Shown here one piece after another: positions 1 to 64,000 of a stretch of DNA of 64,000 bases. How positions within the stretch are numbered: the stretch's first letter is position 1; each line of letters begins with the position of its first letter. Origin of the DNA: Halomonas sp. H10-9-1 (GTDB taxonomy: Bacteria > Pseudomonadota > Gammaproteobacteria > Pseudomonadales > Halomonadaceae); assembly GCF_040147005.1 (NCBI RefSeq), contig NZ_JAMSHO010000001.1:1922001-1986000 (forward strand), read 5' to 3'. The notes beneath the pieces were generated by a model that was given only the letters and a program-made list of their open reading frames with translations, ran no database searches and was not told where the DNA came from. A program made the translations under genes and the position numbers.

Positions 1-95
1 TTCTCGGTGATGGTGGTCTTGCCGGCGTCGGGGTGGGAGATGATCGCGAAAGTGCGTCGAAGCCCTGTCTCATGGGCCTGTTTCTGGTCTGACAT
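1..95 (-). CDS. prfC: Peptide chain release factor 3, N-terminal fragment
   Basis: Reading leftward from the ATG at 95, the first ~31 residues end at the window edge. They contain [19 protein letters not shown], which is the G1/P-loop segment of the translational GTPase RF3 (the family has SHPDAGKTT rather than the NHPDHGKTT-like loops of other factors). RF3 removes RF1/RF2 from the ribosome after peptide release. Only the start is present, so nothing can be said of the rest. It is divergent from the regB-like gene, and the ~170 bases between them should hold both promoters. The assignment rests on this short but very characteristic motif. Confidence 0.85.
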
Positions 96-264
96 GCGTT
101 GGGTTCGCCAATTTTGTACTCAACCTTGTACTCGAGGAGAGCAGCGCGGGGTCGAGAGAGGAGTTTGGCGGCTATTCTACGCCCTCGCCGGACTGAAATG
201 TAGGTCGGACACGCCACCCGACGCCACAGGCGCGCTATCATGTGGCGGTCGAAAAGGAGTCAGC

Positions 265-1539
265 ATGCCGACCACCCAGCCACTGCCCCTTTCCACCCCC
301 AATCGCAACCTGGTGCGCCTGACTATCGTGCGCGGCATCACCTGGACCGGTTTCCTCGCCGCCATCATCTTCGGCGTCGAGGTGTTGGGCTTCGAGCTCG
401 AAGTCACCGCGGTGATCGGCGTGGTGCTGGTGATGGCGGTGATCAACCTGGCGACCTGGTGGCGCCTGGGGCGCCACCGCGCGGTCACCGACGGCGAATA
501 CCTGCTCCACCTGCTGGCCGATGTTGCCGGCCTGACGCTGCTCTTCTACTTCACCGGCGGTGCCAGCAACCCCTTCATCACCTACTACCTGGTACCGGTG
601 ACAATCGCCGCTGCCACCCTGCCCTGGCGCTGCGCCTGGATCATCGCCGCCACCTCCATGCTCGGTTACAGCGCGTTGCTGGCCTTCCATCACCCGGTGC
701 CCCAGCTGACCGGTGGCCACGGGCCGACCGCCAGCCTCAACCTCCACGTGCTGGGCATGTGGCTGAACTTCGCCCTTTCGGCGGGCCTGGTGACCTTCTT
801 CATCTACAAGATGGCCCACGCCCTGCGCAGCAGGGAACAGGCGCTGTCGCGGACTCGCGAGGCCGCCCTGCGCAACGAGCAGGTACTCGCCGTGGCCACC
901 CAGGCCGCGGGCACCGCCCACGAGCTGGGCACCCCGCTCTCCACCATGGCGGTGCTGCTTTCCGAGATGCGCGAGGAGTTCGGGGACAACCCCATGCTGC
1001 AGAAGGATATCGAGCTGCTGCGCCGGCAGGTGGATACCTGCAAGTTGCGGCTGCAGCAACTGGTGGAGAGCGCCGACCGCCGTCGCATGGGCGAACCACA
1101 GATCACCGATGCCGAGCTGTGGTTGGCTGGGGTGATCCAGCGCTGGCTGGTACTGCGCCCGGATGTCAGTCACCGCTTCGAGGTGGCCGAGCATCGAGGG
1201 CGGCCCTGGCTGGCAGTCGACACCACCCTGGAGCAGGCGCTGACCAACCTGCTGAACAATGCCGCCGACGCCAGCCCGGAGGACATCATCATCCGCCTGG
1301 ACTGGCACGCCGACGAGGTCGTGATCGACATCCGTGATCATGGCCCCGGCGTCGCCCTGGGTATCGCCGACCAGCTCGGCGACACCTTCGTCTCCACCAA
1401 GAGCAAGGGGATGGGCATCGGCCTGTTCCTGACCCATGCCACCATCAACCGCTTCGGCGGCGGTGTCAGCCTCTACAACCACCCCCAGGGTGGCACCCTG
1501 ACCGAGGTGGTGCTGCCTCGCAGCGAAGCCAGCGATTGA
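265..1539 (+). CDS. regB: RegB/PrrB/RoxS-type redox sensor histidine kinase
   Basis: This 424-residue membrane sensor kinase pairs with the next gene. The N-terminal half has about six hydrophobic segments and contains FTGGASNPF, the GGxxNPF quinone-sensing motif of RegB. It is followed by the H-box AGTAHELGTPLSTMAVL (phospho-acceptor His), the N-box NLLNNAADAS and the G-box GMGIGLFLTHATI of the ATPase domain. The start is at 265 because AAAAGGAG lies just upstream; the open frame runs further 5' but without family similarity. In Pseudomonas and Rhodobacter relatives this kinase senses the respiratory redox state and controls terminal oxidase genes, which fits the oxidase cluster in this window. 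That regulatory link is inference. Confidence 0.9.
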   Translation: MPTTQPLPLSTPNRNLVRLTIVRGITWTGFLAAIIFGVEVLGFELEVTAVIGVVLVMAVINLATWWRLGRHRAVTDGEYLLHLLADVAGLTLLFYFTGGASNPFITYYLVPVTIAAATLPWRCAWIIAATSMLGYSALLAFHHPVPQLTGGHGPTASLNLHVLGMWLNFALSAGLVTFFIYKMAHALRSREQALSRTREAALRNEQVLAVATQAAGTAHELGTPLSTMAVLLSEMREEFGDNPMLQKDIELLRRQVDTCKLRLQQLVESADRRRMGEPQITDAELWLAGVIQRWLVLRPDVSHRFEVAEHRGRPWLAVDTTLEQALTNLLNNAADASPEDIIIRLDWHADEVVIDIRDHGPGVALGIADQLGDTFVSTKSKGMGIGLFLTHATINRFGGGVSLYNHPQGGTLTEVVLPRSEASD

Positions 1540-1578
1540 TCCAGCCCTATCACCACCCACCTATAGAGCGAGCCCCCC

Positions 1579-2118
1579 ATGCAAGAGAGTCCCGAACGCC
1601 TGCTGATCATCGACGACGACGAGATGTTCTGCCACGTGCTTGACCGTGCCATGACCCGGCGCGGTTACGAGGTGGTGGTCGCCCGGGACGCCCAGGAGGC
1701 TCTCTCCCTGGCCCATCAGCACAGCCCCACCCTGGCCACCCTCGACCTCAAGCTCGAGCATGAGTCTGGGCTCAAGCTGCTGCCGGAGCTGCTGGAGGTG
1801 GTGCCGGAGTGCCGGGTGGTGATCCTCACCGGCTACTCCAGCATCGCCACGGCCGTGGAAGCGATCAAGCTGGGGGCGGTCAACTACCTGTGCAAGCCGG
1901 CCGATGCCGACGAGGTGCTGGCCGCCTTCGACAAGGATGATGGTGACCCGCAGATCGAGGTGGCCGAACAGCCCCCCTCCATCAACCGCATCGCCTGGGA
2001 GCATATTCAGAAGGTGCTACAGGAGCACGACGGCAATATCTCCGCCACCGCTCGCGCCCTGGGCATGCACCGCCGCACCCTGCAACGCAAGCTGCAGAAG
2101 CGGCCGGTGCGGCGCTAA
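1579..2118 (+). CDS. regA: RegA/PrrA/RoxR-type response regulator
   Basis: A 179-residue response regulator 39 bases after the kinase gene, so probably co-transcribed. The receiver domain (about 1-120) shows the acidic cluster IIDDDE, the phospho-acceptor region LDLKLEHESG (Asp ~53-55), the Thr of ILTGYSS and the Lys of CKPAD. The C-terminal ~45 residues (about 135-175) are a Fis-type helix-turn-helix, NISATARALGMHRRTLQRKL. This single-domain receiver plus Fis HTH with no AAA domain is the RegA/PrrA/RoxR layout, and the length is normal. It is expected to bind DNA when phosphorylated by the neighbouring kinase. Confidence 0.9.
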   Translation: MQESPERLLIIDDDEMFCHVLDRAMTRRGYEVVVARDAQEALSLAHQHSPTLATLDLKLEHESGLKLLPELLEVVPECRVVILTGYSSIATAVEAIKLGAVNYLCKPADADEVLAAFDKDDGDPQIEVAEQPPSINRIAWEHIQKVLQEHDGNISATARALGMHRRTLQRKLQKRPVRR

Positions 2119-2126
2119 CCGGCCCC

Positions 2127-2894
2127 TTACTGAGCCGTCCACCCCAGGTCGATGTTCCAGCTGGCACCGGTGACGGCACCGGCCGCGTCGGAGGCCAGGT
2201 AGGCCACCAGCTCGGCCACTTCGCCGGGTTCGATCAGGCGCTTGATGGCGGCATTCTTGAGCATGACCTGCTCGATCACCTCCTGCTCCTGCATGCCGTG
2301 CAACTTCGCCTGATCGGCGATCTGGTTGTCGACCAGCGGGGTCTTCACATAGGCGGGGCAGATGGCATTGGCGGTAATCCCCTGGCTCCCCCCTTCCAGC
2401 GCCGCGGTCTTGGTCAGGCCGATCATGCCATGCTTGGCACTGATATAGGCCGACTTGCCCGGCGAGGCCACCTGAGCGTGCACCGAGGCGATGTTGACGA
2501 TGCGCCCCCAGCCATTCTCGCGCATGGAGGGCCAGACCGCCTGGCTCAGCAGGAAGGGAGCGGTCAGCATCAGGTCGATGATCTGGCGCCACTTCGCCTC
2601 GGGAAACTCCTCAATGGGCGAGACATGCTGGATGCCGGCATTGTTGACCAGGATATCGACGCGCCCGAAGCGCTTGACCGCATCGGCAACGGCGGCCTTG
2701 CAGGCTTCCCCGTCCGTGAGATCGGCCTGAAAGAAACTGGCACCGGCCTCCTCCGCCACTTCACGGCCAGCGGGGTTGAAGTCCACCGCCAGCACCTGGT
2801 GGCCGAGGCGACAGAAGTGACGCACCACCGCCTCGCCGATACCACTGCTGGTACCGGTGACGAGGGCGACGCGGGGGGTGACGGGCGCTGACAT
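2127..2894 (-). CDS. bdhA: 3-hydroxybutyrate dehydrogenase (SDR family)
   Basis: A 255-residue short-chain dehydrogenase that oxidises (R)-3-hydroxybutyrate to acetoacetate with NAD+. Visible are the nucleotide motif TGTSSGIGE, the NNAG segment (NNAGIQHVSPIEEFP, typical of this enzyme) and the catalytic Ser/Tyr/Lys region IASVHAQ...SAYISAKHG. The substrate-specific stretch TPLVDNQIADQAK also fits. The start has a good AAGGAG 7 bases upstream. Its product acetoacetate is the substrate of the scoAB CoA transferase encoded about 2 kb away, so together they would feed hydroxybutyrate (for instance from depolymerised PHB) to acetoacetyl-CoA. It is convergent with regA, 8 bases away. Confidence 0.92.
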   Translation of the reverse strand: MSAPVTPRVALVTGTSSGIGEAVVRHFCRLGHQVLAVDFNPAGREVAEEAGASFFQADLTDGEACKAAVADAVKRFGRVDILVNNAGIQHVSPIEEFPEAKWRQIIDLMLTAPFLLSQAVWPSMRENGWGRIVNIASVHAQVASPGKSAYISAKHGMIGLTKTAALEGGSQGITANAICPAYVKTPLVDNQIADQAKLHGMQEQEVIEQVMLKNAAIKRLIEPGEVAELVAYLASDAAGAVTGASWNIDLGWTAQ

Positions 2895-2975
2895 TGGCGA
2901 CTCCTTGCTGATGCATGCTGATGTAGATTGTCGAAATACACAGAGCCAACAGCATAAGGGGGTATCGGCGTAGCG

Positions 2976-3434
2976 TCACCCTTCGCGAGGAGAACCCTCG
3001 CCGGGCTCCTGGGCGGGGACCATCACCCGCTCCATCAACTGCTGGGCAAGGCGGCTGGCATCCTGTCGCGTGGCGACATCGGCGAGATCATCCAGCAGCA
3101 CCAGGCGCCAGCAGCCGAGCGACTCCCCCAGCGCCACGGCCTCCATGGGGTAGCGCCCCGAAGGCAGCGACAGCGTGCAGCGCTCACCGCAGGGGGGCAC
3201 GGGCTCGGCCTCGTCGGCGGGCAGCATCACCAGCCACAGCGATACCGGTGTGACCAGGGCACCCACCAGTTGCTCGCCGTGCCCGGGCAGGCGACAGCAC
3301 TGGAAACAGAGCGCATCGGCGGCCAGCCGTGGATTGAAATGGGGCAGCGACTTGGCCTCGCGCAGGTGGCTGGCGGTCCAGGCCTCGCCAAGCCGCCGCA
3401 GGCGCTGATACTGCTCCGGAGTCAGGGCATGCAT
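2976..3434 (-). CDS. HybE-family (NiFe-hydrogenase chaperone-like) protein
   Basis: A protein of about 152 residues resembling the HybE/HoxT-type [NiFe]-hydrogenase assembly chaperone family. Shared features are an N-terminal HFNPRLAADALCF segment, a central GALVTPVSLWLVMLP block, a PSGRYPME segment and a late CWRLVLLDDL. In that family these chaperones bind the hydrogenase small subunit or its Tat signal. The start is placed at the second Met because GGAGAG sits 6 bases before it; a start four codons earlier is possible. No hydrogenase gene is visible nearby, so the cellular role here is unknown. Confidence 0.6.
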   Translation of the reverse strand: MHALTPEQYQRLRRLGEAWTASHLREAKSLPHFNPRLAADALCFQCCRLPGHGEQLVGALVTPVSLWLVMLPADEAEPVPPCGERCTLSLPSGRYPMEAVALGESLGCWRLVLLDDLADVATRQDASRLAQQLMERVMVPAQEPGEGSPREG

Positions 3435-3612
3435 GAGTCTCTCCATGATGTCGGGCGGCGCCAGTATAGGCGCCGCGAGCCGCCGGGCCCAGTAGCCATA
3501 GCGGCTGCCAATCGCCCGGCTCGCCAGGGCCTATTGGCCAGGACGCCCGCTATCACGGACAATACGACGCCATCATCATTCCAGCCAGCGCCCCCGGCGC
3601 CAAGGAGAGCCC

Positions 3613-3888
3613 ATGTTCGTCACCATCTATGGCCGCCCAGGCTGCCCCTTCTGCGTCTTCGCCAAGGACCTTGCCCAGCGCCTCGAGACCGCCGGGGCCA
3701 TCGAGGGCTATCGCTATCTCGATATGTATGCCGAGGGGCTGACCAAGGCCGACCTGACCCAGAAGGTCGGCCAGACCGTGCACACCGTGCCCCAGGTGTT
3801 CCTGGATGCCACACCCATCGGCGGCTTCTCGGAGTTCGATCAGTACGTGCGTGAACGGGCTCTCCTGGCCGTCGCCCAGCCCCATTGA
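3613..3888 (+). CDS. grxA: Glutaredoxin, GrxA family
   Basis: A 91-residue glutaredoxin. The dithiol active site CPFC is at residues 11-14 in the context YGRPGCPFCVFAKDL. The cis-proline segment HTVPQVFLD and the glutathione-binding GGFSEFDQYV follow. The spacing and the AEGLTKADLTQKVG segment match E. coli Grx1 (GrxA), which reduces ribonucleotide reductase and OxyR. A GGAG-type ribosome site (AAGGAGAGCCC) precedes the ATG. It appears to be a single-gene unit. Confidence 0.92.
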   Translation: MFVTIYGRPGCPFCVFAKDLAQRLETAGAIEGYRYLDMYAEGLTKADLTQKVGQTVHTVPQVFLDATPIGGFSEFDQYVRERALLAVAQPH

Positions 3889-3988
3889 CCCTGCCCCACG
3901 TTCGGCAGCGTGGTCCGGGCGTTGAAAGCCCTCCTGCCATCGATGCCTATACTTCCCGCCAGTCACGACGACAAGGGAAGCATGTTCG

Positions 3989-4756
3989 ATGCAGAGGGAA
4001 GAGTTCATTCAGCAGCTATGGCTGGATTTTATCCACCAGCATCCGGAGATCGCCGGGCTACGGCTCTGGCCGCTGGATGCCCCGGTGGAATACCTGGCCC
4101 TGCTGACCCTCAATCACCGCCAGCATGGCATGGATGCCCTGCTGCCATCGCTTGCGCACTTCGGCTACAGCATCCGGCACTGCCATGCCATGGCCGACCG
4201 CGGGCTGCTGGTCAACCTGCTGGCACCGCCAGACGCAGGCCCCTGGCTGGCCGTTGCCGAACTCCAGATGGGCACCCTGGCCAGGCGGCCCAGAGCCCTG
4301 CTCGAGGGGCTTGTCGACGAGGCCCCCGAATCCGCCCACCGTGGCGCCATCAGCCTATGCCAGGGGCGGCCCTGGCCGATGCCTGACTGGGAGAGCTACC
4401 AGGCCCTGCACCAGGCGCATCCCCTGGCTGCCCTGCTCGCCGTCAACGGGCCGCGGTTGCACCATGCCGGCTATGACTGCCAGCACCTCGAAGCCCCCCT
4501 CGAGGAGTTGCACAGGGGAATGGAAGAGGCTGGGCTCGCCGGCACCGACGATCGCCACCACGGCCTCTTCCCCATCTCGCCGCTGGTCGACTATCGTTTC
4601 TACCCGACGGGCTCGCGACGGCAGCCCTTCGCCGCGGGAGACGAGCACCGCATCGAGACCGGCGGCATCGCACTGGTACAGAAGTCGGTCAGCGCCCACC
4701 AGGAGCGAGTGGTCGAACTGCTGCTGCCCCACCACACCCGCTGCCAACTCTCCTGA
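3989..4756 (+). CDS. Uncharacterised protein, possibly DUF1338-like
   Basis: A 255-residue soluble protein with no signal peptide or membrane segment. I do not recognise it with certainty. The order LNHRQHGMDALLPSLAHFGY, then WLAVAELQMGTLARRP, and late isolated His and Glu residues faintly resembles the VOC-fold DUF1338 / 2-oxoadipate dioxygenase-decarboxylase family, where His and Glu bind iron. That is only an impression. It sits alone between grxA and a hairpin terminator shared with the convergent scoB. Confidence 0.4.
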   Translation: MQREEFIQQLWLDFIHQHPEIAGLRLWPLDAPVEYLALLTLNHRQHGMDALLPSLAHFGYSIRHCHAMADRGLLVNLLAPPDAGPWLAVAELQMGTLARRPRALLEGLVDEAPESAHRGAISLCQGRPWPMPDWESYQALHQAHPLAALLAVNGPRLHHAGYDCQHLEAPLEELHRGMEEAGLAGTDDRHHGLFPISPLVDYRFYPTGSRRQPFAAGDEHRIETGGIALVQKSVSAHQERVVELLLPHHTRCQLS

Positions 4757-4866
4757 CCTCTCATCCACAGTATCTGTGGATAACGCTGTGCAACATTGCC
4801 GCCCACGCCGCTCACCATGGGCCACCTGGCGCGATGGTCATAAAATCGCCATCTCCGAACGCACAC

Positions 4867-4891
4867 GGCCCGGACGCTTGACGTCCGGGCC
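4867..4891. terminator. Hairpin between convergent genes
   Basis: A perfect 10-bp stem, GGCCCGGACG with CGTCCGGGCC, and a 5-base loop. It lies between the convergent ends of the 255-residue hypothetical gene and scoB. No clear T-tract follows on either strand, so it is a terminator-like hairpin by position and shape. Confidence 0.5.
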
Positions 4892-4918
4892 GCGGGCAGG
4901 AGCGGGAAGTGTCCCGCC

Positions 4919-5578
4919 TCAGTCGAAGGTCATCTCCGGCACGTGGTCGGGCACCACCAGCTTGCCCGCGGTCAGCGACTTGATCTCCTCCACGGAGACA
5001 CCCGGGGCGCGCTCCTTGAGGTGGAAGGCACCGTCCTTGATCTCCAGGTAGGCAAGGTCGGTCAGCACCCGGCTGATGCAGCCGGCGCCGGTCAGCGGCA
5101 GGCTGCAGGACTCAAGCAGCTTGGACTCGCCATGCTTGGAGGCGTGGGTCATGGTGCAGATGATGTTCTCTGCACCGGCCACCAGATCCATGGCGCCGCC
5201 CATGCCCTTGATCAACTTGCCAGGGATCATCCACGAGGCGATGTTGCCGTTCTGGTCGACCTCGAAGGCCCCCAGTACGGTCAGGTCGACGTGGCCGCCC
5301 CGGATCATGGCGAAGGATTCCGCCGACGAGAAGATCGCCGCGCCCGGCCGGGCGGTGACGGTCTCCTTGCCGGCGTTGATCATGTCCGGATCGAGCTCTT
5401 CCTCGGTGGGGTAGCGCCCCATGCCGAGCAGGCCGTTCTCGGACTGCAGCATCACGTCGATGCCCTCGGGGACATAGTTGGCCACCAGGGTGGGGATGCC
5501 AATGCCCAGGTTGACGTAGAAGCCATCTTCCAGTTCACGCGCCACGCGCATTGCCATCTGTTCGCGAGTCAGTGCCAT
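4919..5578 (-). CDS. scoB: 3-oxoacid CoA-transferase, subunit B
   Basis: A 219-residue beta subunit of succinyl-CoA:3-ketoacid (acetoacetate) CoA transferase, which activates acetoacetate to acetoacetyl-CoA. The catalytic glutamate lies in LQSENGLLGMG (the SENG motif). The N-terminal NLGIGIPTLVANYVPEG and the glycine-rich GGAMDLVAGA are also typical. GAGG precedes the ATG. It follows scoA by 58 bases on the same strand. With the nearby bdhA-like gene this is a ketone-body (3-hydroxybutyrate) utilisation set. Whether succinate or acetate is the preferred CoA partner cannot be told by eye. Confidence 0.9.
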   Translation of the reverse strand: MALTREQMAMRVARELEDGFYVNLGIGIPTLVANYVPEGIDVMLQSENGLLGMGRYPTEEELDPDMINAGKETVTARPGAAIFSSAESFAMIRGGHVDLTVLGAFEVDQNGNIASWMIPGKLIKGMGGAMDLVAGAENIICTMTHASKHGESKLLESCSLPLTGAGCISRVLTDLAYLEIKDGAFHLKERAPGVSVEEIKSLTAGKLVVPDHVPEMTFD

Positions 5579-5636
5579 CTTCTTGCCTCTTTATTCGATG
5601 AGAAACGGTCGGTGAGAAACGCCAGCAGCGAGGAGA

Positions 5637-6338
5637 TCACGCCTCGCGCACGGTGCGCTTCTCGATGCGCTTCTCGAAGGAGCCCTGGATGATGCGGTCG
5701 ACGTAGATCCCCGGGGTGTGGATCTGATCGGGCGTCAGCTCGCCCGGCTCGACGATCTCCTCGACCTCGACCACGGTGATCTTGCCGCAGGTCGCCGCCA
5801 TCGGGTTGAAGTTCTGGGCGGTATCGCGATAGACCACGTTGCCGAAGCGATCGGCCTTCCAGCCCTTGATGATGGCGAAATCGGCGTGGAACGCCTCCTC
5901 GAGGATGTAGTGGCGCCCGTTGAACTCGCGCACCTCCTTGCCCTCGCCGATGGGCGTGCCGTAGCCCGTGGCGGTATAGAAGGCGGGGATGCCGGCGCCG
6001 CCGGCGCGCATCTTCTCGGCCAGGGTGCCCTGGGGCGTCAGGATCACCTCGATCTCATCGTTGAGCATCTGCTGCTCGAACAGCGCATTCTCGCCCACGT
6101 AGGAGGCATAGATGCGTGAGATCTGCTTGTCCTCCAGCAGCACTCCCAGGCCAAAGCCGTCCACGCCGCAGTTATTGGAGATGACGGTGAGATCCCTGAC
6201 CCCGAGTCGCTTGATCTCGGCGATCAGGTTCTCGGGGATGCCACAGAGACCGAAGCCACCGGCAGCGACCGTCATGCCGTTGTCGATGCCTGCCATCGCC
6301 TCTGCATAGGAGTTAACGCGCTTGTCGAATCCGGCCAT
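5637..6338 (-). CDS. scoA: 3-oxoacid CoA-transferase, subunit A
   Basis: A 233-residue alpha subunit that forms the enzyme with ScoB. The N-terminal [16 protein letters not shown] (CoA-binding glycine-rich loop), the [12 protein letters not shown] segment, the [15 protein letters not shown] block and a late [24 protein letters not shown] are characteristic. GAGG precedes the ATG. It is first in the two-gene operon and diverges from a LysR gene across 177 bases of AT-rich DNA, which suggests local LysR control. Confidence 0.92.
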
Positions 6339-6515
6339 ATCACGCCTCGAGTTGTTGTGGGCTGAAGTACTCAGGAAGAGTAGCGTGTCTGTGAAGACAT
6401 GTGGTGCATAGTGTTGGCCCTGGCGATATATTTGTTAAGTTTGTTTTTCTTATCGTTTTATTGAAAAGCATTATAAATTGAACCTTGGTCGCATATCCGC
6501 TCCGGAGTAGCCAAC
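6339..6515. promoter_or_regulatory. Divergent scoA / lysR promoter region
   Basis: A 177-base gap that is clearly AT-rich (strongest at 6421-6480), between scoA (minus) and the LysR gene (plus). It is the natural site for both promoters and for LysR operator sites. T- and A-rich runs are abundant, but I could not single out one convincing T-N11-A operator or -35/-10 pair. Confidence 0.5.
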
Positions 6516-7442
6516 ATGACCGTCAAGCAGCTACGCGCCTTTCTTGCCGTGGCCAGCGCCTTGAGCTTCACTCAGGCCTGCGAGCACCTGCACCTCTCAC
6601 AGCCAGCGCTGAGCCTGGCCATCAAGGGGCTCGAGGAGAGCCTGGGCGGACGCCTGCTGACGCGCAGCACGCGCAGCGTACGGCTGACGCCCGAAGGCGA
6701 GTCCCTGGTCCCGCTGGCCAAGCGACTGCTGGCCGAGTGGGACAACACCGAGGAACTGATGCGCCAGCGCTTCACCCTGCAGATGGGTCGGCTCGGGGTC
6801 GCCGCCATGCCCTCCTTCGCCGGCAACCTGCTGCCCCCGGCCCTGATGGCGTTTCGACGGAGCTACCCGCGCATCAATGTCACCGTGCATGACGTCATCA
6901 ACGAGCAGGTGATCGAGATGGTGCGCAATGGCCAGGTGGAGCTGGGCATCGCCTTCGAGCCCGAGGCCGTGGGCAGCCTCACCTTCACGCCCTTGTTCAA
7001 CGACCGCTTCGTCGCCGTGGTGCCGCCCCGCTCACTGCTGGCCGGACACGCGACTCTACGCTGGGAGATGCTGCTCACCCACGACTTCATCGCCCTGCAG
7101 CGCCCCTCCATGGTACGCCGCCTGCTCGAGCAGCAGTTGGAAGCGGAAGGCCTGGCACTGCCCAGCGCCTTCGAGAGCCATCAGCTGGCCACCGTGGGCC
7201 GCATGGTGGCCAGCGGACTGGGGGTCAGCGCGGTGCCCTCGCTGTGCCGCGGCCAGATGGAGGAGCTCGGCGCGCGCTGCCTGACACTGGAGGCCCCCGC
7301 CATCCAGCGCGACGTGGGCATCCTCACACATGGCGAGCTCTCCACCGCGGCCCTGGCACTCCGCGAGGTGATCCTCGACACCCTGGGCACGCCCCCGGCG
7401 AGTCAAGGGGAGGCGTCAACCGCAGACCCGGCCACAACCTAG
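6516..7442 (+). CDS. LysR-family transcriptional regulator, probable scoAB regulator
   Basis: A 308-residue LysR-type regulator. The N-terminal winged helix-turn-helix (about 1-60) includes FTQACEHLHLSQPALSLAIKGLEESLGGRLLTRSTR and RLTPEGESL. The remaining ~220 residues form the periplasmic-binding-protein-like effector domain. CGGAG lies about 10 bases before the ATG. Its divergent position next to scoAB suggests it controls that operon; this rests on context alone. Confidence 0.85.
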   Translation: MTVKQLRAFLAVASALSFTQACEHLHLSQPALSLAIKGLEESLGGRLLTRSTRSVRLTPEGESLVPLAKRLLAEWDNTEELMRQRFTLQMGRLGVAAMPSFAGNLLPPALMAFRRSYPRINVTVHDVINEQVIEMVRNGQVELGIAFEPEAVGSLTFTPLFNDRFVAVVPPRSLLAGHATLRWEMLLTHDFIALQRPSMVRRLLEQQLEAEGLALPSAFESHQLATVGRMVASGLGVSAVPSLCRGQMEELGARCLTLEAPAIQRDVGILTHGELSTAALALREVILDTLGTPPASQGEASTADPATT

Positions 7443-7543
7443 TCGCCCGTGCAGCAGACCGCGCATTGGTGGTGCACGCTGGGCAGGCGTCGGGGGATCC
7501 TTTAGCATTGCCGACATTCCCCACGCCACCCATGGAGATCGGC

Positions 7544-8413
7544 ATGTCGACCCTCAGGGGCATCGTCAGCCTGCTACTGCTCACCCTGACCACCCTGCTG
7601 TGGGGCCTTCCCCTGCTGCTGCTGACGCTGGTCAAGCTGGTCACGCCGGGCCACCGCCTGCGCCTGGCGGTGCTCAGGCTGCTTAACGCCATCGCCCTCA
7701 ACTGGATCGGATTGAACCTGTGGTGGATGCGGCACTGGCTGAGGCCGCGCCTGGAGATCGAGCTCCCCGAGGGCCTCTCGCGCCAGCACGGCTGGCTGGT
7801 GCTCTCCAATCATCGCAGCTGGACCGACATCTTCGTGCTGTTCTTCGCCCTGCATCGGCGCATCCCCATGCCTCGCTTCTTCCTCAAGCGACAGCTGATC
7901 TGGATTCCCATCGTGGGCCTGGCCTGGTGGGCACTGGAGTTCCCCTTCATGCGCCGCATGACCGCCGCGCAGCGTGCCCGCCACCCGCACCTGGCCCGGC
8001 GCGACCAGCAGGCCACGGAGCGCATGTGCCAACGCGCCCATGAGATGCCCATCGCCATCTTCAATTTTGTGGAGGGCACCCGCTTCACCCCGGCCAAGCT
8101 CGCCACCCAGGACTCGCCCTACCGGCATCTGCTGAAGCCACGCGCCGGAGGCGTCGCCCAGGTCCTCAGTCTCCTCGGCGACCAGCTCGCCGGCATCCTC
8201 GATGTCACCCTCCATTACGACAATCCACGCCCCACCTTCTGGGGGTACCTGTGCGGGCGCGAGGATCGCATCGTCATGCACACCCGCCTCCTGCCTATCG
8301 AGGAGTGGATGCCGGGCGGCAACTACCAGGATAACGCTAGCGACAAGGAACGCTTCCACACATGGATCAATGCGCTTTGGCACCAAAAGGACGAACGGCT
8401 CTCGCACTTTTGA
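7544..8413 (+). CDS. Membrane acyltransferase (PlsC superfamily, YihG-like)
   Basis: A 289-residue lysophosphatidate-type acyltransferase. A hydrophobic N-terminal anchor (about 5-35) is followed by the HX4D catalytic motif in SNHRSWTD. Later come FPFMRR and the substrate-binding FVEGTRFT. This is the order seen in E. coli YihG-like acyltransferases rather than PlsC itself. GGAG 5-6 bases upstream supports the start. Its 3' end overlaps the next gene by 52 bases. The acceptor is probably a membrane lipid, and the exact substrate is unknown. Confidence 0.8.
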   Translation: MSTLRGIVSLLLLTLTTLLWGLPLLLLTLVKLVTPGHRLRLAVLRLLNAIALNWIGLNLWWMRHWLRPRLEIELPEGLSRQHGWLVLSNHRSWTDIFVLFFALHRRIPMPRFFLKRQLIWIPIVGLAWWALEFPFMRRMTAAQRARHPHLARRDQQATERMCQRAHEMPIAIFNFVEGTRFTPAKLATQDSPYRHLLKPRAGGVAQVLSLLGDQLAGILDVTLHYDNPRPTFWGYLCGREDRIVMHTRLLPIEEWMPGGNYQDNASDKERFHTWINALWHQKDERLSHF

Positions 8414-9300
8414 GCGTCCTGCTGCTGCTGCTGACCGGCTGCGCCTCACAACAGGCTGAGAGGGCGACGCGGGATGCGGCCGAGGCATCCCGCGTCGGCG
8501 GCTGGGTCATCGTGCAGCGTGGCGACACCCTGGGTGAGCTGGCGCGGCGTGGCGGCGTCCCCCTGGAGCGCTTGCAGCGCTTCAACCCCGGCGTCGATGC
8601 CAGGCGCCTGGCGGTGGGCCAGCGCCTGCTGATGCCGACCCGGCGTGAACGCGCGCCCTACCGGGGGCCCTACCGCTACCAGGTACGCTCCGGAGACACC
8701 TATTCGAGTATCGCCCGTCGCTTTCGCACCGACGCCTCGCGACTCCAGGCCGCCAACCCGGGGGTCGCCCCCACTCGCCTGGCGGTGGGCCAACTGATCA
8801 GCGTCCCCCTCTCCTCGGGGAGCGCACGCAGCGCCACGAGCCCGGCGAGCAGCAACGGCACAGGCTCGACAGGCACCGCATCACCCCGCCGCGCCAGCCT
8901 GCCGGACCCAAGCAGCCTGCCAAGCTCGGCGCGCCGCTGGCCCTGGCCGCTGGACGATTATCGCATCGTGCGGCCCTACGGCACCGACAGTCGCGGCACC
9001 CTGCAACCCATGCTGCTGGCCACCGACGCAGGCGCGCGGGCCAAGGCCGTGGCCGCCGGTGAGGTGCGCTATGCCGGCAGCATGCGCCAGCTCGGCAAGG
9101 TAGTGATCGTCCACCACCCCGACAACCTGCAGAGCGTCTATGCCCTGTGCGATCGACTGCTGGTCAAGAATGGCCAGGCGGTGGCGCGTGGCGCGGCGCT
9201 CTGCGAGGTGGGTTACAGCAACGCCACCGAGCGCCATGACCTGCTGTTCGACCTGCGCCACGGGGGCAAGCCGGTGAACCCTCGTGGCGTGCTGCGCTGA
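8362..9300 (+). CDS. LysM / LytM-domain lipoprotein (NlpD-EnvC-like)
   Basis: A 312-residue predicted outer-membrane lipoprotein. A signal peptide ends in the lipobox LLTGC, with the lipidated Cys around residue 27. Two LysM peptidoglycan-binding domains follow: WVIVQRGDTLGELARRGGV to VGQRLLMP, and YQVRSGDTYSSIARRF to VGQLISVP. A Ser/Thr-rich linker leads to a C-terminal M23/LytM domain. The zinc-binding HxxxD and HxH residues of active M23 peptidases are not evident, as in NlpD and EnvC, which activate amidases instead of cutting peptidoglycan. The ATG lies 52 bases inside the acyltransferase gene, suggesting coupled translation. Confidence 0.75.
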   Translation: MDQCALAPKGRTALALLSVLLLLLTGCASQQAERATRDAAEASRVGGWVIVQRGDTLGELARRGGVPLERLQRFNPGVDARRLAVGQRLLMPTRRERAPYRGPYRYQVRSGDTYSSIARRFRTDASRLQAANPGVAPTRLAVGQLISVPLSSGSARSATSPASSNGTGSTGTASPRRASLPDPSSLPSSARRWPWPLDDYRIVRPYGTDSRGTLQPMLLATDAGARAKAVAAGEVRYAGSMRQLGKVVIVHHPDNLQSVYALCDRLLVKNGQAVARGAALCEVGYSNATERHDLLFDLRHGGKPVNPRGVLR

Positions 9301-9393
9301 CATGCCCTCTTAACCCGCCTGTCGCCGACCTGTCATTTGCTTCCATCATCCTTGTGGCAACTGGGCGCAAGCCCACCTGCGACGAGGATGGTG

Positions 9394-10548
9394 ATGCGCA
9401 TCTGTCTGGTCAGCGAGACCTGGACGCCCGAGGTCAACGGCGTCGCTCATACCCTGGCACAACTGAGTGGCGAGCTGCTCGCCCGCGGCCATTGCCTGCA
9501 GCTGATCCGTCCGCGACCGTCGGTACCGGGTTCCGCCGCAGGCGTGGCCCACGAGCTTCAGGTCCCGGGACTGGCCGTACCGGGCTATCGCCAGGTCCGC
9601 CTCGGCCTGCCCAGCGGAAAGCATATCGCCAGGTGGTGGCGCGAGACGCCGCCCGATGTCGTCTACCTGGCCACCCAGGGGCCACTGGGCTGGTCCGCCC
9701 AGCGAGTCGCACGCCGCCTCGGGCTGCCGGTGGTCGCGGGCTGGCACACCAACTTCGACCACTACTGCCGGGACTACGGCCTCCCCTGGCTGGCACCGCT
9801 CGTGGAGGCGCGCCTGCGCGCCTTTCACAACCGCTGCGCGGCGACCCTGGTGCCGACCCACGCCCGGCGCGATGACCTGAGGCGACGCGGCTTCCAGGGG
9901 CTGCGCTGCATGGCCCGCGGGATCGATGGCACGCGCTTCGCCCCGGGCCACCGCGACGAGGCCCTGCGCAGCCGCTGGGGCGCGGGTCCGCACACTCCGG
10001 TGGCGCTGCATGTCGGCCGGCTGGCCCCGGAGAAGAACCTCGACCTGCTGCGCGACAGCTTTCGTGCCATGCGGGCCGCCCATCCCGAGCTGCGCCTGGT
10101 CATCATCGGCGACGGACCCTCCCGGCGCTCCCTTGAGCGCAGCCTGCCGGAAGCCCATTTCACCGGTTTCGTGTCGCCCGATGCGCTGCCCCGGCACTAC
10201 GCCAGCGCCGACCTGTTCCTGTTTCCCTCACTCTCGGAGACCTGGGGCAACGTGCTGCTGGAGGCCATGGCCAGCGGCCTGGGAGTGATCGCCTTTCGTC
10301 ACGCCGCCGGCGCCGAATTGATCGACGATGGCCACAACGGCCTCTCGCTGTGCGCCGGCGACGAGGCCGGCTTCCGCGACGCCGCCGTGGCGCTCTGTCA
10401 GCACCCTGCCCGCTGGGCACGGCTGGGACGAGCCGCCCGCAGCCGGGCTCTCGACTACACCTGGCCCGCCATCACCGACACCTTCCTCTCCACCCTCGAG
10501 GATGCCCGGGAGAATCGCCATGCGACCGCACATCCCTACCATGTTTGA
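9394..10548 (+). CDS. Glycosyltransferase, GT4 family
   Basis: A 384-residue GT-B glycosyltransferase. The N-terminal domain opens with RICLVSETWTPEVNGVA (the glycine-rich acceptor loop). The C-terminal nucleotide-sugar domain shows HVGRLAPEKNLDLL, VIIGDGPSRRSLE, the E-x7-E type motif near FPSLSETWGNVLLEAMASG, and a terminal helix. This resembles GDP-mannose-dependent alpha-mannosyltransferases and related lipid glycosyltransferases. GAGG sits 6 bases before the chosen ATG; two in-frame codons just upstream (ATG GTG) are alternatives. It overlaps the PAP2 gene by 29 bases. Confidence 0.8.
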   Translation: MRICLVSETWTPEVNGVAHTLAQLSGELLARGHCLQLIRPRPSVPGSAAGVAHELQVPGLAVPGYRQVRLGLPSGKHIARWWRETPPDVVYLATQGPLGWSAQRVARRLGLPVVAGWHTNFDHYCRDYGLPWLAPLVEARLRAFHNRCAATLVPTHARRDDLRRRGFQGLRCMARGIDGTRFAPGHRDEALRSRWGAGPHTPVALHVGRLAPEKNLDLLRDSFRAMRAAHPELRLVIIGDGPSRRSLERSLPEAHFTGFVSPDALPRHYASADLFLFPSLSETWGNVLLEAMASGLGVIAFRHAAGAELIDDGHNGLSLCAGDEAGFRDAAVALCQHPARWARLGRAARSRALDYTWPAITDTFLSTLEDARENRHATAHPYHV

Positions 10549-11062
10549 ACACCTCGACATGCTCGAATGGCAGCTCTGTCGACGCCTGGGCCGCTATAAC
10601 CTCTACCGCCCCTGGCTGTTCACCCTGCGCCTGGCCAGCGGCTTGGGCGACTGGCCGGCCTGGGTGGCGCTGATTGCTGCCCTGCCCCTGCTGCATCCCG
10701 AGGCGGGCTGGCAATACCTGCTCCAGTACTCCCTGACCGCCCTGATCGCAATCGGCGTCTACCGGTTGCTCAAGACGCGGCTGTGTCGTGAACGCCCTTT
10801 CATCACCTTCGTGGGCAACGTCAGCCGGCAAGCGCCGGCGCGGGATCGCTACAGCTTCCCTAGCGGCCACAGCATGCATGCCGTGATGTTCCTGACCCTG
10901 ACCTCGAGCCACCTGCCCTGGCTGGCCCCCTGGCTAGTGCCACTGGTGATACTGATCGCCCTCTCCCGGGTGGGGCTGGGCCTGCACTACGCCAGCGACG
11001 TGCTCGCCGGAGGGCTGATCGGGCTGCTGTTCGCGTGGGGCAGCCTGGCCCTCGCCGGCTGA
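10520..11062 (+). CDS. PAP2-family membrane phosphatase
   Basis: A 180-residue integral membrane phosphatase. All three signature motifs of the phosphatidic acid phosphatase 2 family are visible: K-x6-RP (KTRLCRERP), PSGH (SFPSGHSMH) and SR-x5-H-x3-D (SRVGLGLHYASD). Four to five hydrophobic helices surround them. GGGAG precedes the ATG at 10520, which lies inside the end of the glycosyltransferase gene. With the glycosyltransferase, acyltransferase and LysM lipoprotein this makes an envelope-lipid gene run. Candidate substrates are lipid phosphates such as undecaprenyl or phosphatidyl-glycerol phosphates. Confidence 0.85.
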   Translation: MRPHIPTMFEHLDMLEWQLCRRLGRYNLYRPWLFTLRLASGLGDWPAWVALIAALPLLHPEAGWQYLLQYSLTALIAIGVYRLLKTRLCRERPFITFVGNVSRQAPARDRYSFPSGHSMHAVMFLTLTSSHLPWLAPWLVPLVILIALSRVGLGLHYASDVLAGGLIGLLFAWGSLALAG

Positions 11063-11086
11063 GCGCCACCGTGGCATGCTTGGATC

Positions 11087-11698
11087 ATGCCGATCGAGAC
11101 CCTGCTGACCGACCCGCCCATATGGCTCATGGATCCCCTGCTGGAGGCGCCTGATGCCAGTGCACTGCTCGCCATCCTCGATGCCGAGCTCGCCTGGCAG
11201 CGTCCTGCCCTGCGCCTCTTCGGTCGTGAGCACCCCATCCCGCGCCAGCAGGTCTGGATGGGGGCCCCCGAGGCAAGCTATCGCTATTCCGGCCGTGAAT
11301 TCCTGCCCGACCCCTGGCATCCCGCCGTGGCCGAGCTGCGCGAGCGGACAATCACCGCCCTGGCCACCACAGGCCTCGAGGCCCGCTTCAACAGCGTGCT
11401 GCTCAACCGCTACGCCACCGGGGAGGAGCGCATGGGTTGGCACAGCGATGATGAACCCGAACTGGGCCACGCACCGTTGATCGCCGCGCTGAGCCTGGGC
11501 GCCGAGCGCCCCTTGCGTTTCCGCTGGAAGAACCGCCAGGCCCCGGCCTTTAACGTCTGGCTGCCCCATGGCAGCCTGCTGGTGATGGGACACGGCACCC
11601 AGGAACGGCTGCAGCACGCCTTGCTGCCACGTTGCCTGCCAGGATTGCGTATCAGCCTGACCTTTCGCAGGGTGCTGAGCGACCACCACGGCCGCTGA
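11087..11698 (+). CDS. alkB: AlkB-type 2-oxoglutarate/Fe(II) dioxygenase
   Basis: A 203-residue AlkB-family oxygenase. The Fe-binding HxD is in MGWHSDDE and the distal His and Arg are in LQHALLPRC and RISLTFRRV. The nucleotide-recognition region NSVLLNRYATGEE and LSLGAERPLRFR are characteristic. The family repairs alkylated bases (1-meA, 3-meC) by oxidative demethylation. The length and motif order fit the AlkB2-like bacterial branch. It stands 24 bases after the PAP2 gene. Confidence 0.87.
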   Translation: MPIETLLTDPPIWLMDPLLEAPDASALLAILDAELAWQRPALRLFGREHPIPRQQVWMGAPEASYRYSGREFLPDPWHPAVAELRERTITALATTGLEARFNSVLLNRYATGEERMGWHSDDEPELGHAPLIAALSLGAERPLRFRWKNRQAPAFNVWLPHGSLLVMGHGTQERLQHALLPRCLPGLRISLTFRRVLSDHHGR

Positions 11699-11840
11699 GT
11701 CCCTGCTGGGTGATATCGCCGCCGCGGCAGATCGTTTCCGAAGGAATAAGATAACGGTATATATCCGATCATATGGCAGGCGCTGCGCCATCCATGGGCC
11801 CGGGGGCATACCGCGCCCGATCGACACCCGGACCGCAAAG

Positions 11841-11870
11841 CAGAGAGGCGCCCCGCGGGGCGCCTCTCTG
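11841..11870. terminator. Perfect palindromic terminator hairpin
   Basis: A 30-base perfect palindrome (CAGAGAGGCGCCCC and its complement) in the 195-base gap between convergent alkB and agcS. There is no long T-tract, but its shape and position suggest a bidirectional terminator. The rest of the gap shows nothing else recognisable. Confidence 0.55.
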
Positions 11871-11893
11871 CTGACAGCATGCCTAGCGGAACG

Positions 11894-13318
11894 TCACGAC
11901 TTGTCGTGATCCAGCTCCTCGCCCGGCAGTACTTCTTCGCCATTGAAGTAGGCGCGCGCCAGCTTGAACACCACCGGCGACAGCAGCGCCAGGGCGATCA
12001 GGTTGGGAATGGCCATCATGGCGTTGAAGGTATCGGCCATCAGCCAGATGAAGCCCAGCTGCGCCATAGCTCCCAGCGGGATCGCCAGGACGAACAGCAC
12101 CCGGTAGAGCATGATCGAGCGCGTGCCGAACAGGAACTGGAAGCACTTCTCGCCGTAGAAGGACCAGCCCAGGATGGTAGTGAAGGCAAACACCGCCAGC
12201 GCCAGCGACACGATCTGGTTGCCCATGCCCGGCAACGCCTCATCGAAGGAGAGCGCCGTCAGCGAGGCACCGGCTTCACCGGTCTCCCAGACGCCCGCCG
12301 TCAGGATCACCAGGGCGGTGATGGAGCAGACGATGATGGTATCGATGAAGGTGCCCAGCATGGCGATCAGACCCTGGCGAACCGGGCTCTTGGTCTGGGC
12401 GGCGGCATGGGCGATGGGCGCACTGCCCAGGCCCGCCTCGTTGGAGAACACCCCGCGGGCCACGCCGAAGCGGATGGCGGCCATCACTGCCGCACCCGCG
12501 AAGCCACCCATGGCGGCATGGGGATTGAAGGCATAGTAGAAGATCATGCCGAAGGCGCCGCCGATCTGATCGGCGTTGACGACCAATACGGTCAGGCCGG
12601 CGAGCACATAGAGGATGCCCATGATCGGCACCAGCTTGCCCGCCACCTTGGCGATGCGCTTGATGCCGCCCAGGATCACCGCGCCGGCCAGCACCATGAT
12701 CACCACCCCGGTGATCCAGTGCGGCAGGCCGAAGGTGGAGTCCAGCGCGTCCGCCACGGAGTTGGACTGCACGGTGTTACCGATGCCGAAGGCGGCCACC
12801 GCACCGAAGAAGGCGAAGGCGCCGGCGAGCCACAGCCACTTACGTCCCAGGCCGTTCTTGATGTAGAACATCGGGCCGCCGACATGGTAGCCGGTGCTGT
12901 CGGTCTCGCGATAGCGCACCGCGAGCACGGCCTCGGAGAACTTGGTGGCCATGCCGACCAGGGCGGTGATCCACATCCAGAACACCGCGCCGGGCCCCCC
13001 CAGGGCGATGGCGGTGGCCACACCGGCGATGTTACCGGTGCCGATGGTGGCGGAGAGAGCCGTCATCAGGGCGTTGAAGGGCGAGATCTCCCCCTCCTGC
13101 TCCTTGGCCTTCGTCTCGCCGGGCTCCAGCTTGCGATCGCGCCCTTGCCACATCAGGCTGAAGCCCGTGCCAAGCTTGCGGATCGGCATCAGCTTGAGCC
13201 CGGCCTGAAGATAGATCCCCACCCCGAGCAACAGGATGAGCATCAGCGGCCCCCACACCACGCCGTTGACGGCGCCGAAGATACTGTTCAAGGTTTCCAC
13301 GTGAATCTCCCTAAGCAA
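11894..13318 (-). CDS. agcS: Sodium:alanine/glycine symporter, AgcS family
   Basis: A 474-residue integral membrane transporter of the alanine-or-glycine:cation symporter family. The signature GTGNIAGVATAIALGGPGAV is followed by WITALVGMATKFSEAVLA. About 10-11 hydrophobic segments and RGVFSNEAGLGSAPIAHAAA are also typical. It imports alanine or glycine with Na+. Its promoter region faces gcvH across 541 bases, and a glycine transporter beside glycine-cleavage genes makes functional sense. The substrate preference is inferred. Confidence 0.88.
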   Translation of the reverse strand: MLREIHVETLNSIFGAVNGVVWGPLMLILLLGVGIYLQAGLKLMPIRKLGTGFSLMWQGRDRKLEPGETKAKEQEGEISPFNALMTALSATIGTGNIAGVATAIALGGPGAVFWMWITALVGMATKFSEAVLAVRYRETDSTGYHVGGPMFYIKNGLGRKWLWLAGAFAFFGAVAAFGIGNTVQSNSVADALDSTFGLPHWITGVVIMVLAGAVILGGIKRIAKVAGKLVPIMGILYVLAGLTVLVVNADQIGGAFGMIFYYAFNPHAAMGGFAGAAVMAAIRFGVARGVFSNEAGLGSAPIAHAAAQTKSPVRQGLIAMLGTFIDTIIVCSITALVILTAGVWETGEAGASLTALSFDEALPGMGNQIVSLALAVFAFTTILGWSFYGEKCFQFLFGTRSIMLYRVLFVLAIPLGAMAQLGFIWLMADTFNAMMAIPNLIALALLSPVVFKLARAYFNGEEVLPGEELDHDKS

Positions 13319-13859
13319 TTATTGTTGTGTGCCGCGGTTCAACGCTCCCAACCCGTGGCCCCAGGGCCCGATGCCGCCAGAGCCGATGCCACTTAAAGCA
13401 TATGATCCACCGGGATACGGCCTTCCTGGCGCGCAAACCACAGCACAAGCCCGCGTAAGATAGCGGATTCTACGGCCATGACACCACCCACACGAACGAC
13501 GTAGATTCAACACCGGCGGCCCCATATCAGGCAAGAGTTTCCGATCAGAAACCTGTAGTCTCACTCGCGCAGCGTAGCGCTTGTCAGGATAGACCGGCAG
13601 GCGCTCGGCGTCGCCTGGGCGTATCCGTCTTCGCAGGAGACAGAATCGGGCTGTCCGCCTCACCCCGGCGAGCCTGCTGGACGGCAGCTTTAGCCCTCGC
13701 CGCCGGGTCATCCAGGCTGGACGGATGCGCCGCGACGAGCCACCCTGAATGGTGAGCCCCCGCCCTGCGAGTCCGGCGAACGGCGTGGGACTCGCCAAAC
13801 GCTGCCAATGGCGGTAGCATTCGCCCTACCTGGAAAAACTTTTCTTATAGGAAATTTCG
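13319..13859. other. Divergent agcS / gcvH intergenic region with a paired ~114-nt element
   Basis: A 541-base gap with no convincing gene; open frames on the minus strand look like GC-rich shadows. A 12-bp long-range stem pairs 13618-13629 (GGCGTATCCGTC) with 13720-13731 (GACGGATGCGCC), with one G-U pair. Shorter nested hairpins lie inside, for example GACAG...CTGTC. This could be a structured leader RNA for agcS (minus) or gcvH (plus). I looked for the glycine-riboswitch signature (GCCGAAGG, ACTCTCAGG) on both strands and did not see it. Confidence 0.35.
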
Positions 13860-14252
13860 ATGAGCTCTATTCCTGCCAATCTGCGCTACGCCGAAAGCCA
13901 CGAGTGGGTCCTCGACAACGGCGACGGCACCGTGACCATCGGTATCAGCGACCACGCCCAGGAGTCGCTGGGCGACGTGGTGTTCGTCGAACTGCCCGAA
14001 GTCGGCCGCAGCCTCGAGCTGAAGGAAGAGTTCGGCGTTGTCGAGTCGGTCAAGGCCGCCTCCGACCTCTACGCGCCGGTAGCCGGCGAGGTCATCGCCG
14101 TCAACGAGGCCCTGGAAGATGCCCCCGAGACGCTGAACGAGTCACCCTATGAGGATGGCTGGATCATGAAGGTGCGCCTCGAGGATGCGACGCACCTCGA
14201 CAACCTGCTGGACGCCGACGGCTACGAGGCCGTGGCCAGCGCCGACGACTGA
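13860..14252 (+). CDS. gcvH: Glycine cleavage system H protein
   Basis: A 130-residue H protein that carries the lipoyl arm shuttling the aminomethyl group among the P, T and L proteins. The lipoylated lysine is K65 in [15 protein letters not shown]. The N-terminal YAESHEWVL and the [12 protein letters not shown] block are diagnostic. The length is normal. gcvP follows after 106 bases. gcvT is not in the window next to it, so the system is split across loci or lies elsewhere. Confidence 0.95.
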
Positions 14253-14358
14253 ACCTGCTGCGACTATCTGGATGGCCCCGACCCGTGGGTCGGGGTTCCG
14301 ACGATCCGCCGTGCCGCTCCCTTGGCAGCCGGCCCCATTTTCATCGACAGGGTGTTAC

Positions 14359-17253
14359 ATGGCTCTCGACAACCGCCGCCTGGCCGACCTGGCCGCTCAT
14401 GATGCCTTCATCCAACGCCACAACGGCCCCCGCGAGCAGGAGGTGGCATCCATGCTCGCCGAGCTCGACATGGCAAGCCTGGACACCCTGATCGAACGCA
14501 CCGTGCCCGCCGATATCCGGTTGGGCCGTGAGCTCGACCTCGACCCGCCCAAGAGCGAGGCCGAGGCGCTCGACTACCTGAAGCGCCTGGCCGCTCAGAA
14601 CCGTCCCTTCAAGAGCTATCTGGGCCAGGGCTACCACGGCACCCACCTGCCCACGGTGATCCAGCGTAACGTGCTGGAAAATCCCGGCTGGTATACCGCC
14701 TATACGCCCTACCAGCCCGAGATCTCCCAGGGACGCCTGGAGGGATTGCTCAACTTCCAGCAGGTGGTCATGGACCTGACCGGCATGGAGCTGGCCAACG
14801 CCTCCCTGCTCGACGAGGCCACCGCTGCCGCCGAGGCCATGGCGTTGTGCCGGCGCGCCAACAAGAAGACCAAGAGCGAGGTCTTCTTCGTCGCCGATGA
14901 TGTGCTGGCCCAGACCCTGGACGTGGTACGCACCCGTGCCGCCTACTTCGGCTTCGAGCTGGTGGTGGCACCGGCGGAACAGCTCGCCGAGGTCGACGCC
15001 TTCGGCGCCCTGCTCCAGTACCCCGGCGAGAGTGGCCAGGTGCGTGACCTCGCCCCGCTGATCGAGACCGCCCGGCAGCGCGGCATCATGACCTGCGTGG
15101 CCGCCGACATCATGGGGCTGGTGCTGCTCAAGGAGCCCGGCGCGCTGGGCGCCGACATCGTGGTCGGCTCCACCCAGCGTTTCGGCGTGCCGATGGGCTT
15201 CGGTGGTCCGCATGCCGCCTTCTTCGCCACCACCGACAAGCTCAAGCGTTCGATCCCGGGCCGCATCATCGGCGTCTCGAAGGACAGCCGTGACGGCCAG
15301 GCCCTGCGCATGGCGATGCAGACCCGCGAGCAGCACATCCGTCGCGAGAAGGCCACCTCCAACATCTGCACCGCCCAGGCGCTGCTGGCCAACATCGCTG
15401 GCTTCTACGCCGTCTACCACGGCGCCGAAGGGCTGCGCACCATCGCCGGCCGCATCCATCGCTTGACCACCATCCTGGCGCTGGGCCTGCGTGACAAGGG
15501 CGTTGCCCTGGCCCATGACAGCTGGTTCGACACCCTGCGCCTGACCGGCCTGGATGCCGGCAAGGTCTACGGTCGCGCCCTGACCCACCAGATCAATCTG
15601 CGCTACTTCGACGACGGCGACATCGGCGTCAGTCTCGACGAGACCACCACCGCCCACGACCTCGACACGCTGTTCGACGTGCTGCTCGATGAGGAGCACG
15701 GTCTCTCGGTGCGCGAACTGGACGAACGCGCAGTGGCCGAAGGGGCGAGCGGCATCCCCGCGGCCTGCCGTCGCGACAGCGACTTCCTGACCCACCCCAC
15801 CTTCACGCGTTACCGCAGCGAAACCGAGATGCTGCGCTACCTCAAGCGCCTGGAGAACAAGGACCTGTCGCTGGCCCACGCCATGATTCCGCTGGGCTCA
15901 TGCACCATGAAGCTCAACGCCACCAGCGAGATGATCCCGATCACCTGGCCGGAATTCGCCGAGGTACACCCCTTCGTGCCCCGCGACCAGGTCGCCGGCT
16001 ACCGGCAGATGATCGGCGAGCTCTCGGCATTCCTGGTGGAGATCACCGGTTACGACCATATCTCCATGCAGCCCAACTCCGGTGCCCAGGGCGAGTACGC
16101 CGGGCTGGTCGCCATTCGCCGCTACCAGGCCTCCATCGGCGAGGGGCATCGCAATATCTGCCTGATTCCCAGCTCCGCCCACGGCACCAACCCCGCCTCG
16201 GCGGCCATGGTGGGCATGGAGGTCGTGGTGGTAGAGTGCGACGCCGACGGCAATATCGACGTCGATGACCTGCGCGCCAAGGCCGAGAAGCACGGCGATG
16301 CCCTCTCGGCGATCATGATCACCTACCCCTCCACCCACGGCGTCTTCGAAGCCGGGGTGCGCGAGGTGTGCGAGATCGTCCACGCCCTCGGCGGCCAGGT
16401 CTACGTCGATGGCGCCAACATGAACGCCCAGGTAGGCCTCTCGCGTCCCGGCGACTTCGGCGGCGACGTCAGCCACCTCAACCTGCACAAGACGTTCTGC
16501 ATTCCCCATGGTGGCGGCGGCCCGGGCATGGGGCCGATCGGCGTCAAGGCGCACCTGGCTCCCTTCGTCTCCAACCACGTGGTCACCCCTATCGACGGCG
16601 TCAATGCCGAGTGCGGCGCCGTGGCGGCGGCGGCCTTCGGCAGCGCCTCGATCCTGCCGATCTCCTGGGCCTATATCAAGATGATGGGCGCCCGCGGTCT
16701 GCGCGAGGCCACCGAGCTTGCCATCCTCAACGCCAACTACATTGCCAAGCGCCTGGGCGAGCACTACCCGGTGCTCTACAAGGGCGAGAACGGCACCGTG
16801 GCCCACGAATGCATCATCGATATTCGTCCGCTCAAGGCGGCCTCGGGCATCAGCGAGGAGGATATCGCCAAGCGCCTGATAGACTATGGCTTCCACGCCC
16901 CTACCATGTCCTTCCCGGTGCCCGGCACGCTGATGATCGAACCCACCGAATCGGAGTCGCGCTACGAGATCGACCGCTTCTGCGACGCCATGATCAGTAT
17001 CCGCCAGGAGATCGCCCGCGTGGAGGCCGGCGAGTGGCCCGCCGACAATAACCCGCTGGTCAGGGCACCGCACACCATGGCCGACCTCATGGACGAGGCC
17101 TGGGAGCGCCCCTACTCCCGCGAGCTCGGCGCCTTCCCCAGCGAGGCGGTCAAGGCAGCCAAGTACTGGCCGGCGGTCAATCGCGTCGACAACGTCTTCG
17201 GCGACCGCCAGCTGATCTGCTCCTGCCCGAGCATCGACGCGTATCGTGACTGA
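14359..17253 (+). CDS. gcvP: Glycine dehydrogenase (decarboxylating), P protein
   Basis: A 964-residue single-chain P protein that decarboxylates glycine on pyridoxal phosphate and loads H-protein lipoate. The PLP-binding lysine is K711 in [18 protein letters not shown]. Both homologous halves are present: an N-terminal half with [14 protein letters not shown] and [13 protein letters not shown], and a C-terminal half with [15 protein letters not shown]. The start is at 14359; the frame is open upstream but only from this Met does it match the family. A GC-rich hairpin near 14275-14297 sits between gcvH and this gene. Confidence 0.95.
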
Positions 17254-17280
17254 CGCCCGTCCCTGCGCACGCACGATATG

Positions 17281-17308
17281 ACAGGGCCCCGCCACGGCGG
17301 GGCCCTGT
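17281..17308. terminator. Terminator hairpin after gcvP
   Basis: A 13-bp perfect stem, ACAGGGCCCCGCC with its complement around a 2-base loop, 27 bases after the gcvP stop and before the convergent LysR gene. There is no T-run, but the position fits termination of both units. Confidence 0.55.
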
Positions 17309-17343
17309 CGCGTTCGGGGGCAGGCACTGTTGGATAGGCGACG

Positions 17344-18267
17344 CTAGAGCGAGGCTCCCACCTCGGTTGGGTCGCCGTAGCCGTGCTGTGCCATGCGTCG
17401 CTGCTCGCGGAAGTCCTCCAGCAGGCGCACGTAGCGCCGCGGCATCTCACTGCCCGCCCGGGTCACATGATACAACGTCTCGTGAACGGCCACGGGCAGC
17501 TCTAGCGCCTTGACCTGACGCTGCCAGGGCGAGGTCTCCAGCACCGGCCGTGATACCACCGTGAAGCCCAGGCCACGGGCCACGGCATCCAGCACCATGC
17601 CTACCTCGTTGGTGAAGCCCTGGCGGCGAAAGTGGCTCATGGAGCGAAACTCCCGGGGGAAGTTGCCACGCAGCAGCGCACTGGCATGATTCAGGCCGTC
17701 GAAGTAGCTGATGAAGCCGATCCCCATCAGATCGGCCAGGCCGGTACCGGTAAAGTCCGCCGGCACCACCAGGCACAGCGGTTCGCGATGCCAGGGGGTC
17801 ACTTCCAGGTCGGGATGTCGCATGGGCTCGGTGACGATGCCCAGGTCATAGCGCCCCGCCAGAACATCCTGGGAGATCTCCTGATTGAAGGCGAAGCTGT
17901 AGCTCACCGTCAGCCCCGGATACATCTGCTGCTGGCCGAGCAGGAAGGGGTAGAGCATGGTGCCGACGCTGCCCGGCGAGGCCAGCCGACAGTCGCCCGA
18001 ATAGGTGGAGTCGGCGTCCAGCGAGTGACGGAACTGCTCGTGCTCGGCGAACAACTTGAGGGCGTAGTCATACGCCCGACGGCCCGCCTCGGTGAGGGTG
18101 AAGCGTCGACCGTGTCGCTCCAGCAGGGACTTGTCGAGATAGCGCTCCAGCTTGCGTACATGCTGGCTGACCCCGGGCTGGGTCATCTCCAGCCGATGCG
18201 CGGTCTGGGTGAAGCTGCCGGTCTCGACCAGGGTGATGAAGGTACGAAAGTAGAGCGCATTGAACAT
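17344..18267 (-). CDS. LysR-family transcriptional regulator
   Basis: A 307-residue LysR regulator. The N-terminal HTH is in [33 protein letters not shown], followed by [16 protein letters not shown] co-inducer-binding domain fills the rest. It is divergent from ppnN with 99 bases between the starts and convergent with gcvP. Its target is unknown; ppnN is the positional candidate. Confidence 0.83.
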
Positions 18268-18366
18268 GGCGGATCACACGGCGGGGGGAGCCTCGATTCT
18301 ATCACTGCCCCCGCACCCGGCGTGATAGCATCGAGGGGCACTTTCCCGCACGACAAGGACGCCCGC

Positions 18367-19728
18367 ATGCCCGACACCATCTCCACCACCATCTCGCCGG
18401 AAGGCAGCCTCGAGATCCTCTCCCAGCACGAGGTGGCACGCCTTCACGACACGTCCCAGGCCGGCCTGCACGACCTGTTGCGCTGCTGCGCCTTGGCGGT
18501 GCTCAACTGCGGCTCACCCACCGACGACGGCCTGGCGCTGCTGGAGGCCTATTCCGACTTCGACATCGAGGTGATTCCCCAGGATCGCGGCATCCGCCTG
18601 AAGCTCACCAACGCCCCGGCCGAGGCCTTCGTCGACGGCAGGATGATCCGCGGCATCCGCGAGCATCTCTCCGCGGTGCTGCGCGACATCGTCTATGTCT
18701 ACAACGAGATCCAGGGCCACCAGCGTTTCGACCTGACCACCGGCGAGGGCACCACCAATGCGGTGTTCCATATCCTGCGCAAGGCCGGCACCCTGAAGCC
18801 GGGTGTCGACCCCAGCCTGGTGGTGTGCTGGGGCGGGCACTCGATCTCCCGTGAAGAGTACGACTACAGCAAGGATGTAGGCTACCACCTGGGGCTGCGC
18901 GAGCTGGACATCTGCACCGGCTGCGGCCCCGGTGCCATGAAGGGGCCGATGAAGGGGGCCAACGTCGCCCATGCCAAGCAGCGTCGCCACCAGGGCCGCT
19001 ACCTGGGGGTCTCGGAGCCCGGCATCATCGCCGCCGAGGCGCCCAACCCCATCGTCAACGAGCTGGTGGTGATGCCCGACATCGAGAAGCGCCTGGAGGC
19101 CTTCGTGCGCCTCGGCCACGGCATCATCGTCTTCCCCGGCGGCGTGGGCACCGCCGAGGAGATCCTCTACCTGCTGGGGATCCTGCTGCACCCCGACAAC
19201 GCCGACATGGCGCTGCCGGTGATCTTCACCGGCCCCTCCAGCAGTGCCGCGTACTTCCGGCGCATCGACGAGTTCCTGGCCTATACCCTCGGCGACCAGG
19301 CGCGTCGTCGCTACCGCATCATCATCGACGACCCCACCGAGGTGGCGCGCACCATGCGCAAGGGGATCGACGAGGTGGCCGAGTACCGTCGCGCACGCCA
19401 GGATGCCTTCTACTTCAACTGGCGGCTGACCATCGACCGCCCCTTCCAGGCCCCCTTCGAGCCGACCCACCAGGCCATGGCAGGCCTGACGCTCGATCGC
19501 GACCAGCCGGTGCATGAACTGGCGGCCAACCTGCGCCGCGCCTTCTCCGGAATCGTCGCCGGCAACGTCAAGGAGTACGGCATCCGGGCGATCAAGGCCC
19601 ACGGCCCCTTCCGGCTCAACGCCGAACCGGAGCTGATGGCGCGCCTGGACGAACTGCTCGACTCCTTCGTCGTTCAGGGTCGGATGAAGCTCTCCGGTAA
19701 CTACGAGCCCTGCTATACGCTGGGATAA
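18367..19728 (+). CDS. ppnN: Nucleotide 5'-monophosphate nucleosidase PpnN
   Basis: A 453-residue protein, close to the length of E. coli PpnN (YgdH). PpnN cleaves the N-glycosidic bond of purine and pyrimidine monophosphates and is a (p)ppGpp target in E. coli. The central LOG-like Rossmann domain shows [21 protein letters not shown] and the catalytic [16 protein letters not shown] (the PGGxGTxxE motif). The N- and C-terminal extensions are those of PpnN and not of short LOG proteins. The start is at 18367; the frame is open further upstream but overlaps the divergent LysR gene. Confidence 0.92.
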
Positions 19729-19827
19729 GGGGCAAGCTGCAATACACAACAGGGCTCACTAACACAAGGAGCAAGCCAAGGGGTTTCCTTGTCGCTTGCT
19801 CCTTGGGGCTGGCAGCCGATGGCTGGC

Positions 19828-20193
19828 TTAACGCGGCGCCCTTACCCACAGTGACAGGGCGTGCAGCAGCAGTCCCAGGGTGGCGCCATGGGCAATCAGC
19901 AACTCCCAGCCGATGAAATCGCTGAACAGGGCGTGCCAGCCCCCCATGCCGGCCAGACCAGCCACCAGGCAGAGCCCCAGGCGCCCCACCAGGCGAGGCA
20001 GCCGAGCCCGTTGCGCGGCGGTCAGCAGGCGCCACTGCAGCATGCCCACCACGCCCACTACCGCCAGCGCTATCAGAATCAGGTTGAGGCGGTTCTCGTG
20101 CCCCCCTACCAGGTAGCGCGGCAGGGTAGCAAGCATCAGCAGGGCGAGGCCCAGCAACAGGCTGAGCCGCTCCGGCGTCGGCTGGGGCCCCAT
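19828..20193 (-). CDS. Small integral membrane protein, unknown
   Basis: A protein of about 121 residues with four hydrophobic segments (about 11-29, 39-55, 72-86 and 95-115). I do not recognise the family. Its ATG lies one base after the TAA of the flavodoxin gene upstream, so the two are probably translated together. A TTG three codons earlier is an alternative start. Confidence 0.6.
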   Translation of the reverse strand: MGPQPTPERLSLLLGLALLMLATLPRYLVGGHENRLNLILIALAVVGVVGMLQWRLLTAAQRARLPRLVGRLGLCLVAGLAGMGGWHALFSDFIGWELLIAHGATLGLLLHALSLWVRAPR

Positions 20194-20194
20194 C

Positions 20195-20659
20195 TTAGGC
20201 AACCTTCAGCCGCTGCGACTCGATCCACTCCTCCACCCAGGGAAGCGCGGCATCGTCGGCCATGAAGGTCTCCATGGCATCGACTTCCAGGCGCTCGCCC
20301 AGCCGCTGGGCGCCCTGCCCCGCGAGCAGCTCATCGAGCTGGCGGCCAGCACCGCAGAAGGTCTCGCCATAGGAGCTGTCGCCCAGGGCGATCAACCCGT
20401 AGCGCAACCAGCCGAGGCCGGGGCTCTTCTCGGCGATGGAGTTGGCGAAGGGCGCGAAGGTGCCAGGGTAGTCGCCGTTGCCAGTGGTGGAGACACAGAA
20501 CAGCGCCAGGTCGGTCGTCGCGGCGTCGAGGTCGCCCAGGGTCGGGTTCTCGAGGATGGCGACCTCATGACCGGCCTCCTCGAACAGCGGCTTGACCTGC
20601 TCGGCAACGTCCAGCGCGCCGCCATACATGGTGCCAACGAAGATCTTCAGCATGGGCAT
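20195..20659 (-). CDS. Flavodoxin / MioC-like flavoprotein
   Basis: A 154-residue flavodoxin-fold protein. The FMN phosphate-binding loop is VGTMYGGALDVAEQV and the isoalloxazine loops are STTGNGDYPGTF and GDSSYGETFCGAG. It resembles E. coli MioC and YqcA-type short flavodoxins, which donate electrons to enzymes such as biotin synthase. The conserved TFCGA favours MioC. Two ATG codons (20659 and 20653) are possible and neither has a strong ribosome site. Confidence 0.8.
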   Translation of the reverse strand: MPMLKIFVGTMYGGALDVAEQVKPLFEEAGHEVAILENPTLGDLDAATTDLALFCVSTTGNGDYPGTFAPFANSIAEKSPGLGWLRYGLIALGDSSYGETFCGAGRQLDELLAGQGAQRLGERLEVDAMETFMADDAALPWVEEWIESQRLKVA

Positions 20660-20849
20660 GTCACGGATTTACCTGAGAAATATACGCGAATAATAACATG
20701 TCTCTGCGCCGCCTCGCATCCACCTCGCCCAGCCGCTCGCCACGCCTGGACCTGGATCAAGAGCGTGGCATTTCGTCGCAGGCGCCACGCTGCAGCGAGG
20801 AGGAATAACCCACTAGAATGGTGGGCTTTTACCCCCTGGCGGAGATAGC

Positions 20850-21059
20850 ATGCAGCAGACCTTCGAGGCGTGGATCACCCCACTGATGATCGGCGGGCTG
20901 ATCGTGTTCATGTGCTTCATCATCTGGGACCTGGCGAAGAAGTCCAATGCCGGGCGCTTCGGCACGCTAATGCTGTTCGTGGTGTTGGGCGCCGGCATGC
21001 TCGGCTATGTGCTCAAGGTGGTCATCACCTGGGTGCTGGAGAACGGTGGCGCCGTCTAG
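20850..21059 (+). CDS. DUF2788 small membrane protein
   Basis: A 69-residue protein with two transmembrane helices (about 12-28 and 38-60) around a short basic loop (DLAKKSNAGRFGT). The length and the KKSNAGRFGTLMLF segment match my memory of the DUF2788 family in gammaproteobacteria, whose function is unknown. GGCGGAG lies 6-7 bases before the ATG. It is a single gene, convergent with ihfA across a strong hairpin. Confidence 0.65.
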   Translation: MQQTFEAWITPLMIGGLIVFMCFIIWDLAKKSNAGRFGTLMLFVVLGAGMLGYVLKVVITWVLENGGAV

Positions 21060-21087
21060 CGCAGCCCGCCACCATATGCACCGCCCA

Positions 21088-21124
21088 CGCAAAGGGCCAC
21101 CCTCGTGGGAGAGTGGCCCTTGCG
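21088..21124. terminator. Hairpin between DUF2788 gene and ihfA
   Basis: The arms CGCAAAGGGCCAC and GTGGCCCTTGCG pair over 12 bp with one bulge around a 12-base loop, between two convergent genes. It is likely a bidirectional terminator for the translation operon and for the DUF2788 gene. Confidence 0.6.
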
Positions 21125-21149
21125 CGTGTCACGGCGGAGGCTTGCCGGC

Positions 21150-21452
21150 TCAGTGATGCTCGCCGCGGTAGCCTTCCACCTGGCTCTTGAGCTTCTGGCC
21201 GGGGCGGAAGGTCACCACGCGCCGAGCGGAGATGGGGATCTCCTCCCCCGTCTTGGGGTTGCGACCGGGCCGCTCGCGCTTGTCACGCAGGTCGAAGTTG
21301 CCGAACCCGGACAGCTTGACCTGTTCGTTCTCGCGCAGGCAGCCGCGGATCTCATCGAAGAAGGCCTCCACCATTGACTTGGCCTCCCGCTTGGAGAGGC
21401 CGAGCTCGGCATGCAGGTGTTCGGCCAGCTCCGCCTTGGTCAGTGCGCCCAT
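21150..21452 (-). CDS. ihfA: Integration host factor, alpha subunit
   Basis: A 100-residue DNA-bending protein of the HU/IHF family. [27 protein letters not shown], the [29 protein letters not shown] beta-arm region (proline at the DNA-intercalating tip) and [11 protein letters not shown] identify the alpha subunit. The start is the ATG with GGGAGAG upstream; a GTG two codons earlier is less likely. It is last in the thrS-to-ihfA operon, as in E. coli. Confidence 0.95.
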
Positions 21453-21539
21453 CGTCACTCTCCCTCTAGGCCCATCCCGGCCAACCCGGGTCCGATAGGT
21501 GGCCGATACCAGCCTGCCTCATCCCGCAACGCGCAGCCT

Positions 21540-23936
21540 CTAACCGCGTAGCTCGGCACCCAGATGCTGGCGGGACTCATTGACGATGGCATCGACCAAC
21601 TTATTGATTTCCTCGTCATTAAGCGTGCGCGAAGGATGCTGCCAGGTCAAGCCCAGGGCGACGCTCTTGCGACCTTCCGCCACGCCCTTACCCTGATAGA
21701 CGTCAAACAGCCGGCACTCGGTCAGCCATTCGCCGGCCTGCGCGCGCAGGGTATCCAGCAGTGCCTGCACCGGCAGCTCCTCGTCGACCAGGAAGGCCAG
21801 GTCGCGGCGCACCTCGGGAAAGCGCGACAGCGGCATGAAGGCCGGCACACGACCGAGGGTCAAGGCATCGAGGCGCACTTCGAAGAGCACTGCCTCCGCC
21901 TTGAGCCCCAGCTGGGCGCGTACCGCAGGATGCAGGGTGCCGATCCAGCCGGCCTCCTCGCCACGATGCAGGATACGGGCGCACTGCCCCGGGTGGAGCG
22001 AGGGATGCTCGGCGGGTTCGAAGCGCCACGCCTCGGCGTCGCCCCCCATGGCCAGCAGGCTCTCGAGATCGCCCTTGAGATCGAAGAAGTCCACCGATTC
22101 ACGGCTGCCCGCCCAGCCTTCCGGCTCGCGGGAGCCGCAGGCCAGGGCACCGAGCATCGGGATCTGCGCCAGCCCATCGAGCTCGCCGCGGAAGACCAGG
22201 CCGCTCTCGAACAGCCGCACTCGGCTCTGCTGACGATTGAGGTTATGTTGCAGCGCCCGCACCAGCCCCGGAAAGAGGCTGGCGCGCATCACCGAGAGAT
22301 CTGCGGAAATGGGGTTGGCCAGCACCGGCGATACCGCCTCGGGCAGCAGGGTCTTCTGCAGCTCGGGCGCCACGAAGCTATAGGTCACGGCTTCCTGGTA
22401 ACCTCGGGCCACCATCTGGCGGCGCAGCCTGGCCAGGGGTGTGCGTGCCTCATGGTCCAGGCGCAGGCCCAGCCGCGCCTGGGGACGGCGCACGGGAAGG
22501 CGGTTGTAACCGTGGATGCGGGCCACCTCCTCGATCAGATCCTCCTCGATGGCAATATCGAACCGCCAGCTGGGAACCTCGACGCGCCAGCCCGACTCGG
22601 TGGTCTCGACCCGCATGCCCAGGCGCTCGAGAATCTCGCCGACCTCGGCGCCGGCAAGCGCCTTGCCCAGCGCCTGTTCGAGGCGTGCACTGCGCAGGAC
22701 GACGCGGCGGGCCTCCGGCAGATGAGCTTCGCTTGCCACCTCCACCAGGGGGCCGGCCTCCCCCCCCACGATCTCCAGTAGCAAGGCCGTGGCACGCTCG
22801 GCGGCCTCGCGAGCCAGCCGCGGATCGACGCCGCGCTCGAAGCGATGGGAGGCGTCGGTATGCAGACCATAGGTGCGTGCCTGGCCGGCTACCGCCAGGG
22901 GGGTGAAGAAGGCCGACTCCAGGAAGATATCTCGGGTCGTCTCGTTGACCCCGGAGTGCTCGCCCCCCATGACGCCGGCAATGGCCAACGGGCCACGTTC
23001 GTCGGCAATCACCAGGGTCGAGGCGTCCAGGCTGACGTCCTGGCCATCGAGCAGCACCAGTTGCTCCCCTTCCCGGGCCAGGCGCACGATCACCGCACCC
23101 TGCAGGTTCGCGCGGTCGAAGGCGTGCAACGGCTGGCCCAGCTCGAGCATGACATAGTTGGTGATATCCACCACTGGGTCGATGCTGCGAACCCCACCGC
23201 GACGCAGGCGCTCCACCATCCACAACGGCGTCTCGACGGTGACATCGACCCCCGTGATCAGGCGTCCGATATAGCGCGGACAACGCTCGGCATCCTCGAC
23301 CCGCACCGGAAAGCTGTCAGCATGGGACGGGGCGACCGCCTCGCAGGCGGGCTCCTGCACCACCAGGCGGTTGAGCACGCCGACCTCCCGCGCCAGGCCC
23401 TTGAGGCTCAGGCAGTCACCGCGATTGGGGGTCAGATCCACCTCGATGGTGTGGTCGTCGAGGCCCATCCAGGCGCGGAAGTCCTCGCCTGTCGGCGCGC
23501 CAGCGGGAAGCTCCAGGATACCCGGGGAGGTCTCCTCCTCCAGGCCCAGCTCCGAGGCGGAGCAGATCATGCCACGGGACTCCTGGCCCCGCAGCTTGGC
23601 CTTCTTGATCTTGAAACCCGACGCCTTGGCATCATCGGGCAGCACGGCGCCCACCCGGGCGAAGGCCACCTTCTGGCCCACCGCCACGTTGGGTGCGCCA
23701 CACACCACCTGCACCGGCTCGCCGCTGCCGTCGTCGACCCGGCATACGCTGAGCTTGTCAGCATCCGGGTGCTGCGCCTTATCCACCACCTCGGCCACCA
23801 CCACCCCCTCGAAGGCCGCGGCAACCGGCTCCACGGCGTCCACCTCGAGGCCGGCCATGGTGATCTGGTCGGCCAGGGCCTGGGTTCCGAGCTGAGGCGA
23901 GACCCACTCGCGCAGCCACTGTTCGGAAAATTTCAT
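21540..23936 (-). CDS. pheT: Phenylalanyl-tRNA synthetase, beta subunit
   Basis: A 798-residue beta chain that pairs with PheS in an alpha2-beta2 enzyme. The N-terminal tRNA-binding OB domain is seen in VDKAQHPDADKLSVCRVDDG and VCGAPNVAVGQKVAFARVGA. It is followed by the B3/B4 editing domain (DLTPNRGDCLSLKGLAREV and ERFERGVDPRLA-like segments), the B5 region and a C-terminal anticodon-binding FDX-ACB domain (FMPLSRFPEVRRDLAFLVDE). The start is the ATG at 23936 (MKFSEQWLREWV), and the frame is open beyond it. pheS ends 40 bases upstream. Confidence 0.95.
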   Translation of the reverse strand: MKFSEQWLREWVSPQLGTQALADQITMAGLEVDAVEPVAAAFEGVVVAEVVDKAQHPDADKLSVCRVDDGSGEPVQVVCGAPNVAVGQKVAFARVGAVLPDDAKASGFKIKKAKLRGQESRGMICSASELGLEEETSPGILELPAGAPTGEDFRAWMGLDDHTIEVDLTPNRGDCLSLKGLAREVGVLNRLVVQEPACEAVAPSHADSFPVRVEDAERCPRYIGRLITGVDVTVETPLWMVERLRRGGVRSIDPVVDITNYVMLELGQPLHAFDRANLQGAVIVRLAREGEQLVLLDGQDVSLDASTLVIADERGPLAIAGVMGGEHSGVNETTRDIFLESAFFTPLAVAGQARTYGLHTDASHRFERGVDPRLAREAAERATALLLEIVGGEAGPLVEVASEAHLPEARRVVLRSARLEQALGKALAGAEVGEILERLGMRVETTESGWRVEVPSWRFDIAIEEDLIEEVARIHGYNRLPVRRPQARLGLRLDHEARTPLARLRRQMVARGYQEAVTYSFVAPELQKTLLPEAVSPVLANPISADLSVMRASLFPGLVRALQHNLNRQQSRVRLFESGLVFRGELDGLAQIPMLGALACGSREPEGWAGSRESVDFFDLKGDLESLLAMGGDAEAWRFEPAEHPSLHPGQCARILHRGEEAGWIGTLHPAVRAQLGLKAEAVLFEVRLDALTLGRVPAFMPLSRFPEVRRDLAFLVDEELPVQALLDTLRAQAGEWLTECRLFDVYQGKGVAEGRKSVALGLTWQHPSRTLNDEEINKLVDAIVNESRQHLGAELRG

Positions 23937-23976
23937 GGCAAATCCTATCGCTGTGTTCTGCTTATCCGGTGGACGA

Positions 23977-25032
<1,056 letters not shown>

Positions 25033-25034
25033 CT

Positions 25035-25069
25035 AAAAAAACAGGGGAAGAGCGGCTGCTCTTCCCCTG
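25035..25069 (-). terminator. Attenuator/terminator between rplT and pheS
   Basis: On the minus strand a hairpin of CAGGGGAAGAGC and GCTCTTCCCCTG (12 bp, 4-base loop) is followed immediately by seven T residues. It lies 54 bases after the rplT stop and 39 bases before pheS, where E. coli has the pheST attenuator. A second stem (CTCTCCGG...CCGGAGAG, about 25082-25103) lies just upstream. I found no Phe-rich leader peptide, so the signal for read-through is unclear. Confidence 0.65.
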
Positions 25070-25122
25070 CGACGTCTGCGACTCTCCGGGTGAAACCGGA
25101 GAGCCAGAAATGACGCTATCTC

Positions 25123-25476
25123 TTACTGGGCAGCCTTGGCCTTCTCGACGATGGCAGCGAAGGCTGCCTTCTCGTTGACGGCCAGGTCCGCCAGGACCTT
25201 GCGGTCAATCTCGATGCCGGCCTTCTTCAGGCCGCCAACGAAACGGCTGTAAGAGAGGCCGTACTGGCGTGCGCCGGCGTTGATGCGCTGGATCCACAGG
25301 GCGCGGAACTGGCGCTTGCGCTGACGACGGTCGCGATAGGCGTACTGGCCGGCCTTGATGACCGCCTGCTTGGCGACGCGAAAGACACGACTGCGGGCAC
25401 CGTAGTAACCCTTGGCCTGCTTGAGAATCTTCTTGTGACGACGACGGGCGACAACGCCACGCTTGACACGAGTCAT
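25123..25476 (-). CDS. rplT: Ribosomal protein L20
   Basis: A 117-residue large-subunit protein. The very basic N-terminus ([20 protein letters not shown]) and the [23 protein letters not shown] block are diagnostic of L20. It assembles early on 23S rRNA. In E. coli it represses rpmI-rplT translation by binding their mRNA, which may apply here given the same order. It lies 35 bases after rpmI. Confidence 0.97.
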
Positions 25477-25511
25477 AACTTACTCCTGACGAAAATGGGA
25501 CCTACCAAGGG

Positions 25512-25706
25512 TTACAGGTTGGGCAGCATCCGCTGGATGAGCGCCTTGTCCGCGTCGTGGATCTGCTTCATGCCACGCAGATGACGCTTACGCTTGGTGG
25601 ACTTCTTGGTCAGGATGTGGCTACGGAACGACTGCTTGTGCTTGAAGCCGTTGGCCGTCTTCTTGAAGCGCTTGGCAGCGCCGCTGTTGCTCTTTATCTT
25701 CGGCAT
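25512..25706 (-). CDS. rpmI: Ribosomal protein L35
   Basis: A 64-residue ribosomal protein. [24 protein letters not shown] and a basic C-terminus are typical of L35, and the length is as expected. It lies between infC and rplT in the standard order. The 114-base gap upstream is where an L20-binding regulatory structure would be expected. Confidence 0.97.
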
Positions 25707-25820
25707 GAGAATAACTCCGCTCGATGTTCTTCAGAAAACCCGTGGCCGACGCGAAACGCTGACGCCTCCCGCCCGTTTGACCGGCCATCGGATCACTTCT
25801 TTTGGTACTGCTGGTACCGC

Positions 25821-26363
25821 TTACTGCTTCTTCTTCGGGGCAATGATCATGATCATCTGGCGACCTTCCATCTTGGGGAAGGACTCCACGGTCCCGAGCT
25901 CCTCGAGGTCGGCGGCAATCCGCTCCATCAGCTTGCGACCGATGTCCTGGTGTGCCATCTCACGACCGCGAAAACGCAGGGTGACCTTGCCCTTGTCACC
26001 GCCTTCGAGGAAACGCGTCAGGTTTTTCATCTTGACCTGATAGTCGCCCTCATCGGTGCCAGGCCGGAACTTGACTTCCTTGACCTGAATCTGCTTCGTC
26101 TTCTTCTTCTGAGCTGCCTTCTGCTTCTTCTGCTCGAAGACGAACTTGCCGTAATCCATGATCTTGCACACGATCGGATCGGCATTGGAAATCTGCACGA
26201 GATCCATACCGTCGGCTTCGGCACGCTCCAGCGCCTCGCTGGTGGGCACGATGCCCAGCTGCTCGCCGTCGCTGCCGATCAGGCGAACCTGATCCTCGGT
26301 AATACGCTCGTTCATGGGTGGACGCTTATCCTGAGGGCGTCCACGTTGGTTGCTACGCTTGAT
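25821..26363 (-). CDS. infC: Translation initiation factor IF-3, rare AUC start
   Basis: IF3 selects the correct start codon and initiator tRNA on the 30S subunit. From the ATG at 26315 only 164 residues result, lacking the usual basic N-terminus. Reading 16 codons further upstream, in frame and without a stop, gives [16 protein letters not shown] and brings the length to 180, the E. coli size. The first codon of that extension is ATC at 26363, with a perfect AAGGAG 7 bases before it and no ATG, GTG or TTG nearby. E. coli infC starts with AUU for autoregulation, because IF3 rejects such codons. The domains are an N-domain ([12 protein letters not shown]), a lysine-rich linker ([13 protein letters not shown]) and the C-domain ([18 protein letters not shown]). 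Confidence 0.9.
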
Positions 26364-26374
26364 GTTCCGTCTCC

Positions 26375-28294
26375 TTAGGCAATTGACGAATGTCTCTCAC
26401 CGAGTTCGTTGCCGAGGCGCGCCATGAGTTCATCGACAGTCATGGTGCCAAGGTCTTCACCGCTGCGCGTACGCAGGGCAACCGAATCGGCTTCGACTTC
26501 CTTATCTCCCACCACCAGGAGATAGGGAACTTTCTGCAAGGTATGCTCGCGGATTTTAAAGCCGATCTTCTCATTCCTCAAGTCCGCCTTGACGCGCAAG
26601 CCGAATTTCTGCAGACGACGCTCCAGGTTCAGCGCGAATTCCCGCTGGGAATCGGTGATATTGAGGATCGCCGCCTGCTGTGGCGCCAGCCACAGCGGCA
26701 TGGCACCGGCGTAGTGCTCGATCAGGATACCCAGGAAGCGCTCGAAGGAGCCGAGAATCGCACGGTGCAGCATCACCGGTGTCTTGCGCGCGCCGTCCTC
26801 GTCGACGAACTGAGCACCGAGGCGGCCCGGCAGGTTGAAGTCGAGCTGCAGGGTGCCGCACTGCCAGACGCGATTGAGGCAGTCGCGCAGGGAGAACTCG
26901 ATCTTGGGTCCGTAGAAGGCCCCCTCGCCGGGCTGCAGCTCCCACTCCAGGCCGGTGGCGTTCAACGCCGCCTCGAGGCCCGCTTCGGCGCGGTCCCACA
27001 GCTCCGGCTCGCCCATGAAATCATCGGGGCGCGTCGACAGCTTGAGCTCCACATCGTCGAAGCCAAGGTCGCGATAGACCTTGAGAGTCAAGGCGATGAA
27101 CGCCTCGGCCTCAGCCTGGATCTGCTTCTCGCTGCAGAAGATATGCGCATCATCCTGGGTGAAGCCGCGCACCCGCATCAGCCCATGCAATGAACCGGAG
27201 GGCTCGTTGCGGTGACAGCTGCCGAACTCCGCCAGGCGCAGCGGCAGGTCACGGTAGCTCTTGAGCCCCTGATTGAACACCTGCACATGACAGGGGCAGT
27301 TCATGGGCTTGATGGCGTAGTCGCGCTTCTCCGACTCGGTAGTGAACATCAGCTCACTGTAGTGCCCCCAGTGGCCGGACTTCTTCCACAGCGAGAGATC
27401 CACCACCTGGGGCGTCTTGATCTCCTGGTAGCCGTTCTCGATCTGGACCCGGCGCATGTACTGTTCGAGTGCCTGGTACATGGTCCAGCCATTGGGGTGC
27501 CAGAACACCATGCCCGGCGCCTCCTCCTGAAGGTGGAAGAGGTCCATCTTGCGCGCCAGCTTGCGGTGATCGCGCTTCTCCGCCTCCTCGAGACGCTTGA
27601 GGTAGGCCTTGAGCTGCTTCTTGTCGGGCCAGGCGGTACCGTAGATACGGGTCAGCATGGGCTTGGCAGCATCGCCGCGCCAGTAGGCACCGGCCAGCTT
27701 GGTGAGCTTGAATGCCTTCAGTTGCCGGGTATTGGGCACATGGGGGCCCCGGCACATGTCGATGTACTCTTCGTGATGGTAGAGGCGGATGCTCTCGCCC
27801 TCCGGTATCTCGCGGATGATCTCCTGCTTGTAGGGCTCATCGCGCTGCTGGAAGGTCAGCATCGCCTGGTCGCGACCGACATATTCACGGACCACGTTGT
27901 AGTCCTTGTCGATCAGCTCCTTCATGCGCTTCTCGATGGCTTCCAGGTCCTCGGGGGTCGCCGACCGACCGAAGTCGATATCGTAGTAGAAGCCATCCTC
28001 GATGACCGGGCCAATGGCCATCTTCGCCTCGGGATAGAGCTGCTTCACGGCATGACCGATCAGGTGAGCGCAGGAGTGGCGTACCACCTCCAGCCCCTCG
28101 GGATCCTTGGCGGTGAGGATGGCCACCTCGGCATCATGTTCGATGACGTCGGCGGCATCGACCGGTACGCCATTGATCTTGCCAGCCACGCAGGCCTTGG
28201 CGAGTCCGGGGCCGATATCCTCGGCCAACTGCATCACGGTAAGCGGTTCGTCGAAGCGTCTCTGGCTGCCGTCGGGCAGGGTCACGATGGGCAT
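26375..28294 (-). CDS. thrS: Threonyl-tRNA synthetase
   Basis: A 639-residue class II synthetase. Domains in order are an N-terminal TGS-like domain ([21 protein letters not shown]), the editing domain with the [10 protein letters not shown] metal-like motif, the catalytic core (motif 2 near [34 protein letters not shown] and the zinc ligands Cys/His in MNCPCH) and the anticodon domain. AAGGA lies 8 bases before the ATG at 28294; the longer open frame upstream lacks family similarity. infC follows after 11 bases. In E. coli ThrRS represses its own translation, and whether a tRNA-like operator exists here was not determined. Confidence 0.96.
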
Positions 28295-28569
28295 GAAGGG
28301 GTCCTTTCGCGCAGTGGTGGCCCATACGAAAGACCACATGTCGCAGTGAACGAAGAGTGGAAGCGAACTGTCAGCCGGCGCCCGACCATCGCCAGAGGCG
28401 CGGCGGGCGCCAGGCGAGACGGTGTCGGTCCGTGCCGGATGACGCGCTACGATAGCAAAGCGCCAGGTCGGGCGCCACAGTCCAGACGCAGCAAGCCAGA
28501 CGCAGCAGGGGCGCCCGAAGGCGCCCCTGCCTCGCGAACTCAGGGAGTTCGCTTGAGATTGAACCGAAC

Positions 28570-29223
28570 TTACTGGCTCATGATCTCCACACGACGGTTC
28601 ATGGCACGGCCTTCGTCGGTCTCGTTGGTGGCGACCGGACGCTCCTCGCCATAACCCACGGTGCGCATGCGATCAGCGGCGACACCCTGGCTCATCAGGA
28701 AGCTGGCCACGGAATCGGCACGCTCCTGGGACAGTTTCAGGTTGTACTCGTTGGAACCCACCGCATCGGTATGACCGGCGATGGTCACGAGAACCTCGGG
28801 GTTGTTGTTCAGGGTAGAGGCCACTTCGTTCAGCTCATACTCGGCACCGGGGCGCAGCTCGGCAGAGTCGAAGGCGAAGGTGACATCACTGGACAGGGTC
28901 ACCGGCTCGAAGGGCTCGGGCTCGGGTTCCGGCTCGGGCATCGGCTCGGGCTCGGCCACCGGCTCCGGGGTACGATCGGCACACAGCAGGGCACCTGCTG
29001 CTGAGCCAACGCCGGCACCGACAACGCCGCCGGTTTCTTCATCGGACTCACCGCTGGTGGCATAACCGATCCCGCCACCGATCAGAGCACCAGCAATACC
29101 GCAGGTAATCGGCTGCTGATACCAGGGCTTGTCGGATGAGGGGGTAGTATTGGGGGTGGCACAGCCGGAGAGGCCGACCACCAGAGCAGAACCGAGCAGC
29201 AAGCCAGTCGTGGACTTCTTCAT
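28570..29223 (-). CDS. OmpA-family peptidoglycan-binding lipoprotein
   Basis: A 217-residue predicted outer-membrane lipoprotein. The signal peptide ends in a lipobox (GLSGC, Cys about 21). A glycine-zipper segment ([13 protein letters not shown] and [14 protein letters not shown]) and a Pro-Glu linker of repeated EP pairs (about 90-110) precede a C-terminal OmpA domain. That domain shows [32 protein letters not shown] and [25 protein letters not shown], including the residues that bind diaminopimelate. AAGGAG precedes the ATG. A GC-rich hairpin at 28505-28530 follows the gene. Confidence 0.85.
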
Positions 29224-29485
29224 ATGAAACTCCTTCTCTTTTCTTTTATCGCTCCAGGGCAGGCAACCGCTTACCGCCTCCCAGATGATCCCGACGATCG
29301 GGTGTTGCGATCTACGCCGCAACATCCATGCCGTGACTCAGCGACTTCATGAGAATATTCACTGGCCTCGACACGCTGCCAAGCTTGCAGTAGCCCGGCA
29401 GATCTTTCAATCGCACGCCGCTAGATTAGCAGAATCGCGGCGAAATCGCACAGCGTTCGATAAACAGCTCGATCGCAGCGAGTGA

Positions 29486-29953
29486 TCAATGCAGGCTCGC
29501 CGGCCAGTCGCGCCGAAAGACCAGCACCGCCCGCGCCGCCTCGGTGACGGCATGGCGATGCTCCTCCTCGACGGCGAGGCGCTCCTTGTCCTCCTTGAGG
29601 CGCTCCTTGGGGCTGAGCGCCTGGCGCGCCTCGTGGGTGTGGAGGTGCCGGGTCAGGGCATGTACTTCGCCGAAGGGGCGGAAGCTCTCGCGCTCCAGCA
29701 GACGCGAGTCGAGTATCTCCAGCAATACCTTGCAGCGCCAGGCGCCCTCGGTGATATCGACCTGCTCCTGAAGCAGCGCAGCGGCCACCAGCTCGAGATT
29801 CTCCAGGCAGTTCTGATGGGCGCGGTTCAGCTCCTCCTGCTGGTTGGCCTTGCGCCGACGCACCTCGCGCCACAGGGTAAAGGCATAGGCGCCAAGGCCG
29901 GCGATGATTACCAGGGCTAGGCCGGCAAGGATCAGGGCAGTGGTGGTACTCAT
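29486..29953 (-). CDS. DUF2489-like membrane-anchored protein
   Basis: A 155-residue protein with one N-terminal transmembrane helix (about 7-27), then a mostly helical, charged cytoplasmic part with HQNCLENLELVAAALLQEQVDITEGAWRCKVLLEILD. This pattern matches my memory of the DUF2489 family, which has no known function. The gene stands alone between the OmpA-like lipoprotein and a divergent transporter. The 262-base gap to the OmpA-like gene shows no further gene. Confidence 0.6.
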   Translation of the reverse strand: MSTTTALILAGLALVIIAGLGAYAFTLWREVRRRKANQQEELNRAHQNCLENLELVAAALLQEQVDITEGAWRCKVLLEILDSRLLERESFRPFGEVHALTRHLHTHEARQALSPKERLKEDKERLAVEEEHRHAVTEAARAVLVFRRDWPASLH

Positions 29954-30137
29954 CGGGGATCACCGTGGTAGCACAGGAAATGAGCTATCGATTCTACCCG
30001 CTTGTGCGCCATCACCCCAACGCTCGCCCGAACCGTCCCGGCGTGGGAGTGGACCGCAACGCTGACGCATAGCGGCCTACTTAAGTATAATGCGCGGCCC
30101 TCTTTCCCTTGCATCCACCTGATCGATGGAGTCCACC

Positions 30138-31595
30138 ATGCCTGACCACCCTCCCTCTCCCGACACGCCGGCAGTTCCTTCTATCGCCACCAGGGTCGGC
30201 CTGTGGCTCGGTCCCGCCCTGCTGCTGGCCACCCTGCTGCTGCCGCCACCGGCGGAGATGTCATCGGCGGCCTGGTCCTGTGTCGGCATGGCGCTGTTGA
30301 TGGCCACCTGGTGGTCCACCGAGGCCATCCCGATTCCCGCCACCTCCCTGCTGCCCATGGTGCTGGTGCCGGCCCTGGGGCTGGGCAGCATGGGTGAAGC
30401 CACCGGCAGCTACGCCAATCCCATCATCTACCTCTTCCTGGGCGGCTTCCTGCTCGGCATCGCCATGCAGCGCTGGGAATTGCATCGCCGCCTCGCCCTG
30501 CACGTGCTGATACTGGTGGGCCACCAACCGCGGCGGCAGATCGCCGGTTTCATGGTTGCCACCGGCTTCCTCAGCATGTGGGTCTCCAACACCGCCACGG
30601 CGATCATGATGTTGCCCATCGGCATGTCGGTGATCAGCCTGCTCGGCGACAGCGACCCCCAGGAGCTGCGTCGCTACGCCACCGCCCTGCTGCTGGCCAT
30701 CGCCTACTCGGCCAGCATCGGTGGCGTAGCCACCCTGATCGGCACGCCGCCCAATGCACTGCTGGCCGGCTACCTGGCCGAGGACCGCGGCATCGACCTG
30801 GGCTTCGCCCAGTGGATGGCCGTGGGCCTGCCGATCAGCATCGCCATGATGGCGGCGGCCTGGTGGTGGCTGACTCGGCGCGACTTCGCCCTCACTGCGG
30901 CCGATCAAAGCGCCGACATGCTCCACGCCGAACTGGAGCATGTCGGCCGCATGTCTCCGGCGGAGCGCCGGGTCGCCACGTTCTTCACCCTGGCTGCCCT
31001 GGCGTGGATGGCACGCCCGCTGCTCAATGACGTTGGCCTGCCCTGGTTGACCGACACCGGCATCGCCATCACCGTCGGCATCGCCCTCTTCCTGACCCCC
31101 AGCGGGGGCCGAGGCGGCGAGCGACTGCTGGTCTGGGAGGACGCCCAGAAGGTCCCCTGGGGCATCTTGCTGCTGTTCGGTGGCGGCCTGGCCCTGGCCG
31201 GCACCATCACCCGCACCGGCCTGGCGGAATGGATCGCCAACCAGTTGGGCCTCTTCGGCAGCCTGCCGCTACTGGCCATGATTGGTATCGTGGTGCTGGT
31301 GATCATCTTCCTGACCGAGGTGACCTCCAACACCGCCACCGCCGCCGCTTTCCTGCCGCTGCTGGGCGCCCTGGCGCTGTCGCTGGAGATCTCGCCGCTG
31401 CTGATCACGGTGCCGGCCGCCATCGCCGCCAGTTGCGCGTTCATGATGCCGGTGGCCACACCTCCCAACGCCATTGTCTTCGGCACCGGCCATATGAAGA
31501 TTCAGTCGATGATCCGGGCCGGCTTCGCCCTCAACCTGATCAGCAGCGTGCTGGTGACGCTGATGGCCTACGGACTGATCCTGCTCTTCTGGTGA
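30138..31595 (+). CDS. SLC13/DASS-family sodium:dicarboxylate symporter
   Basis: A 485-residue transporter with about 11-12 hydrophobic helices. Both SNT motifs that bind Na+ and the substrate carboxylate in VcINDY-type carriers are present, in WVSNTATAIMMLP and TSNTATAAAFLP. The family signature near the C-terminus (SCAFMMPVATPPNAIVFGTG) is clear. It should import C4-dicarboxylates or related anions. The start at 30138 has GGAG 6 bases upstream; an ATG four codons earlier is less well placed. It ends just before a strong terminator. Confidence 0.88.
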   Translation: MPDHPPSPDTPAVPSIATRVGLWLGPALLLATLLLPPPAEMSSAAWSCVGMALLMATWWSTEAIPIPATSLLPMVLVPALGLGSMGEATGSYANPIIYLFLGGFLLGIAMQRWELHRRLALHVLILVGHQPRRQIAGFMVATGFLSMWVSNTATAIMMLPIGMSVISLLGDSDPQELRRYATALLLAIAYSASIGGVATLIGTPPNALLAGYLAEDRGIDLGFAQWMAVGLPISIAMMAAAWWWLTRRDFALTAADQSADMLHAELEHVGRMSPAERRVATFFTLAALAWMARPLLNDVGLPWLTDTGIAITVGIALFLTPSGGRGGERLLVWEDAQKVPWGILLLFGGGLALAGTITRTGLAEWIANQLGLFGSLPLLAMIGIVVLVIIFLTEVTSNTATAAAFLPLLGALALSLEISPLLITVPAAIAASCAFMMPVATPPNAIVFGTGHMKIQSMIRAGFALNLISSVLVTLMAYGLILLFW

Positions 31596-31610
31596 TGCCG
31601 CACCCTCCAA

Positions 31611-31644
31611 CGACACGGGCCCGGCATCTGCCGGGCCCGTGTCG
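31611..31644. terminator. Bidirectional terminator between SLC13 gene and ctaB
   Basis: A perfect 15-bp stem (CGACACGGGCCCGGC and its complement) with a 4-base loop, between convergent genes. It is among the strongest hairpins in the core part of the window, although only short T runs follow. Confidence 0.65.
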
Positions 31645-31666
31645 TTGCGTGAGTCAATGGCGCCCG

Positions 31667-32620
31667 CTACTGAATCACCGGTGCCATCCACAGCGCCCAG
31701 GCCTGGGCGTAGTGGTCCAGCAGCAACACGCCGAACAGCCCCAGGATATAGCGGATCGAGAACCAGAAGGCGGCCAGGGGCGCCCTGGGATCCTGCCCCC
31801 GCCATACCCGGTAGTTCCACACCATGAAACGCACATTGAGCGCCATCACCCCAACCAGGTAGAGCGCGCCGCTCATGCCGATGACGAAGGGCAGCAGGGT
31901 CACCGCCACGGTCAACCAGCCGTAGAGCCACACCTGCAGCCGAGTAAAGGCCTCGCCATGGGTGACCGGCAGCATCGGCACCCCGGCTCGGGCATATTCA
32001 TCGCGCTTGTGCAGTGCCAACGCCCAGAAGTGCGGCGGCGTCCAGGCAAAGATGATCAACACCAGCAGCAGCGGCTCGGGGTCCACCTGCCCGGTGACCG
32101 CCGTCCAGCCCAGCAGCGGCGGCGCGGCCCCAGCCAGACCGCCGATCACGATATTCTGGGGCGTGGCATGCTTGAGGAAGGTGGTATAGACCAGGGCGTA
32201 GCCGATCAGCGACCCCAGGGTCAGCCAGGCGGTCAGGGCGTTGACCTGCCACATCAGCAGGCCGAGGCCGGCCAGCGAGAGCAACGAGGCCCAGCCCAGG
32301 GCGATGCTGCCAGGCATGCGACGCGACGCCAGCGGACGACGCGAGGTACGCAGCATCATGGCATCGAGTCGCCGGTCGACCACATGATTGAAGGCCGCCG
32401 CTCCGCAAGCGGTCAGGCCGATCCCGACCAGGCCGAACAGCACGACCGCGAGCGACGGCAGCATCGGCCGCGCCAGCGCCATGCCCACCAGGGCACACAC
32501 CAGCATCACCAGCACCACTCGCGGCTTGCACAGGATCACCAGGTCTCGCCACCCCCACTCGCCCAGTGCCGGGGACGAGAGTTCGGTGACGCGGATCTCG
32601 GTCGTCGGCGCCTCAGACAT
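31667..32620 (-). CDS. ctaB: Protoheme IX farnesyltransferase (heme O synthase)
   Basis: A 317-residue UbiA-superfamily membrane prenyltransferase that attaches a farnesyl group to heme b. The first aspartate-rich motif is in NHVVDRRLDAMMLRTSRRPL (N-x3-D-x3-D) and a second acidic loop is in FAWTPPHFWALALHKRDEYA, typical of CyoE/CtaB. About nine helices are present. It is last in the ctaA-ctaB pair and its start overlaps the ctaA stop by 8 bases. With CtaA it supplies heme A to the aa3 oxidase encoded upstream. Confidence 0.93.
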   Translation of the reverse strand: MSEAPTTEIRVTELSSPALGEWGWRDLVILCKPRVVLVMLVCALVGMALARPMLPSLAVVLFGLVGIGLTACGAAAFNHVVDRRLDAMMLRTSRRPLASRRMPGSIALGWASLLSLAGLGLLMWQVNALTAWLTLGSLIGYALVYTTFLKHATPQNIVIGGLAGAAPPLLGWTAVTGQVDPEPLLLVLIIFAWTPPHFWALALHKRDEYARAGVPMLPVTHGEAFTRLQVWLYGWLTVAVTLLPFVIGMSGALYLVGVMALNVRFMVWNYRVWRGQDPRAPLAAFWFSIRYILGLFGVLLLDHYAQAWALWMAPVIQ

Positions 32621-33683
32621 GGAGCCACTCCTTCTTCTGTCGCGATATTCGTTGTGTAGTGGGCGAGCACGGCGTCAGGCAACGCCATCGCCAGGCCGCC
32701 AGCGCCAGAGCCAGCACCAGCGCCACGGCGCCTGCGGTGTGCAACAGTGCCAGCCACAGGGGAAGCCAGAGCAGGACATTGGCCACCCCCAGCAAGAACT
32801 GCACCCCGTAAGCCAGGCTCAGGGCCGTGAGCCACGGGCGCATCGCCCTCTCACGCCAACAGCAGATCACCAGCGCAAGAATGGCGGCCCCCAGCGCCAG
32901 CGCGCCCAAGCGGTGACCCACCTGGATGGCGCTGCGCGCTTCGGCATGCAACTGGCCATGCAGGTAGTTGGGGCCGACGCTCTGGGTCAGGTGGAAGCCC
33001 TCGCTCCAGTCCAGGCTGGGTGACCACTCGCCGTTGCAGGAGGGGAAGCCCAGGCAGGCGATGCCGGCGTAGTTGCTCGAGACCCAGCCACCCAGCGCCA
33101 ACTGCCCCACCAGCAGCATGGCGGCCACCCCCCAGAGCGGCGTCAGCGCGCGGCGCGGCGGAGCCACGCCGCCAGGGGTCAGGTTGCCACTGGCACAACG
33201 ACGCACACGCAGGTGCAGCCACAGGAACACCATCATCACGCCGAGCCCTCCCAGCAGGTGCAGAGTGACCACCTGGGGCCAGAGTCTCAGGGTGACCGTG
33301 AAGGCGCCGAACGCCCCCTGCAGCAGAATCAGCGCCAGCAGTCCCAGGCTGACCCGCCAGGGATAGTCGGCACGGCGCCGCAGTGGTCGGCCCAGCACCA
33401 GCAGGGCGATCACCAGCAGCCCCAGGGCGGAGGCCACGTAGCGATGGATCATCTCCATCCAGGCCTTGGCGCTCTCCAGGGGCGATTCCGGGCTGTGGGC
33501 CAGCGCCCGTGCCTCGTCAGGCACCACCAGGGCGCCATAGCACCCCGGCCAGTCCGGACAGCCCAACCCGGCATCCACCAGTCGCGTCCAGGCGCCCAGC
33601 AGGATCACCACCGCCGTAAGCACCACGCCCAACAGGCTCAGCGTCTTTAGCAATGCCAGTCGCCGCTGCGCTGCATGTATCAT
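32613..33683 (-). CDS. ctaA: Heme A synthase (COX15/CtaA)
   Basis: A 356-residue eight-helix membrane enzyme that converts heme O to heme A. Conserved heme-ligand histidine regions are seen in MEMIHRYVASALG, VVTLHLLGGLGVM, IQVGHRLGALALG and LALLHTAGAVAL. The periplasmic loop with cysteines GLGCPDWPGCYG and CLGFPSCNG matches the bacterial type. The start is chosen at 33683, where AGGAGG sits 4 bases upstream; the frame is open beyond it. Confidence 0.92.
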   Translation of the reverse strand: MIHAAQRRLALLKTLSLLGVVLTAVVILLGAWTRLVDAGLGCPDWPGCYGALVVPDEARALAHSPESPLESAKAWMEMIHRYVASALGLLVIALLVLGRPLRRRADYPWRVSLGLLALILLQGAFGAFTVTLRLWPQVVTLHLLGGLGVMMVFLWLHLRVRRCASGNLTPGGVAPPRRALTPLWGVAAMLLVGQLALGGWVSSNYAGIACLGFPSCNGEWSPSLDWSEGFHLTQSVGPNYLHGQLHAEARSAIQVGHRLGALALGAAILALVICCWRERAMRPWLTALSLAYGVQFLLGVANVLLWLPLWLALLHTAGAVALVLALALAAWRWRCLTPCSPTTQRISRQKKEWLHV

Positions 33684-33705
33684 CCCACCTCCTGTCATTG
33701 CGGGA

Positions 33706-34254
33706 TCAGCGCCCCGCCAGCTCCTCGCCACCCGCCCAGGGCGCCTCCGGATTCATGCGCAGCAGGCGTCCCAGGTCCTCCTTCACCGCATAGGGGTCCA
33801 CCCCCGGCTGGTAACCGAGCACCACCTGTCCACGCGGGTCGAGCAGCCATAGCCGATCCGGTTGAAGCCAGGCGGGTCGCTCCGCCCAGTGCGCCACCAC
33901 CTCGCCGGGCAACGCCTCGGCATGACCGCCCACGCGCAGCCGGCTGACCCTCTGTGCCTCACGGCCCAGCGCCCGATGCAGCCGCCACCACTGATCGCTC
34001 AGCTCGGCACAGCGCTGCCCGCAGTCGAAGGCCAGCACCCAGTCACCCAATACCGACGGCTCCGCTGGCGCGACCAGCGGCCACGCCGCCAGGGCCGGGA
34101 CTCCCGGGGCCAGCTCACCATTGGCCGTGCGCCCCTCGGGAATACCGATCCGTCCTAGCGCCATGACCGTGGCCATCAGCACCGGCAGGGAGAGGAACAG
34201 CAGCAGCGCCACCAGCTTGAGCCGTCCGAAGCGCGCAGCATGGGTCATCGTCAT
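33706..34254 (-). CDS. Sco-like membrane-anchored thioredoxin-fold protein
   Basis: A 182-residue protein with one N-terminal transmembrane helix (about 13-33) and a periplasmic domain. A CX3C pair (CGQRC, about residue 78-82) is placed as in Sco copper chaperones for the CuA site of oxidase subunit II. The distal copper-binding His of Sco proteins is not apparent near the corresponding C-terminal segment (LDPRGQVVLGYQPGVDP). It starts inside the SURF1 stop (ATGA overlap) and precedes ctaA, so it belongs to oxidase assembly. The exact role (copper delivery or thiol reduction) is uncertain. Confidence 0.6.
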   Translation of the reverse strand: MTMTHAARFGRLKLVALLLFLSLPVLMATVMALGRIGIPEGRTANGELAPGVPALAAWPLVAPAEPSVLGDWVLAFDCGQRCAELSDQWWRLHRALGREAQRVSRLRVGGHAEALPGEVVAHWAERPAWLQPDRLWLLDPRGQVVLGYQPGVDPYAVKEDLGRLLRMNPEAPWAGGEELAGR

Positions 34255-34979
34255 CGTGGGTCCTCCGAGCGAACGTCGTCACGGTCGCGGATCATCCGTC
34301 GACCGCCGATCACCATCACGACCAGTGCCACCAGCGCCAGCCCCCACCACTGGATGGCATAGCCGACATGACGGCTGGGTGGCATGACATTGGGAGACCA
34401 CCAGCCAGGCAGCACACCGGGGCCCTCCTCGAGGTGCAGCCAGCCGGGGTGGGCGAAGTCAAGCGGCCAGGCATCCAGCTGGATTCTCTGCAGCCGCGCG
34501 CCCACATGGTTGGGGCCGAACAGCGGTGCGCCCTCGCCCGCGGCCTGCCAGCGCCCGCGCACGGTGACCCTGCCGTCCGGCGTGGCCACGTCGGGATCGG
34601 CACGGCTGGTGCCGGTCTCCAGGAAGCCGCGCTGTACCAGCCATAACCGGCCATCATCGCCACGCAGCGGCGTGAGCGGTGCCACCCCCAGGCGCCCCGC
34701 ATGGATACGGTTGTCGAGGAACAGGGTCGCGTCGGCCTGGTACTCACCGGAAAGGGTCACGCGACTCCCCTCGGGGGGCTCGCGGTGGGGAGCAGTGAGC
34801 GCGGGGGCACTCTCCAGGCGGGCGAGATAGGCGCGCTTCTGCTCACCGCGCTCCCACTGCCAGAGGCCCAGCGCCAGTCCCAGCCCCACCAGCAACGACC
34901 ACAGGCTCCACCACAGGCGTTGCCGCCACCGTCCGGGGCGGGCATGCTGGGTAACATTGCTGCCCAAGGAGTGTTCCAT
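34251..34979 (-). CDS. SURF1-family oxidase assembly protein
   Basis: A 242-residue SURF1/Shy1 homologue with a transmembrane helix at each end (about 20-40 and 212-230) and a central periplasmic domain. GLWQWERGEQKRAYLARL, SGEYQADATLFLDNR, LWLVQRGFL and the terminal RHVGYAIQWWGLALVALVV are family features. It helps insert heme A into subunit I. The best ATG (34979) touches the ATG of a divergent gene in the sequence CATG. No good ribosome site was seen for SURF1, so a TTG four codons later or another start remains possible. Confidence 0.8.
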   Translation of the reverse strand: MEHSLGSNVTQHARPGRWRQRLWWSLWSLLVGLGLALGLWQWERGEQKRAYLARLESAPALTAPHREPPEGSRVTLSGEYQADATLFLDNRIHAGRLGVAPLTPLRGDDGRLWLVQRGFLETGTSRADPDVATPDGRVTVRGRWQAAGEGAPLFGPNHVGARLQRIQLDAWPLDFAHPGWLHLEEGPGVLPGWWSPNVMPPSRHVGYAIQWWGLALVALVVMVIGGRRMIRDRDDVRSEDPR

Positions 34980-35169
34980 GCTGCTCAAGGTCCTGATCGC
35001 TCTGGTGTTCCTGGCCATGCTGACGAGCCTCGCCGCCGGTGCCGGCTTCCTGCTCCGCGACGGCAGCGCCTCGCGGCGCCTGCTCGTCTCCCTGAAACTG
35101 CGCGTGGCCCTGGCTGCCACCCTGCTGGCCCTGCTCTTCTACGGCTTCTATGCCGGCGGCCTGGGCTGA
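34978..35169 (+). CDS. DUF2909 twin-transmembrane small protein
   Basis: A 63-residue protein with two hydrophobic helices (about 3-25 and 38-58) around RDGSASRRLLVSLKLR. This matches my memory of DUF2909, commonly found inside proteobacterial cytochrome oxidase clusters on the opposite strand. AAGGAG lies 6 bases before the ATG. It is divergent from SURF1 with the two start codons overlapping by two bases, and convergent with coxC (3 bases apart). Function unknown; oxidase assembly is inferred from location. Confidence 0.7.
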   Translation: MLLKVLIALVFLAMLTSLAAGAGFLLRDGSASRRLLVSLKLRVALAATLLALLFYGFYAGGLG

Positions 35170-35172
35170 CCC

Positions 35173-36030
35173 TCAAAATACATAGACAAACAGGAACAGG
35201 CCGATCCACACCACGTCCACGAAGTGCCAGTACCAGCAGGCCGCCTCGAACCCGAAGTGGTTCTCCGGGGCGAAGTGGCCGCGCAGGATGCGGATCAGCA
35301 TCACCGAGAGGATGGTGGCACCGATGATCACGTGGGCCCCGTGGAAGCCGGTCAACAGGAAGAAGGTCGCCCCGTAGATCCCCGCCTCCAGGGTGATGCC
35401 GTAGTGGTGGTAGGCCTCGTAGTACTCCACCCCCTGGATAGCGATGAAGGTGAAGCCCAGCAACACGGTGACCAGCAGCCAGTTGCGTGTGGTCTCACGC
35501 ACGCCCTCCTTGAGCCCCTCGTGGGCCACGGTGAGCGTGATGCTCGACCCCACCAGGATCAGGGTGTTGACCAGCGGCAGCTGCCACGGGCTGAAGGTAT
35601 CGCGGGGGCCGGCCACGTCGCCCGGGGGCTCGAGCAGTGGCCAGCTGGCGGTGAACTCCGGCCACAGCAGCGCCGCCACCCCCTTGGCACCCTCCCCGTC
35701 CAGCCACGGCAGGGCGAAGGTGCGCACATAGAAGAGCGCACCGAAGAAGGCGGCAAAGAACATCACCTCGGAGAAGATGAACCAGGCCATGCCCTGGCGG
35801 AAGGAGCGATCCATCTGGGCATCGTAGAGGCCTCCGCGGGACTCCTTGATGACGTCGCGAAACCACAACCCCATCACCGAGAGGATCGCCAGCACGCCGC
35901 CCGCCAGCAACGCGCTGCCCCGGCCGTGCACCATGACCATGCCGGCCCCGATCATCATCGCGCCCAGCGCCAGGGCACCCAGTATCGGCCACTTGCTGGT
36001 TGCCGGAACGTAGTAGCTGCCACCACTCAT
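35173..36030 (-). CDS. ctaE: Cytochrome c oxidase subunit III
   Basis: A 285-residue seven-helix subunit III of an aa3-type oxidase. GMAWFIFSEVMFFAAFFGALFY (with the conserved Glu), the GITLEAGIYGATFFLLTGFHGAHVIIGA region and the C-terminal ACWYWHFVDVVWIGLF are diagnostic. The N-terminus begins YYVPATSKWPI. Its start overlaps the Cox11 stop by 4 bases (ATGA), indicating coupled translation. Confidence 0.95.
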   Translation of the reverse strand: MSGGSYYVPATSKWPILGALALGAMMIGAGMVMVHGRGSALLAGGVLAILSVMGLWFRDVIKESRGGLYDAQMDRSFRQGMAWFIFSEVMFFAAFFGALFYVRTFALPWLDGEGAKGVAALLWPEFTASWPLLEPPGDVAGPRDTFSPWQLPLVNTLILVGSSITLTVAHEGLKEGVRETTRNWLLVTVLLGFTFIAIQGVEYYEAYHHYGITLEAGIYGATFFLLTGFHGAHVIIGATILSVMLIRILRGHFAPENHFGFEAACWYWHFVDVVWIGLFLFVYVF

Positions 36031-36626
36031 GCCTCATCTCCTATGCCGCCGCTCGCCCGGGCCTGAAGCGCGGCTTCATCCCGGGTGACCGGATACAGGG
36101 TGTAGACCAGGGTTACCGTGTTGACGTCGGGAGGCAGGTCCCGGGTCAGCTGGAAGACCAGGGGCAGCTCCAGGCGCTCCCCCGCCTGCAGGCGCTGCTC
36201 CTCGAAGCAGAAACAAGCCAGCTTGCGCAGGTGCGGGTTGGCTCGGGCCGGTGACACGCTGGGCACCGCCCGTCCCCAGACGGCGCTGTCCCCGGTATTG
36301 TGGAAGGTGAAGTCGACCTCGGCGCTCTGGCCGGGGTGCAGGCGCACCTGGCGGGTCTCGACCTCCAGGTTCCACGGCAGCCCGGCGCTGCCCCGGGTGA
36401 TGAACTGCACCGTCACCATGCGCGAGTCGTCGACCTCCTCATGGACGATCGCCTGGGCCGAACCGCTGGTCTTGCCGTTGAGGCCGGTGACCTCGCAGAA
36501 CACGTCATAGAGCGGCACCAGGGCGAAGGCGAAGGCGAACATGCCGGCCAGGGCAAACAGCGTCTTGGCGACGGTGCGGCGCACCCCCCGGCGGGACGCG
36601 TTCGGCGAGGCATGACTCTCAGGCAT
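36027..36626 (-). CDS. ctaG: Cytochrome c oxidase assembly protein CtaG/Cox11
   Basis: A 199-residue copper chaperone for the CuB site of subunit I. One transmembrane helix (about 20-42) is followed by LYDVFCEVTGLNGKT and the Cu-binding loop KLACFCFEEQRLQAGE (CFCF motif). AGGAGG precedes the ATG. It sits between coxA and coxC, the usual place in proteobacterial oxidase operons. Confidence 0.95.
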   Translation of the reverse strand: MPESHASPNASRRGVRRTVAKTLFALAGMFAFAFALVPLYDVFCEVTGLNGKTSGSAQAIVHEEVDDSRMVTVQFITRGSAGLPWNLEVETRQVRLHPGQSAEVDFTFHNTGDSAVWGRAVPSVSPARANPHLRKLACFCFEEQRLQAGERLELPLVFQLTRDLPPDVNTVTLVYTLYPVTRDEAALQARASGGIGDEA

Positions 36627-36656
36627 GAGCGACTCCTCCTGTACTTGGGATGGGCG

Positions 36657-38291
36657 TCATTCACCCTCACGGCGGAAGGTGGGCGGGTGCTCGAAGGTAT
36701 GCAGGGGCGCCGGGCTCGGCACGCTCCACTCGAGGTCCTCGGCGCCCTCCCAGGCCTTGGCCGGCGCCTTCTCGCCGCCCCGCACGCATTTGATGATCAG
36801 CAGCACGAAGAGCAGCTGGGAGGCGCCAAACATGAAGGCCCCCAGGCTGGACGCGAGGTTGAAGTCGGCGAACTGTAGGGCGTAGTCGGGGATGCGCCGC
36901 GGCATGCCGGCCAGCCCCGAGAAGTGCATCGGGAAGAAGGTCAGGTTCACGCCGATCACCGACAACCAGAAGTGCCACTGGGCCAGCTTCACGTTGGGGT
37001 AGTGGCCGGTCCACTTGGGCAGCCAGTAGTAGGCCGCAGCGAGGATCGCGAACAGTGCACCTGGCACCAGCACATAGTGGAAGTGAGCCACCACGAAGTA
37101 GGTGTCGTGGTACTGGAAGTCGGCAGGCGAGATTGCCAGCATCAGTCCCGAGAAGCCGCCGATGGTGAACTGCACCACGAAGGCCAGGGCAAACAGCATG
37201 GGTGGTTCGAAGCTGATTGAGCCGCGGAACATCGTGGCGATCCAGTTGAATACCTTCACCCCGGTGGGCACCGCGATCAGCATGGTGGTGTACATGAAGA
37301 ACAGCTCGGCGGCGAGCGGCAGGCCCACGGTGAACATATGGTGCGCCCACACCAGGAACGACAGGATGGCGATGGATGCCGTGGCATAGACCATGGAGGC
37401 GTAGCCGAACAGGCGCTTGCGCGAGAAGGTCGGGATGATCGCCGAGACGATGCCGAAGGCCGGCAGGATCATGATGTAGACCTCGGGATGCCCGAAGAAC
37501 CAGAAGAGGTGCTGGAAGAGCACCGGGTCACCGCCGCCGGCGGCATTGAAGAAGCTGGTACCGAAGTTGATGTCCATCAGCATCATGGTGATCACCCCGG
37601 CCAGCACCGGCATCACCGCGATCAGCAGGAAGGCGGTGATCAGCCAGGTCCAGCAGAACAGAGGCATGTCCATCAGGCGCATGCCCGGGGCACGCAGGTT
37701 GAGGATCGTGGCGATGATGTTGATGGCGCCGAGGATCGAGCTGACACCGGCGATATGCAGCGAGAGGATAAAGAAGGTGGTGGACGGCGGCGCGTAGGTG
37801 GTGGAAAGCGGCGCATAGAAGGTCCAGCCGAAGTTAGGGCCACCCCCGGGCATCAGCAGGGTGCTGAGCAGCAGGCTAAAGGCCACCGGCAGCAGCCAGA
37901 AGCTGAAGTTGTTGAGTCGCGGCAGGGCCATGTCCGGCGCGCCGATCTGCAGCGGCACCATCCAGTTGGCCAGCCCCACGAAGGCCGGCATGATCGCCCC
38001 GAACACCATGATCAGCCCGTGCATGGTGGTCATCTGGTTGAAGAACTCCGGCACCACCAGCTGCAGCCCGGGCTGGAACAGCTCGGCGCGCACCACCAGT
38101 ACGAAGATCCCGCCGATGAAGAACATCGTCAGCGAGAAGATCAGGTAGAGGCTACCGATCTCCTTGTGATTGGTAGTAAGCAGCCAGCGCATCAGGCCGC
38201 GCGGGGGCGCGGGATGCGCCGCCGCCTGGCCTCCGGCACCGGCGGTGGAGCTCTGCTCGACGGGGTGATGCAAGGGCAGCTTGGGCGCCAT
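36657..38291 (-). CDS. ctaD: Cytochrome c oxidase subunit I (aa3 type)
   Basis: A 544-residue twelve-helix catalytic subunit that binds heme a, heme a3 and CuB and pumps protons. MHGLIMVFGAIMPAFVGLANWMVP, WTFYAPLSTTYAPPSTTFF, the CuB/Tyr region FWFFGHPEVYIMILPAFGIVS, WAHHMFTVGLP and HDTYFVVAHFHYVL (heme ligands) are all present. GGGAGA precedes the ATG. It is second in the oxidase operon after subunit II. Confidence 0.96.
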   Translation of the reverse strand: MAPKLPLHHPVEQSSTAGAGGQAAAHPAPPRGLMRWLLTTNHKEIGSLYLIFSLTMFFIGGIFVLVVRAELFQPGLQLVVPEFFNQMTTMHGLIMVFGAIMPAFVGLANWMVPLQIGAPDMALPRLNNFSFWLLPVAFSLLLSTLLMPGGGPNFGWTFYAPLSTTYAPPSTTFFILSLHIAGVSSILGAINIIATILNLRAPGMRLMDMPLFCWTWLITAFLLIAVMPVLAGVITMMLMDINFGTSFFNAAGGGDPVLFQHLFWFFGHPEVYIMILPAFGIVSAIIPTFSRKRLFGYASMVYATASIAILSFLVWAHHMFTVGLPLAAELFFMYTTMLIAVPTGVKVFNWIATMFRGSISFEPPMLFALAFVVQFTIGGFSGLMLAISPADFQYHDTYFVVAHFHYVLVPGALFAILAAAYYWLPKWTGHYPNVKLAQWHFWLSVIGVNLTFFPMHFSGLAGMPRRIPDYALQFADFNLASSLGAFMFGASQLLFVLLIIKCVRGGEKAPAKAWEGAEDLEWSVPSPAPLHTFEHPPTFRREGE

Positions 38292-38359
38292 GGTGAATCT
38301 CCCTGATCTTCGCTGTTCTTATCGGATCGCTGTGGGCGGCCTGGGCCGGCCTAGTCGGC

Positions 38360-39478
38360 CTAGTCGGCCAGCCGCTCGACGATCTCCGAAGGCTGTACCA
38401 GATCGCCGGTGTCGTTGCCCCAGGCGTTGCGCTCGTAGGTGATCACCGCGGCGATCTCCACCGGGTTCAGGGTGCTGCGGAACGCTGGCATGGCCGCGCC
38501 CGACACGCCGTTGATCACCGTGTTGAGATGTCGCTCGCGCTCCTCCATCAGCGCCTGGTTGCCAGCCAACGCCGGGAAGACCGGCGGGCTGCCGCTGCCG
38601 TCTGGCTGGTGGCAGGAAGCACACACCGCGTTGTAGCTCTGCTCGCCCCGCGCCATCAGCTCCTCCAGGGTCCACTCACGATCGACCCCCTGAGCCTCCT
38701 GGGCGGCCGCCTGCTGACGCTCGGCCAGCCACTGATCGAACGCTTCGCCCTCCATGGCATGCACCACGATGGGCATGAAGCCATGGTTGATGCCGCACAG
38801 CTCGGCACACTGACCACGATAGATGCCGGGCTCATTGATGCGTACCCAGTTCTCGTTGACAAAGCCGGGAATGGTGTCCTGCTTGACGGCCAGCTCCGGC
38901 ACCCACCAGGAGTGAATGACATCATCGGAGGTGAGCAGGAAGCGGACCTTGCGCCCGACCGGCAACACCAGCGGCTCATCGACCTCGAGCAGGTAGTGCT
39001 CGCCACGCTCGCCGTCACCACGGATCGACTCCCGCGACGTGCTCAGGTTGGAAGTAAAGGCCACATCCTCGCCAAGGTACTCGTAGCGCCAGCGCCACTG
39101 CTGGCCGGTGATCATTACGTCGAGATCGGCGTCGGAGGGGTCGTACATCTTCTTGAGGGTGGCCGTCGCCGGAACGGCCATGCCGATGAGGATCAGTAGC
39201 GGGATCGCCGTCCAGATCACCTCGACCAGGGTGTGCTCATGGAAGTGCGCCGCCTTGGCCCCCTTGGAGTGACGAAAGCGGAACAGGGAGTAGAACATCA
39301 CCCCGAACACCACCACGCCGATGACCACGCAGATCCAGAAGATGGTCATGTGCAGCGAGTGAATCTCACGGCTGACGTCGGTCACACCCACCGGCATGTT
39401 CCAGCCATTGGCCATGGCCCGCGTCGTCATCAGGGGGACGACCAAGCAACTTGCCATCCACGCGATGAACGTGCGCAT
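38360..39478 (-). CDS. ctaC: Cytochrome c oxidase subunit II with cytochrome c domain
   Basis: A 372-residue subunit II. A signal sequence and two transmembrane helices are followed by the cupredoxin domain with the CuA ligands in GQCAELCGINHGFMPIVVHAM and the aromatic QQWRWRYEY. A C-terminal c-type cytochrome domain has a heme site CASCHQPDGSGSPP and a late Met ligand, so this is a caa3-like fusion. GAGGAGG precedes the ATG. It is first in the oxidase operon. RegBA-type regulators control such operons in relatives. Confidence 0.95.
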   Translation of the reverse strand: MRTFIAWMASCLVVPLMTTRAMANGWNMPVGVTDVSREIHSLHMTIFWICVVIGVVVFGVMFYSLFRFRHSKGAKAAHFHEHTLVEVIWTAIPLLILIGMAVPATATLKKMYDPSDADLDVMITGQQWRWRYEYLGEDVAFTSNLSTSRESIRGDGERGEHYLLEVDEPLVLPVGRKVRFLLTSDDVIHSWWVPELAVKQDTIPGFVNENWVRINEPGIYRGQCAELCGINHGFMPIVVHAMEGEAFDQWLAERQQAAAQEAQGVDREWTLEELMARGEQSYNAVCASCHQPDGSGSPPVFPALAGNQALMEERERHLNTVINGVSGAAMPAFRSTLNPVEIAAVITYERNAWGNDTGDLVQPSEIVERLAD

Positions 39479-39635
39479 CGGCGCCTCCTCTTGCTAGTTG
39501 TCGTGTCTTGTTATTGTCGTATCGTGCGCCAGGCGCACGCTGCTGGACGGTCACTTCAGATACGCTTCATAAAAGGAGTGTAGACGCCCCGCCTGCGACC
39601 CACTGTCGCAGCGCCGAATTTCGCCAACGCCACTT

Positions 39636-39809
39636 TCAACGGGCCATCGTCACGGCGATCACGGCCACCAGCACCACCAGCAGCAACGCCATCAGGATGC
39701 CCACCACAATGAATGCCACGGGACTGCCCTTCTCGAAGTCTTCACGCCGTCGCACATCCTTCTGCACGCCGAAGAATGCCGCCAATACCGACTTGACCAC
39801 GCTCCACAT
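39636..39809 (-). CDS. DUF2970 small membrane protein
   Basis: A 57-residue protein with one C-terminal transmembrane helix (about 32-55) after a segment WSVVKSVLAAFFGVQKDVRRREDFEKGSP. The VLAAFFGVQ...DF pattern is that of DUF2970, often found beside cytochrome oxidase genes. GGAGAG precedes the ATG at 39809. It is transcribed on the oxidase strand, upstream of ctaC, with a 157-base gap that should carry the ctaC promoter. Confidence 0.7.
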   Translation of the reverse strand: MWSVVKSVLAAFFGVQKDVRRREDFEKGSPVAFIVVGILMALLLVVLVAVIAVTMAR

Positions 39810-39949
39810 CGCACTCTCTCCATGACTGGGATCAAACTTGCACCGACTCACCGCAGGCCCTACCGGCATGGCTCTCCTATACTCTAGTCAACACAGCATG
39901 GCATATGCCGCATTCATCCATCCGGCGCTGCGTTCAACAGGAGGTCATC

Positions 39950-40279
39950 ATGTCCCAGAACCCCTTTGCCAACCCGATGCTCGAGTGGTGGCAACAGCAG
40001 TGGACAAAAGGCGCCACCCCGATGGCTCGTACCCAACTGGCGTGGATGGAGAACCTGGCCGAGGCCCTGCAATTCGAAGCCCAGTTCCTGAAGGCCATTG
40101 CCGAGAGCGGCGAACGGATGGCCCAGTGCCTCAACGGCGAGCAGCCCACTACCCCCAAGGAGGTGCAGGCCTGCTACGAGCAGCTGGTGAAGGAGGTGGG
40201 CAACGCCCAGATGAAGCGTCTCGAGCAAGCCTCACAACTCACCCACGATTTCCGCAAGCGACTGTGGGAAGAGATCTAA
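39950..40279 (+). CDS. Small helical protein, possibly phasin-like
   Basis: A 109-residue helical, soluble protein (begins SQNPFANPMLEWWQQQW). AGGAGG lies 6 bases before the ATG, so it is well expressed if transcribed. Its composition (short N-terminal aromatic segment, long amphipathic helices, Gln- and Glu-rich) is reminiscent of phasins or other polyhydroxyalkanoate granule-surface proteins, which would suit a Halomonas-like PHB producer. There is no firm family match. It is monocistronic, ending near a terminator shared with lrgB. Confidence 0.45.
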   Translation: MSQNPFANPMLEWWQQQWTKGATPMARTQLAWMENLAEALQFEAQFLKAIAESGERMAQCLNGEQPTTPKEVQACYEQLVKEVGNAQMKRLEQASQLTHDFRKRLWEEI

Positions 40280-40329
40280 CCGGGAACGTGCGGCGAGCTC
40301 CACACCCGTCGATAGACAAGGACCGATAG

Positions 40330-40356
40330 ACAAGGCGCCTCGAAGAGGCGCCTTGT
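40330..40356. terminator. Terminator hairpin between phasin-like gene and lrgB
   Basis: A 12-bp stem (ACAAGGCGCCTC with its complement) around a 3-base loop, between convergent genes. Its right arm touches the lrgB stop codon. Confidence 0.55.
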
Positions 40357-41090
40357 CAGTTACCCAGCCCGAACAGGCGAGTCATCAGCGGCAGCAGGAA
40401 GGCCGTAAGCAACCCGGCCAGCCCCATGGCCAGTCCCGAGAAAGCCCCGGCCACCGCACCGATGCGCGCGAATGCCTGGGCGGTGCCGAAGCCATGGGCA
40501 GAAAGGCCCAGCGCGAAACCCTGCACCGCCGGATCCGTGATGCGCAGCAGGCGGAACAGCCAGGGCGCCAGCGCACAGCCGATGGAGCCGGTCAACAGCA
40601 CCAGCCCCGCCGCGAGGGAGGGAATCCCCCCGATCTGCTCGGCGATCCCCATGGCGATGGGCGAGGTCACCGAGCGCGGCGCCAGGGAGAGCACCGTTTC
40701 CGGGCGTGCCCCCAGCGCCAGCGCAATGCCCAAGGTAGTCGCCACCGCGGTGACGATGCCGACTACACAGGCCACCAGCAACGGCACCAGCAGGCGCCCG
40801 ACCCGCTCCCGATGGTCGTAGAGCGGGATCGCCAGCGCCACCGTGGCCGGACCCAGCAGGAAGTGGATGAATTGGGCCCCCTCGAAGTAGGTGGCGTAGT
40901 CCATGTCCACCAACAGCAACAGGCCGATCAGCATGGCGATGGAAAGCGTGACCGGGTGCACCAGGGGCGTTCCCCCCAGCGCCTTGTTGATGCGCACGGC
41001 CAGGATGAACACCAGCAGCGTCACCAGCAGGGAGAGCAACGGATTCCCGGAGAGATAGACCCACAACTGGTCGAATGTCGCGACGTTCAT
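40356..41090 (-). CDS. lrgB: LrgB/CidB-family membrane protein
   Basis: A 244-residue membrane protein of the LrgB family (about seven to eight helices). YFEGAQFIHFLLGPATVALAIPLY, LAPRSVTSPIAMGIAEQIGGIPSL and the C-terminal GLSAHGFGTAQAFARIGAVAGAFSGLAMGLAG are family blocks. With LrgA it forms a two-gene unit with a 4-base overlap. LrgAB/CidAB are known as murein-hydrolase modulators; plant and some bacterial relatives transport glycolate or pyruvate, which is another possible role. Confidence 0.9.
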   Translation of the reverse strand: MNVATFDQLWVYLSGNPLLSLLVTLLVFILAVRINKALGGTPLVHPVTLSIAMLIGLLLLVDMDYATYFEGAQFIHFLLGPATVALAIPLYDHRERVGRLLVPLLVACVVGIVTAVATTLGIALALGARPETVLSLAPRSVTSPIAMGIAEQIGGIPSLAAGLVLLTGSIGCALAPWLFRLLRITDPAVQGFALGLSAHGFGTAQAFARIGAVAGAFSGLAMGLAGLLTAFLLPLMTRLFGLGN

Positions 41091-41446
41091 CGCCCCCGCC
41101 CTCCGCGCCGCCGATTGAGCCGATCAAGCGCCCAGGCGGTGGCCGCCAGGGTCAGTGCCGTGGATACCACCAGCGTCACCAGGATCGGCAACAGGTCGCG
41201 GCCGATCAACGCGAAATGAACCATCAGCCCCACCCCGGCCGGCACGAACAGCAACGTCAGGTAGTTCAGCAACCCCTCGCCGGTGAGCCTGAGGCTGGTG
41301 GGCACCTTACCCCTCACCATCAACCCGACCAGCAGGATCACCATGCCGATCACCGGCCCCGGTATCGGCAGCGTCAGGCCACGCGCCAACAGTTCGCCCA
41401 GGAACTGGCAGGCAAGCAGAACGCTCATTCCTATGATCAGCGGCAT
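41087..41446 (-). CDS. lrgA: LrgA/CidA-family holin-like protein
   Basis: A 119-residue four-helix membrane protein. The segment LGELLARGLTLPIPGPVIGMVILL followed by LNYLTLLFVPAGVGLMVHFALI is diagnostic of CidA/LrgA. Its stop overlaps the lrgB start by 4 bases, so the pair is translationally coupled. Confidence 0.9.
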   Translation of the reverse strand: MPLIIGMSVLLACQFLGELLARGLTLPIPGPVIGMVILLVGLMVRGKVPTSLRLTGEGLLNYLTLLFVPAGVGLMVHFALIGRDLLPILVTLVVSTALTLAATAWALDRLNRRRGGRGR

Positions 41447-41566
41447 TCAGCGCCCCCTCCCTTCTCTCTTGGCTACCACTCTCGCATTCCTGCCGGGCAG
41501 GCTGGACTGCCGCCCTGCGGCCTCCCCCAGCGCCTCCCGAACCAGCGCAGCGATGGGCCGCCAGGC

Positions 41567-41833
41567 TCAGCGTAACTGGCTATCCTTGCTGCCCCTGCGG
41601 TTGTAACCCGCCGCGGCACCCTGGCGCTTGTCGCGCTCGGCCTGGCAGGCAACACACAGGCGCACCCCGGGAACCGCCTCGCGTCGCGCCTGCGGTATTT
41701 CACCGCCGCACTCCTCGCAGTGAGCAAGGCTCTCACCGTGCGGCAGGCGGCTGCGCGCCAGCGAGACCGCATCCTCCACGCTGGCATCGATCTGATCCTG
41801 AACCGCACCATCCTTGCTCCATCCGCCCGCCAT
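41567..41833 (-). CDS. DksA/TraR-type C4 zinc-finger protein (YbiI-like)
   Basis: An 88-residue protein with the length and layout of E. coli YbiI. An N-terminal helix (DGAVQDQIDASVEDAVSLAR) precedes a four-cysteine zinc finger, CEECGGEIPQARREAVPGVRLCVACQ. Such small TraR/DksA relatives may bind RNA polymerase or ribosomes. GGGAGGAG lies before the start at 41833, and the longer upstream open frame is not family-like. It is the last clearly core gene before the tRNA-bounded island. Confidence 0.8.
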   Translation of the reverse strand: MAGGWSKDGAVQDQIDASVEDAVSLARSRLPHGESLAHCEECGGEIPQARREAVPGVRLCVACQAERDKRQGAAAGYNRRGSKDSQLR

Positions 41834-42046
41834 CTCCATCTCCTCCCGGCCATCAGGCCGGCAACGCCTGGTCACGCCCGGCCCGAACGGGAAGGTCCCG
41901 AACTGGGTTACCGGACACACCACTTCGCGGCGAACCACGCCACCGCTTGTGCTCGATCCTGATGATTGCGTCACATCATAGTGCATAACCCGGGCCGGCC
42001 CCAGCGGCCCCGAGCCAAGCGACTGAATCGAAAGTGCAAAAGGGGC

Positions 42047-42075
42047 TTTTCATTTGCCTGCGAAAGCGCTAGTAT
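42047..42075 (+). promoter_or_regulatory. Probable promoter of the tRNA-Pro gene
   Basis: A -35-like TTTTCA (42047-42052) and a -10-like TAGTAT (42070-42075) are separated by exactly 17 bases, 54 bases upstream of the tRNA. Matches to consensus are moderate, but spacing and position are right. Confidence 0.5.
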
Positions 42076-42128
42076 ACGCCTCGTTCTCGGGGGACAGGCC
42101 AGATGGCCACAAAACCCGAAAACAGAGT

Positions 42129-42205
42129 CGGAGCGTGGCGCAGCTTGGTAGCGCGTTGCAATGGGGTTGCAAAGGTCGCAGGTTCGAATCCTGTCGCTCC
42201 GACCA
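42129..42205 (+). tRNA. tRNA-Pro (anticodon GGG)
   Basis: A 77-base tRNA. The acceptor arms CGGAGCG (42129-42135) and CGCTCCG (42195-42201) pair perfectly and the CCA end is encoded. The D arm is GCGCAGCTTGGTAGCGC. The anticodon stem TTGCA/TGCAA encloses the 7-base loop ATGGGGT, which reads GGG. The T arm contains GGTTCGAATCC. The sequence closely resembles E. coli Pro tRNAs. All DNA downstream to the window end looks accessory, so the 3' half of this gene is a likely integration site. Confidence 0.95.
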
Positions 42206-42215
42206 AAAAACATAG

Positions 42216-42256
42216 TAAAAACGGCCACTTAGCTCACAGAGCAGGTGGCCGTTTTT
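42216..42256 (+). terminator. Intrinsic terminator after tRNA-Pro
   Basis: The stem ACGGCCAC (42221-42228) with GTGGCCGT (42245-42252) is extended by flanking A and T runs (AAAA left, TTTTT right at 42252-42256). This is a classic intrinsic terminator 10 bases after the tRNA. Confidence 0.8.
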
Positions 42257-42271
42257 CGTTGTGCGCCATTC

Positions 42272-42291
42272 TAGGTGACATATAGGTGACA
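42272..42291. repeat. Tandem direct repeat next to tRNA (possible recombinase sites)
   Basis: TAGGTGACA occurs twice with an 11-base period (42272-42280 and 42283-42291), 67 bases after the tRNA. Short direct repeats near a tRNA 3' end often serve as arm sites for a tyrosine recombinase. No integrase gene is visible in the window, so this is only a suggestion. Confidence 0.4.
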
Positions 42292-42495
42292 CGGGTCAGC
42301 AACACCCAGCAACCAAGATCAACAACTGGCTCACCAGCTCCACTCGCATGACATCCTAGCTACGGCCCGGAACCCCGGTCCCCACCCTCTACCCTGGAGC
42401 CATCCGCTTCCCCCATTCTGCTGCTGGATGCCCATCGGCCGCATCGAGCAAAGAATTCATTGACGTTCAAAGCCGTCCTGAAGTAGCTTCACGGA

Positions 42496-42587
42496 AGCGC
42501 CGATTTGACCCTCAGCTTGCGGGCGCTCTACAAATCCAGCTAAAGCGTCGCCAGAGACCCGCTTTAGTCAACGCTGAGCGGGTTTTT
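42496..42587 (+). ncRNA. Structured RNA, copy 1, with terminator/antiterminator
   Basis: First of two related elements. The outer pairing is AGCGCC (42496-42501) with GGCGCT (42522-42527). GATTTG (42502-42507) can pair with CAAATC (42531-42536), which would form a second helix or pseudoknot. Downstream, CTAAAGCG (42540-42547) can pair with CGCTTTAG (42560-42567), but that arm overlaps the left arm of a terminator, CCCGCT (42558-42563) with AGCGGG (42577-42582) and TTTTT. The two hairpins exclude each other, as in attenuators. The class may be the radC RNA motif, known upstream of mobile-element genes, but this is from memory and unverified. Confidence 0.55.
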
Positions 42588-42607
42588 GCTGTCTGGCCTC
42601 CGGGCCA

Positions 42608-42692
42608 CCGCCGATTTAAGCACCAACTTGCGGGCGGGATAAAAGTTCAGCTAAAGCGGCGCCGTGACTCCTCTTTCCCCCTGAGTCGGCGC
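42608..42692 (+). ncRNA. Structured RNA, copy 2, leader of the 210-residue gene
   Basis: This repeats copy 1 over about 50 bases, sharing GCCGATTT, CTTGCGGGCG and CAGCTAAAGCG with identical spacing. The outer stem is CCGCC (42608-42612) with GGCGG (42633-42637). The second base pair is C-G here and G-C in copy 1, a compensatory change supporting real RNA structure. Its 3' part forms a different hairpin: GCGCCG (42659-42664) and ACTC (42667-42670) pair with GAGT and CGGCGC (42683-42692). It ends about 20 bases before the ribosome site of the next gene, so it may act on translation. Confidence 0.55.
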
Positions 42693-42727
42693 TTGCCGAC
42701 CAATCCCATGGGGGAGAAGGAGTTCAC

Positions 42728-43360
42728 ATGCCCAACCTCAATCAACATCCTGATGACCTTCGTCTGGACCCCTGGCTCAAGCAGCCAGAGAACCGCGTCA
42801 GCGTGCCAGATGATGCCGAGCTCGCCTGCCTGCAGGAGATCAGCCTGGGAGCGGTGGATGTCATCCCCGAGGCGCTATACTTTCGTCGCCATGATGGCCA
42901 GGACGAGCTGTGGGCCGCCGGCCTACGCCACGGTGCCCCCGGCAAGCCGCGCGAAGAGCAGCTGGCCACCGCCTACCAGCAGGGCCGGGTTGCCCGGGCC
43001 GGAAGCCAGGGCACCCGGGCAGCCGGGGCCGAGATCCTGTTCCGCGCCCTCACCGCATCACGCCACGGCCACGTCTGGCCCAAGGGCTTCCTCGAGGGTC
43101 CGCTGATCACCGAGACCACCCATCGACGCATCCTCGGCGAGCTGGAGGCCGAGCACGACCGCAATGTCCAGGAAGCCGAGGCCCAGGCCGAGGCGGCGAT
43201 CATCATCGTGGCTCGCCGGCTGGGGCTGAGGCCGGAGCCGGCCGGTGACTCGCCCTCGGCGTGGTACGCCGACTGTCCCGGGAAATCCCATCGACTGATG
43301 ATCAGCAGCAACTCCAATCAGTTCGGTTGCGGGTACTGCCGTAAAGGGCGGCGCTGCTGA
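42728..43360 (+). CDS. Accessory protein with C-terminal CHC2-like zinc ribbon
   Basis: A 210-residue soluble protein, unknown to me. The C-terminal 28 residues carry cysteines and a histidine (C183, H188, C201, C204, C210) in WYADCPGKSHRL and FGCGYCRKGRRC. This resembles the zinc ribbon of DnaG-type primases, although the spacing is shorter. The middle contains GPLITETTHRRILGELEAEHDR and an Ala/Glu-rich helix. GGGGGAGAAGGAG lies before the ATG. The location behind a tandem structured-RNA leader in a tRNA-bounded island suggests a mobile-element DNA-handling role. Confidence 0.6.
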   Translation: MPNLNQHPDDLRLDPWLKQPENRVSVPDDAELACLQEISLGAVDVIPEALYFRRHDGQDELWAAGLRHGAPGKPREEQLATAYQQGRVARAGSQGTRAAGAEILFRALTASRHGHVWPKGFLEGPLITETTHRRILGELEAEHDRNVQEAEAQAEAAIIIVARRLGLRPEPAGDSPSAWYADCPGKSHRLMISSNSNQFGCGYCRKGRRC

Positions 43361-43802
43361 GCTAGAGGCACTAGCTCAAGAGCGAAAGCAAATAAATTCA
43401 CCTACCTGCAAGGTTTCGGATGACCAGACCGGATCAGGAGGGAAGAGTAGAGCTCGAGATCCCATGGCGGTCCAGAAAGAGCGGGACCTTTTCGAACGTC
43501 TCCGAGGAATAAAAAACCTACCTTATTCCGAATAACGCTACGCTAGTCGATCACCTTGGGCCCCAGAAAATCATGGGGCCCTCTTCATATGTGTGATAGG
43601 CATCGGGGTGTGAGATGGCACAAGGCCTGTCTATCCCATCCCACTGTCCCACCACCTAACATTGCAAATGAATCTTTCTAATCTTATATGACCAAACTGA
43701 TACAGGATAAAAAAATCCTACTCACCGAGATCACCTAATCACAGCATCTCAGTGAGCCCACTGCGAGCAAATTTTTTAACAACATAAGATAAATTTAATT
43801 GC
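43361..43802. other. Intergenic region with a short ORF and a terminator
   Basis: 442 bases with no clear gene, becoming AT-rich after 43600. A 23-codon ORF (43464-43535, begins MAVQKERDLFERLRG) precedes an intrinsic-terminator-like hairpin, GGGCCCC (43558-43564) with GGGGCCC (43575-43581) and TCTTC. A second hairpin (GGAATAA...TTATTCC, about 43507-43529) lies inside the ORF end. The ORF has no close ribosome site (AGGAGG is about 22 bases away), so its expression is doubtful. Confidence 0.4.
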
Positions 43803-43965
43803 CTATCTTCTTCGTCCGCTCCTTCCACTCTTTCTTTTTCTGCTCGGTGGCTTGGGAGGGTTCGCTCTCCTGGCATCCAGAGAATCCTTATAGCATTCCG
43901 CTTCTATCTCATTGCCTCTTTCAGAAATGTAGCTAAGCGAAATCTTCTCAGGTCCACTCTTTCTA

Positions 43966-45649
43966 ACCTGAATCCGTGAGACCGGCCCCCAGGAATGCTT
44001 CTAACCTACTGAACTGCATGGCAATATAGCGAATATCGCCATTCACCCAGATAGTGCCATGCCCAACGTCAAGTTCCGTGCCAGTCGCCGCACCCTCACC
44101 AGCCACGCCGGGCTGTCCATCATCGGGCAGTGCTTCGAGATCGCTGGCGTCGATAGCATCGACGGGCGCTTCCCCACCACGCTGGGCATGCGCACCAGCG
44201 ATGTGGTCAAAAGCTACCTGGGCCTGCTGTGTCTGGGCATGAGCGACTATGACGCCATCGAAAACTTCCGCCGCGACAAGCCCTTCCAACAGCTGCTGAC
44301 CCTGCAAAAGGTGCCGAGCACGGCGACGCTGCGACAGCGGCTGGAGAAACTTGCCGCCAACGACCTGCAAGCGCGCACCGCCACCTGGTCCACGACCCTG
44401 CTGTCACTGGTCGAGGCACCGATCACCGCCGAGACGACGCACGTCTGCCTGGACATCGACACCTTCGTCATGGACAACAGCAACTCGAAGAAGGAAGGCG
44501 TCTCGCGGACTTACCAGAAGGTCGATGGCTACACCCCGATCGCCGCCTATCTGGGCAACGAAGGGTGGTGCCTGGGTCTGGAACTGCGGCCTGGCAAGCA
44601 GCACACCATGAAGGAGAGCAACGCCTTCCTGGAGCGGGTACTGCCTCGCGCCCAATGCCTGACCAAGCAACCGATCCTGTTACGCGAGGACAGCGGCTTC
44701 GACAGCCAGGCGCACCTGGCACTTCTCGAACAGCAGCGCCAGGTCTTTGCCGACGAGGGGCGCCGGCTCGACTATGTCGTCAAATGGAACCCGCGCGGCT
44801 CGGCCACGGCGGATCAGGATACCTGGTTGGCTGTGGCGGCGGACTACTGGGAAGAGCTGCGTCCTGGCAAGCGCCAGGCGCTGTGGACGCAGACCGTCTC
44901 GATCCACGACGACAACAAGACCGAATACGTCGTCCAACGCGTGATGCGCCTGGTAGAGCGCACCGCCGATCGCGATGGCCAGTTGCTGCTCGAACCGGAC
45001 TATGAGTTGGAAGGCTGGTGGACCAGCCTGGACGAGGCGCCGGAGGCGGTGATCAAACGCTACCAGGCGCATGCCACCCACGAGCAATTCCACAGTGAGA
45101 TCAAGACCGATCTCGACCTGGAGCGGCTGCCGTCGGGCAAGTTCGCCACCAACGATCTGATCCTGCACCTCGCCCAGCTGGCCTACAACATCCTGCGGCT
45201 GATGGGGCAGCTGGGCATGACCGGCGAGCTGAGCCCGGTGCGCCATCCCGCTAAGCGGCGCCGGATCCGCACCGTGCTACAAGAGCTGGTGCATCGTGCG
45301 GCGCTCGTGACTCACAAGGCGCGGCAGATCATCCTCGACTTCGGGCAGGACATCGGACGCATGACGGTATTGAACACCTTGCGAAGCCGCCTGCGCTATC
45401 CCCGAGGCACGCCATGCTGATCGTCTGTCGGACAAAGGCACCACGCAGAGAGCTGACGGTCATCGGCAGCCAGTATCACCGTGTCCGGCGGGTAGAAATG
45501 CCTGTCAAAATGGGCTGCTCTCGTCGGTCAGCGTCGCCATGGTTGGTCCTCCCCGGGATGCGTTCAGCGGTTGAGACGGAATCGGCGGTCAAAAAATGCT
45601 CGCTGGCGGTGATAGGGGAAGTGTCGGCGCTGGCTTCACGGAATCAGGT
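43966..45649 (+). mobile_element. IS1380-family insertion sequence
   Basis: A 1,684-bp element. Terminal inverted repeats start ACCTGAATCCGTGA (left) and ACCTGATTCCGTGA (right, complement), with about 18 of 22 positions matching over a longer stretch. A 4-bp direct repeat TCTA flanks it at 43962-43965 and 45650-45653. Length, single transposase and repeat size fit IS1380. The clean target duplication and the restorable host frame suggest recent insertion. It inserted into the gene after brxL, leaving the BREX genes themselves intact. Confidence 0.9.
44059..45420 (+). CDS. IS1380-family DDE transposase
   Basis: A 453-residue transposase. The N-terminal TSHAGLSIIGQCFEIAGVDSI and SYLGLLCLGMSDYDAIENFR, the first acidic motif in HVCLDIDTFVMDNSN, LLREDSGFDSQAHL (second Asp) and HATHEQFHSEIKTDLDLERLPSGKF (Glu region) follow the IS1380/DDE-group-1 pattern. 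It fills most of the element with 93 bases of left and 229 bases of right non-coding end. It appears full length with no frameshift. Confidence 0.88.
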   Translation: MPNVKFRASRRTLTSHAGLSIIGQCFEIAGVDSIDGRFPTTLGMRTSDVVKSYLGLLCLGMSDYDAIENFRRDKPFQQLLTLQKVPSTATLRQRLEKLAANDLQARTATWSTTLLSLVEAPITAETTHVCLDIDTFVMDNSNSKKEGVSRTYQKVDGYTPIAAYLGNEGWCLGLELRPGKQHTMKESNAFLERVLPRAQCLTKQPILLREDSGFDSQAHLALLEQQRQVFADEGRRLDYVVKWNPRGSATADQDTWLAVAADYWEELRPGKRQALWTQTVSIHDDNKTEYVVQRVMRLVERTADRDGQLLLEPDYELEGWWTSLDEAPEAVIKRYQAHATHEQFHSEIKTDLDLERLPSGKFATNDLILHLAQLAYNILRLMGQLGMTGELSPVRHPAKRRRIRTVLQELVHRAALVTHKARQIILDFGQDIGRMTVLNTLRSRLRYPRGTPC

Positions 45650-45823
45650 TCTAGCTTTGGCATAGGCAGCTTGTCGAGTAAACCCCTTGCTTATCAGTTG
45701 GGAGGCCATCTCCTGCACCTCTTTCGAGTTCTGACCATCCCCCTGCGTCGAAGGCTTTCTCCTCATCAGGATACCTTTCTGCTTATCGTTGAGCGGCATA
45801 TATCACATCACACCATGCCTTAC

Positions 45824-47914
45824 TTATCCACGAAAAATATCCACCTTCGTCTCAAGGCACCTTCTCATGCTCAGATCATGCGCCCCTACCCCAAACCACA
45901 GATCAGGCTTCTGATAAAAATCCAGCCCGCGCCCGATCTTGATCATCCAGCCGTTGTCGATCCGAATCTCACGATCATGCATATTCTCGTTGACCAGGAT
46001 CTTCAGTTCGATATCCAGCTCCAGGAGGCTCTGCTTGAGCTCCTCGAAGCGTTCGTTGAGCATCTTGAGGTCGGTATCCTGGTCGTAGCTTGTCGTCAGC
46101 ACGATCTTGCGGATAGTGGGCGACTTGATCACGGCCTCACAGAAGCGCACGAAGTTGTGGATCTGGTGATTGGCTCTGATGTAGGGGTCCTCGATCTCAA
46201 CCTGCTTGGCACCCTGCAGGTAAGGCAGGATCAGCGCCTCATAGCTATAGCCGGTATCGCCATAGTGAATCGTGAAGTGCTGCTCCTCGGGCTCAGGTTT
46301 GGTCTCTGCTTCAATCGCCGGCGATGGTGGCTCTGTCGGCACTTCCACACCAGGCACCATGGGAGTACTGGTCTGTGTCTCGGCGGGCGTGTCGTCGGCC
46401 TCTTCCCCAGCGTGAATGTTACGCCGGCTTGGCTCCTGGGTGGCCGTGGCAGTCTTGGACTCTGGGCAGTAGACCACCACCTCCTTGCCTGAAGCCGTGA
46501 AGTAGGAGAGGTTGATACGCGAGAACTCGTCATCGGTCTTGCGCTTGTTCATCTGCTCCTTGACCCGGCGGCGCGACTCCACCGCATAGGCCACGTACTC
46601 CTCGAACTCCTCATCGCTCGGCTTGCCGTTGGGATGAAGAATCTTGAGGAAGGCACACAGCGTCTTCTTGATGCCCTTCTCGTCGCGCCCCTCCACGGCA
46701 TCGCCCAGCTTCACCCGGCTGGAGACCTCCTCGTAGCGGTTGGTCTGCTTGAACTGGTAGTGGAACGCCTCGGCCAGGTAGTCGGTGATAAAGCCGTAGT
46801 TGCCGGTCAGGAACTCGCTGCTGTTCTTGGGCATCTCCCAGCCAGGTAGGTAGCAGGCGAAGCGGTCCTGCACCGCCAGGTCGAACTCCTTGGGCAGCGG
46901 CTGGAAGAGGTCATACACCTCGGAGTTGACGATCTGCTCCACGGAGAGATCCAGGTTGCCCACATAGGCCATGGAGGCCTGGGCGATGACCTCGACACCA
47001 CGGGAGAAGCGGCCGTTGGCCATGAAGTCCTTCATGATCTGGATGGTGTCGGGATCCTTGATCTTGATCCCGCCGACCTCGTCGAAGGCCACGGTGTCCC
47101 AGTAGCCCACCAGGCCGATCTTGCGGCGTTGCACGTTGTAGAACAGGGTCGCCTTGGTGGCCTGTCCCCCGCTGATCAGCGTCGAGTAGGGCGAGAACTC
47201 GCTGTAGAAGTACGACTTGCCGGTGCCCCGCGGCCCCAGCTCGATGAAGTTGAAGTTAGGCTCGATCAGCGGTGCCAGGCGGGCGATGAAGTGGAACTTC
47301 ACGCGCTTGGTTAGACGGGTCGGCTCCAGGCCTACCGAGCGCAGGATGACGTCCATCCAGTCATCACGACTGAAGGCTTCGCGTCCCTCGCAGTAGCGGT
47401 CGAAGTCGAAACGGCTGAGCTGGATCGGACGCAGGTCCTCCACGAAGAAGGCGTAATCGTCATCCTCGATCTCGTTGTAGCCGATGGTCACCTCGGCCCA
47501 CAGTCCACCCTGAAGCAACCGCTCGTTGTCACGATAGAACTTCTCGCTGATCGCCACGCGGCGAGAATCGAAGTTCTCGAGGGCCGCCCAGTGGCGCCGG
47601 TCCTTCTCTACGTAGTTGACATGCACCTTGTCGATAAAGCGGTGCTTACCCTTGGTGGCCACCCGGGACTGGGCCGCGTTGGCCTCGTTGGGGCGCACGT
47701 AGTTGTCGTTGAGGGTATCCAGCACGGCCTCCATGCCGGCCTGGATCTCTTCCGGCTCGTCGCTGGCGCAGTAGCGCGCCAGCAGGAACTCGAGCACGAA
47801 GGTCGGCACGTTGGTGCCCTTCTTGATGCGGTGCAGGAGGTCCTTGCGAACTACCTTGCCATCGAACAGTGCGGTCAACTGCTGGTCGAGCTTATCCTGA
47901 TCAAACTGGTCCAT
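45824..47914 (-). CDS. brxL: BREX protein BrxL with an MITD1-like C-terminal domain
   Basis: A 696-residue AAA+ protein. The N-terminal BrxL domain (begins MDQFDQDKLDQQL) precedes the ATPase with Walker A GPRGTGKS (227-234) and Walker B WDTVAFDEVGG (about 272-282). After a Pro/Thr/Glu-rich linker (about 495-545) the last ~145 residues contain VEIEDPYIRANHQIHNFVRF, HDREIRIDNGWMIKIGRGLD and CLETKVDIFRG. These closely match my memory of human MITD1's C-terminal phospholipase-D-like domain. The Lon-like region usual in type 1 BrxL is not seen. BrxL is needed for BREX defence in characterised systems. The start is 3 bases after pglZ. Confidence 0.88.
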   Translation of the reverse strand: MDQFDQDKLDQQLTALFDGKVVRKDLLHRIKKGTNVPTFVLEFLLARYCASDEPEEIQAGMEAVLDTLNDNYVRPNEANAAQSRVATKGKHRFIDKVHVNYVEKDRRHWAALENFDSRRVAISEKFYRDNERLLQGGLWAEVTIGYNEIEDDDYAFFVEDLRPIQLSRFDFDRYCEGREAFSRDDWMDVILRSVGLEPTRLTKRVKFHFIARLAPLIEPNFNFIELGPRGTGKSYFYSEFSPYSTLISGGQATKATLFYNVQRRKIGLVGYWDTVAFDEVGGIKIKDPDTIQIMKDFMANGRFSRGVEVIAQASMAYVGNLDLSVEQIVNSEVYDLFQPLPKEFDLAVQDRFACYLPGWEMPKNSSEFLTGNYGFITDYLAEAFHYQFKQTNRYEEVSSRVKLGDAVEGRDEKGIKKTLCAFLKILHPNGKPSDEEFEEYVAYAVESRRRVKEQMNKRKTDDEFSRINLSYFTASGKEVVVYCPESKTATATQEPSRRNIHAGEEADDTPAETQTSTPMVPGVEVPTEPPSPAIEAETKPEPEEQHFTIHYGDTGYSYEALILPYLQGAKQVEIEDPYIRANHQIHNFVRFCEAVIKSPTIRKIVLTTSYDQDTDLKMLNERFEELKQSLLELDIELKILVNENMHDREIRIDNGWMIKIGRGLDFYQKPDLWFGVGAHDLSMRRCLETKVDIFRG

Positions 47915-47917
47915 GGC

Positions 47918-50443
47918 TTACACCGTATAGTCCGTTTCAAGGTCGATCTGGCTGTAGACAGTATGGGTCCTGGGGTCCAGGGCCTTCACCTTGAACCTGC
48001 CCTCGTATTCCATCTGCATCTTCAGGTTCACCTTCACCGCTTCACCCGGTTGCAGGCTCAGCGTGCCCGTCGCCGGGTTCACCGGGCCGGTCGCCCTGGC
48101 CTCGCCAACCACATTGCCCTTCTTGTCCTGAGCCTCGAGCAGAATCTCGTAGCTGCCCTCGCCGGAGAACATGTCGGCCGCCTCGACGGCCACATCGATC
48201 ACCGGTACCCGGGTGGTGATCCGCGTCGCACCCTGCTTGTAGCTGATGCTGATGCTGGCACGTTTCACGCTGGGCTGCTCATGGCTTCTAAGCTGCATCC
48301 GGATCACCGGCACAACACACTCCTGGAGTGAAAGGCCGCCATGGAAGTACTGCAGGCCGGCCCGGTAAGGCGCCATGGTGAGCGGAGCCGCCAGCCTCGC
48401 CGCATTGCTGCGTATTCCGAGGCGCTCGGTCTCCATCACCAGGTGATGGTCATCGGCCGAGCCATCACCCAGTGCACAGCGATCGTGAACGATCAGCCAG
48501 TCACCATGCGGCTTGGTGGCCACATCACCGGCGCCAGCATGGCTGTTCATGTAGAACCCATGGTCGGTGGCGATCACCACCTCATGGAAGCCATGGTCGA
48601 CCAGGCGGTTCACCGCCATGCGGATACGCTTCAGCGCATTGGTGATCTGTGCCGGAGCCGTCTCGGGGTGGTTCTCGAAGTGGCTGTCGATCTCCACGGA
48701 GCGCAGCACCAACAGATCAGTCTCGGGGTCGACCTCGGCCCCCTTGTTACGCACAAAGTCCTCGAGGCGCATCTCGGCGAAGCGCTGCCCGTAGCGACGC
48801 CGGAAAGCGTCCATACGCTGAGCCACGGTCGCTACCGGCTTACCGTCCAGCATGGGTACCACCCCATCCTCGCCCTTCTCCACTGTCAGCTGGTCATCGG
48901 CACCCGGTAGCAGGCTGGCCATGCCCACCGGTGTCACGCTGGGGAGCTGAGCCAGTGACGGCTGCATCTCGATCGAGCCGTCGTCAGCCAGCTGCTTCTC
49001 GAGTGCCACGCCCAGCTCATAGCGCAGTGCATCCACCATGAAGTAGGCAACCCGGTGGCCGTTCTGCTTAAGCTGGGGGGCCACAAGACGATCGAAGGCC
49101 TGGGTATTGGCCAACATGCCGGCCAGCGGCCACCCCGTCTTCTTGATCAGTCGCATGAAGCATTGCTGGGCCGACTCCGCCAGGTTGGCGTAGCACTTAC
49201 GGGCGCGCTGGATCAGCGCTGACATCTCGCCGCGAGTGTCTTGCCACACGTAGTCGCTGACCGCCTGCTCGAACTCACGATGCAGACGATCCATCTCACG
49301 TAGAGCGCCCACATAGAACTGCACGAGACCTTCCAGGCTATCGGAGTACTCCGGCAGGCGCTGCTCGAGGTCGTCGCAGACCTGAGCGAGCGACGCCGCT
49401 GAATCGACCAGGTACCACTTCTCCCTGCTTTCCCCCTGGGCCGTCCATACGGAACGCTCATGCTGGCCCAGGATGCCACGTACCCGCTCGATATCGCCCT
49501 GCTCGAAGGCCGCCATAGCCTGCTGCAGAAAAGTCCGCTCCTCGAACGGGAAGGTATCGCGCACCCCCAGATCGGTCAGTGCCCGGCACTGATCCGGCAG
49601 GTTCAGATCAGCCTCGATCTCCTCGGCCTTCTCGATATAGAGGTCCTGGCTGCGCCGATCATTGCGCAAGGTATCGCACAAACCTTCGATGATCGGGCGT
49701 ACCCCCTCCTCGCCCCGGGGAATGTCGGCCAGGGCCTCGGGCAGTGACTCCGGCAGGTCAAACACGAACTCGCTGAACAGCACGAAACGCCACAGCTCAT
49801 CGGCGATGGAAGACCAGGTCTTGCCGCGAGTACGCAGCTTCAGCCCCAGGGTACGCTTGAAGAGATCTCGCGCTTCACTCACCCAGGCATCATTGGCTTG
49901 CAGCGCCTCGAGCTGATGGGTGTCCGGCGCCATCAACCCCAGCAGGATGTCGCGGCTGGATTCCGCACCCAGCTGCGCGCGCAGGTTAGGCCAGCCCACA
50001 CCGCCACCCACGGCATCGATCACAGCGAAATCGGGGTTGGCATCCTCGGCGAAGAGACGACGGATCTCCTCAGCATGCTCCGGCTTGGCCTTGAGGCACA
50101 GCGACTGGAAGCTGTCACCGTCGCCATCCGGAAAAACCCCGCCGCAGGCCGCGAAGGGAGAAAACGGGTCGACCTGCTTGTGCTCCTCATCCACAGGGGC
50201 CTTCATCGGCACGTACACCAGCAGGCTCTTGATCTCGTTACGACCCAACGCCTGGAGAGAACACATCGCCTGTTCCCGGCTCTCGATGCTGCTCTCGGTG
50301 GCGTCCACCACTACTGTGGAATCACTCGCCAGCCCCTGGCACAGCCGGCGATAGCGAATCTCGGGGTCATAGACCACCACGACCGAGCTCATACGCAGCC
50401 GCTCGGCCAGCACCTGCTCCTGGATGTAGGCCTCGATACTCAT
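47918..50443 (-). CDS. pglZ: BREX phosphatase-like protein PglZ (type A)
   Basis: An 841-residue alkaline-phosphatase-superfamily protein. The metal-binding aspartate lies in HRVAYFMVDALRYELG (about 469) and the second metal site in VVIATDHGFYMNSHAGAGD (about 626). The N-terminus (VVVYDPEIRYRRLCQGL) and the beta-rich C-terminal domain fit PglZ of type 1 BREX. PglZ is required for methylation and defence in studied systems. brxL follows after 3 bases, and the DUF262 gene lies 60 bases upstream. Confidence 0.9.
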   Translation of the reverse strand: MSIEAYIQEQVLAERLRMSSVVVVYDPEIRYRRLCQGLASDSTVVVDATESSIESREQAMCSLQALGRNEIKSLLVYVPMKAPVDEEHKQVDPFSPFAACGGVFPDGDGDSFQSLCLKAKPEHAEEIRRLFAEDANPDFAVIDAVGGGVGWPNLRAQLGAESSRDILLGLMAPDTHQLEALQANDAWVSEARDLFKRTLGLKLRTRGKTWSSIADELWRFVLFSEFVFDLPESLPEALADIPRGEEGVRPIIEGLCDTLRNDRRSQDLYIEKAEEIEADLNLPDQCRALTDLGVRDTFPFEERTFLQQAMAAFEQGDIERVRGILGQHERSVWTAQGESREKWYLVDSAASLAQVCDDLEQRLPEYSDSLEGLVQFYVGALREMDRLHREFEQAVSDYVWQDTRGEMSALIQRARKCYANLAESAQQCFMRLIKKTGWPLAGMLANTQAFDRLVAPQLKQNGHRVAYFMVDALRYELGVALEKQLADDGSIEMQPSLAQLPSVTPVGMASLLPGADDQLTVEKGEDGVVPMLDGKPVATVAQRMDAFRRRYGQRFAEMRLEDFVRNKGAEVDPETDLLVLRSVEIDSHFENHPETAPAQITNALKRIRMAVNRLVDHGFHEVVIATDHGFYMNSHAGAGDVATKPHGDWLIVHDRCALGDGSADDHHLVMETERLGIRSNAARLAAPLTMAPYRAGLQYFHGGLSLQECVVPVIRMQLRSHEQPSVKRASISISYKQGATRITTRVPVIDVAVEAADMFSGEGSYEILLEAQDKKGNVVGEARATGPVNPATGTLSLQPGEAVKVNLKMQMEYEGRFKVKALDPRTHTVYSQIDLETDYTV

Positions 50444-50503
50444 CTAGTTCACACTCCTGTTCCCTGGCATCGCGCCTGCCGGGTCTCGTACCCGGTTGAA
50501 TTC

Positions 50504-52705
<2,202 letters not shown>

Positions 52706-52762
52706 TCATTCAGCTTCCTGCGTCATGCAAAAAGACAGCGGCTCCAAGTTCCGCCAAAAATG

Positions 52763-52827
52763 TTGTGGCTTATCAATGCGCCACAAACAACCTTGTGGCT
52801 CATGAAAGCCCATTCCATGAGCCACAA
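52763..52827. repeat. Array of alternating TTGTGGC inverted repeats
   Basis: Four half-sites in alternating orientation: TTGTGGC (52763-52769), GCCACAA (52780-52786), TTGTGGCTCATG (52793-52804) and CATGAGCCACAA (52816-52827). The last two form a perfect 12-bp inverted repeat with an 11-base spacer, the first two a 7-bp repeat with a 10-base spacer. The array fills the 125-base gap between the ATPase gene stop and the DUF262 gene. It could be an operator for a dimeric repressor, or hairpins acting as a terminator (on the minus strand TTTTT follows the second stem). Confidence 0.75.
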
Positions 52828-52830
52828 AAT

Positions 52831-54288
52831 CTATGACTTCACCGGTTTAACCCCGCCCTTGCGCCTGAGGCCATAGCCGACCCGATAGACGTCCGGCAGG
52901 TTGATCCGACCATCCTTCAAGCGCTCCATCAGTCCCAGCGCCACTAGGTCATGAAGCACGCCATCGGGTCCTTCGTCGATATGTAAGGGGGGGAGTCGGA
53001 CCGCGTCGGCATCAATCCCCTGCTGCAGGGCTTCCAGAGCGCCGCTATCTCGCCACTTCTCATGGATGTCGGCCATGTCAGCCGGAACCGACTTCCCTTC
53101 AAGGGGGGCGAGCAGGGTACGAATCCAAGGGTAGTCTTGCTCTATCTCCTGAACGCGAATCCGGGAGGCTTCCTGCACACCACGCTTGATGCTCTCGAAA
53201 TGCAGTGCCGTCTCCTGCTGCGGCCGGGGCGAATCTTCGGCGGCCTTCCTCAAAGCGGCAAGGAAGCTACGCGGACTCACCTCGCTACGCGAGTCCGCCA
53301 GGTGATTGGGCAGCCAGGTATAGGGAAATCCACGACGCTTATCGCGACCCATCCAGGGGCCGGTGATAGCATGAAACACTTGTCGCTGTATGCTTTCTTC
53401 AGATCGCATTGCCTCCGGCACACGCCATGCTTCATTGACTTGTTGCCAAGTGATACCGGGCACACATTCCGTCGCCCCTTCACGAAACAGCTCCCCACCA
53501 TGTTCAGCGTTAGCCAGGTACTGCCAGAGCAGGCCGTACAGATCACGGCGTAGCCACTCCAGAGTCACTTTCTGTGCCATCACCTTGGCGGCATCAGGAA
53601 AGCTGATCACGGCCGCATCCTCCAACTGATCTGGGCGCACGAACACCTTGAGGCGGATGGCTCGGTAGGGCCTGAAATCCAGGATCATCTGCAGCAGGCC
53701 GCGCAGCAGAGCATTCATCTTGTGCCAATCATCGGCGCTACGATCCAGAGCATCGAAGAGCACTAGATGCATGGCACCCTGCAGTTGCAGCCGCTGGTCG
53801 CACTCGTAGAGGCTCTGCTCGAGCTGTTCAGGGTGGTGCGAAAGCCACTCAATACGGTCTGCCCAACCGCTGAGGGTGGAGAACTCGGGCGGCGCCAGCT
53901 CCCCCATCACCTGTTGAAAGATCACGGCCTGCCAGATACGCCAGGCATCATAGTCGTCCAGAAGCTTAATCAGGCTAGATTTTCCCGGGAAATGAGCGCC
54001 TGGCGGTTGCTCGCTGAAACCAGTAGTCACAATGCACTGCTTTGGAAATCCTGCCGCCTTACCCAACAAATTGCGCAGTTCTGCACTCTGTAAGGCGGCA
54101 TACCAGAAGCTCTTGCCGGAGCCAGGAATACCTTGCACCAGCATGTTATTGGGGTTCAGTGCTTTGGCATGAATGGCAGGCAAGTAGAGGTGCTCTGCCT
54201 GCGGCGCCTCTCCATGCAGGGAGGTATCGGCGGGCAGCGCCGAACGCAGCGTCTCACGTAGAGACTCAGGGAAGCGATACGACGTCAT
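52831..54288 (-). CDS. P-loop ATPase with KAP/STAND-like Walker B
   Basis: A 485-residue ATPase. Walker A is GIPGSGKS (53-60). A Walker B-like strand reads HLVLFDALDRSADDW, close to the DDLDR style of KAP and STAND NTPases. C-terminal to it are a helical region and LHIDEGPDGVLHDLVALGLMERLKDGRINLPDVYRVGYGL, which looks like a winged helix. I do not recognise a named family. The start at 54288 overlaps the preceding ATPase stop by 4 bases (ATGA). Tight coupling to the HEPN-like and KGGVGR genes suggests one functional complex inside the BREX operon. Confidence 0.7.
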   Translation of the reverse strand: MTSYRFPESLRETLRSALPADTSLHGEAPQAEHLYLPAIHAKALNPNNMLVQGIPGSGKSFWYAALQSAELRNLLGKAAGFPKQCIVTTGFSEQPPGAHFPGKSSLIKLLDDYDAWRIWQAVIFQQVMGELAPPEFSTLSGWADRIEWLSHHPEQLEQSLYECDQRLQLQGAMHLVLFDALDRSADDWHKMNALLRGLLQMILDFRPYRAIRLKVFVRPDQLEDAAVISFPDAAKVMAQKVTLEWLRRDLYGLLWQYLANAEHGGELFREGATECVPGITWQQVNEAWRVPEAMRSEESIQRQVFHAITGPWMGRDKRRGFPYTWLPNHLADSRSEVSPRSFLAALRKAAEDSPRPQQETALHFESIKRGVQEASRIRVQEIEQDYPWIRTLLAPLEGKSVPADMADIHEKWRDSGALEALQQGIDADAVRLPPLHIDEGPDGVLHDLVALGLMERLKDGRINLPDVYRVGYGLRRKGGVKPVKS

Positions 54289-55595
54289 GATCTCTCCTCG
54301 GCAGTGGCAGACATCACCCACTGGTCGGCCAATTCCATGAACCGGCCAAGGGACTCCTGCGCCGTTCGCGCATCGATGCCGCCCTCGGCCGGGTCGAACT
54401 CCTGTAGCGCGCGGTGCCAGAAGATTGGCCAGGGGGCGTGGGGCGCAGCCTCATCGTGAAGATCGAAGGAAAATGCCTCGAGATCGTCTGGCTCTGCCTG
54501 GTCATAGAGCTGATCACGAAAAACGTCCCAGGCGTGCTCCCCATATCGGCGTAGGTACTCATCACGCCCGGTCTCGGGCACCAGGCTGGCCACCATCTGC
54601 AAGCGGTGACGGAAGGCCGATACGTTGGGGTGACGGTTCCAGTGCTCGAACAGCATCCGGTAGCCGGCCCAGGTCTGGGCGGAATCGATGCCAAACAGCA
54701 AGGTATCGGCATCCATACGAGTGACCAGCACCGCCGCGATATCATGAAGGCCGGCGCGGCTATCGAGAATCACCACGTCGGGGGCGTGGCGTTGCTCCAG
54801 TGACTCCACCAATCGATTCAGGCGCTCTGCCCAGGACATCGGCTGGCTGCCGCTGAACTCGGCATAACAGCGCGCCAGCTTGGGCAGGTAGCCACCGGTC
54901 AGGCGGCCATAGGCCGGCACCACCATCACCTCACCTGCCAGCTCCTGAGCCAGCGGGCTGATGCCGACAAGCTCGGGCTCAATCACTTCCGCCTGGCCCA
55001 CGCCGTCTTCCACGAACCAATCCACGGCTCCGAAGTCCGGCAGATGCTCCACCGGCAGCAGGGTGCTGCTGACACCCGGCGACTCCAGGTCGAGGTCGAA
55101 CACCAGCACGCGCTTGCCCTGCTCGGCCAGGTGCCATGCCCAATTGACCAGCGCCGTGGAGCGGCCCACGCCCCCCTTGATGCCGTAGAAGGTCACCCGC
55201 GGGTTGGTACTCGTGCGCACCAGCGAGTCGCGCATCCAGTCCTGGCCAATCACCTGGCGATCCAGCAAGTAGAGCTTCACCTCCTCCTCGACGCCCGGCA
55301 CAGGCCTACGCTCACCCAGGATTGCCCTAGGCTCGGTCAGTTCTTCCTCGAACAGCAGAGCGCGCTCGGGTGGAAATCCATACCGGCCGAGAGTTTCGTA
55401 TAGTGCCTGGCGATAGCCATCCAGCGAAGCCTTCTCGAGCTGGTCACGTTGGCCACTCAACACCGGGCGAATGCGGCCGCGCAAGTCGCGTACCAAGGTG
55501 ATCTCGGTGAGAATCTCGCGTCCCCACCGCAGCGAGACATCGACCGCACGTTGCAGAGCGTCGTGAAAGAGCACCGTTGCCTTTTGATTATTCAT
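54285..55595 (-). CDS. KGGVGR-variant ParA/MinD-type ATPase
   Basis: A 436-residue protein. About 135 N-terminal residues with no motif I know precede a deviant Walker A, GIKGGVGRSTALVNWAWHLA (K140 to T147). The usual GKT/GKS lysine is Arg while the signature first lysine is kept. VLVFDLDLESPGVSSTLLP and DVVILDSRAGLHDIAA follow, as in SIMIBI ATPases. The start chosen is the ATG at 55595, overlapping the HEPN-like stop by one base (TGATG); a longer frame would run into that gene. KGGVGR-variant ATPases recur near defence genes in my memory. Its output is unknown. Confidence 0.75.
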   Translation of the reverse strand: MNNQKATVLFHDALQRAVDVSLRWGREILTEITLVRDLRGRIRPVLSGQRDQLEKASLDGYRQALYETLGRYGFPPERALLFEEELTEPRAILGERRPVPGVEEEVKLYLLDRQVIGQDWMRDSLVRTSTNPRVTFYGIKGGVGRSTALVNWAWHLAEQGKRVLVFDLDLESPGVSSTLLPVEHLPDFGAVDWFVEDGVGQAEVIEPELVGISPLAQELAGEVMVVPAYGRLTGGYLPKLARCYAEFSGSQPMSWAERLNRLVESLEQRHAPDVVILDSRAGLHDIAAVLVTRMDADTLLFGIDSAQTWAGYRMLFEHWNRHPNVSAFRHRLQMVASLVPETGRDEYLRRYGEHAWDVFRDQLYDQAEPDDLEAFSFDLHDEAAPHAPWPIFWHRALQEFDPAEGGIDARTAQESLGRFMELADQWVMSATAEERS

Positions 55596-56017
55596 CACAG
55601 AACCCCATCGAGCATGGCCTCTTGCAGGCAGGTTCGAGCTATGCCAGCACCACAGACATGGACCCATACCGCGCCTTCCTGTATGTCGCTGCTGCTGGCA
55701 TAGCGATCATTGACGCTCCAGCCATCAAAAGGAGCCGAGGCGCCACTGAGGATGGCAGCATAACGGGCACCATCACGATCAGTAGCGAAAGTTTGAAATT
55801 CATCCCATAGCTTGTCGATGTGAACTCTGTGCCTTCCCACTGCCGGGGCACCGGTAGTCTCATTCAGCTGCATTCCCAAGCCCAGCATAATCGCCTTCAA
55901 CGAACACTCGGCCGACAGGCCCAACAGATGATCCGCGTTCGCAATGCGACCATCTTGGTGCAGAAAGTGGGCGTCTTCCCAATGCCGCTCGGCAGCGTCG
56001 GCGAAATCCGGGTTCAT
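55595..56017 (-). CDS. Small HEPN-like protein
   Basis: A 140-residue helical protein. The N-terminal AAERHWEDAHFLHQDGRIANADHLLGLSAECSLKAIMLGLG, a central GRHRVHIDKLWDEF and late NDRYASSS resemble HEPN-domain proteins of the nucleotidyltransferase-associated kind. A canonical RNase motif (R-x4-6-H) is not clear, so catalytic activity should not be assumed. It overlaps pglX's second ORF by 4 bases (ATGA) and the next ATPase by one base, giving a translationally coupled set. HEPN proteins are frequent toxins or sensors in defence systems. Confidence 0.5.
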   Translation of the reverse strand: MNPDFADAAERHWEDAHFLHQDGRIANADHLLGLSAECSLKAIMLGLGMQLNETTGAPAVGRHRVHIDKLWDEFQTFATDRDGARYAAILSGASAPFDGWSVNDRYASSSDIQEGAVWVHVCGAGIARTCLQEAMLDGVL

Positions 56018-57957
56018 TCACTGCTCCCTGTGCTTTTCTTACGGCCACGCGTCTTCTTGGGCGCCGGCTCGGGTTCGACGTAGAGGTGCTCGAGGTCATG
56101 GGCGATGGCCAGCGACTTGTCAGTGACACACTTCTCGCGCACCCGTTCCGGCCAGTAGGCCATGGCCAGGTGGGCCCAGTCGTAGTCGCCCTGCTCCAGC
56201 TTTTCCCAGGTCTCCTTCAGCACCTTCTGCCACGGCTTGTGGCGAAACAGCGGCCAGAGCGGCGCGGCGGTGATCTGCACGCCGTCGTCGTGGTTGGGCT
56301 TGTAGCCTGGGGCGATCTTCAGCAGGGTATCGCGCAGGTCGGCCAGCTCGTCGCGGAAGTCGCTCAGCTCCTCCAGGCGCTTCTCGTCGGCGCGGCTGCG
56401 GCTGGCGCCTGCCAGGCGCAGGTTGCCCAGCTCGCTCTCCAACTGCTTGAGCTTAGGCTCGACGAAGTCGTTGACCCCGGTGAAGAGGGTCTGGTCGGTC
56501 AGATCCGGGTAGTAGAGCCACAGGGTGTAGCTGCCCGAGGCCGTGGCCAGCGGCCAGTAGATCGGCGCCTTGCGGCGGCTCTTGGAGTACTGCTGCAGGT
56601 GGTACTTGAAGAAGTCACGGCGTAGCCAGCGGCGCAGGTCCTCATCGACCTGGGCATCTACCGTCTCCAGTACATCGGCCATCAGGCGTGGCAGGTCATG
56701 CTCATGGCCCGGATCATCGACCAGGATGCCAGTGTGGCGATGGTAGGGCTTGTCACCGTCGGGGAGCATACCGGGGCTCTTGGCCGGAAGCGGGTCGAAG
56801 GGGTCCGGCTCGGGTGGGGCTTCGCGCTCGCCGGTGGCCAGGCGCCAATCGAAGCGGCCGAAGGCGACGCCAGCCGCCCAAGAAATCTGCGGGTCAAGTG
56901 ATGAAGTACTAAAGCATTCATCAAGCTCATCACTTCCCTTAACCAACTGTATTAACTCATCCTCACCAAAGTCGAAATCATAATCTCGATCTTCATCGGA
57001 GAAGCCGTACAATTCATAACATATCTCATCAATCCTCCTCTGCAGATTACCAACTTCCTCCTTTAAATTTTTTGACCTTATATCATATAACCTTTCAAGC
57101 AGTGCGACAGGCATCAAAAAGGCACGAGAGCACTCATCAAATTCTCCAATACTTCTTTTTTTAGACCATGCCTCTCTTGCCAAAAACGACAACTCTTTAT
57201 AAGCTTCATCTGTAAAACTCGGAACTGGAGTAGTCTCAACCAGCCCAACCTCATAAGATCTAGCAGCCGCATCTGCAGCAGCTAGCCTAGCTTCCACAAG
57301 CTCGCAAAATGGCCTTGAAGAACATACAGCCAGCATTACCAAAAGATGACTGTCATCATCATAATCACAGAATATAGACGGACCTTTATCAGCAAATATA
57401 CACCCCGCAGGCATAACCCTCATGCTTAGCCCGCTGGTAGTTCTTCTGGGCCATGTAATACCTGGACGAAAAAATTGAGAATGGCCATTAAGAGCCGCAG
57501 ACCAATTATATCCCCAGCCTTTACTCCCCCTGTACTCAGAAACAAATTCTTTTATCTCATAACCATCGTTTTCCCAATTTATAACAAGCGGCCATTCGGT
57601 ATAGTAAGTTGAAAAGCTACCACCCTTAGGCATTACAACCCATGATGACCCATTTTCCGTTGACTTTCTTGAATTAGCAAAACGGGTCTCACTTACCTCC
57701 CAAAAAAGTCGTAAAAAACGAAAGTCATCTCCAGATGTAGCTCCGGACTGAACATCTCGACCAGAAGATTCTAACGAAGGGCGATCGGAGGAAAAAACTT
57801 GCTTTACTGAACCTTTAATCCAATAAGAAAAAGGCGAACCTGGAATTTCCAAGAAACTATAGGGATCAATGCACACCCCCCCCTCCCCACTTCTAACAAC
57901 ATTAAGCAGGTGAGTTTTTTTATCTTTCTCCTCCACCAAGCGGATAAATTTAGTCAT
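56014..57957 (-). CDS. pglX: BREX methyltransferase PglX, C-terminal part (split gene)
   Basis: A 647-residue protein that continues PglX directly. It starts TKFIRLVEEKDKKTHLLNVV just where the methyltransferase fold of the previous ORF stops (AAYVLERKV). Its first ~355 residues (DNA 57957-56890) are encoded by visibly AT-rich DNA and contain the expected target-recognition region; the rest, ending in a Lys/Arg-rich tail (PKKTRGRKKSTGSSE), is GC-rich. GGAG stands 8 bases before the ATG and the ATG overlaps the previous stop (ATGA). Together the halves make ~1,280 residues, near the usual PglX size. A sequencing frameshift cannot be excluded. Confidence 0.8.
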   Translation of the reverse strand: MTKFIRLVEEKDKKTHLLNVVRSGEGGVCIDPYSFLEIPGSPFSYWIKGSVKQVFSSDRPSLESSGRDVQSGATSGDDFRFLRLFWEVSETRFANSRKSTENGSSWVVMPKGGSFSTYYTEWPLVINWENDGYEIKEFVSEYRGSKGWGYNWSAALNGHSQFFRPGITWPRRTTSGLSMRVMPAGCIFADKGPSIFCDYDDDSHLLVMLAVCSSRPFCELVEARLAAADAAARSYEVGLVETTPVPSFTDEAYKELSFLAREAWSKKRSIGEFDECSRAFLMPVALLERLYDIRSKNLKEEVGNLQRRIDEICYELYGFSDEDRDYDFDFGEDELIQLVKGSDELDECFSTSSLDPQISWAAGVAFGRFDWRLATGEREAPPEPDPFDPLPAKSPGMLPDGDKPYHRHTGILVDDPGHEHDLPRLMADVLETVDAQVDEDLRRWLRRDFFKYHLQQYSKSRRKAPIYWPLATASGSYTLWLYYPDLTDQTLFTGVNDFVEPKLKQLESELGNLRLAGASRSRADEKRLEELSDFRDELADLRDTLLKIAPGYKPNHDDGVQITAAPLWPLFRHKPWQKVLKETWEKLEQGDYDWAHLAMAYWPERVREKCVTDKSLAIAHDLEHLYVEPEPAPKKTRGRKKSTGSSE

Positions 57958-59855
57958 ACCTTTCTCTCCAACACATATGCGGCTGCTTCCACCATGGCGT
58001 CATCCATCACACCATGCCCCAGATCCACCACAATCTCAGGGAAAGAATTTCCTAAGACTACTTGTTCACGCCATTTACGATATGTAGTAAGGAAGAAGCA
58101 GGTACGAGATGTGATCGCTCCTAGTCGTCCGCCTTGGCGCATCATTTCCAAACCACGCTCGACGAAAATTGCCAGCAAGTCATTTTTGCTGTTGGGATAA
58201 CCCTTACCCAATTTAGCTTTAACGCCGGCACTAAGCGCGCCGAACGGCGGATTCATCACTACCACATCGAAAACCACACGGCAGAGATCGATCATCCTCA
58301 AACCCTGCAACGCATCCTGAGCAAACAGCCGGCTCTGGTAGGTGGCGCCGGCTTCCTCGGAGAACTCGACCAAGGCCCGGCGCAGGCGCTCCTCGGCCTT
58401 CTGCCAGGTCTCCTGCTCCTGCTCGGCGAAAAGATCGCTGCCCTTGCCCACATAGACCTGGCGGATCAGCGCGGGGAGCTCCTTCTCGGCGCGCAGCAGC
58501 ACGCCGAGCTCGGGCAGGCCCTTGAGCATCTGCAGGGTCTTCTCGAAGAGCTCGGCATCTTGGGAATCCAGACGCTCGGCGAAGGCTTCACGGAGTTCCT
58601 TCTCGGCGGGTGGGGCTACGGCGGCGATGACGTTGCCCTGCCCCACGTCCGGGCGCTCCAGGGCTGTCACGCCGTCCTCATGCCAGGTGCGCTGGGCGCG
58701 CAGCCACAGCGCCAGCGAGGCGATCTGGGCGGCACGGGGGTCAATGTCCACCCCGTAGATGTTGTGCTCGATGATCAGACGCGGCACGTCGCGCAGCAGG
58801 GCCCCCTCATCGGCATAGGTGTGGCAGAGGGGCTCAAGGCCAGCTTCCGGCTGGGTGGAGACGTCCAGCGAGCCAGGGCCGTGTTGCTGCTCCCACTGCC
58901 AGGCGTCGCGGTATATCTGCAGGAAGAGATCGAAAGCGTAGAGGCCGAAGTGCATGGAGCCACAGGCCGGGTCCAGCAGCTTGAGGGTACGCGGGTCGCG
59001 CAGCTTGACTCCTGCCTCGGGCTGCTCGTCGGGCTTCACCAGCAGGTACTGACAGCTGTCGCGCAGCGGCGTGGTGCCGCCGGTGGCGTTGAACCATTGG
59101 CGACCCAGGGTGTTGTCGACCAGGAACTCCACCACATAGCGCGGGGTGAAGAACTGGTTGCGCACCGCCAGCTCCCGGCTGTTGCGCGGTGCCTGGCTTG
59201 CCTTGCGCATCGCCTTGCGCTCTTCCTGGCTGTTGAAGTACTGGTAGATCCAGCCAATGGTCTCATCCAGCGCCCACAGCGGCTCGATCTCGTGGTCGTT
59301 GAGCAGCGCCAGCAGTTCGTTGAGCGCCGTCTCACGGGGGAAGAGCCGCCCTTGGGGCGCGAAGCGGTCGAATAGCGCCGGCAGATCGAGGGCGAACTCG
59401 TCGAAGAGGCTGAACAGGAAGGTCTGGTAGGCCTCGCCGGTCTCCCCCAGGGCGGTGCCGGCCACATGACGATAGAGCTCGAAGGCCTGGGACTGAACAC
59501 CCTGGCTGACGGCGGGCAGCAGCAGTCCGCGCGCCTCCATCATCAGCAGCGCCGCCAGGCGGTTAAGTACGGTGAAGGCCTGTTCGCGGATGATGCGTTG
59601 GATGGCCGCCTGGCGCTGCGCCTTGCTCTCACCTTCCCCTGCCAAGTAGTGCGCCAGCGTTTCACGTAGCAGTGCAGCGGTGTGGCGCTCACGGTCGGTC
59701 AGATGGGTCAGCCGAGAGAGTTCGGTCACCTCGCCGGTGCGGGGGTCGAGGCCGTAGTCCTGCTGCAGCTGCAGCGTGAACTCGTCGGTCAGTGTCTTGC
59801 GACAGTCGCTGACCAGGCGCTGCAGACGGTTGCGTGTACCTTGATCGAAGGCCAT
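57954..59855 (-). CDS. pglX: BREX methyltransferase PglX, N-terminal catalytic part
   Basis: A 633-residue protein holding the SAM-binding and catalytic motifs of an adenine-N6 methyltransferase. Motif I is LLDPACGSMHFG (295-300) and motif IV is NPPFG (535-539). NIYGVDIDPRAAQIASLALWLRA and VVDLGHGVMDDAMVEAAAYVL are PglX-like. It methylates host DNA and marks self in BREX. It ends where a single-chain PglX would continue, and the next ORF overlaps by 4 bases. The GC content drops right after the NPPFG motif. It starts 3 bases after brxC. Confidence 0.87.
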   Translation of the reverse strand: MAFDQGTRNRLQRLVSDCRKTLTDEFTLQLQQDYGLDPRTGEVTELSRLTHLTDRERHTAALLRETLAHYLAGEGESKAQRQAAIQRIIREQAFTVLNRLAALLMMEARGLLLPAVSQGVQSQAFELYRHVAGTALGETGEAYQTFLFSLFDEFALDLPALFDRFAPQGRLFPRETALNELLALLNDHEIEPLWALDETIGWIYQYFNSQEERKAMRKASQAPRNSRELAVRNQFFTPRYVVEFLVDNTLGRQWFNATGGTTPLRDSCQYLLVKPDEQPEAGVKLRDPRTLKLLDPACGSMHFGLYAFDLFLQIYRDAWQWEQQHGPGSLDVSTQPEAGLEPLCHTYADEGALLRDVPRLIIEHNIYGVDIDPRAAQIASLALWLRAQRTWHEDGVTALERPDVGQGNVIAAVAPPAEKELREAFAERLDSQDAELFEKTLQMLKGLPELGVLLRAEKELPALIRQVYVGKGSDLFAEQEQETWQKAEERLRRALVEFSEEAGATYQSRLFAQDALQGLRMIDLCRVVFDVVVMNPPFGALSAGVKAKLGKGYPNSKNDLLAIFVERGLEMMRQGGRLGAITSRTCFFLTTYRKWREQVVLGNSFPEIVVDLGHGVMDDAMVEAAAYVLERKV

Positions 59856-59858
59856 GAC

Positions 59859-62800
59859 TTACTCCTTGTCGCTATTCTCGGGGGCCTCATCGAAGGCGAC
59901 GTCCAGCTCGAAGGCGTGGGCGTACTCCAGCTCGCCGCGCAGCTTCTGCAGCTCACGGATCATGGCGTCGAGGGTGTCCAGGGAGGTGATGCGTGAGCGC
60001 GTCTTGAAGCGCCGGGTGAGCACCTTCTTGTTCTCCTGGCACCCCTCTTGCTCCTCCTCGAGCTCCTTCTGCTCCTCGCGGATACGCTCCTGCTGGCGCT
60101 CGCGGCCGACCCGCTCGATATGCTCCTTGAGGGAGGCCAACTCCGCCTGGAGCTCGTAGTCACGGTTGACCAGACGCTTGAGCCCCTCGATATCAGTCGA
60201 GGCTTCCAGCGCCAGCGTATCCAGACGGCCGAGAAGGTCCTGCTGTTCCTGATTGGTCAGCTCAGGCCACTCCGGCACCCGGGCGAGCTCCTGCTCCGCC
60301 TGGCGCAGCCGCTGCTGCTGCTGTTCCTGCATGCGCTCGGTGGCCTGGCGTACCTGGCTGCGCAGCTCGGTGAGGCGGGTATTGAAATCCGAGGCGCTGC
60401 GGTACGCCTCCTCGGAAGCCAGGCGCGTCGCGATCTCCTTTAGCGGTTCGGCCAGTTCGGCCTTCAGCTCGCCAGGAATGCCGCTGCCGGGCAGCCCTTC
60501 GATGGCCTGGGCCAGAGCACGCAGTTCCTTCAGGGTGTCCTCTAGGCCCTGCTCGAGCGCCTTCTTGAGCTCGGCCGCCCAGGTCAGGTTGTCATAGAGG
60601 CTGGATTCCTGCCGGCCCAACCGCTGGGGTGCGTCGGAGCCATCGGTGAGCAGGATGTCCGCCATGTCACGCCCCATCGCCTCCAGGCGCTCGTCACCGG
60701 GAAGCCCCAGCGCCTGCAGGCGTCCGGAAAGCGAGGCATAGCGCTGCTGAAGCTGAGGGAAGAGCTTGGTGGCCGCCTTGCTGATGGCATCCTCCAGCGG
60801 CACCACCATATCGCCGCTCAGCTCGGTCAGACGCTTGGCCGCCAGCGCCAGCATCTCCATGGAGGGGCGGTCTTCGCGCAGCGAGATCCCCACGTTCTTG
60901 AAGGCGTTGTTGCTCTTCAGTGCCTCGATGGCCTGCTGGCCGTTGACGGTCACCTCGCGCCCCGAGACCTTCAGCTTGATCACCCCGCCGACCAGCATGG
61001 CGGCCACCAGGTAGCGCAGGGTGTCCTGGGACCAACCGTAGGGGGCATCGCTGAAGCGACTTGAGAGGCTCTTGCCCTCCACCATGCCGACCCGGTCGAT
61101 GTGGTCGCGGACGCTGACCAGGGCACGATGGTCGGTGTTGATACCGGGTTGGCCCCCCTGTTGGGTCACCAGGCCCAGGGGGTCCAGCTTGGTGGTGATA
61201 CCGCTGAGGTTGCCCACACGCAGGAAGCGCTCGGCCAGGTCGCTCTGCACCCGCTCGGGAGCCTCGCCATAGCGACTGAACACCTGACCTGCCACGCCAG
61301 CCAGCTGCTTGCGCGCGGCCTCGGGCAGTTCGCCGGCCAGGCTCTCCACCGCCGTGGTTTGCCCGCGGAAGATGAAAGAGCCCTGGACCAGGCTGCGCTT
61401 GATCAGCCGCTGCAGGTCGGCGCCCAGACGGCTAGCGCGCTCGAGCTGGGCGCGGCAGTAGTCGCGCACCTCCTGGTCGGGGTCATGGCGGAACTTGGCG
61501 TCGATCTCCTGGCAGCGATAGATGTCCGCGGTGAGGTCATCCAGTTCGGGCGACTTGCGCCCCACCAGGTAGATCAGGTTCTCGTTGGCCTTGACCCGGG
61601 AGTCGTCCTGGAGGCGCGAGCGAGCGGCATCGTAGTCGGTGGGTTCGACCAGCTCGATCACCGTCTGGATGGGATGGCGGTCCCCCGCCAGGGAGGTAGG
61701 CAAGCCCTCGGGGCCCTGGGTCTTGAGGCCGGTCTGCACGGAGAGCGAACCATGCAGCTGGGTGCTGGGCAGCGGCGAGAACACCTCCTCCAGCGCGCGG
61801 TTGAGGATGCGCTTCATTTCCACGCCGCGCAGCGGGATCTGGGTGCGCTCCTGCTCGATGTCGTTGAGCTTCTCGCTGAAGAAACAGAGGAAGCCATCCT
61901 GCTCGCCGAAGGGCACGATCGAGTCACCGATCAGCTCCTCGATGGCGGCATTGATCTCCTCCGCCTGGCTGCCACTGGCTACCTCGGAGTGGATCAGGCT
62001 CGCGACGTTGCGCCGGGTAATCGGCAGGTTGCCGAGGATCTGCAGCACGGCCACTGTCTTGGCGATGCGCTGGGGCAGCTCGGCGTCGCGATAGCGGATC
62101 TTGGTGACCGTATTCACGGCCTTGTGCCAGTTGGGGAAGGCGCGCTCGATATCTTTCTCCAGGGCGTCGTAGAGGGTCACCGTGGTGGCCAGCCAGCCCA
62201 CCGGCTGGTCGGCGACGGGTATGCGCTTGCCATCGCCCTCGATCAGGATGTCCTGGATCACCTTGATGGCCGAGCGCAGGCCGATGCCGCCGGTCGAGCG
62301 CGCCAGCGCCCCCAGCAGGTGCAGCAGGATGTCGAAATGCGCCGGCAGGAAGGGGTAGAGGTCGATGAAAGTCTGGCGATCGAAGTCGGCCCCGTAGGCG
62401 CGGGCATCCTCCAGCTTGGTGTTGTGGCGCAGCGCCTGGCCGTACTGGTCGAACAGCTCACCGAGCTGCTTGGCTCCGTCCGGCGACTTGCCGAGCAGGC
62501 GGGTGTAGCAGATCTCCTTGATGTCATCGGCCTCGAGGTCGATGGAGATCGGGAAACGGTCCTTGAGTTTGAAGAGCTCCGGTGAGTTGAGCGAGGCCCG
62601 CGGATCATCCTCGGTCAGAGTCTGCTGGCCGGTGCCGATCAGCCACACCTTGCCGTTGCCCTGGGCCTTGATGTTCTTGGCCAGGCCATCGAGGTTGAGA
62701 ATCAGCGGCTGGCGCGCCCCCACGTACTGCCCCACCTCGTCGACGATGAAGATCACGTGCTCCTTGCCGGAGTGCTCGCGCACGATGTCCAGCATCTCCT

Positions 62801-63530
62801 GCACACGATCATTCTCGAAACGGATCACCTCACTGGTGGCGGTATTGAAAGAGGCCGGAGTGGTAAAGAGCGAGGGGTAGAGCTCGTGGGCGATCTCCGG
62901 TATCAGGCTATCGACCACCAGCTCGTCGTTGCGATAGTCACGCCAGGCCTCGCCACCGGTCTTCTCCTCGAAGAGCGTGAGGAACTCCTCATAGCGGCCC
63001 TCCTGCTTCAGGCGACGCTCCAGGGAGGCCACCTTGAGGTTGCGCGAGTAGCCGGCCCACTGCAGCACCTTGTAGTAGAGGACGCTGGAGACCTCCTCCA
63101 TGGTGGCACCACTGACCTGCTCGGTGGCCAGGTCCAGCATCAGCACCGCGGCTGGGAAGCGTTTGGCCACGGTACTCAGCAGCTGCCGGGTGGTGGTGTT
63201 CTTGAGACGGTCCTGAAGGTGCTGGCGGAAGGGCACCCCGTCGATGGTGACGCTGTCGTCGAAGGCCAGGCCGAGGTACTTGGTGAAGGAGCTCTTGCCC
63301 GAGCCGTAGAAGCCCGATACCCAAACGCCGACCTCATTCTCGCCACCGGCTTCCATGGCGACCTGCATCTTGGTCAGCAGCTGGTTGAACTGCTCGTCGA
63401 TGGCGTCGGTGACCACATACTCGGAGATCTCCTTTCTCAGGCGCTCCTCCTGGGAGACACCGTAGGCGATCACCTTCTCGATGCTGCGGTAGATATCGCG
63501 GCTGGGGTCAAAAAGCTGTTTGATTTCCAT
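59859..63530 (-). CDS. brxC: BREX P-loop ATPase BrxC
   Basis: A 1,223-residue ATPase. It begins MEIKQLFDPSRDIYRSIEKV, with Walker A GFYGSGKSSFTKYLG (73-87) and Walker B HVIFIVDEVGQYVG (about 260). A long helical region with coiled-coil stretches rich in Gln and Glu (about 1060-1180) follows. This is the layout of BrxC/PglY, the large ATPase found in all BREX types. AAGGAG precedes the ATG, 14 bases after the brxB stop. pglX follows after 3 bases. Confidence 0.92.
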   Translation of the reverse strand: MEIKQLFDPSRDIYRSIEKVIAYGVSQEERLRKEISEYVVTDAIDEQFNQLLTKMQVAMEAGGENEVGVWVSGFYGSGKSSFTKYLGLAFDDSVTIDGVPFRQHLQDRLKNTTTRQLLSTVAKRFPAAVLMLDLATEQVSGATMEEVSSVLYYKVLQWAGYSRNLKVASLERRLKQEGRYEEFLTLFEEKTGGEAWRDYRNDELVVDSLIPEIAHELYPSLFTTPASFNTATSEVIRFENDRVQEMLDIVREHSGKEHVIFIVDEVGQYVGARQPLILNLDGLAKNIKAQGNGKVWLIGTGQQTLTEDDPRASLNSPELFKLKDRFPISIDLEADDIKEICYTRLLGKSPDGAKQLGELFDQYGQALRHNTKLEDARAYGADFDRQTFIDLYPFLPAHFDILLHLLGALARSTGGIGLRSAIKVIQDILIEGDGKRIPVADQPVGWLATTVTLYDALEKDIERAFPNWHKAVNTVTKIRYRDAELPQRIAKTVAVLQILGNLPITRRNVASLIHSEVASGSQAEEINAAIEELIGDSIVPFGEQDGFLCFFSEKLNDIEQERTQIPLRGVEMKRILNRALEEVFSPLPSTQLHGSLSVQTGLKTQGPEGLPTSLAGDRHPIQTVIELVEPTDYDAARSRLQDDSRVKANENLIYLVGRKSPELDDLTADIYRCQEIDAKFRHDPDQEVRDYCRAQLERASRLGADLQRLIKRSLVQGSFIFRGQTTAVESLAGELPEAARKQLAGVAGQVFSRYGEAPERVQSDLAERFLRVGNLSGITTKLDPLGLVTQQGGQPGINTDHRALVSVRDHIDRVGMVEGKSLSSRFSDAPYGWSQDTLRYLVAAMLVGGVIKLKVSGREVTVNGQQAIEALKSNNAFKNVGISLREDRPSMEMLALAAKRLTELSGDMVVPLEDAISKAATKLFPQLQQRYASLSGRLQALGLPGDERLEAMGRDMADILLTDGSDAPQRLGRQESSLYDNLTWAAELKKALEQGLEDTLKELRALAQAIEGLPGSGIPGELKAELAEPLKEIATRLASEEAYRSASDFNTRLTELRSQVRQATERMQEQQQQRLRQAEQELARVPEWPELTNQEQQDLLGRLDTLALEASTDIEGLKRLVNRDYELQAELASLKEHIERVGRERQQERIREEQKELEEEQEGCQENKKVLTRRFKTRSRITSLDTLDAMIRELQKLRGELEYAHAFELDVAFDEAPENSDKE

Positions 63531-63544
63531 GAGTCACTCCTTCC

Positions 63545-64000
63545 TTAGCCGCCGACGTGGACCGACCGGTAGTTGCCATCTTCCGGGTAGAAGCCCAGAA
63601 ACTTGAGCCGCGTCTTGCCGGTGCGCACACCCGGGTAGAGGAATACGGTGGGCACGTGGAAGCGTCCCTGTAGCTGGCCTTCGATGACCCCGATGCGCAT
63701 GTAGGGGTGCAGCGCCTCCAGGTCGGTCACAAGCAGGATGCTGGCTGGGTTGCCCTCCAGCTCGCTCAGCTTGGCCTCGAGACGCTCCTGCAACGCGCCG
63801 TTGGCCACGGCGTTGGCGAGCGACGCATTGGTCTTCTTCCAGTCCAGGGGGTTGCGACGATCGGCGGCCAGCCTGATCCTGCGCATGGGCGCCTGGGTGA
63901 GGATCTCATCGACGGCCTCGGCAATCGAGAAGGTGTGGACATCCCAGCCCTCGTTGCCCAGCCGGCTCTTCCAGGCCGCCAGATGACGCTTCACGGCCAG
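63545..64000 (-). CDS. brxB: BREX protein BrxB (DUF1788), C-terminal part
   Basis: The frame is open from the window edge to the TAG/TAA-type stop at 63545, giving about 151 residues of the C-terminal part. LLVTDLEALHPYMRIGVIEGQLQGRFHVPTVFLYPG and LGFYPEDGNYRSVHVGG are characteristic of BrxB. The family is about 200 residues, so the N-terminus lies outside. BrxB is a small structural protein of type 1, 5 and 6 BREX. brxA would be expected next, beyond 64,000. Confidence 0.88.
   Translation of the reverse strand: MAVKRHLAAWKSRLGNEGWDVHTFSIAEAVDEILTQAPMRRIRLAADRRNPLDWKKTNASLANAVANGALQERLEAKLSELEGNPASILLVTDLEALHPYMRIGVIEGQLQGRFHVPTVFLYPGVRTGKTRLKFLGFYPEDGNYRSVHVGG

Follow-up and report, generated by a model that had tools for sequence, protein, structure and literature searches.

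Three coupled genes inside a BREX-1-type operon of Halomonas sp. H10-9-1 form a genuine module, and the copy in the window (the whole stretch of 64,000 nucleotides analysed here) is a new instance of a catalogued candidate system, PADLOC PDC-M28. We read this trio as an autonomous and mobile anti-phage candidate that is carried as cargo in the operon, is co-translated, and works by the switch mechanism proposed below, and we assign this combined reading a probability of about 0.5. Taken separately, autonomy as a cargo module is very likely, an anti-phage role is probable, and the scheme in which C is the switch, B its partner, and A the output is tentative. To the catalogue entry this analysis adds that the trio occurs independently of BREX, that the junction it occupies takes up varying cargo, that C reads as STAND-like, that A lacks the RNase motif, and that there is a wider family with fused proteins.

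Organisation of the locus

The three ORFs are intact and lie on the minus strand where the initial annotation placed them (Table 1). The overlaps by which it described them as coupled were confirmed from the sequence: pglX and ORF1 share ATGA, ORF1 and ORF2 share TGATG, and ORF2 and ORF3 share ATGA. The most likely start of ORF2 is the ATG at 55595 (436 aa) rather than 55667, and that of ORF3 is the ATG at 54288 (485 aa) rather than the GTG at 54321. PglX of the window is split into two ORFs, and the surrounding operon, whose ends lie partly beyond the window, also includes BrxA and BrxB. The GmrSD-type gene that adjoins the trio is a second embedded unit.

Two tandem palindromes (TTGTGGC...GCCACAA) mark the boundary between the two embedded units; these are the only two such sites in the whole genome, and the region that holds them has a folding z of -4.48.

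Table 1 Features of the trio and the surrounding BREX operon (positions within the window).
Feature	Position	Strand	Remarks
BrxL, BREX core	45824..47914	-	C-terminal phospholipase-D-like domain; BrxL_ATPase 400 bits, MIT_C 169 bits
PglZ, BREX core	47918..50443	-	PADLOC PDLC02561 1235 bits
GmrSD-type (DUF262/DUF1524) gene	50504..52705	-	GmrSD_N 108 bits, GmrSD_C 30 bits, PADLOC HEC-05 340 bits
Tandem palindromes (two), TTGTGGC...GCCACAA	52763..52827	.	between gene C and the GmrSD gene
Gene C / ORF3, models as STAND/Cdc6-ORC-like ATPase, 485 aa (PDC-M28C)	52831..54288	-	small module at C-terminus
Gene B / ORF2, KGGVGR-variant SIMIBI/ParA-type ATPase, 436 aa (PDC-M28B)	54285..55595	-	NCBIfam NF047398, PADLOC PDLC04559
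Gene A / ORF1, HEPN-fold protein, 140 aa (PDC-M28A)	55595..56017	-	
PglX C-terminal half	56014..57957	-	PADLOC PDLC02532 686 bits; ATGA coupling to gene A
PglX N-terminal (methyltransferase) half	57954..59855	-	PADLOC PDLC02527 923 bits; Eco57I Pfam
BrxC, BREX core	59859..63530	-	PADLOC PDLC02483 1877 bits

A catalogued and conserved unit

Over nearly their full length, proteins A, B, and C score 144, 487 (486.6), and 595 bits against the PADLOC models PDC-M28A, B, and C, respectively. The statement of the initial annotation that the trio could not be named as a described system is thereby superseded; its alternative, that the genes might already be a named BREX accessory module, holds insofar as they are catalogued, but they are listed as a stand-alone candidate. 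According to the available text of the source, the PDC and HEC names derive from a "guilt-by-embedding" screen, with antiviral activity demonstrated for some HECs and validation still to come for most PDCs (PMC12988326). A literature search, with preprints and most subscription journals outside its scope, returned no paper on the trio and no published mechanism or test of PDC-M28. The cut-off of the Sll1717-family P-loop ATPase model (NF047389) was not reached in the trio (59 versus 75 bits).

Scanning genomes with gene B as the anchor yielded 476 confirmed relatives and 80 loci, at which genes A and C were located with HMMs built in this analysis. Gene A was found at 77 of the 80 and gene C at 79; as in the window, the genes were adjacent, on one strand, and in the order A-B-C at 77, the arrangement taken here as a sign of PDC-M28. 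When a draw of genomes from the phylum was searched with gene C instead, 27 of 398 matched at E<=0.001 and 19 exceeded 300 bits (own genome included), and B and A both adjoined C in 18 of 20 regions from 18 of these genomes, five of these regions being contigs also present in the B-anchored set. The two exceptions (L120 and L128) carry C without A and B. Given the constant order and strand in one set and the shared neighbourhood in the other, the linkage of the three genes goes beyond chance, and the co-occurrence that the initial annotation had put forward as a check is borne out.

The trio is patchily distributed. Strong matches to gene C occurred in just 6 of 151 genomes of a Methylococcaceae-family draw, which rules out a core gene set of that family. 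A blastn search with the Enterobacter trio DNA gave no match among 20,395 E. coli records, and a tblastn search with gene B gave none among 50,697 phage records.

Plasmids and other settings

Gene B is covered to at least 80% in 12 plasmid records, ten of which we opened. HMMs found A, B, and C in all ten, again in the same order, with C cut by the record end in one (L193). Three of the ten records place the trio in BREX-2, and seven are without BREX inside the stretch shown; in five of these seven the first annotated gene upstream of A encodes an integrase, which is absent there in the other two. When the integrases of the five plasmid loci were searched for in the loci collected, genome contigs included, the only trio loci to respond were L005 itself and L077 (3.5 kb away), and the link between trio and integrase therefore comes from the plasmid records. 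In Methylococcaceae, the trio has mnmA on one side (6 loci) and purB on the other (5 loci), each named from one representative.

These settings bear on the possibility that the trio is a housekeeping switch, or one for maintenance of a plasmid or other element (a ParA-like and toxin-like pair), that often travels on mobile DNA and has no part in defence. Its place beside integrases on plasmids, the mnmA-trio-purB arrangement, and the relationship of gene B to ParA/MinD would all suit such a role, which nevertheless sits poorly with the patchy occurrence in both the phylum and the Methylococcaceae draws, with repeated embedding in BREX, and with the phosphoesterase-NACHT unit, similar to PADLOC effectors, to which C is fused in some relatives. 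We consider it very improbable.

Association with BREX and occurrence outside it

Sixteen of the 80 B-anchored loci have BREX genes next to them (4 BREX-1, 11 BREX-2, and one brxC-trio-pglX arrangement; L065, with BrxL on the opposite strand, is left out of this count), as do 10 of the 43 loci with at least 5 kb on each side, where absence of BREX means that none was detected within the contig stretch available. Conversely, BREX loci without the trio occur (L170, L175, L179, and L180). The trio is thus not a BREX core component, general to BREX operons and confined to them, in agreement with the initial annotation, which had placed it outside the standard BREX set. Where it does occur in BREX, it takes up four different junctions: pglX|pglZ (the window, L007, L008, and L012), pglX|pglY (e.g. 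L003 and L042), pglW|pglX (a Streptomyces plasmid), and brxC|pglX (L039).

A quickly built tree of 95 C proteins required 7 changes of BREX label, compared to 18.3 in shuffles, with 31 of its 92 inner branches weakly supported and short contigs among the rows labelled as having none. On this tree the BREX-1 copies need 3 changes and the BREX-2 copies 3, two of the latter forced by well-supported branches, so BREX acquired the trio more than once. The BREX-2 copies nevertheless form almost one clade, so some associations between trio and BREX can be stable, which argues against full independence.

A BREX-only accessory was rejected on the proportion of B-anchored loci that have BREX beside them. 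An accessory that responds to BREX activity, or to a phage blocking it, and adds an output that works only together with BREX is a reading to which we give little weight: the tight translational coupling to pglX, the near-single clade of BREX-2 copies, and the auxiliary or back-up effectors, HEPN included, described within BREX loci in the available text of a recent survey (PMC12839542) are all consistent with it, but most B-anchored loci and seven of the ten plasmid records offer no BREX partner in the stretch shown, and both the junctions and the BREX types vary. The initial annotation had left open whether the trio modifies BREX or provides independent back-up; since the trio occurs without detectable BREX genes and at four differing BREX junctions, the latter is better supported.

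Variable cargo between pglX and pglZ

Among the loci opened, the BREX operons most similar to the window in PglZ vary in what they carry between pglX and pglZ (L173 and L174, with BREX but a more distant PglZ, were left out of this comparison). The window has the trio and the GmrSD gene, whereas L007, L008, and also L012 have the trio alone; in L007 a GmrSD gene was not seen between gene C and PglZ. The same junction holds PDC-M45A/B/C in L170, a UPF0175-DUF3368 pair in L179 (a Thioflavicoccus plasmid, which also has Helicase-DUF2290 between the PglX halves), and a SEC-C protein in L180 (a Hymenobacter plasmid). In L175, a more distant operon, the gap between PglX and PglZ is 15 bases and empty. 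The case shows how a BREX operon carries unrelated candidate immune modules at defined junctions.

The three proteins

Gene A has the four-helix HEPN fold, as the description of ORF1 as a HEPN-like helical protein had anticipated, and its nearest folds include sacsin HEPN, a nucleotide-binding domain; a sequence search of the PDB gave no informative relative. HEPN endoribonucleases have the motif R-x4-6-H. At the conserved Arg (R105) this motif is absent from the window protein and from 66 of 80 homologues, present in 14, and found in none of 16 proteins in a mixed set with distant relatives. A canonical HEPN RNase is therefore rejected as stated, the motif being mostly missing. Five residues (R11, H12, H66, R105, and Y106) are conserved in all 80 homologues, and 54 of the 80 have R24-x5-H30, a site at the start of helix 2, unlike R105. 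The conserved residues would fit a non-classical active site and a binding site equally well. Gene A did not reach the AbiV cut-offs of Pfam (22.4 versus 27.1 bits) or NCBIfam (17 versus 27 bits).

It follows that the module could be the one described here and yet use its HEPN protein as a non-catalytic adaptor or sensor that binds nucleotides or proteins, with output through the B-C ATPases (e.g. at membrane, DNA, or filament) or through host targets. The rarity of the motif at R105, the closeness to sacsin HEPN, and the phosphoesterase and NACHT domains that some C proteins bear themselves point that way, against which stand the five invariant, active-site-like residues and R24-x5-H30, although the latter lies away from R105. 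We hold such an adaptor to be unlikely.

Gene B scores 189.3 bits against NCBIfam NF047398 (KGGVGR-variant AAA ATPase; cut-off 90) and is related to ParA/MinD. Its motif, KGGVGRST, retains the first Lys, and all 22 aligned proteins have Arg in place of the second (P-loop) Lys, just as the initial annotation had read this SIMIBI ATPase. KGGVGR ATPases, unusual in their P-loop, form a large family, of which at least 2,230 relatives were scored.

Gene C, the largest protein of the trio, has a normal Walker A motif, with G53, G56, G58, and K59 invariant in 66 aligned proteins. It models as a member of the STAND/Cdc6-ORC class, with a predicted nucleotide-binding, helical, and winged-helix arrangement, and the nearest solved folds listed for the model are STAND/Cdc6-ORC; a PDB sequence search gave no informative relative. 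The initial annotation was right to see a second P-loop ATPase in ORF3, but its more specific "KAP-like" label is doubtful, because a Pfam search of the window proteins, with filters that discard weak matches, found no KAP family at E<=1 and the nearest folds are of the other class. One homologue does carry the NCBI name "KAP family NTPase".

Fused relatives

In one locus (L135), B and C are joined in a single frame of 930 aa. The C proteins of Magnetococcales (L024 and L128) are longer by about 1,300 residues, which contain calcineurin-like phosphoesterase and NACHT domains, a unit that resembles PADLOC effectors; these fusions form a single clade of five rows in the C tree. Weak gene C matches in frames of 870-1,000 aa proved to be single-chain KGGVGR::STAND proteins. 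Of 18 such matches we opened ten loci, four of which (L181-L184) are near-copies, and in all ten the fused gene is immediately preceded, on its own strand, by an ORF of 123-149 aa. Pfam HEPN models matched one of the ten upstream ORFs above cut-off and three more below it (E<=0.01), and PDC-M28A matched three of the five scanned weakly (E<=0.01), so that the HEPN identity of this ORF, as judged from such matches, is partly shown. These distant two-gene relatives match the PDC-M28B and C models weakly.

A proposed switch

We tentatively propose that gene C would be a STAND-type ATP switch, with an NLR- or apoptosome-like core lacking sensor repeats of its own and resembling the cores that form wheels in animal and plant immunity. 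The ParA/MinD-type ATPase B, with its Arg P-loop, would pair with C and either set its nucleotide state or report a phage cue; the fusion of B and C in some relatives suggests that the two make up one ATP-gated switch. The complex may then release or assemble the HEPN protein A, as output or adaptor, and the output would stop growth of the infected cell, either after BREX has been evaded or without any dependence on it.

More speculatively, and on balance doubtfully, the trio may represent an undescribed class of immune switch, in which an NLR-like STAND protein is gated by an Arg-P-loop ParA-type ATPase and acts via a HEPN protein other than a classical RNase, within a wider family that includes the two-gene form (a HEPN-sized ORF and KGGVGR::STAND, weak against the catalogue models for B and C) and that has entered BREX more than once. 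With the switch model, a listed but unexplained candidate gains a testable explanation as a small NLR-like switch made up of three cloneable genes, and, should the model be true, KGGVGR ATPases would gain a first role.

Comparison with known systems

The closest entry is PDC-M28 itself, so far the catalogue entry of a candidate system, whose gene order in the other matches scanned is that of the trio. The HEPN fold is common to gene A, MNT-HEPN toxin-antitoxin systems, and AbiV, and the fold matches listed include AbiV and HEPN toxins; the trio differs from MNT-HEPN in that the canonical motif is mostly missing and in its lack of a nucleotidyltransferase partner, and with none adjoining gene A that assignment was rejected.

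Within BREX loci, the available text of a 2026 survey (Rakesh and Krishnan) describes auxiliary and nuclease back-up effectors, including stand-alone HEPN proteins, and treats HEPN as an endoRNase, whereas the gene A family mostly lacks the canonical motif; the terms "KAP", "SIMIBI", and "MinD" are absent from its main text (PMC12839542). The trio also has a published precedent in BrxU, a GmrSD enzyme that pEFER encodes between its brxC and pglX genes. According to the available text of that report, BrxU acts independently of PglX, is sufficient alone, and covers a phage set that differs from and complements that of BREX (PMC8565348). Both are non-core additions inside a BREX operon, but BrxU is a single nuclease and the trio a three-gene ATPase-HEPN unit.

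The predicted core of gene C aligns over approximately 290-320 residues with STAND/NLR switches (CED-4, Dark, NRC4, RPP1, and the archaeal PAB2304), at an identity of 10-12% and an rmsd of 5.6-6.6 Å. Unlike these switches, gene C of the window has neither sensor repeats nor an effector domain, and its partner ATPase B belongs to another class, SIMIBI.

Palindromes and a split PglX in the BREX operon region

The palindromes between gene C, the STAND/Cdc6-ORC-like ATPase of the trio, and the GmrSD (DUF262/DUF1524) gene were the only two sites of their kind in a whole-genome site search, and the stretch that holds them gave a folding z of -4.48. These tandem repeats may represent a regulatory element or, possibly, an insertion scar. 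PglX, which is encoded by two ORFs in the window, is likewise in two pieces at the comparison loci L008 and L179 (Thioflavicoccus plasmid) and is a single ORF at L007; a PADLOC model is dedicated to its C-terminal half (PDLC02532).

Features located in the window
Feature	Position	Details
Two tandem palindromes, TTGTGGC...GCCACAA	52763-52827	Between gene C and GmrSD gene
PglX in two ORFs that overlap, one for the methyltransferase half and one for the C-terminal half	56014-59855	ATGA junction

The same genome carries a second BREX locus (L171, G000:C1 about 2,381-2,400 kb), the PglX, PglZ and BrxL of which are of another type than those in the window. The BREX operon of comparison locus L172 has two neighbours upstream of brxA (2532-7455): a Fic-like gene, PDC-S24, and a large helicase that resembles DpdE/ZorD.

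Placement and variants of the trio

At Methylococcaceae loci L028, L029, L030, L035 and L041, the trio is placed between mnmA and purB, an interval occupied by hflD in E. coli. Magnetococcales gene C proteins are 1,300-1,800 aa long (L024, L027, L037, L128 and L129), and the extra part of the L024 protein contains phosphoesterase and NACHT domains. Locus L120 encodes gene C without A and B, with a PDC-S47 gene (5373-6200) directly 5' of it. Lastly, L181-L190 comprise two-gene relatives, in which a small HEPN-like ORF is followed by a KGGVGR::STAND fusion protein, and these matched PADLOC models weakly.
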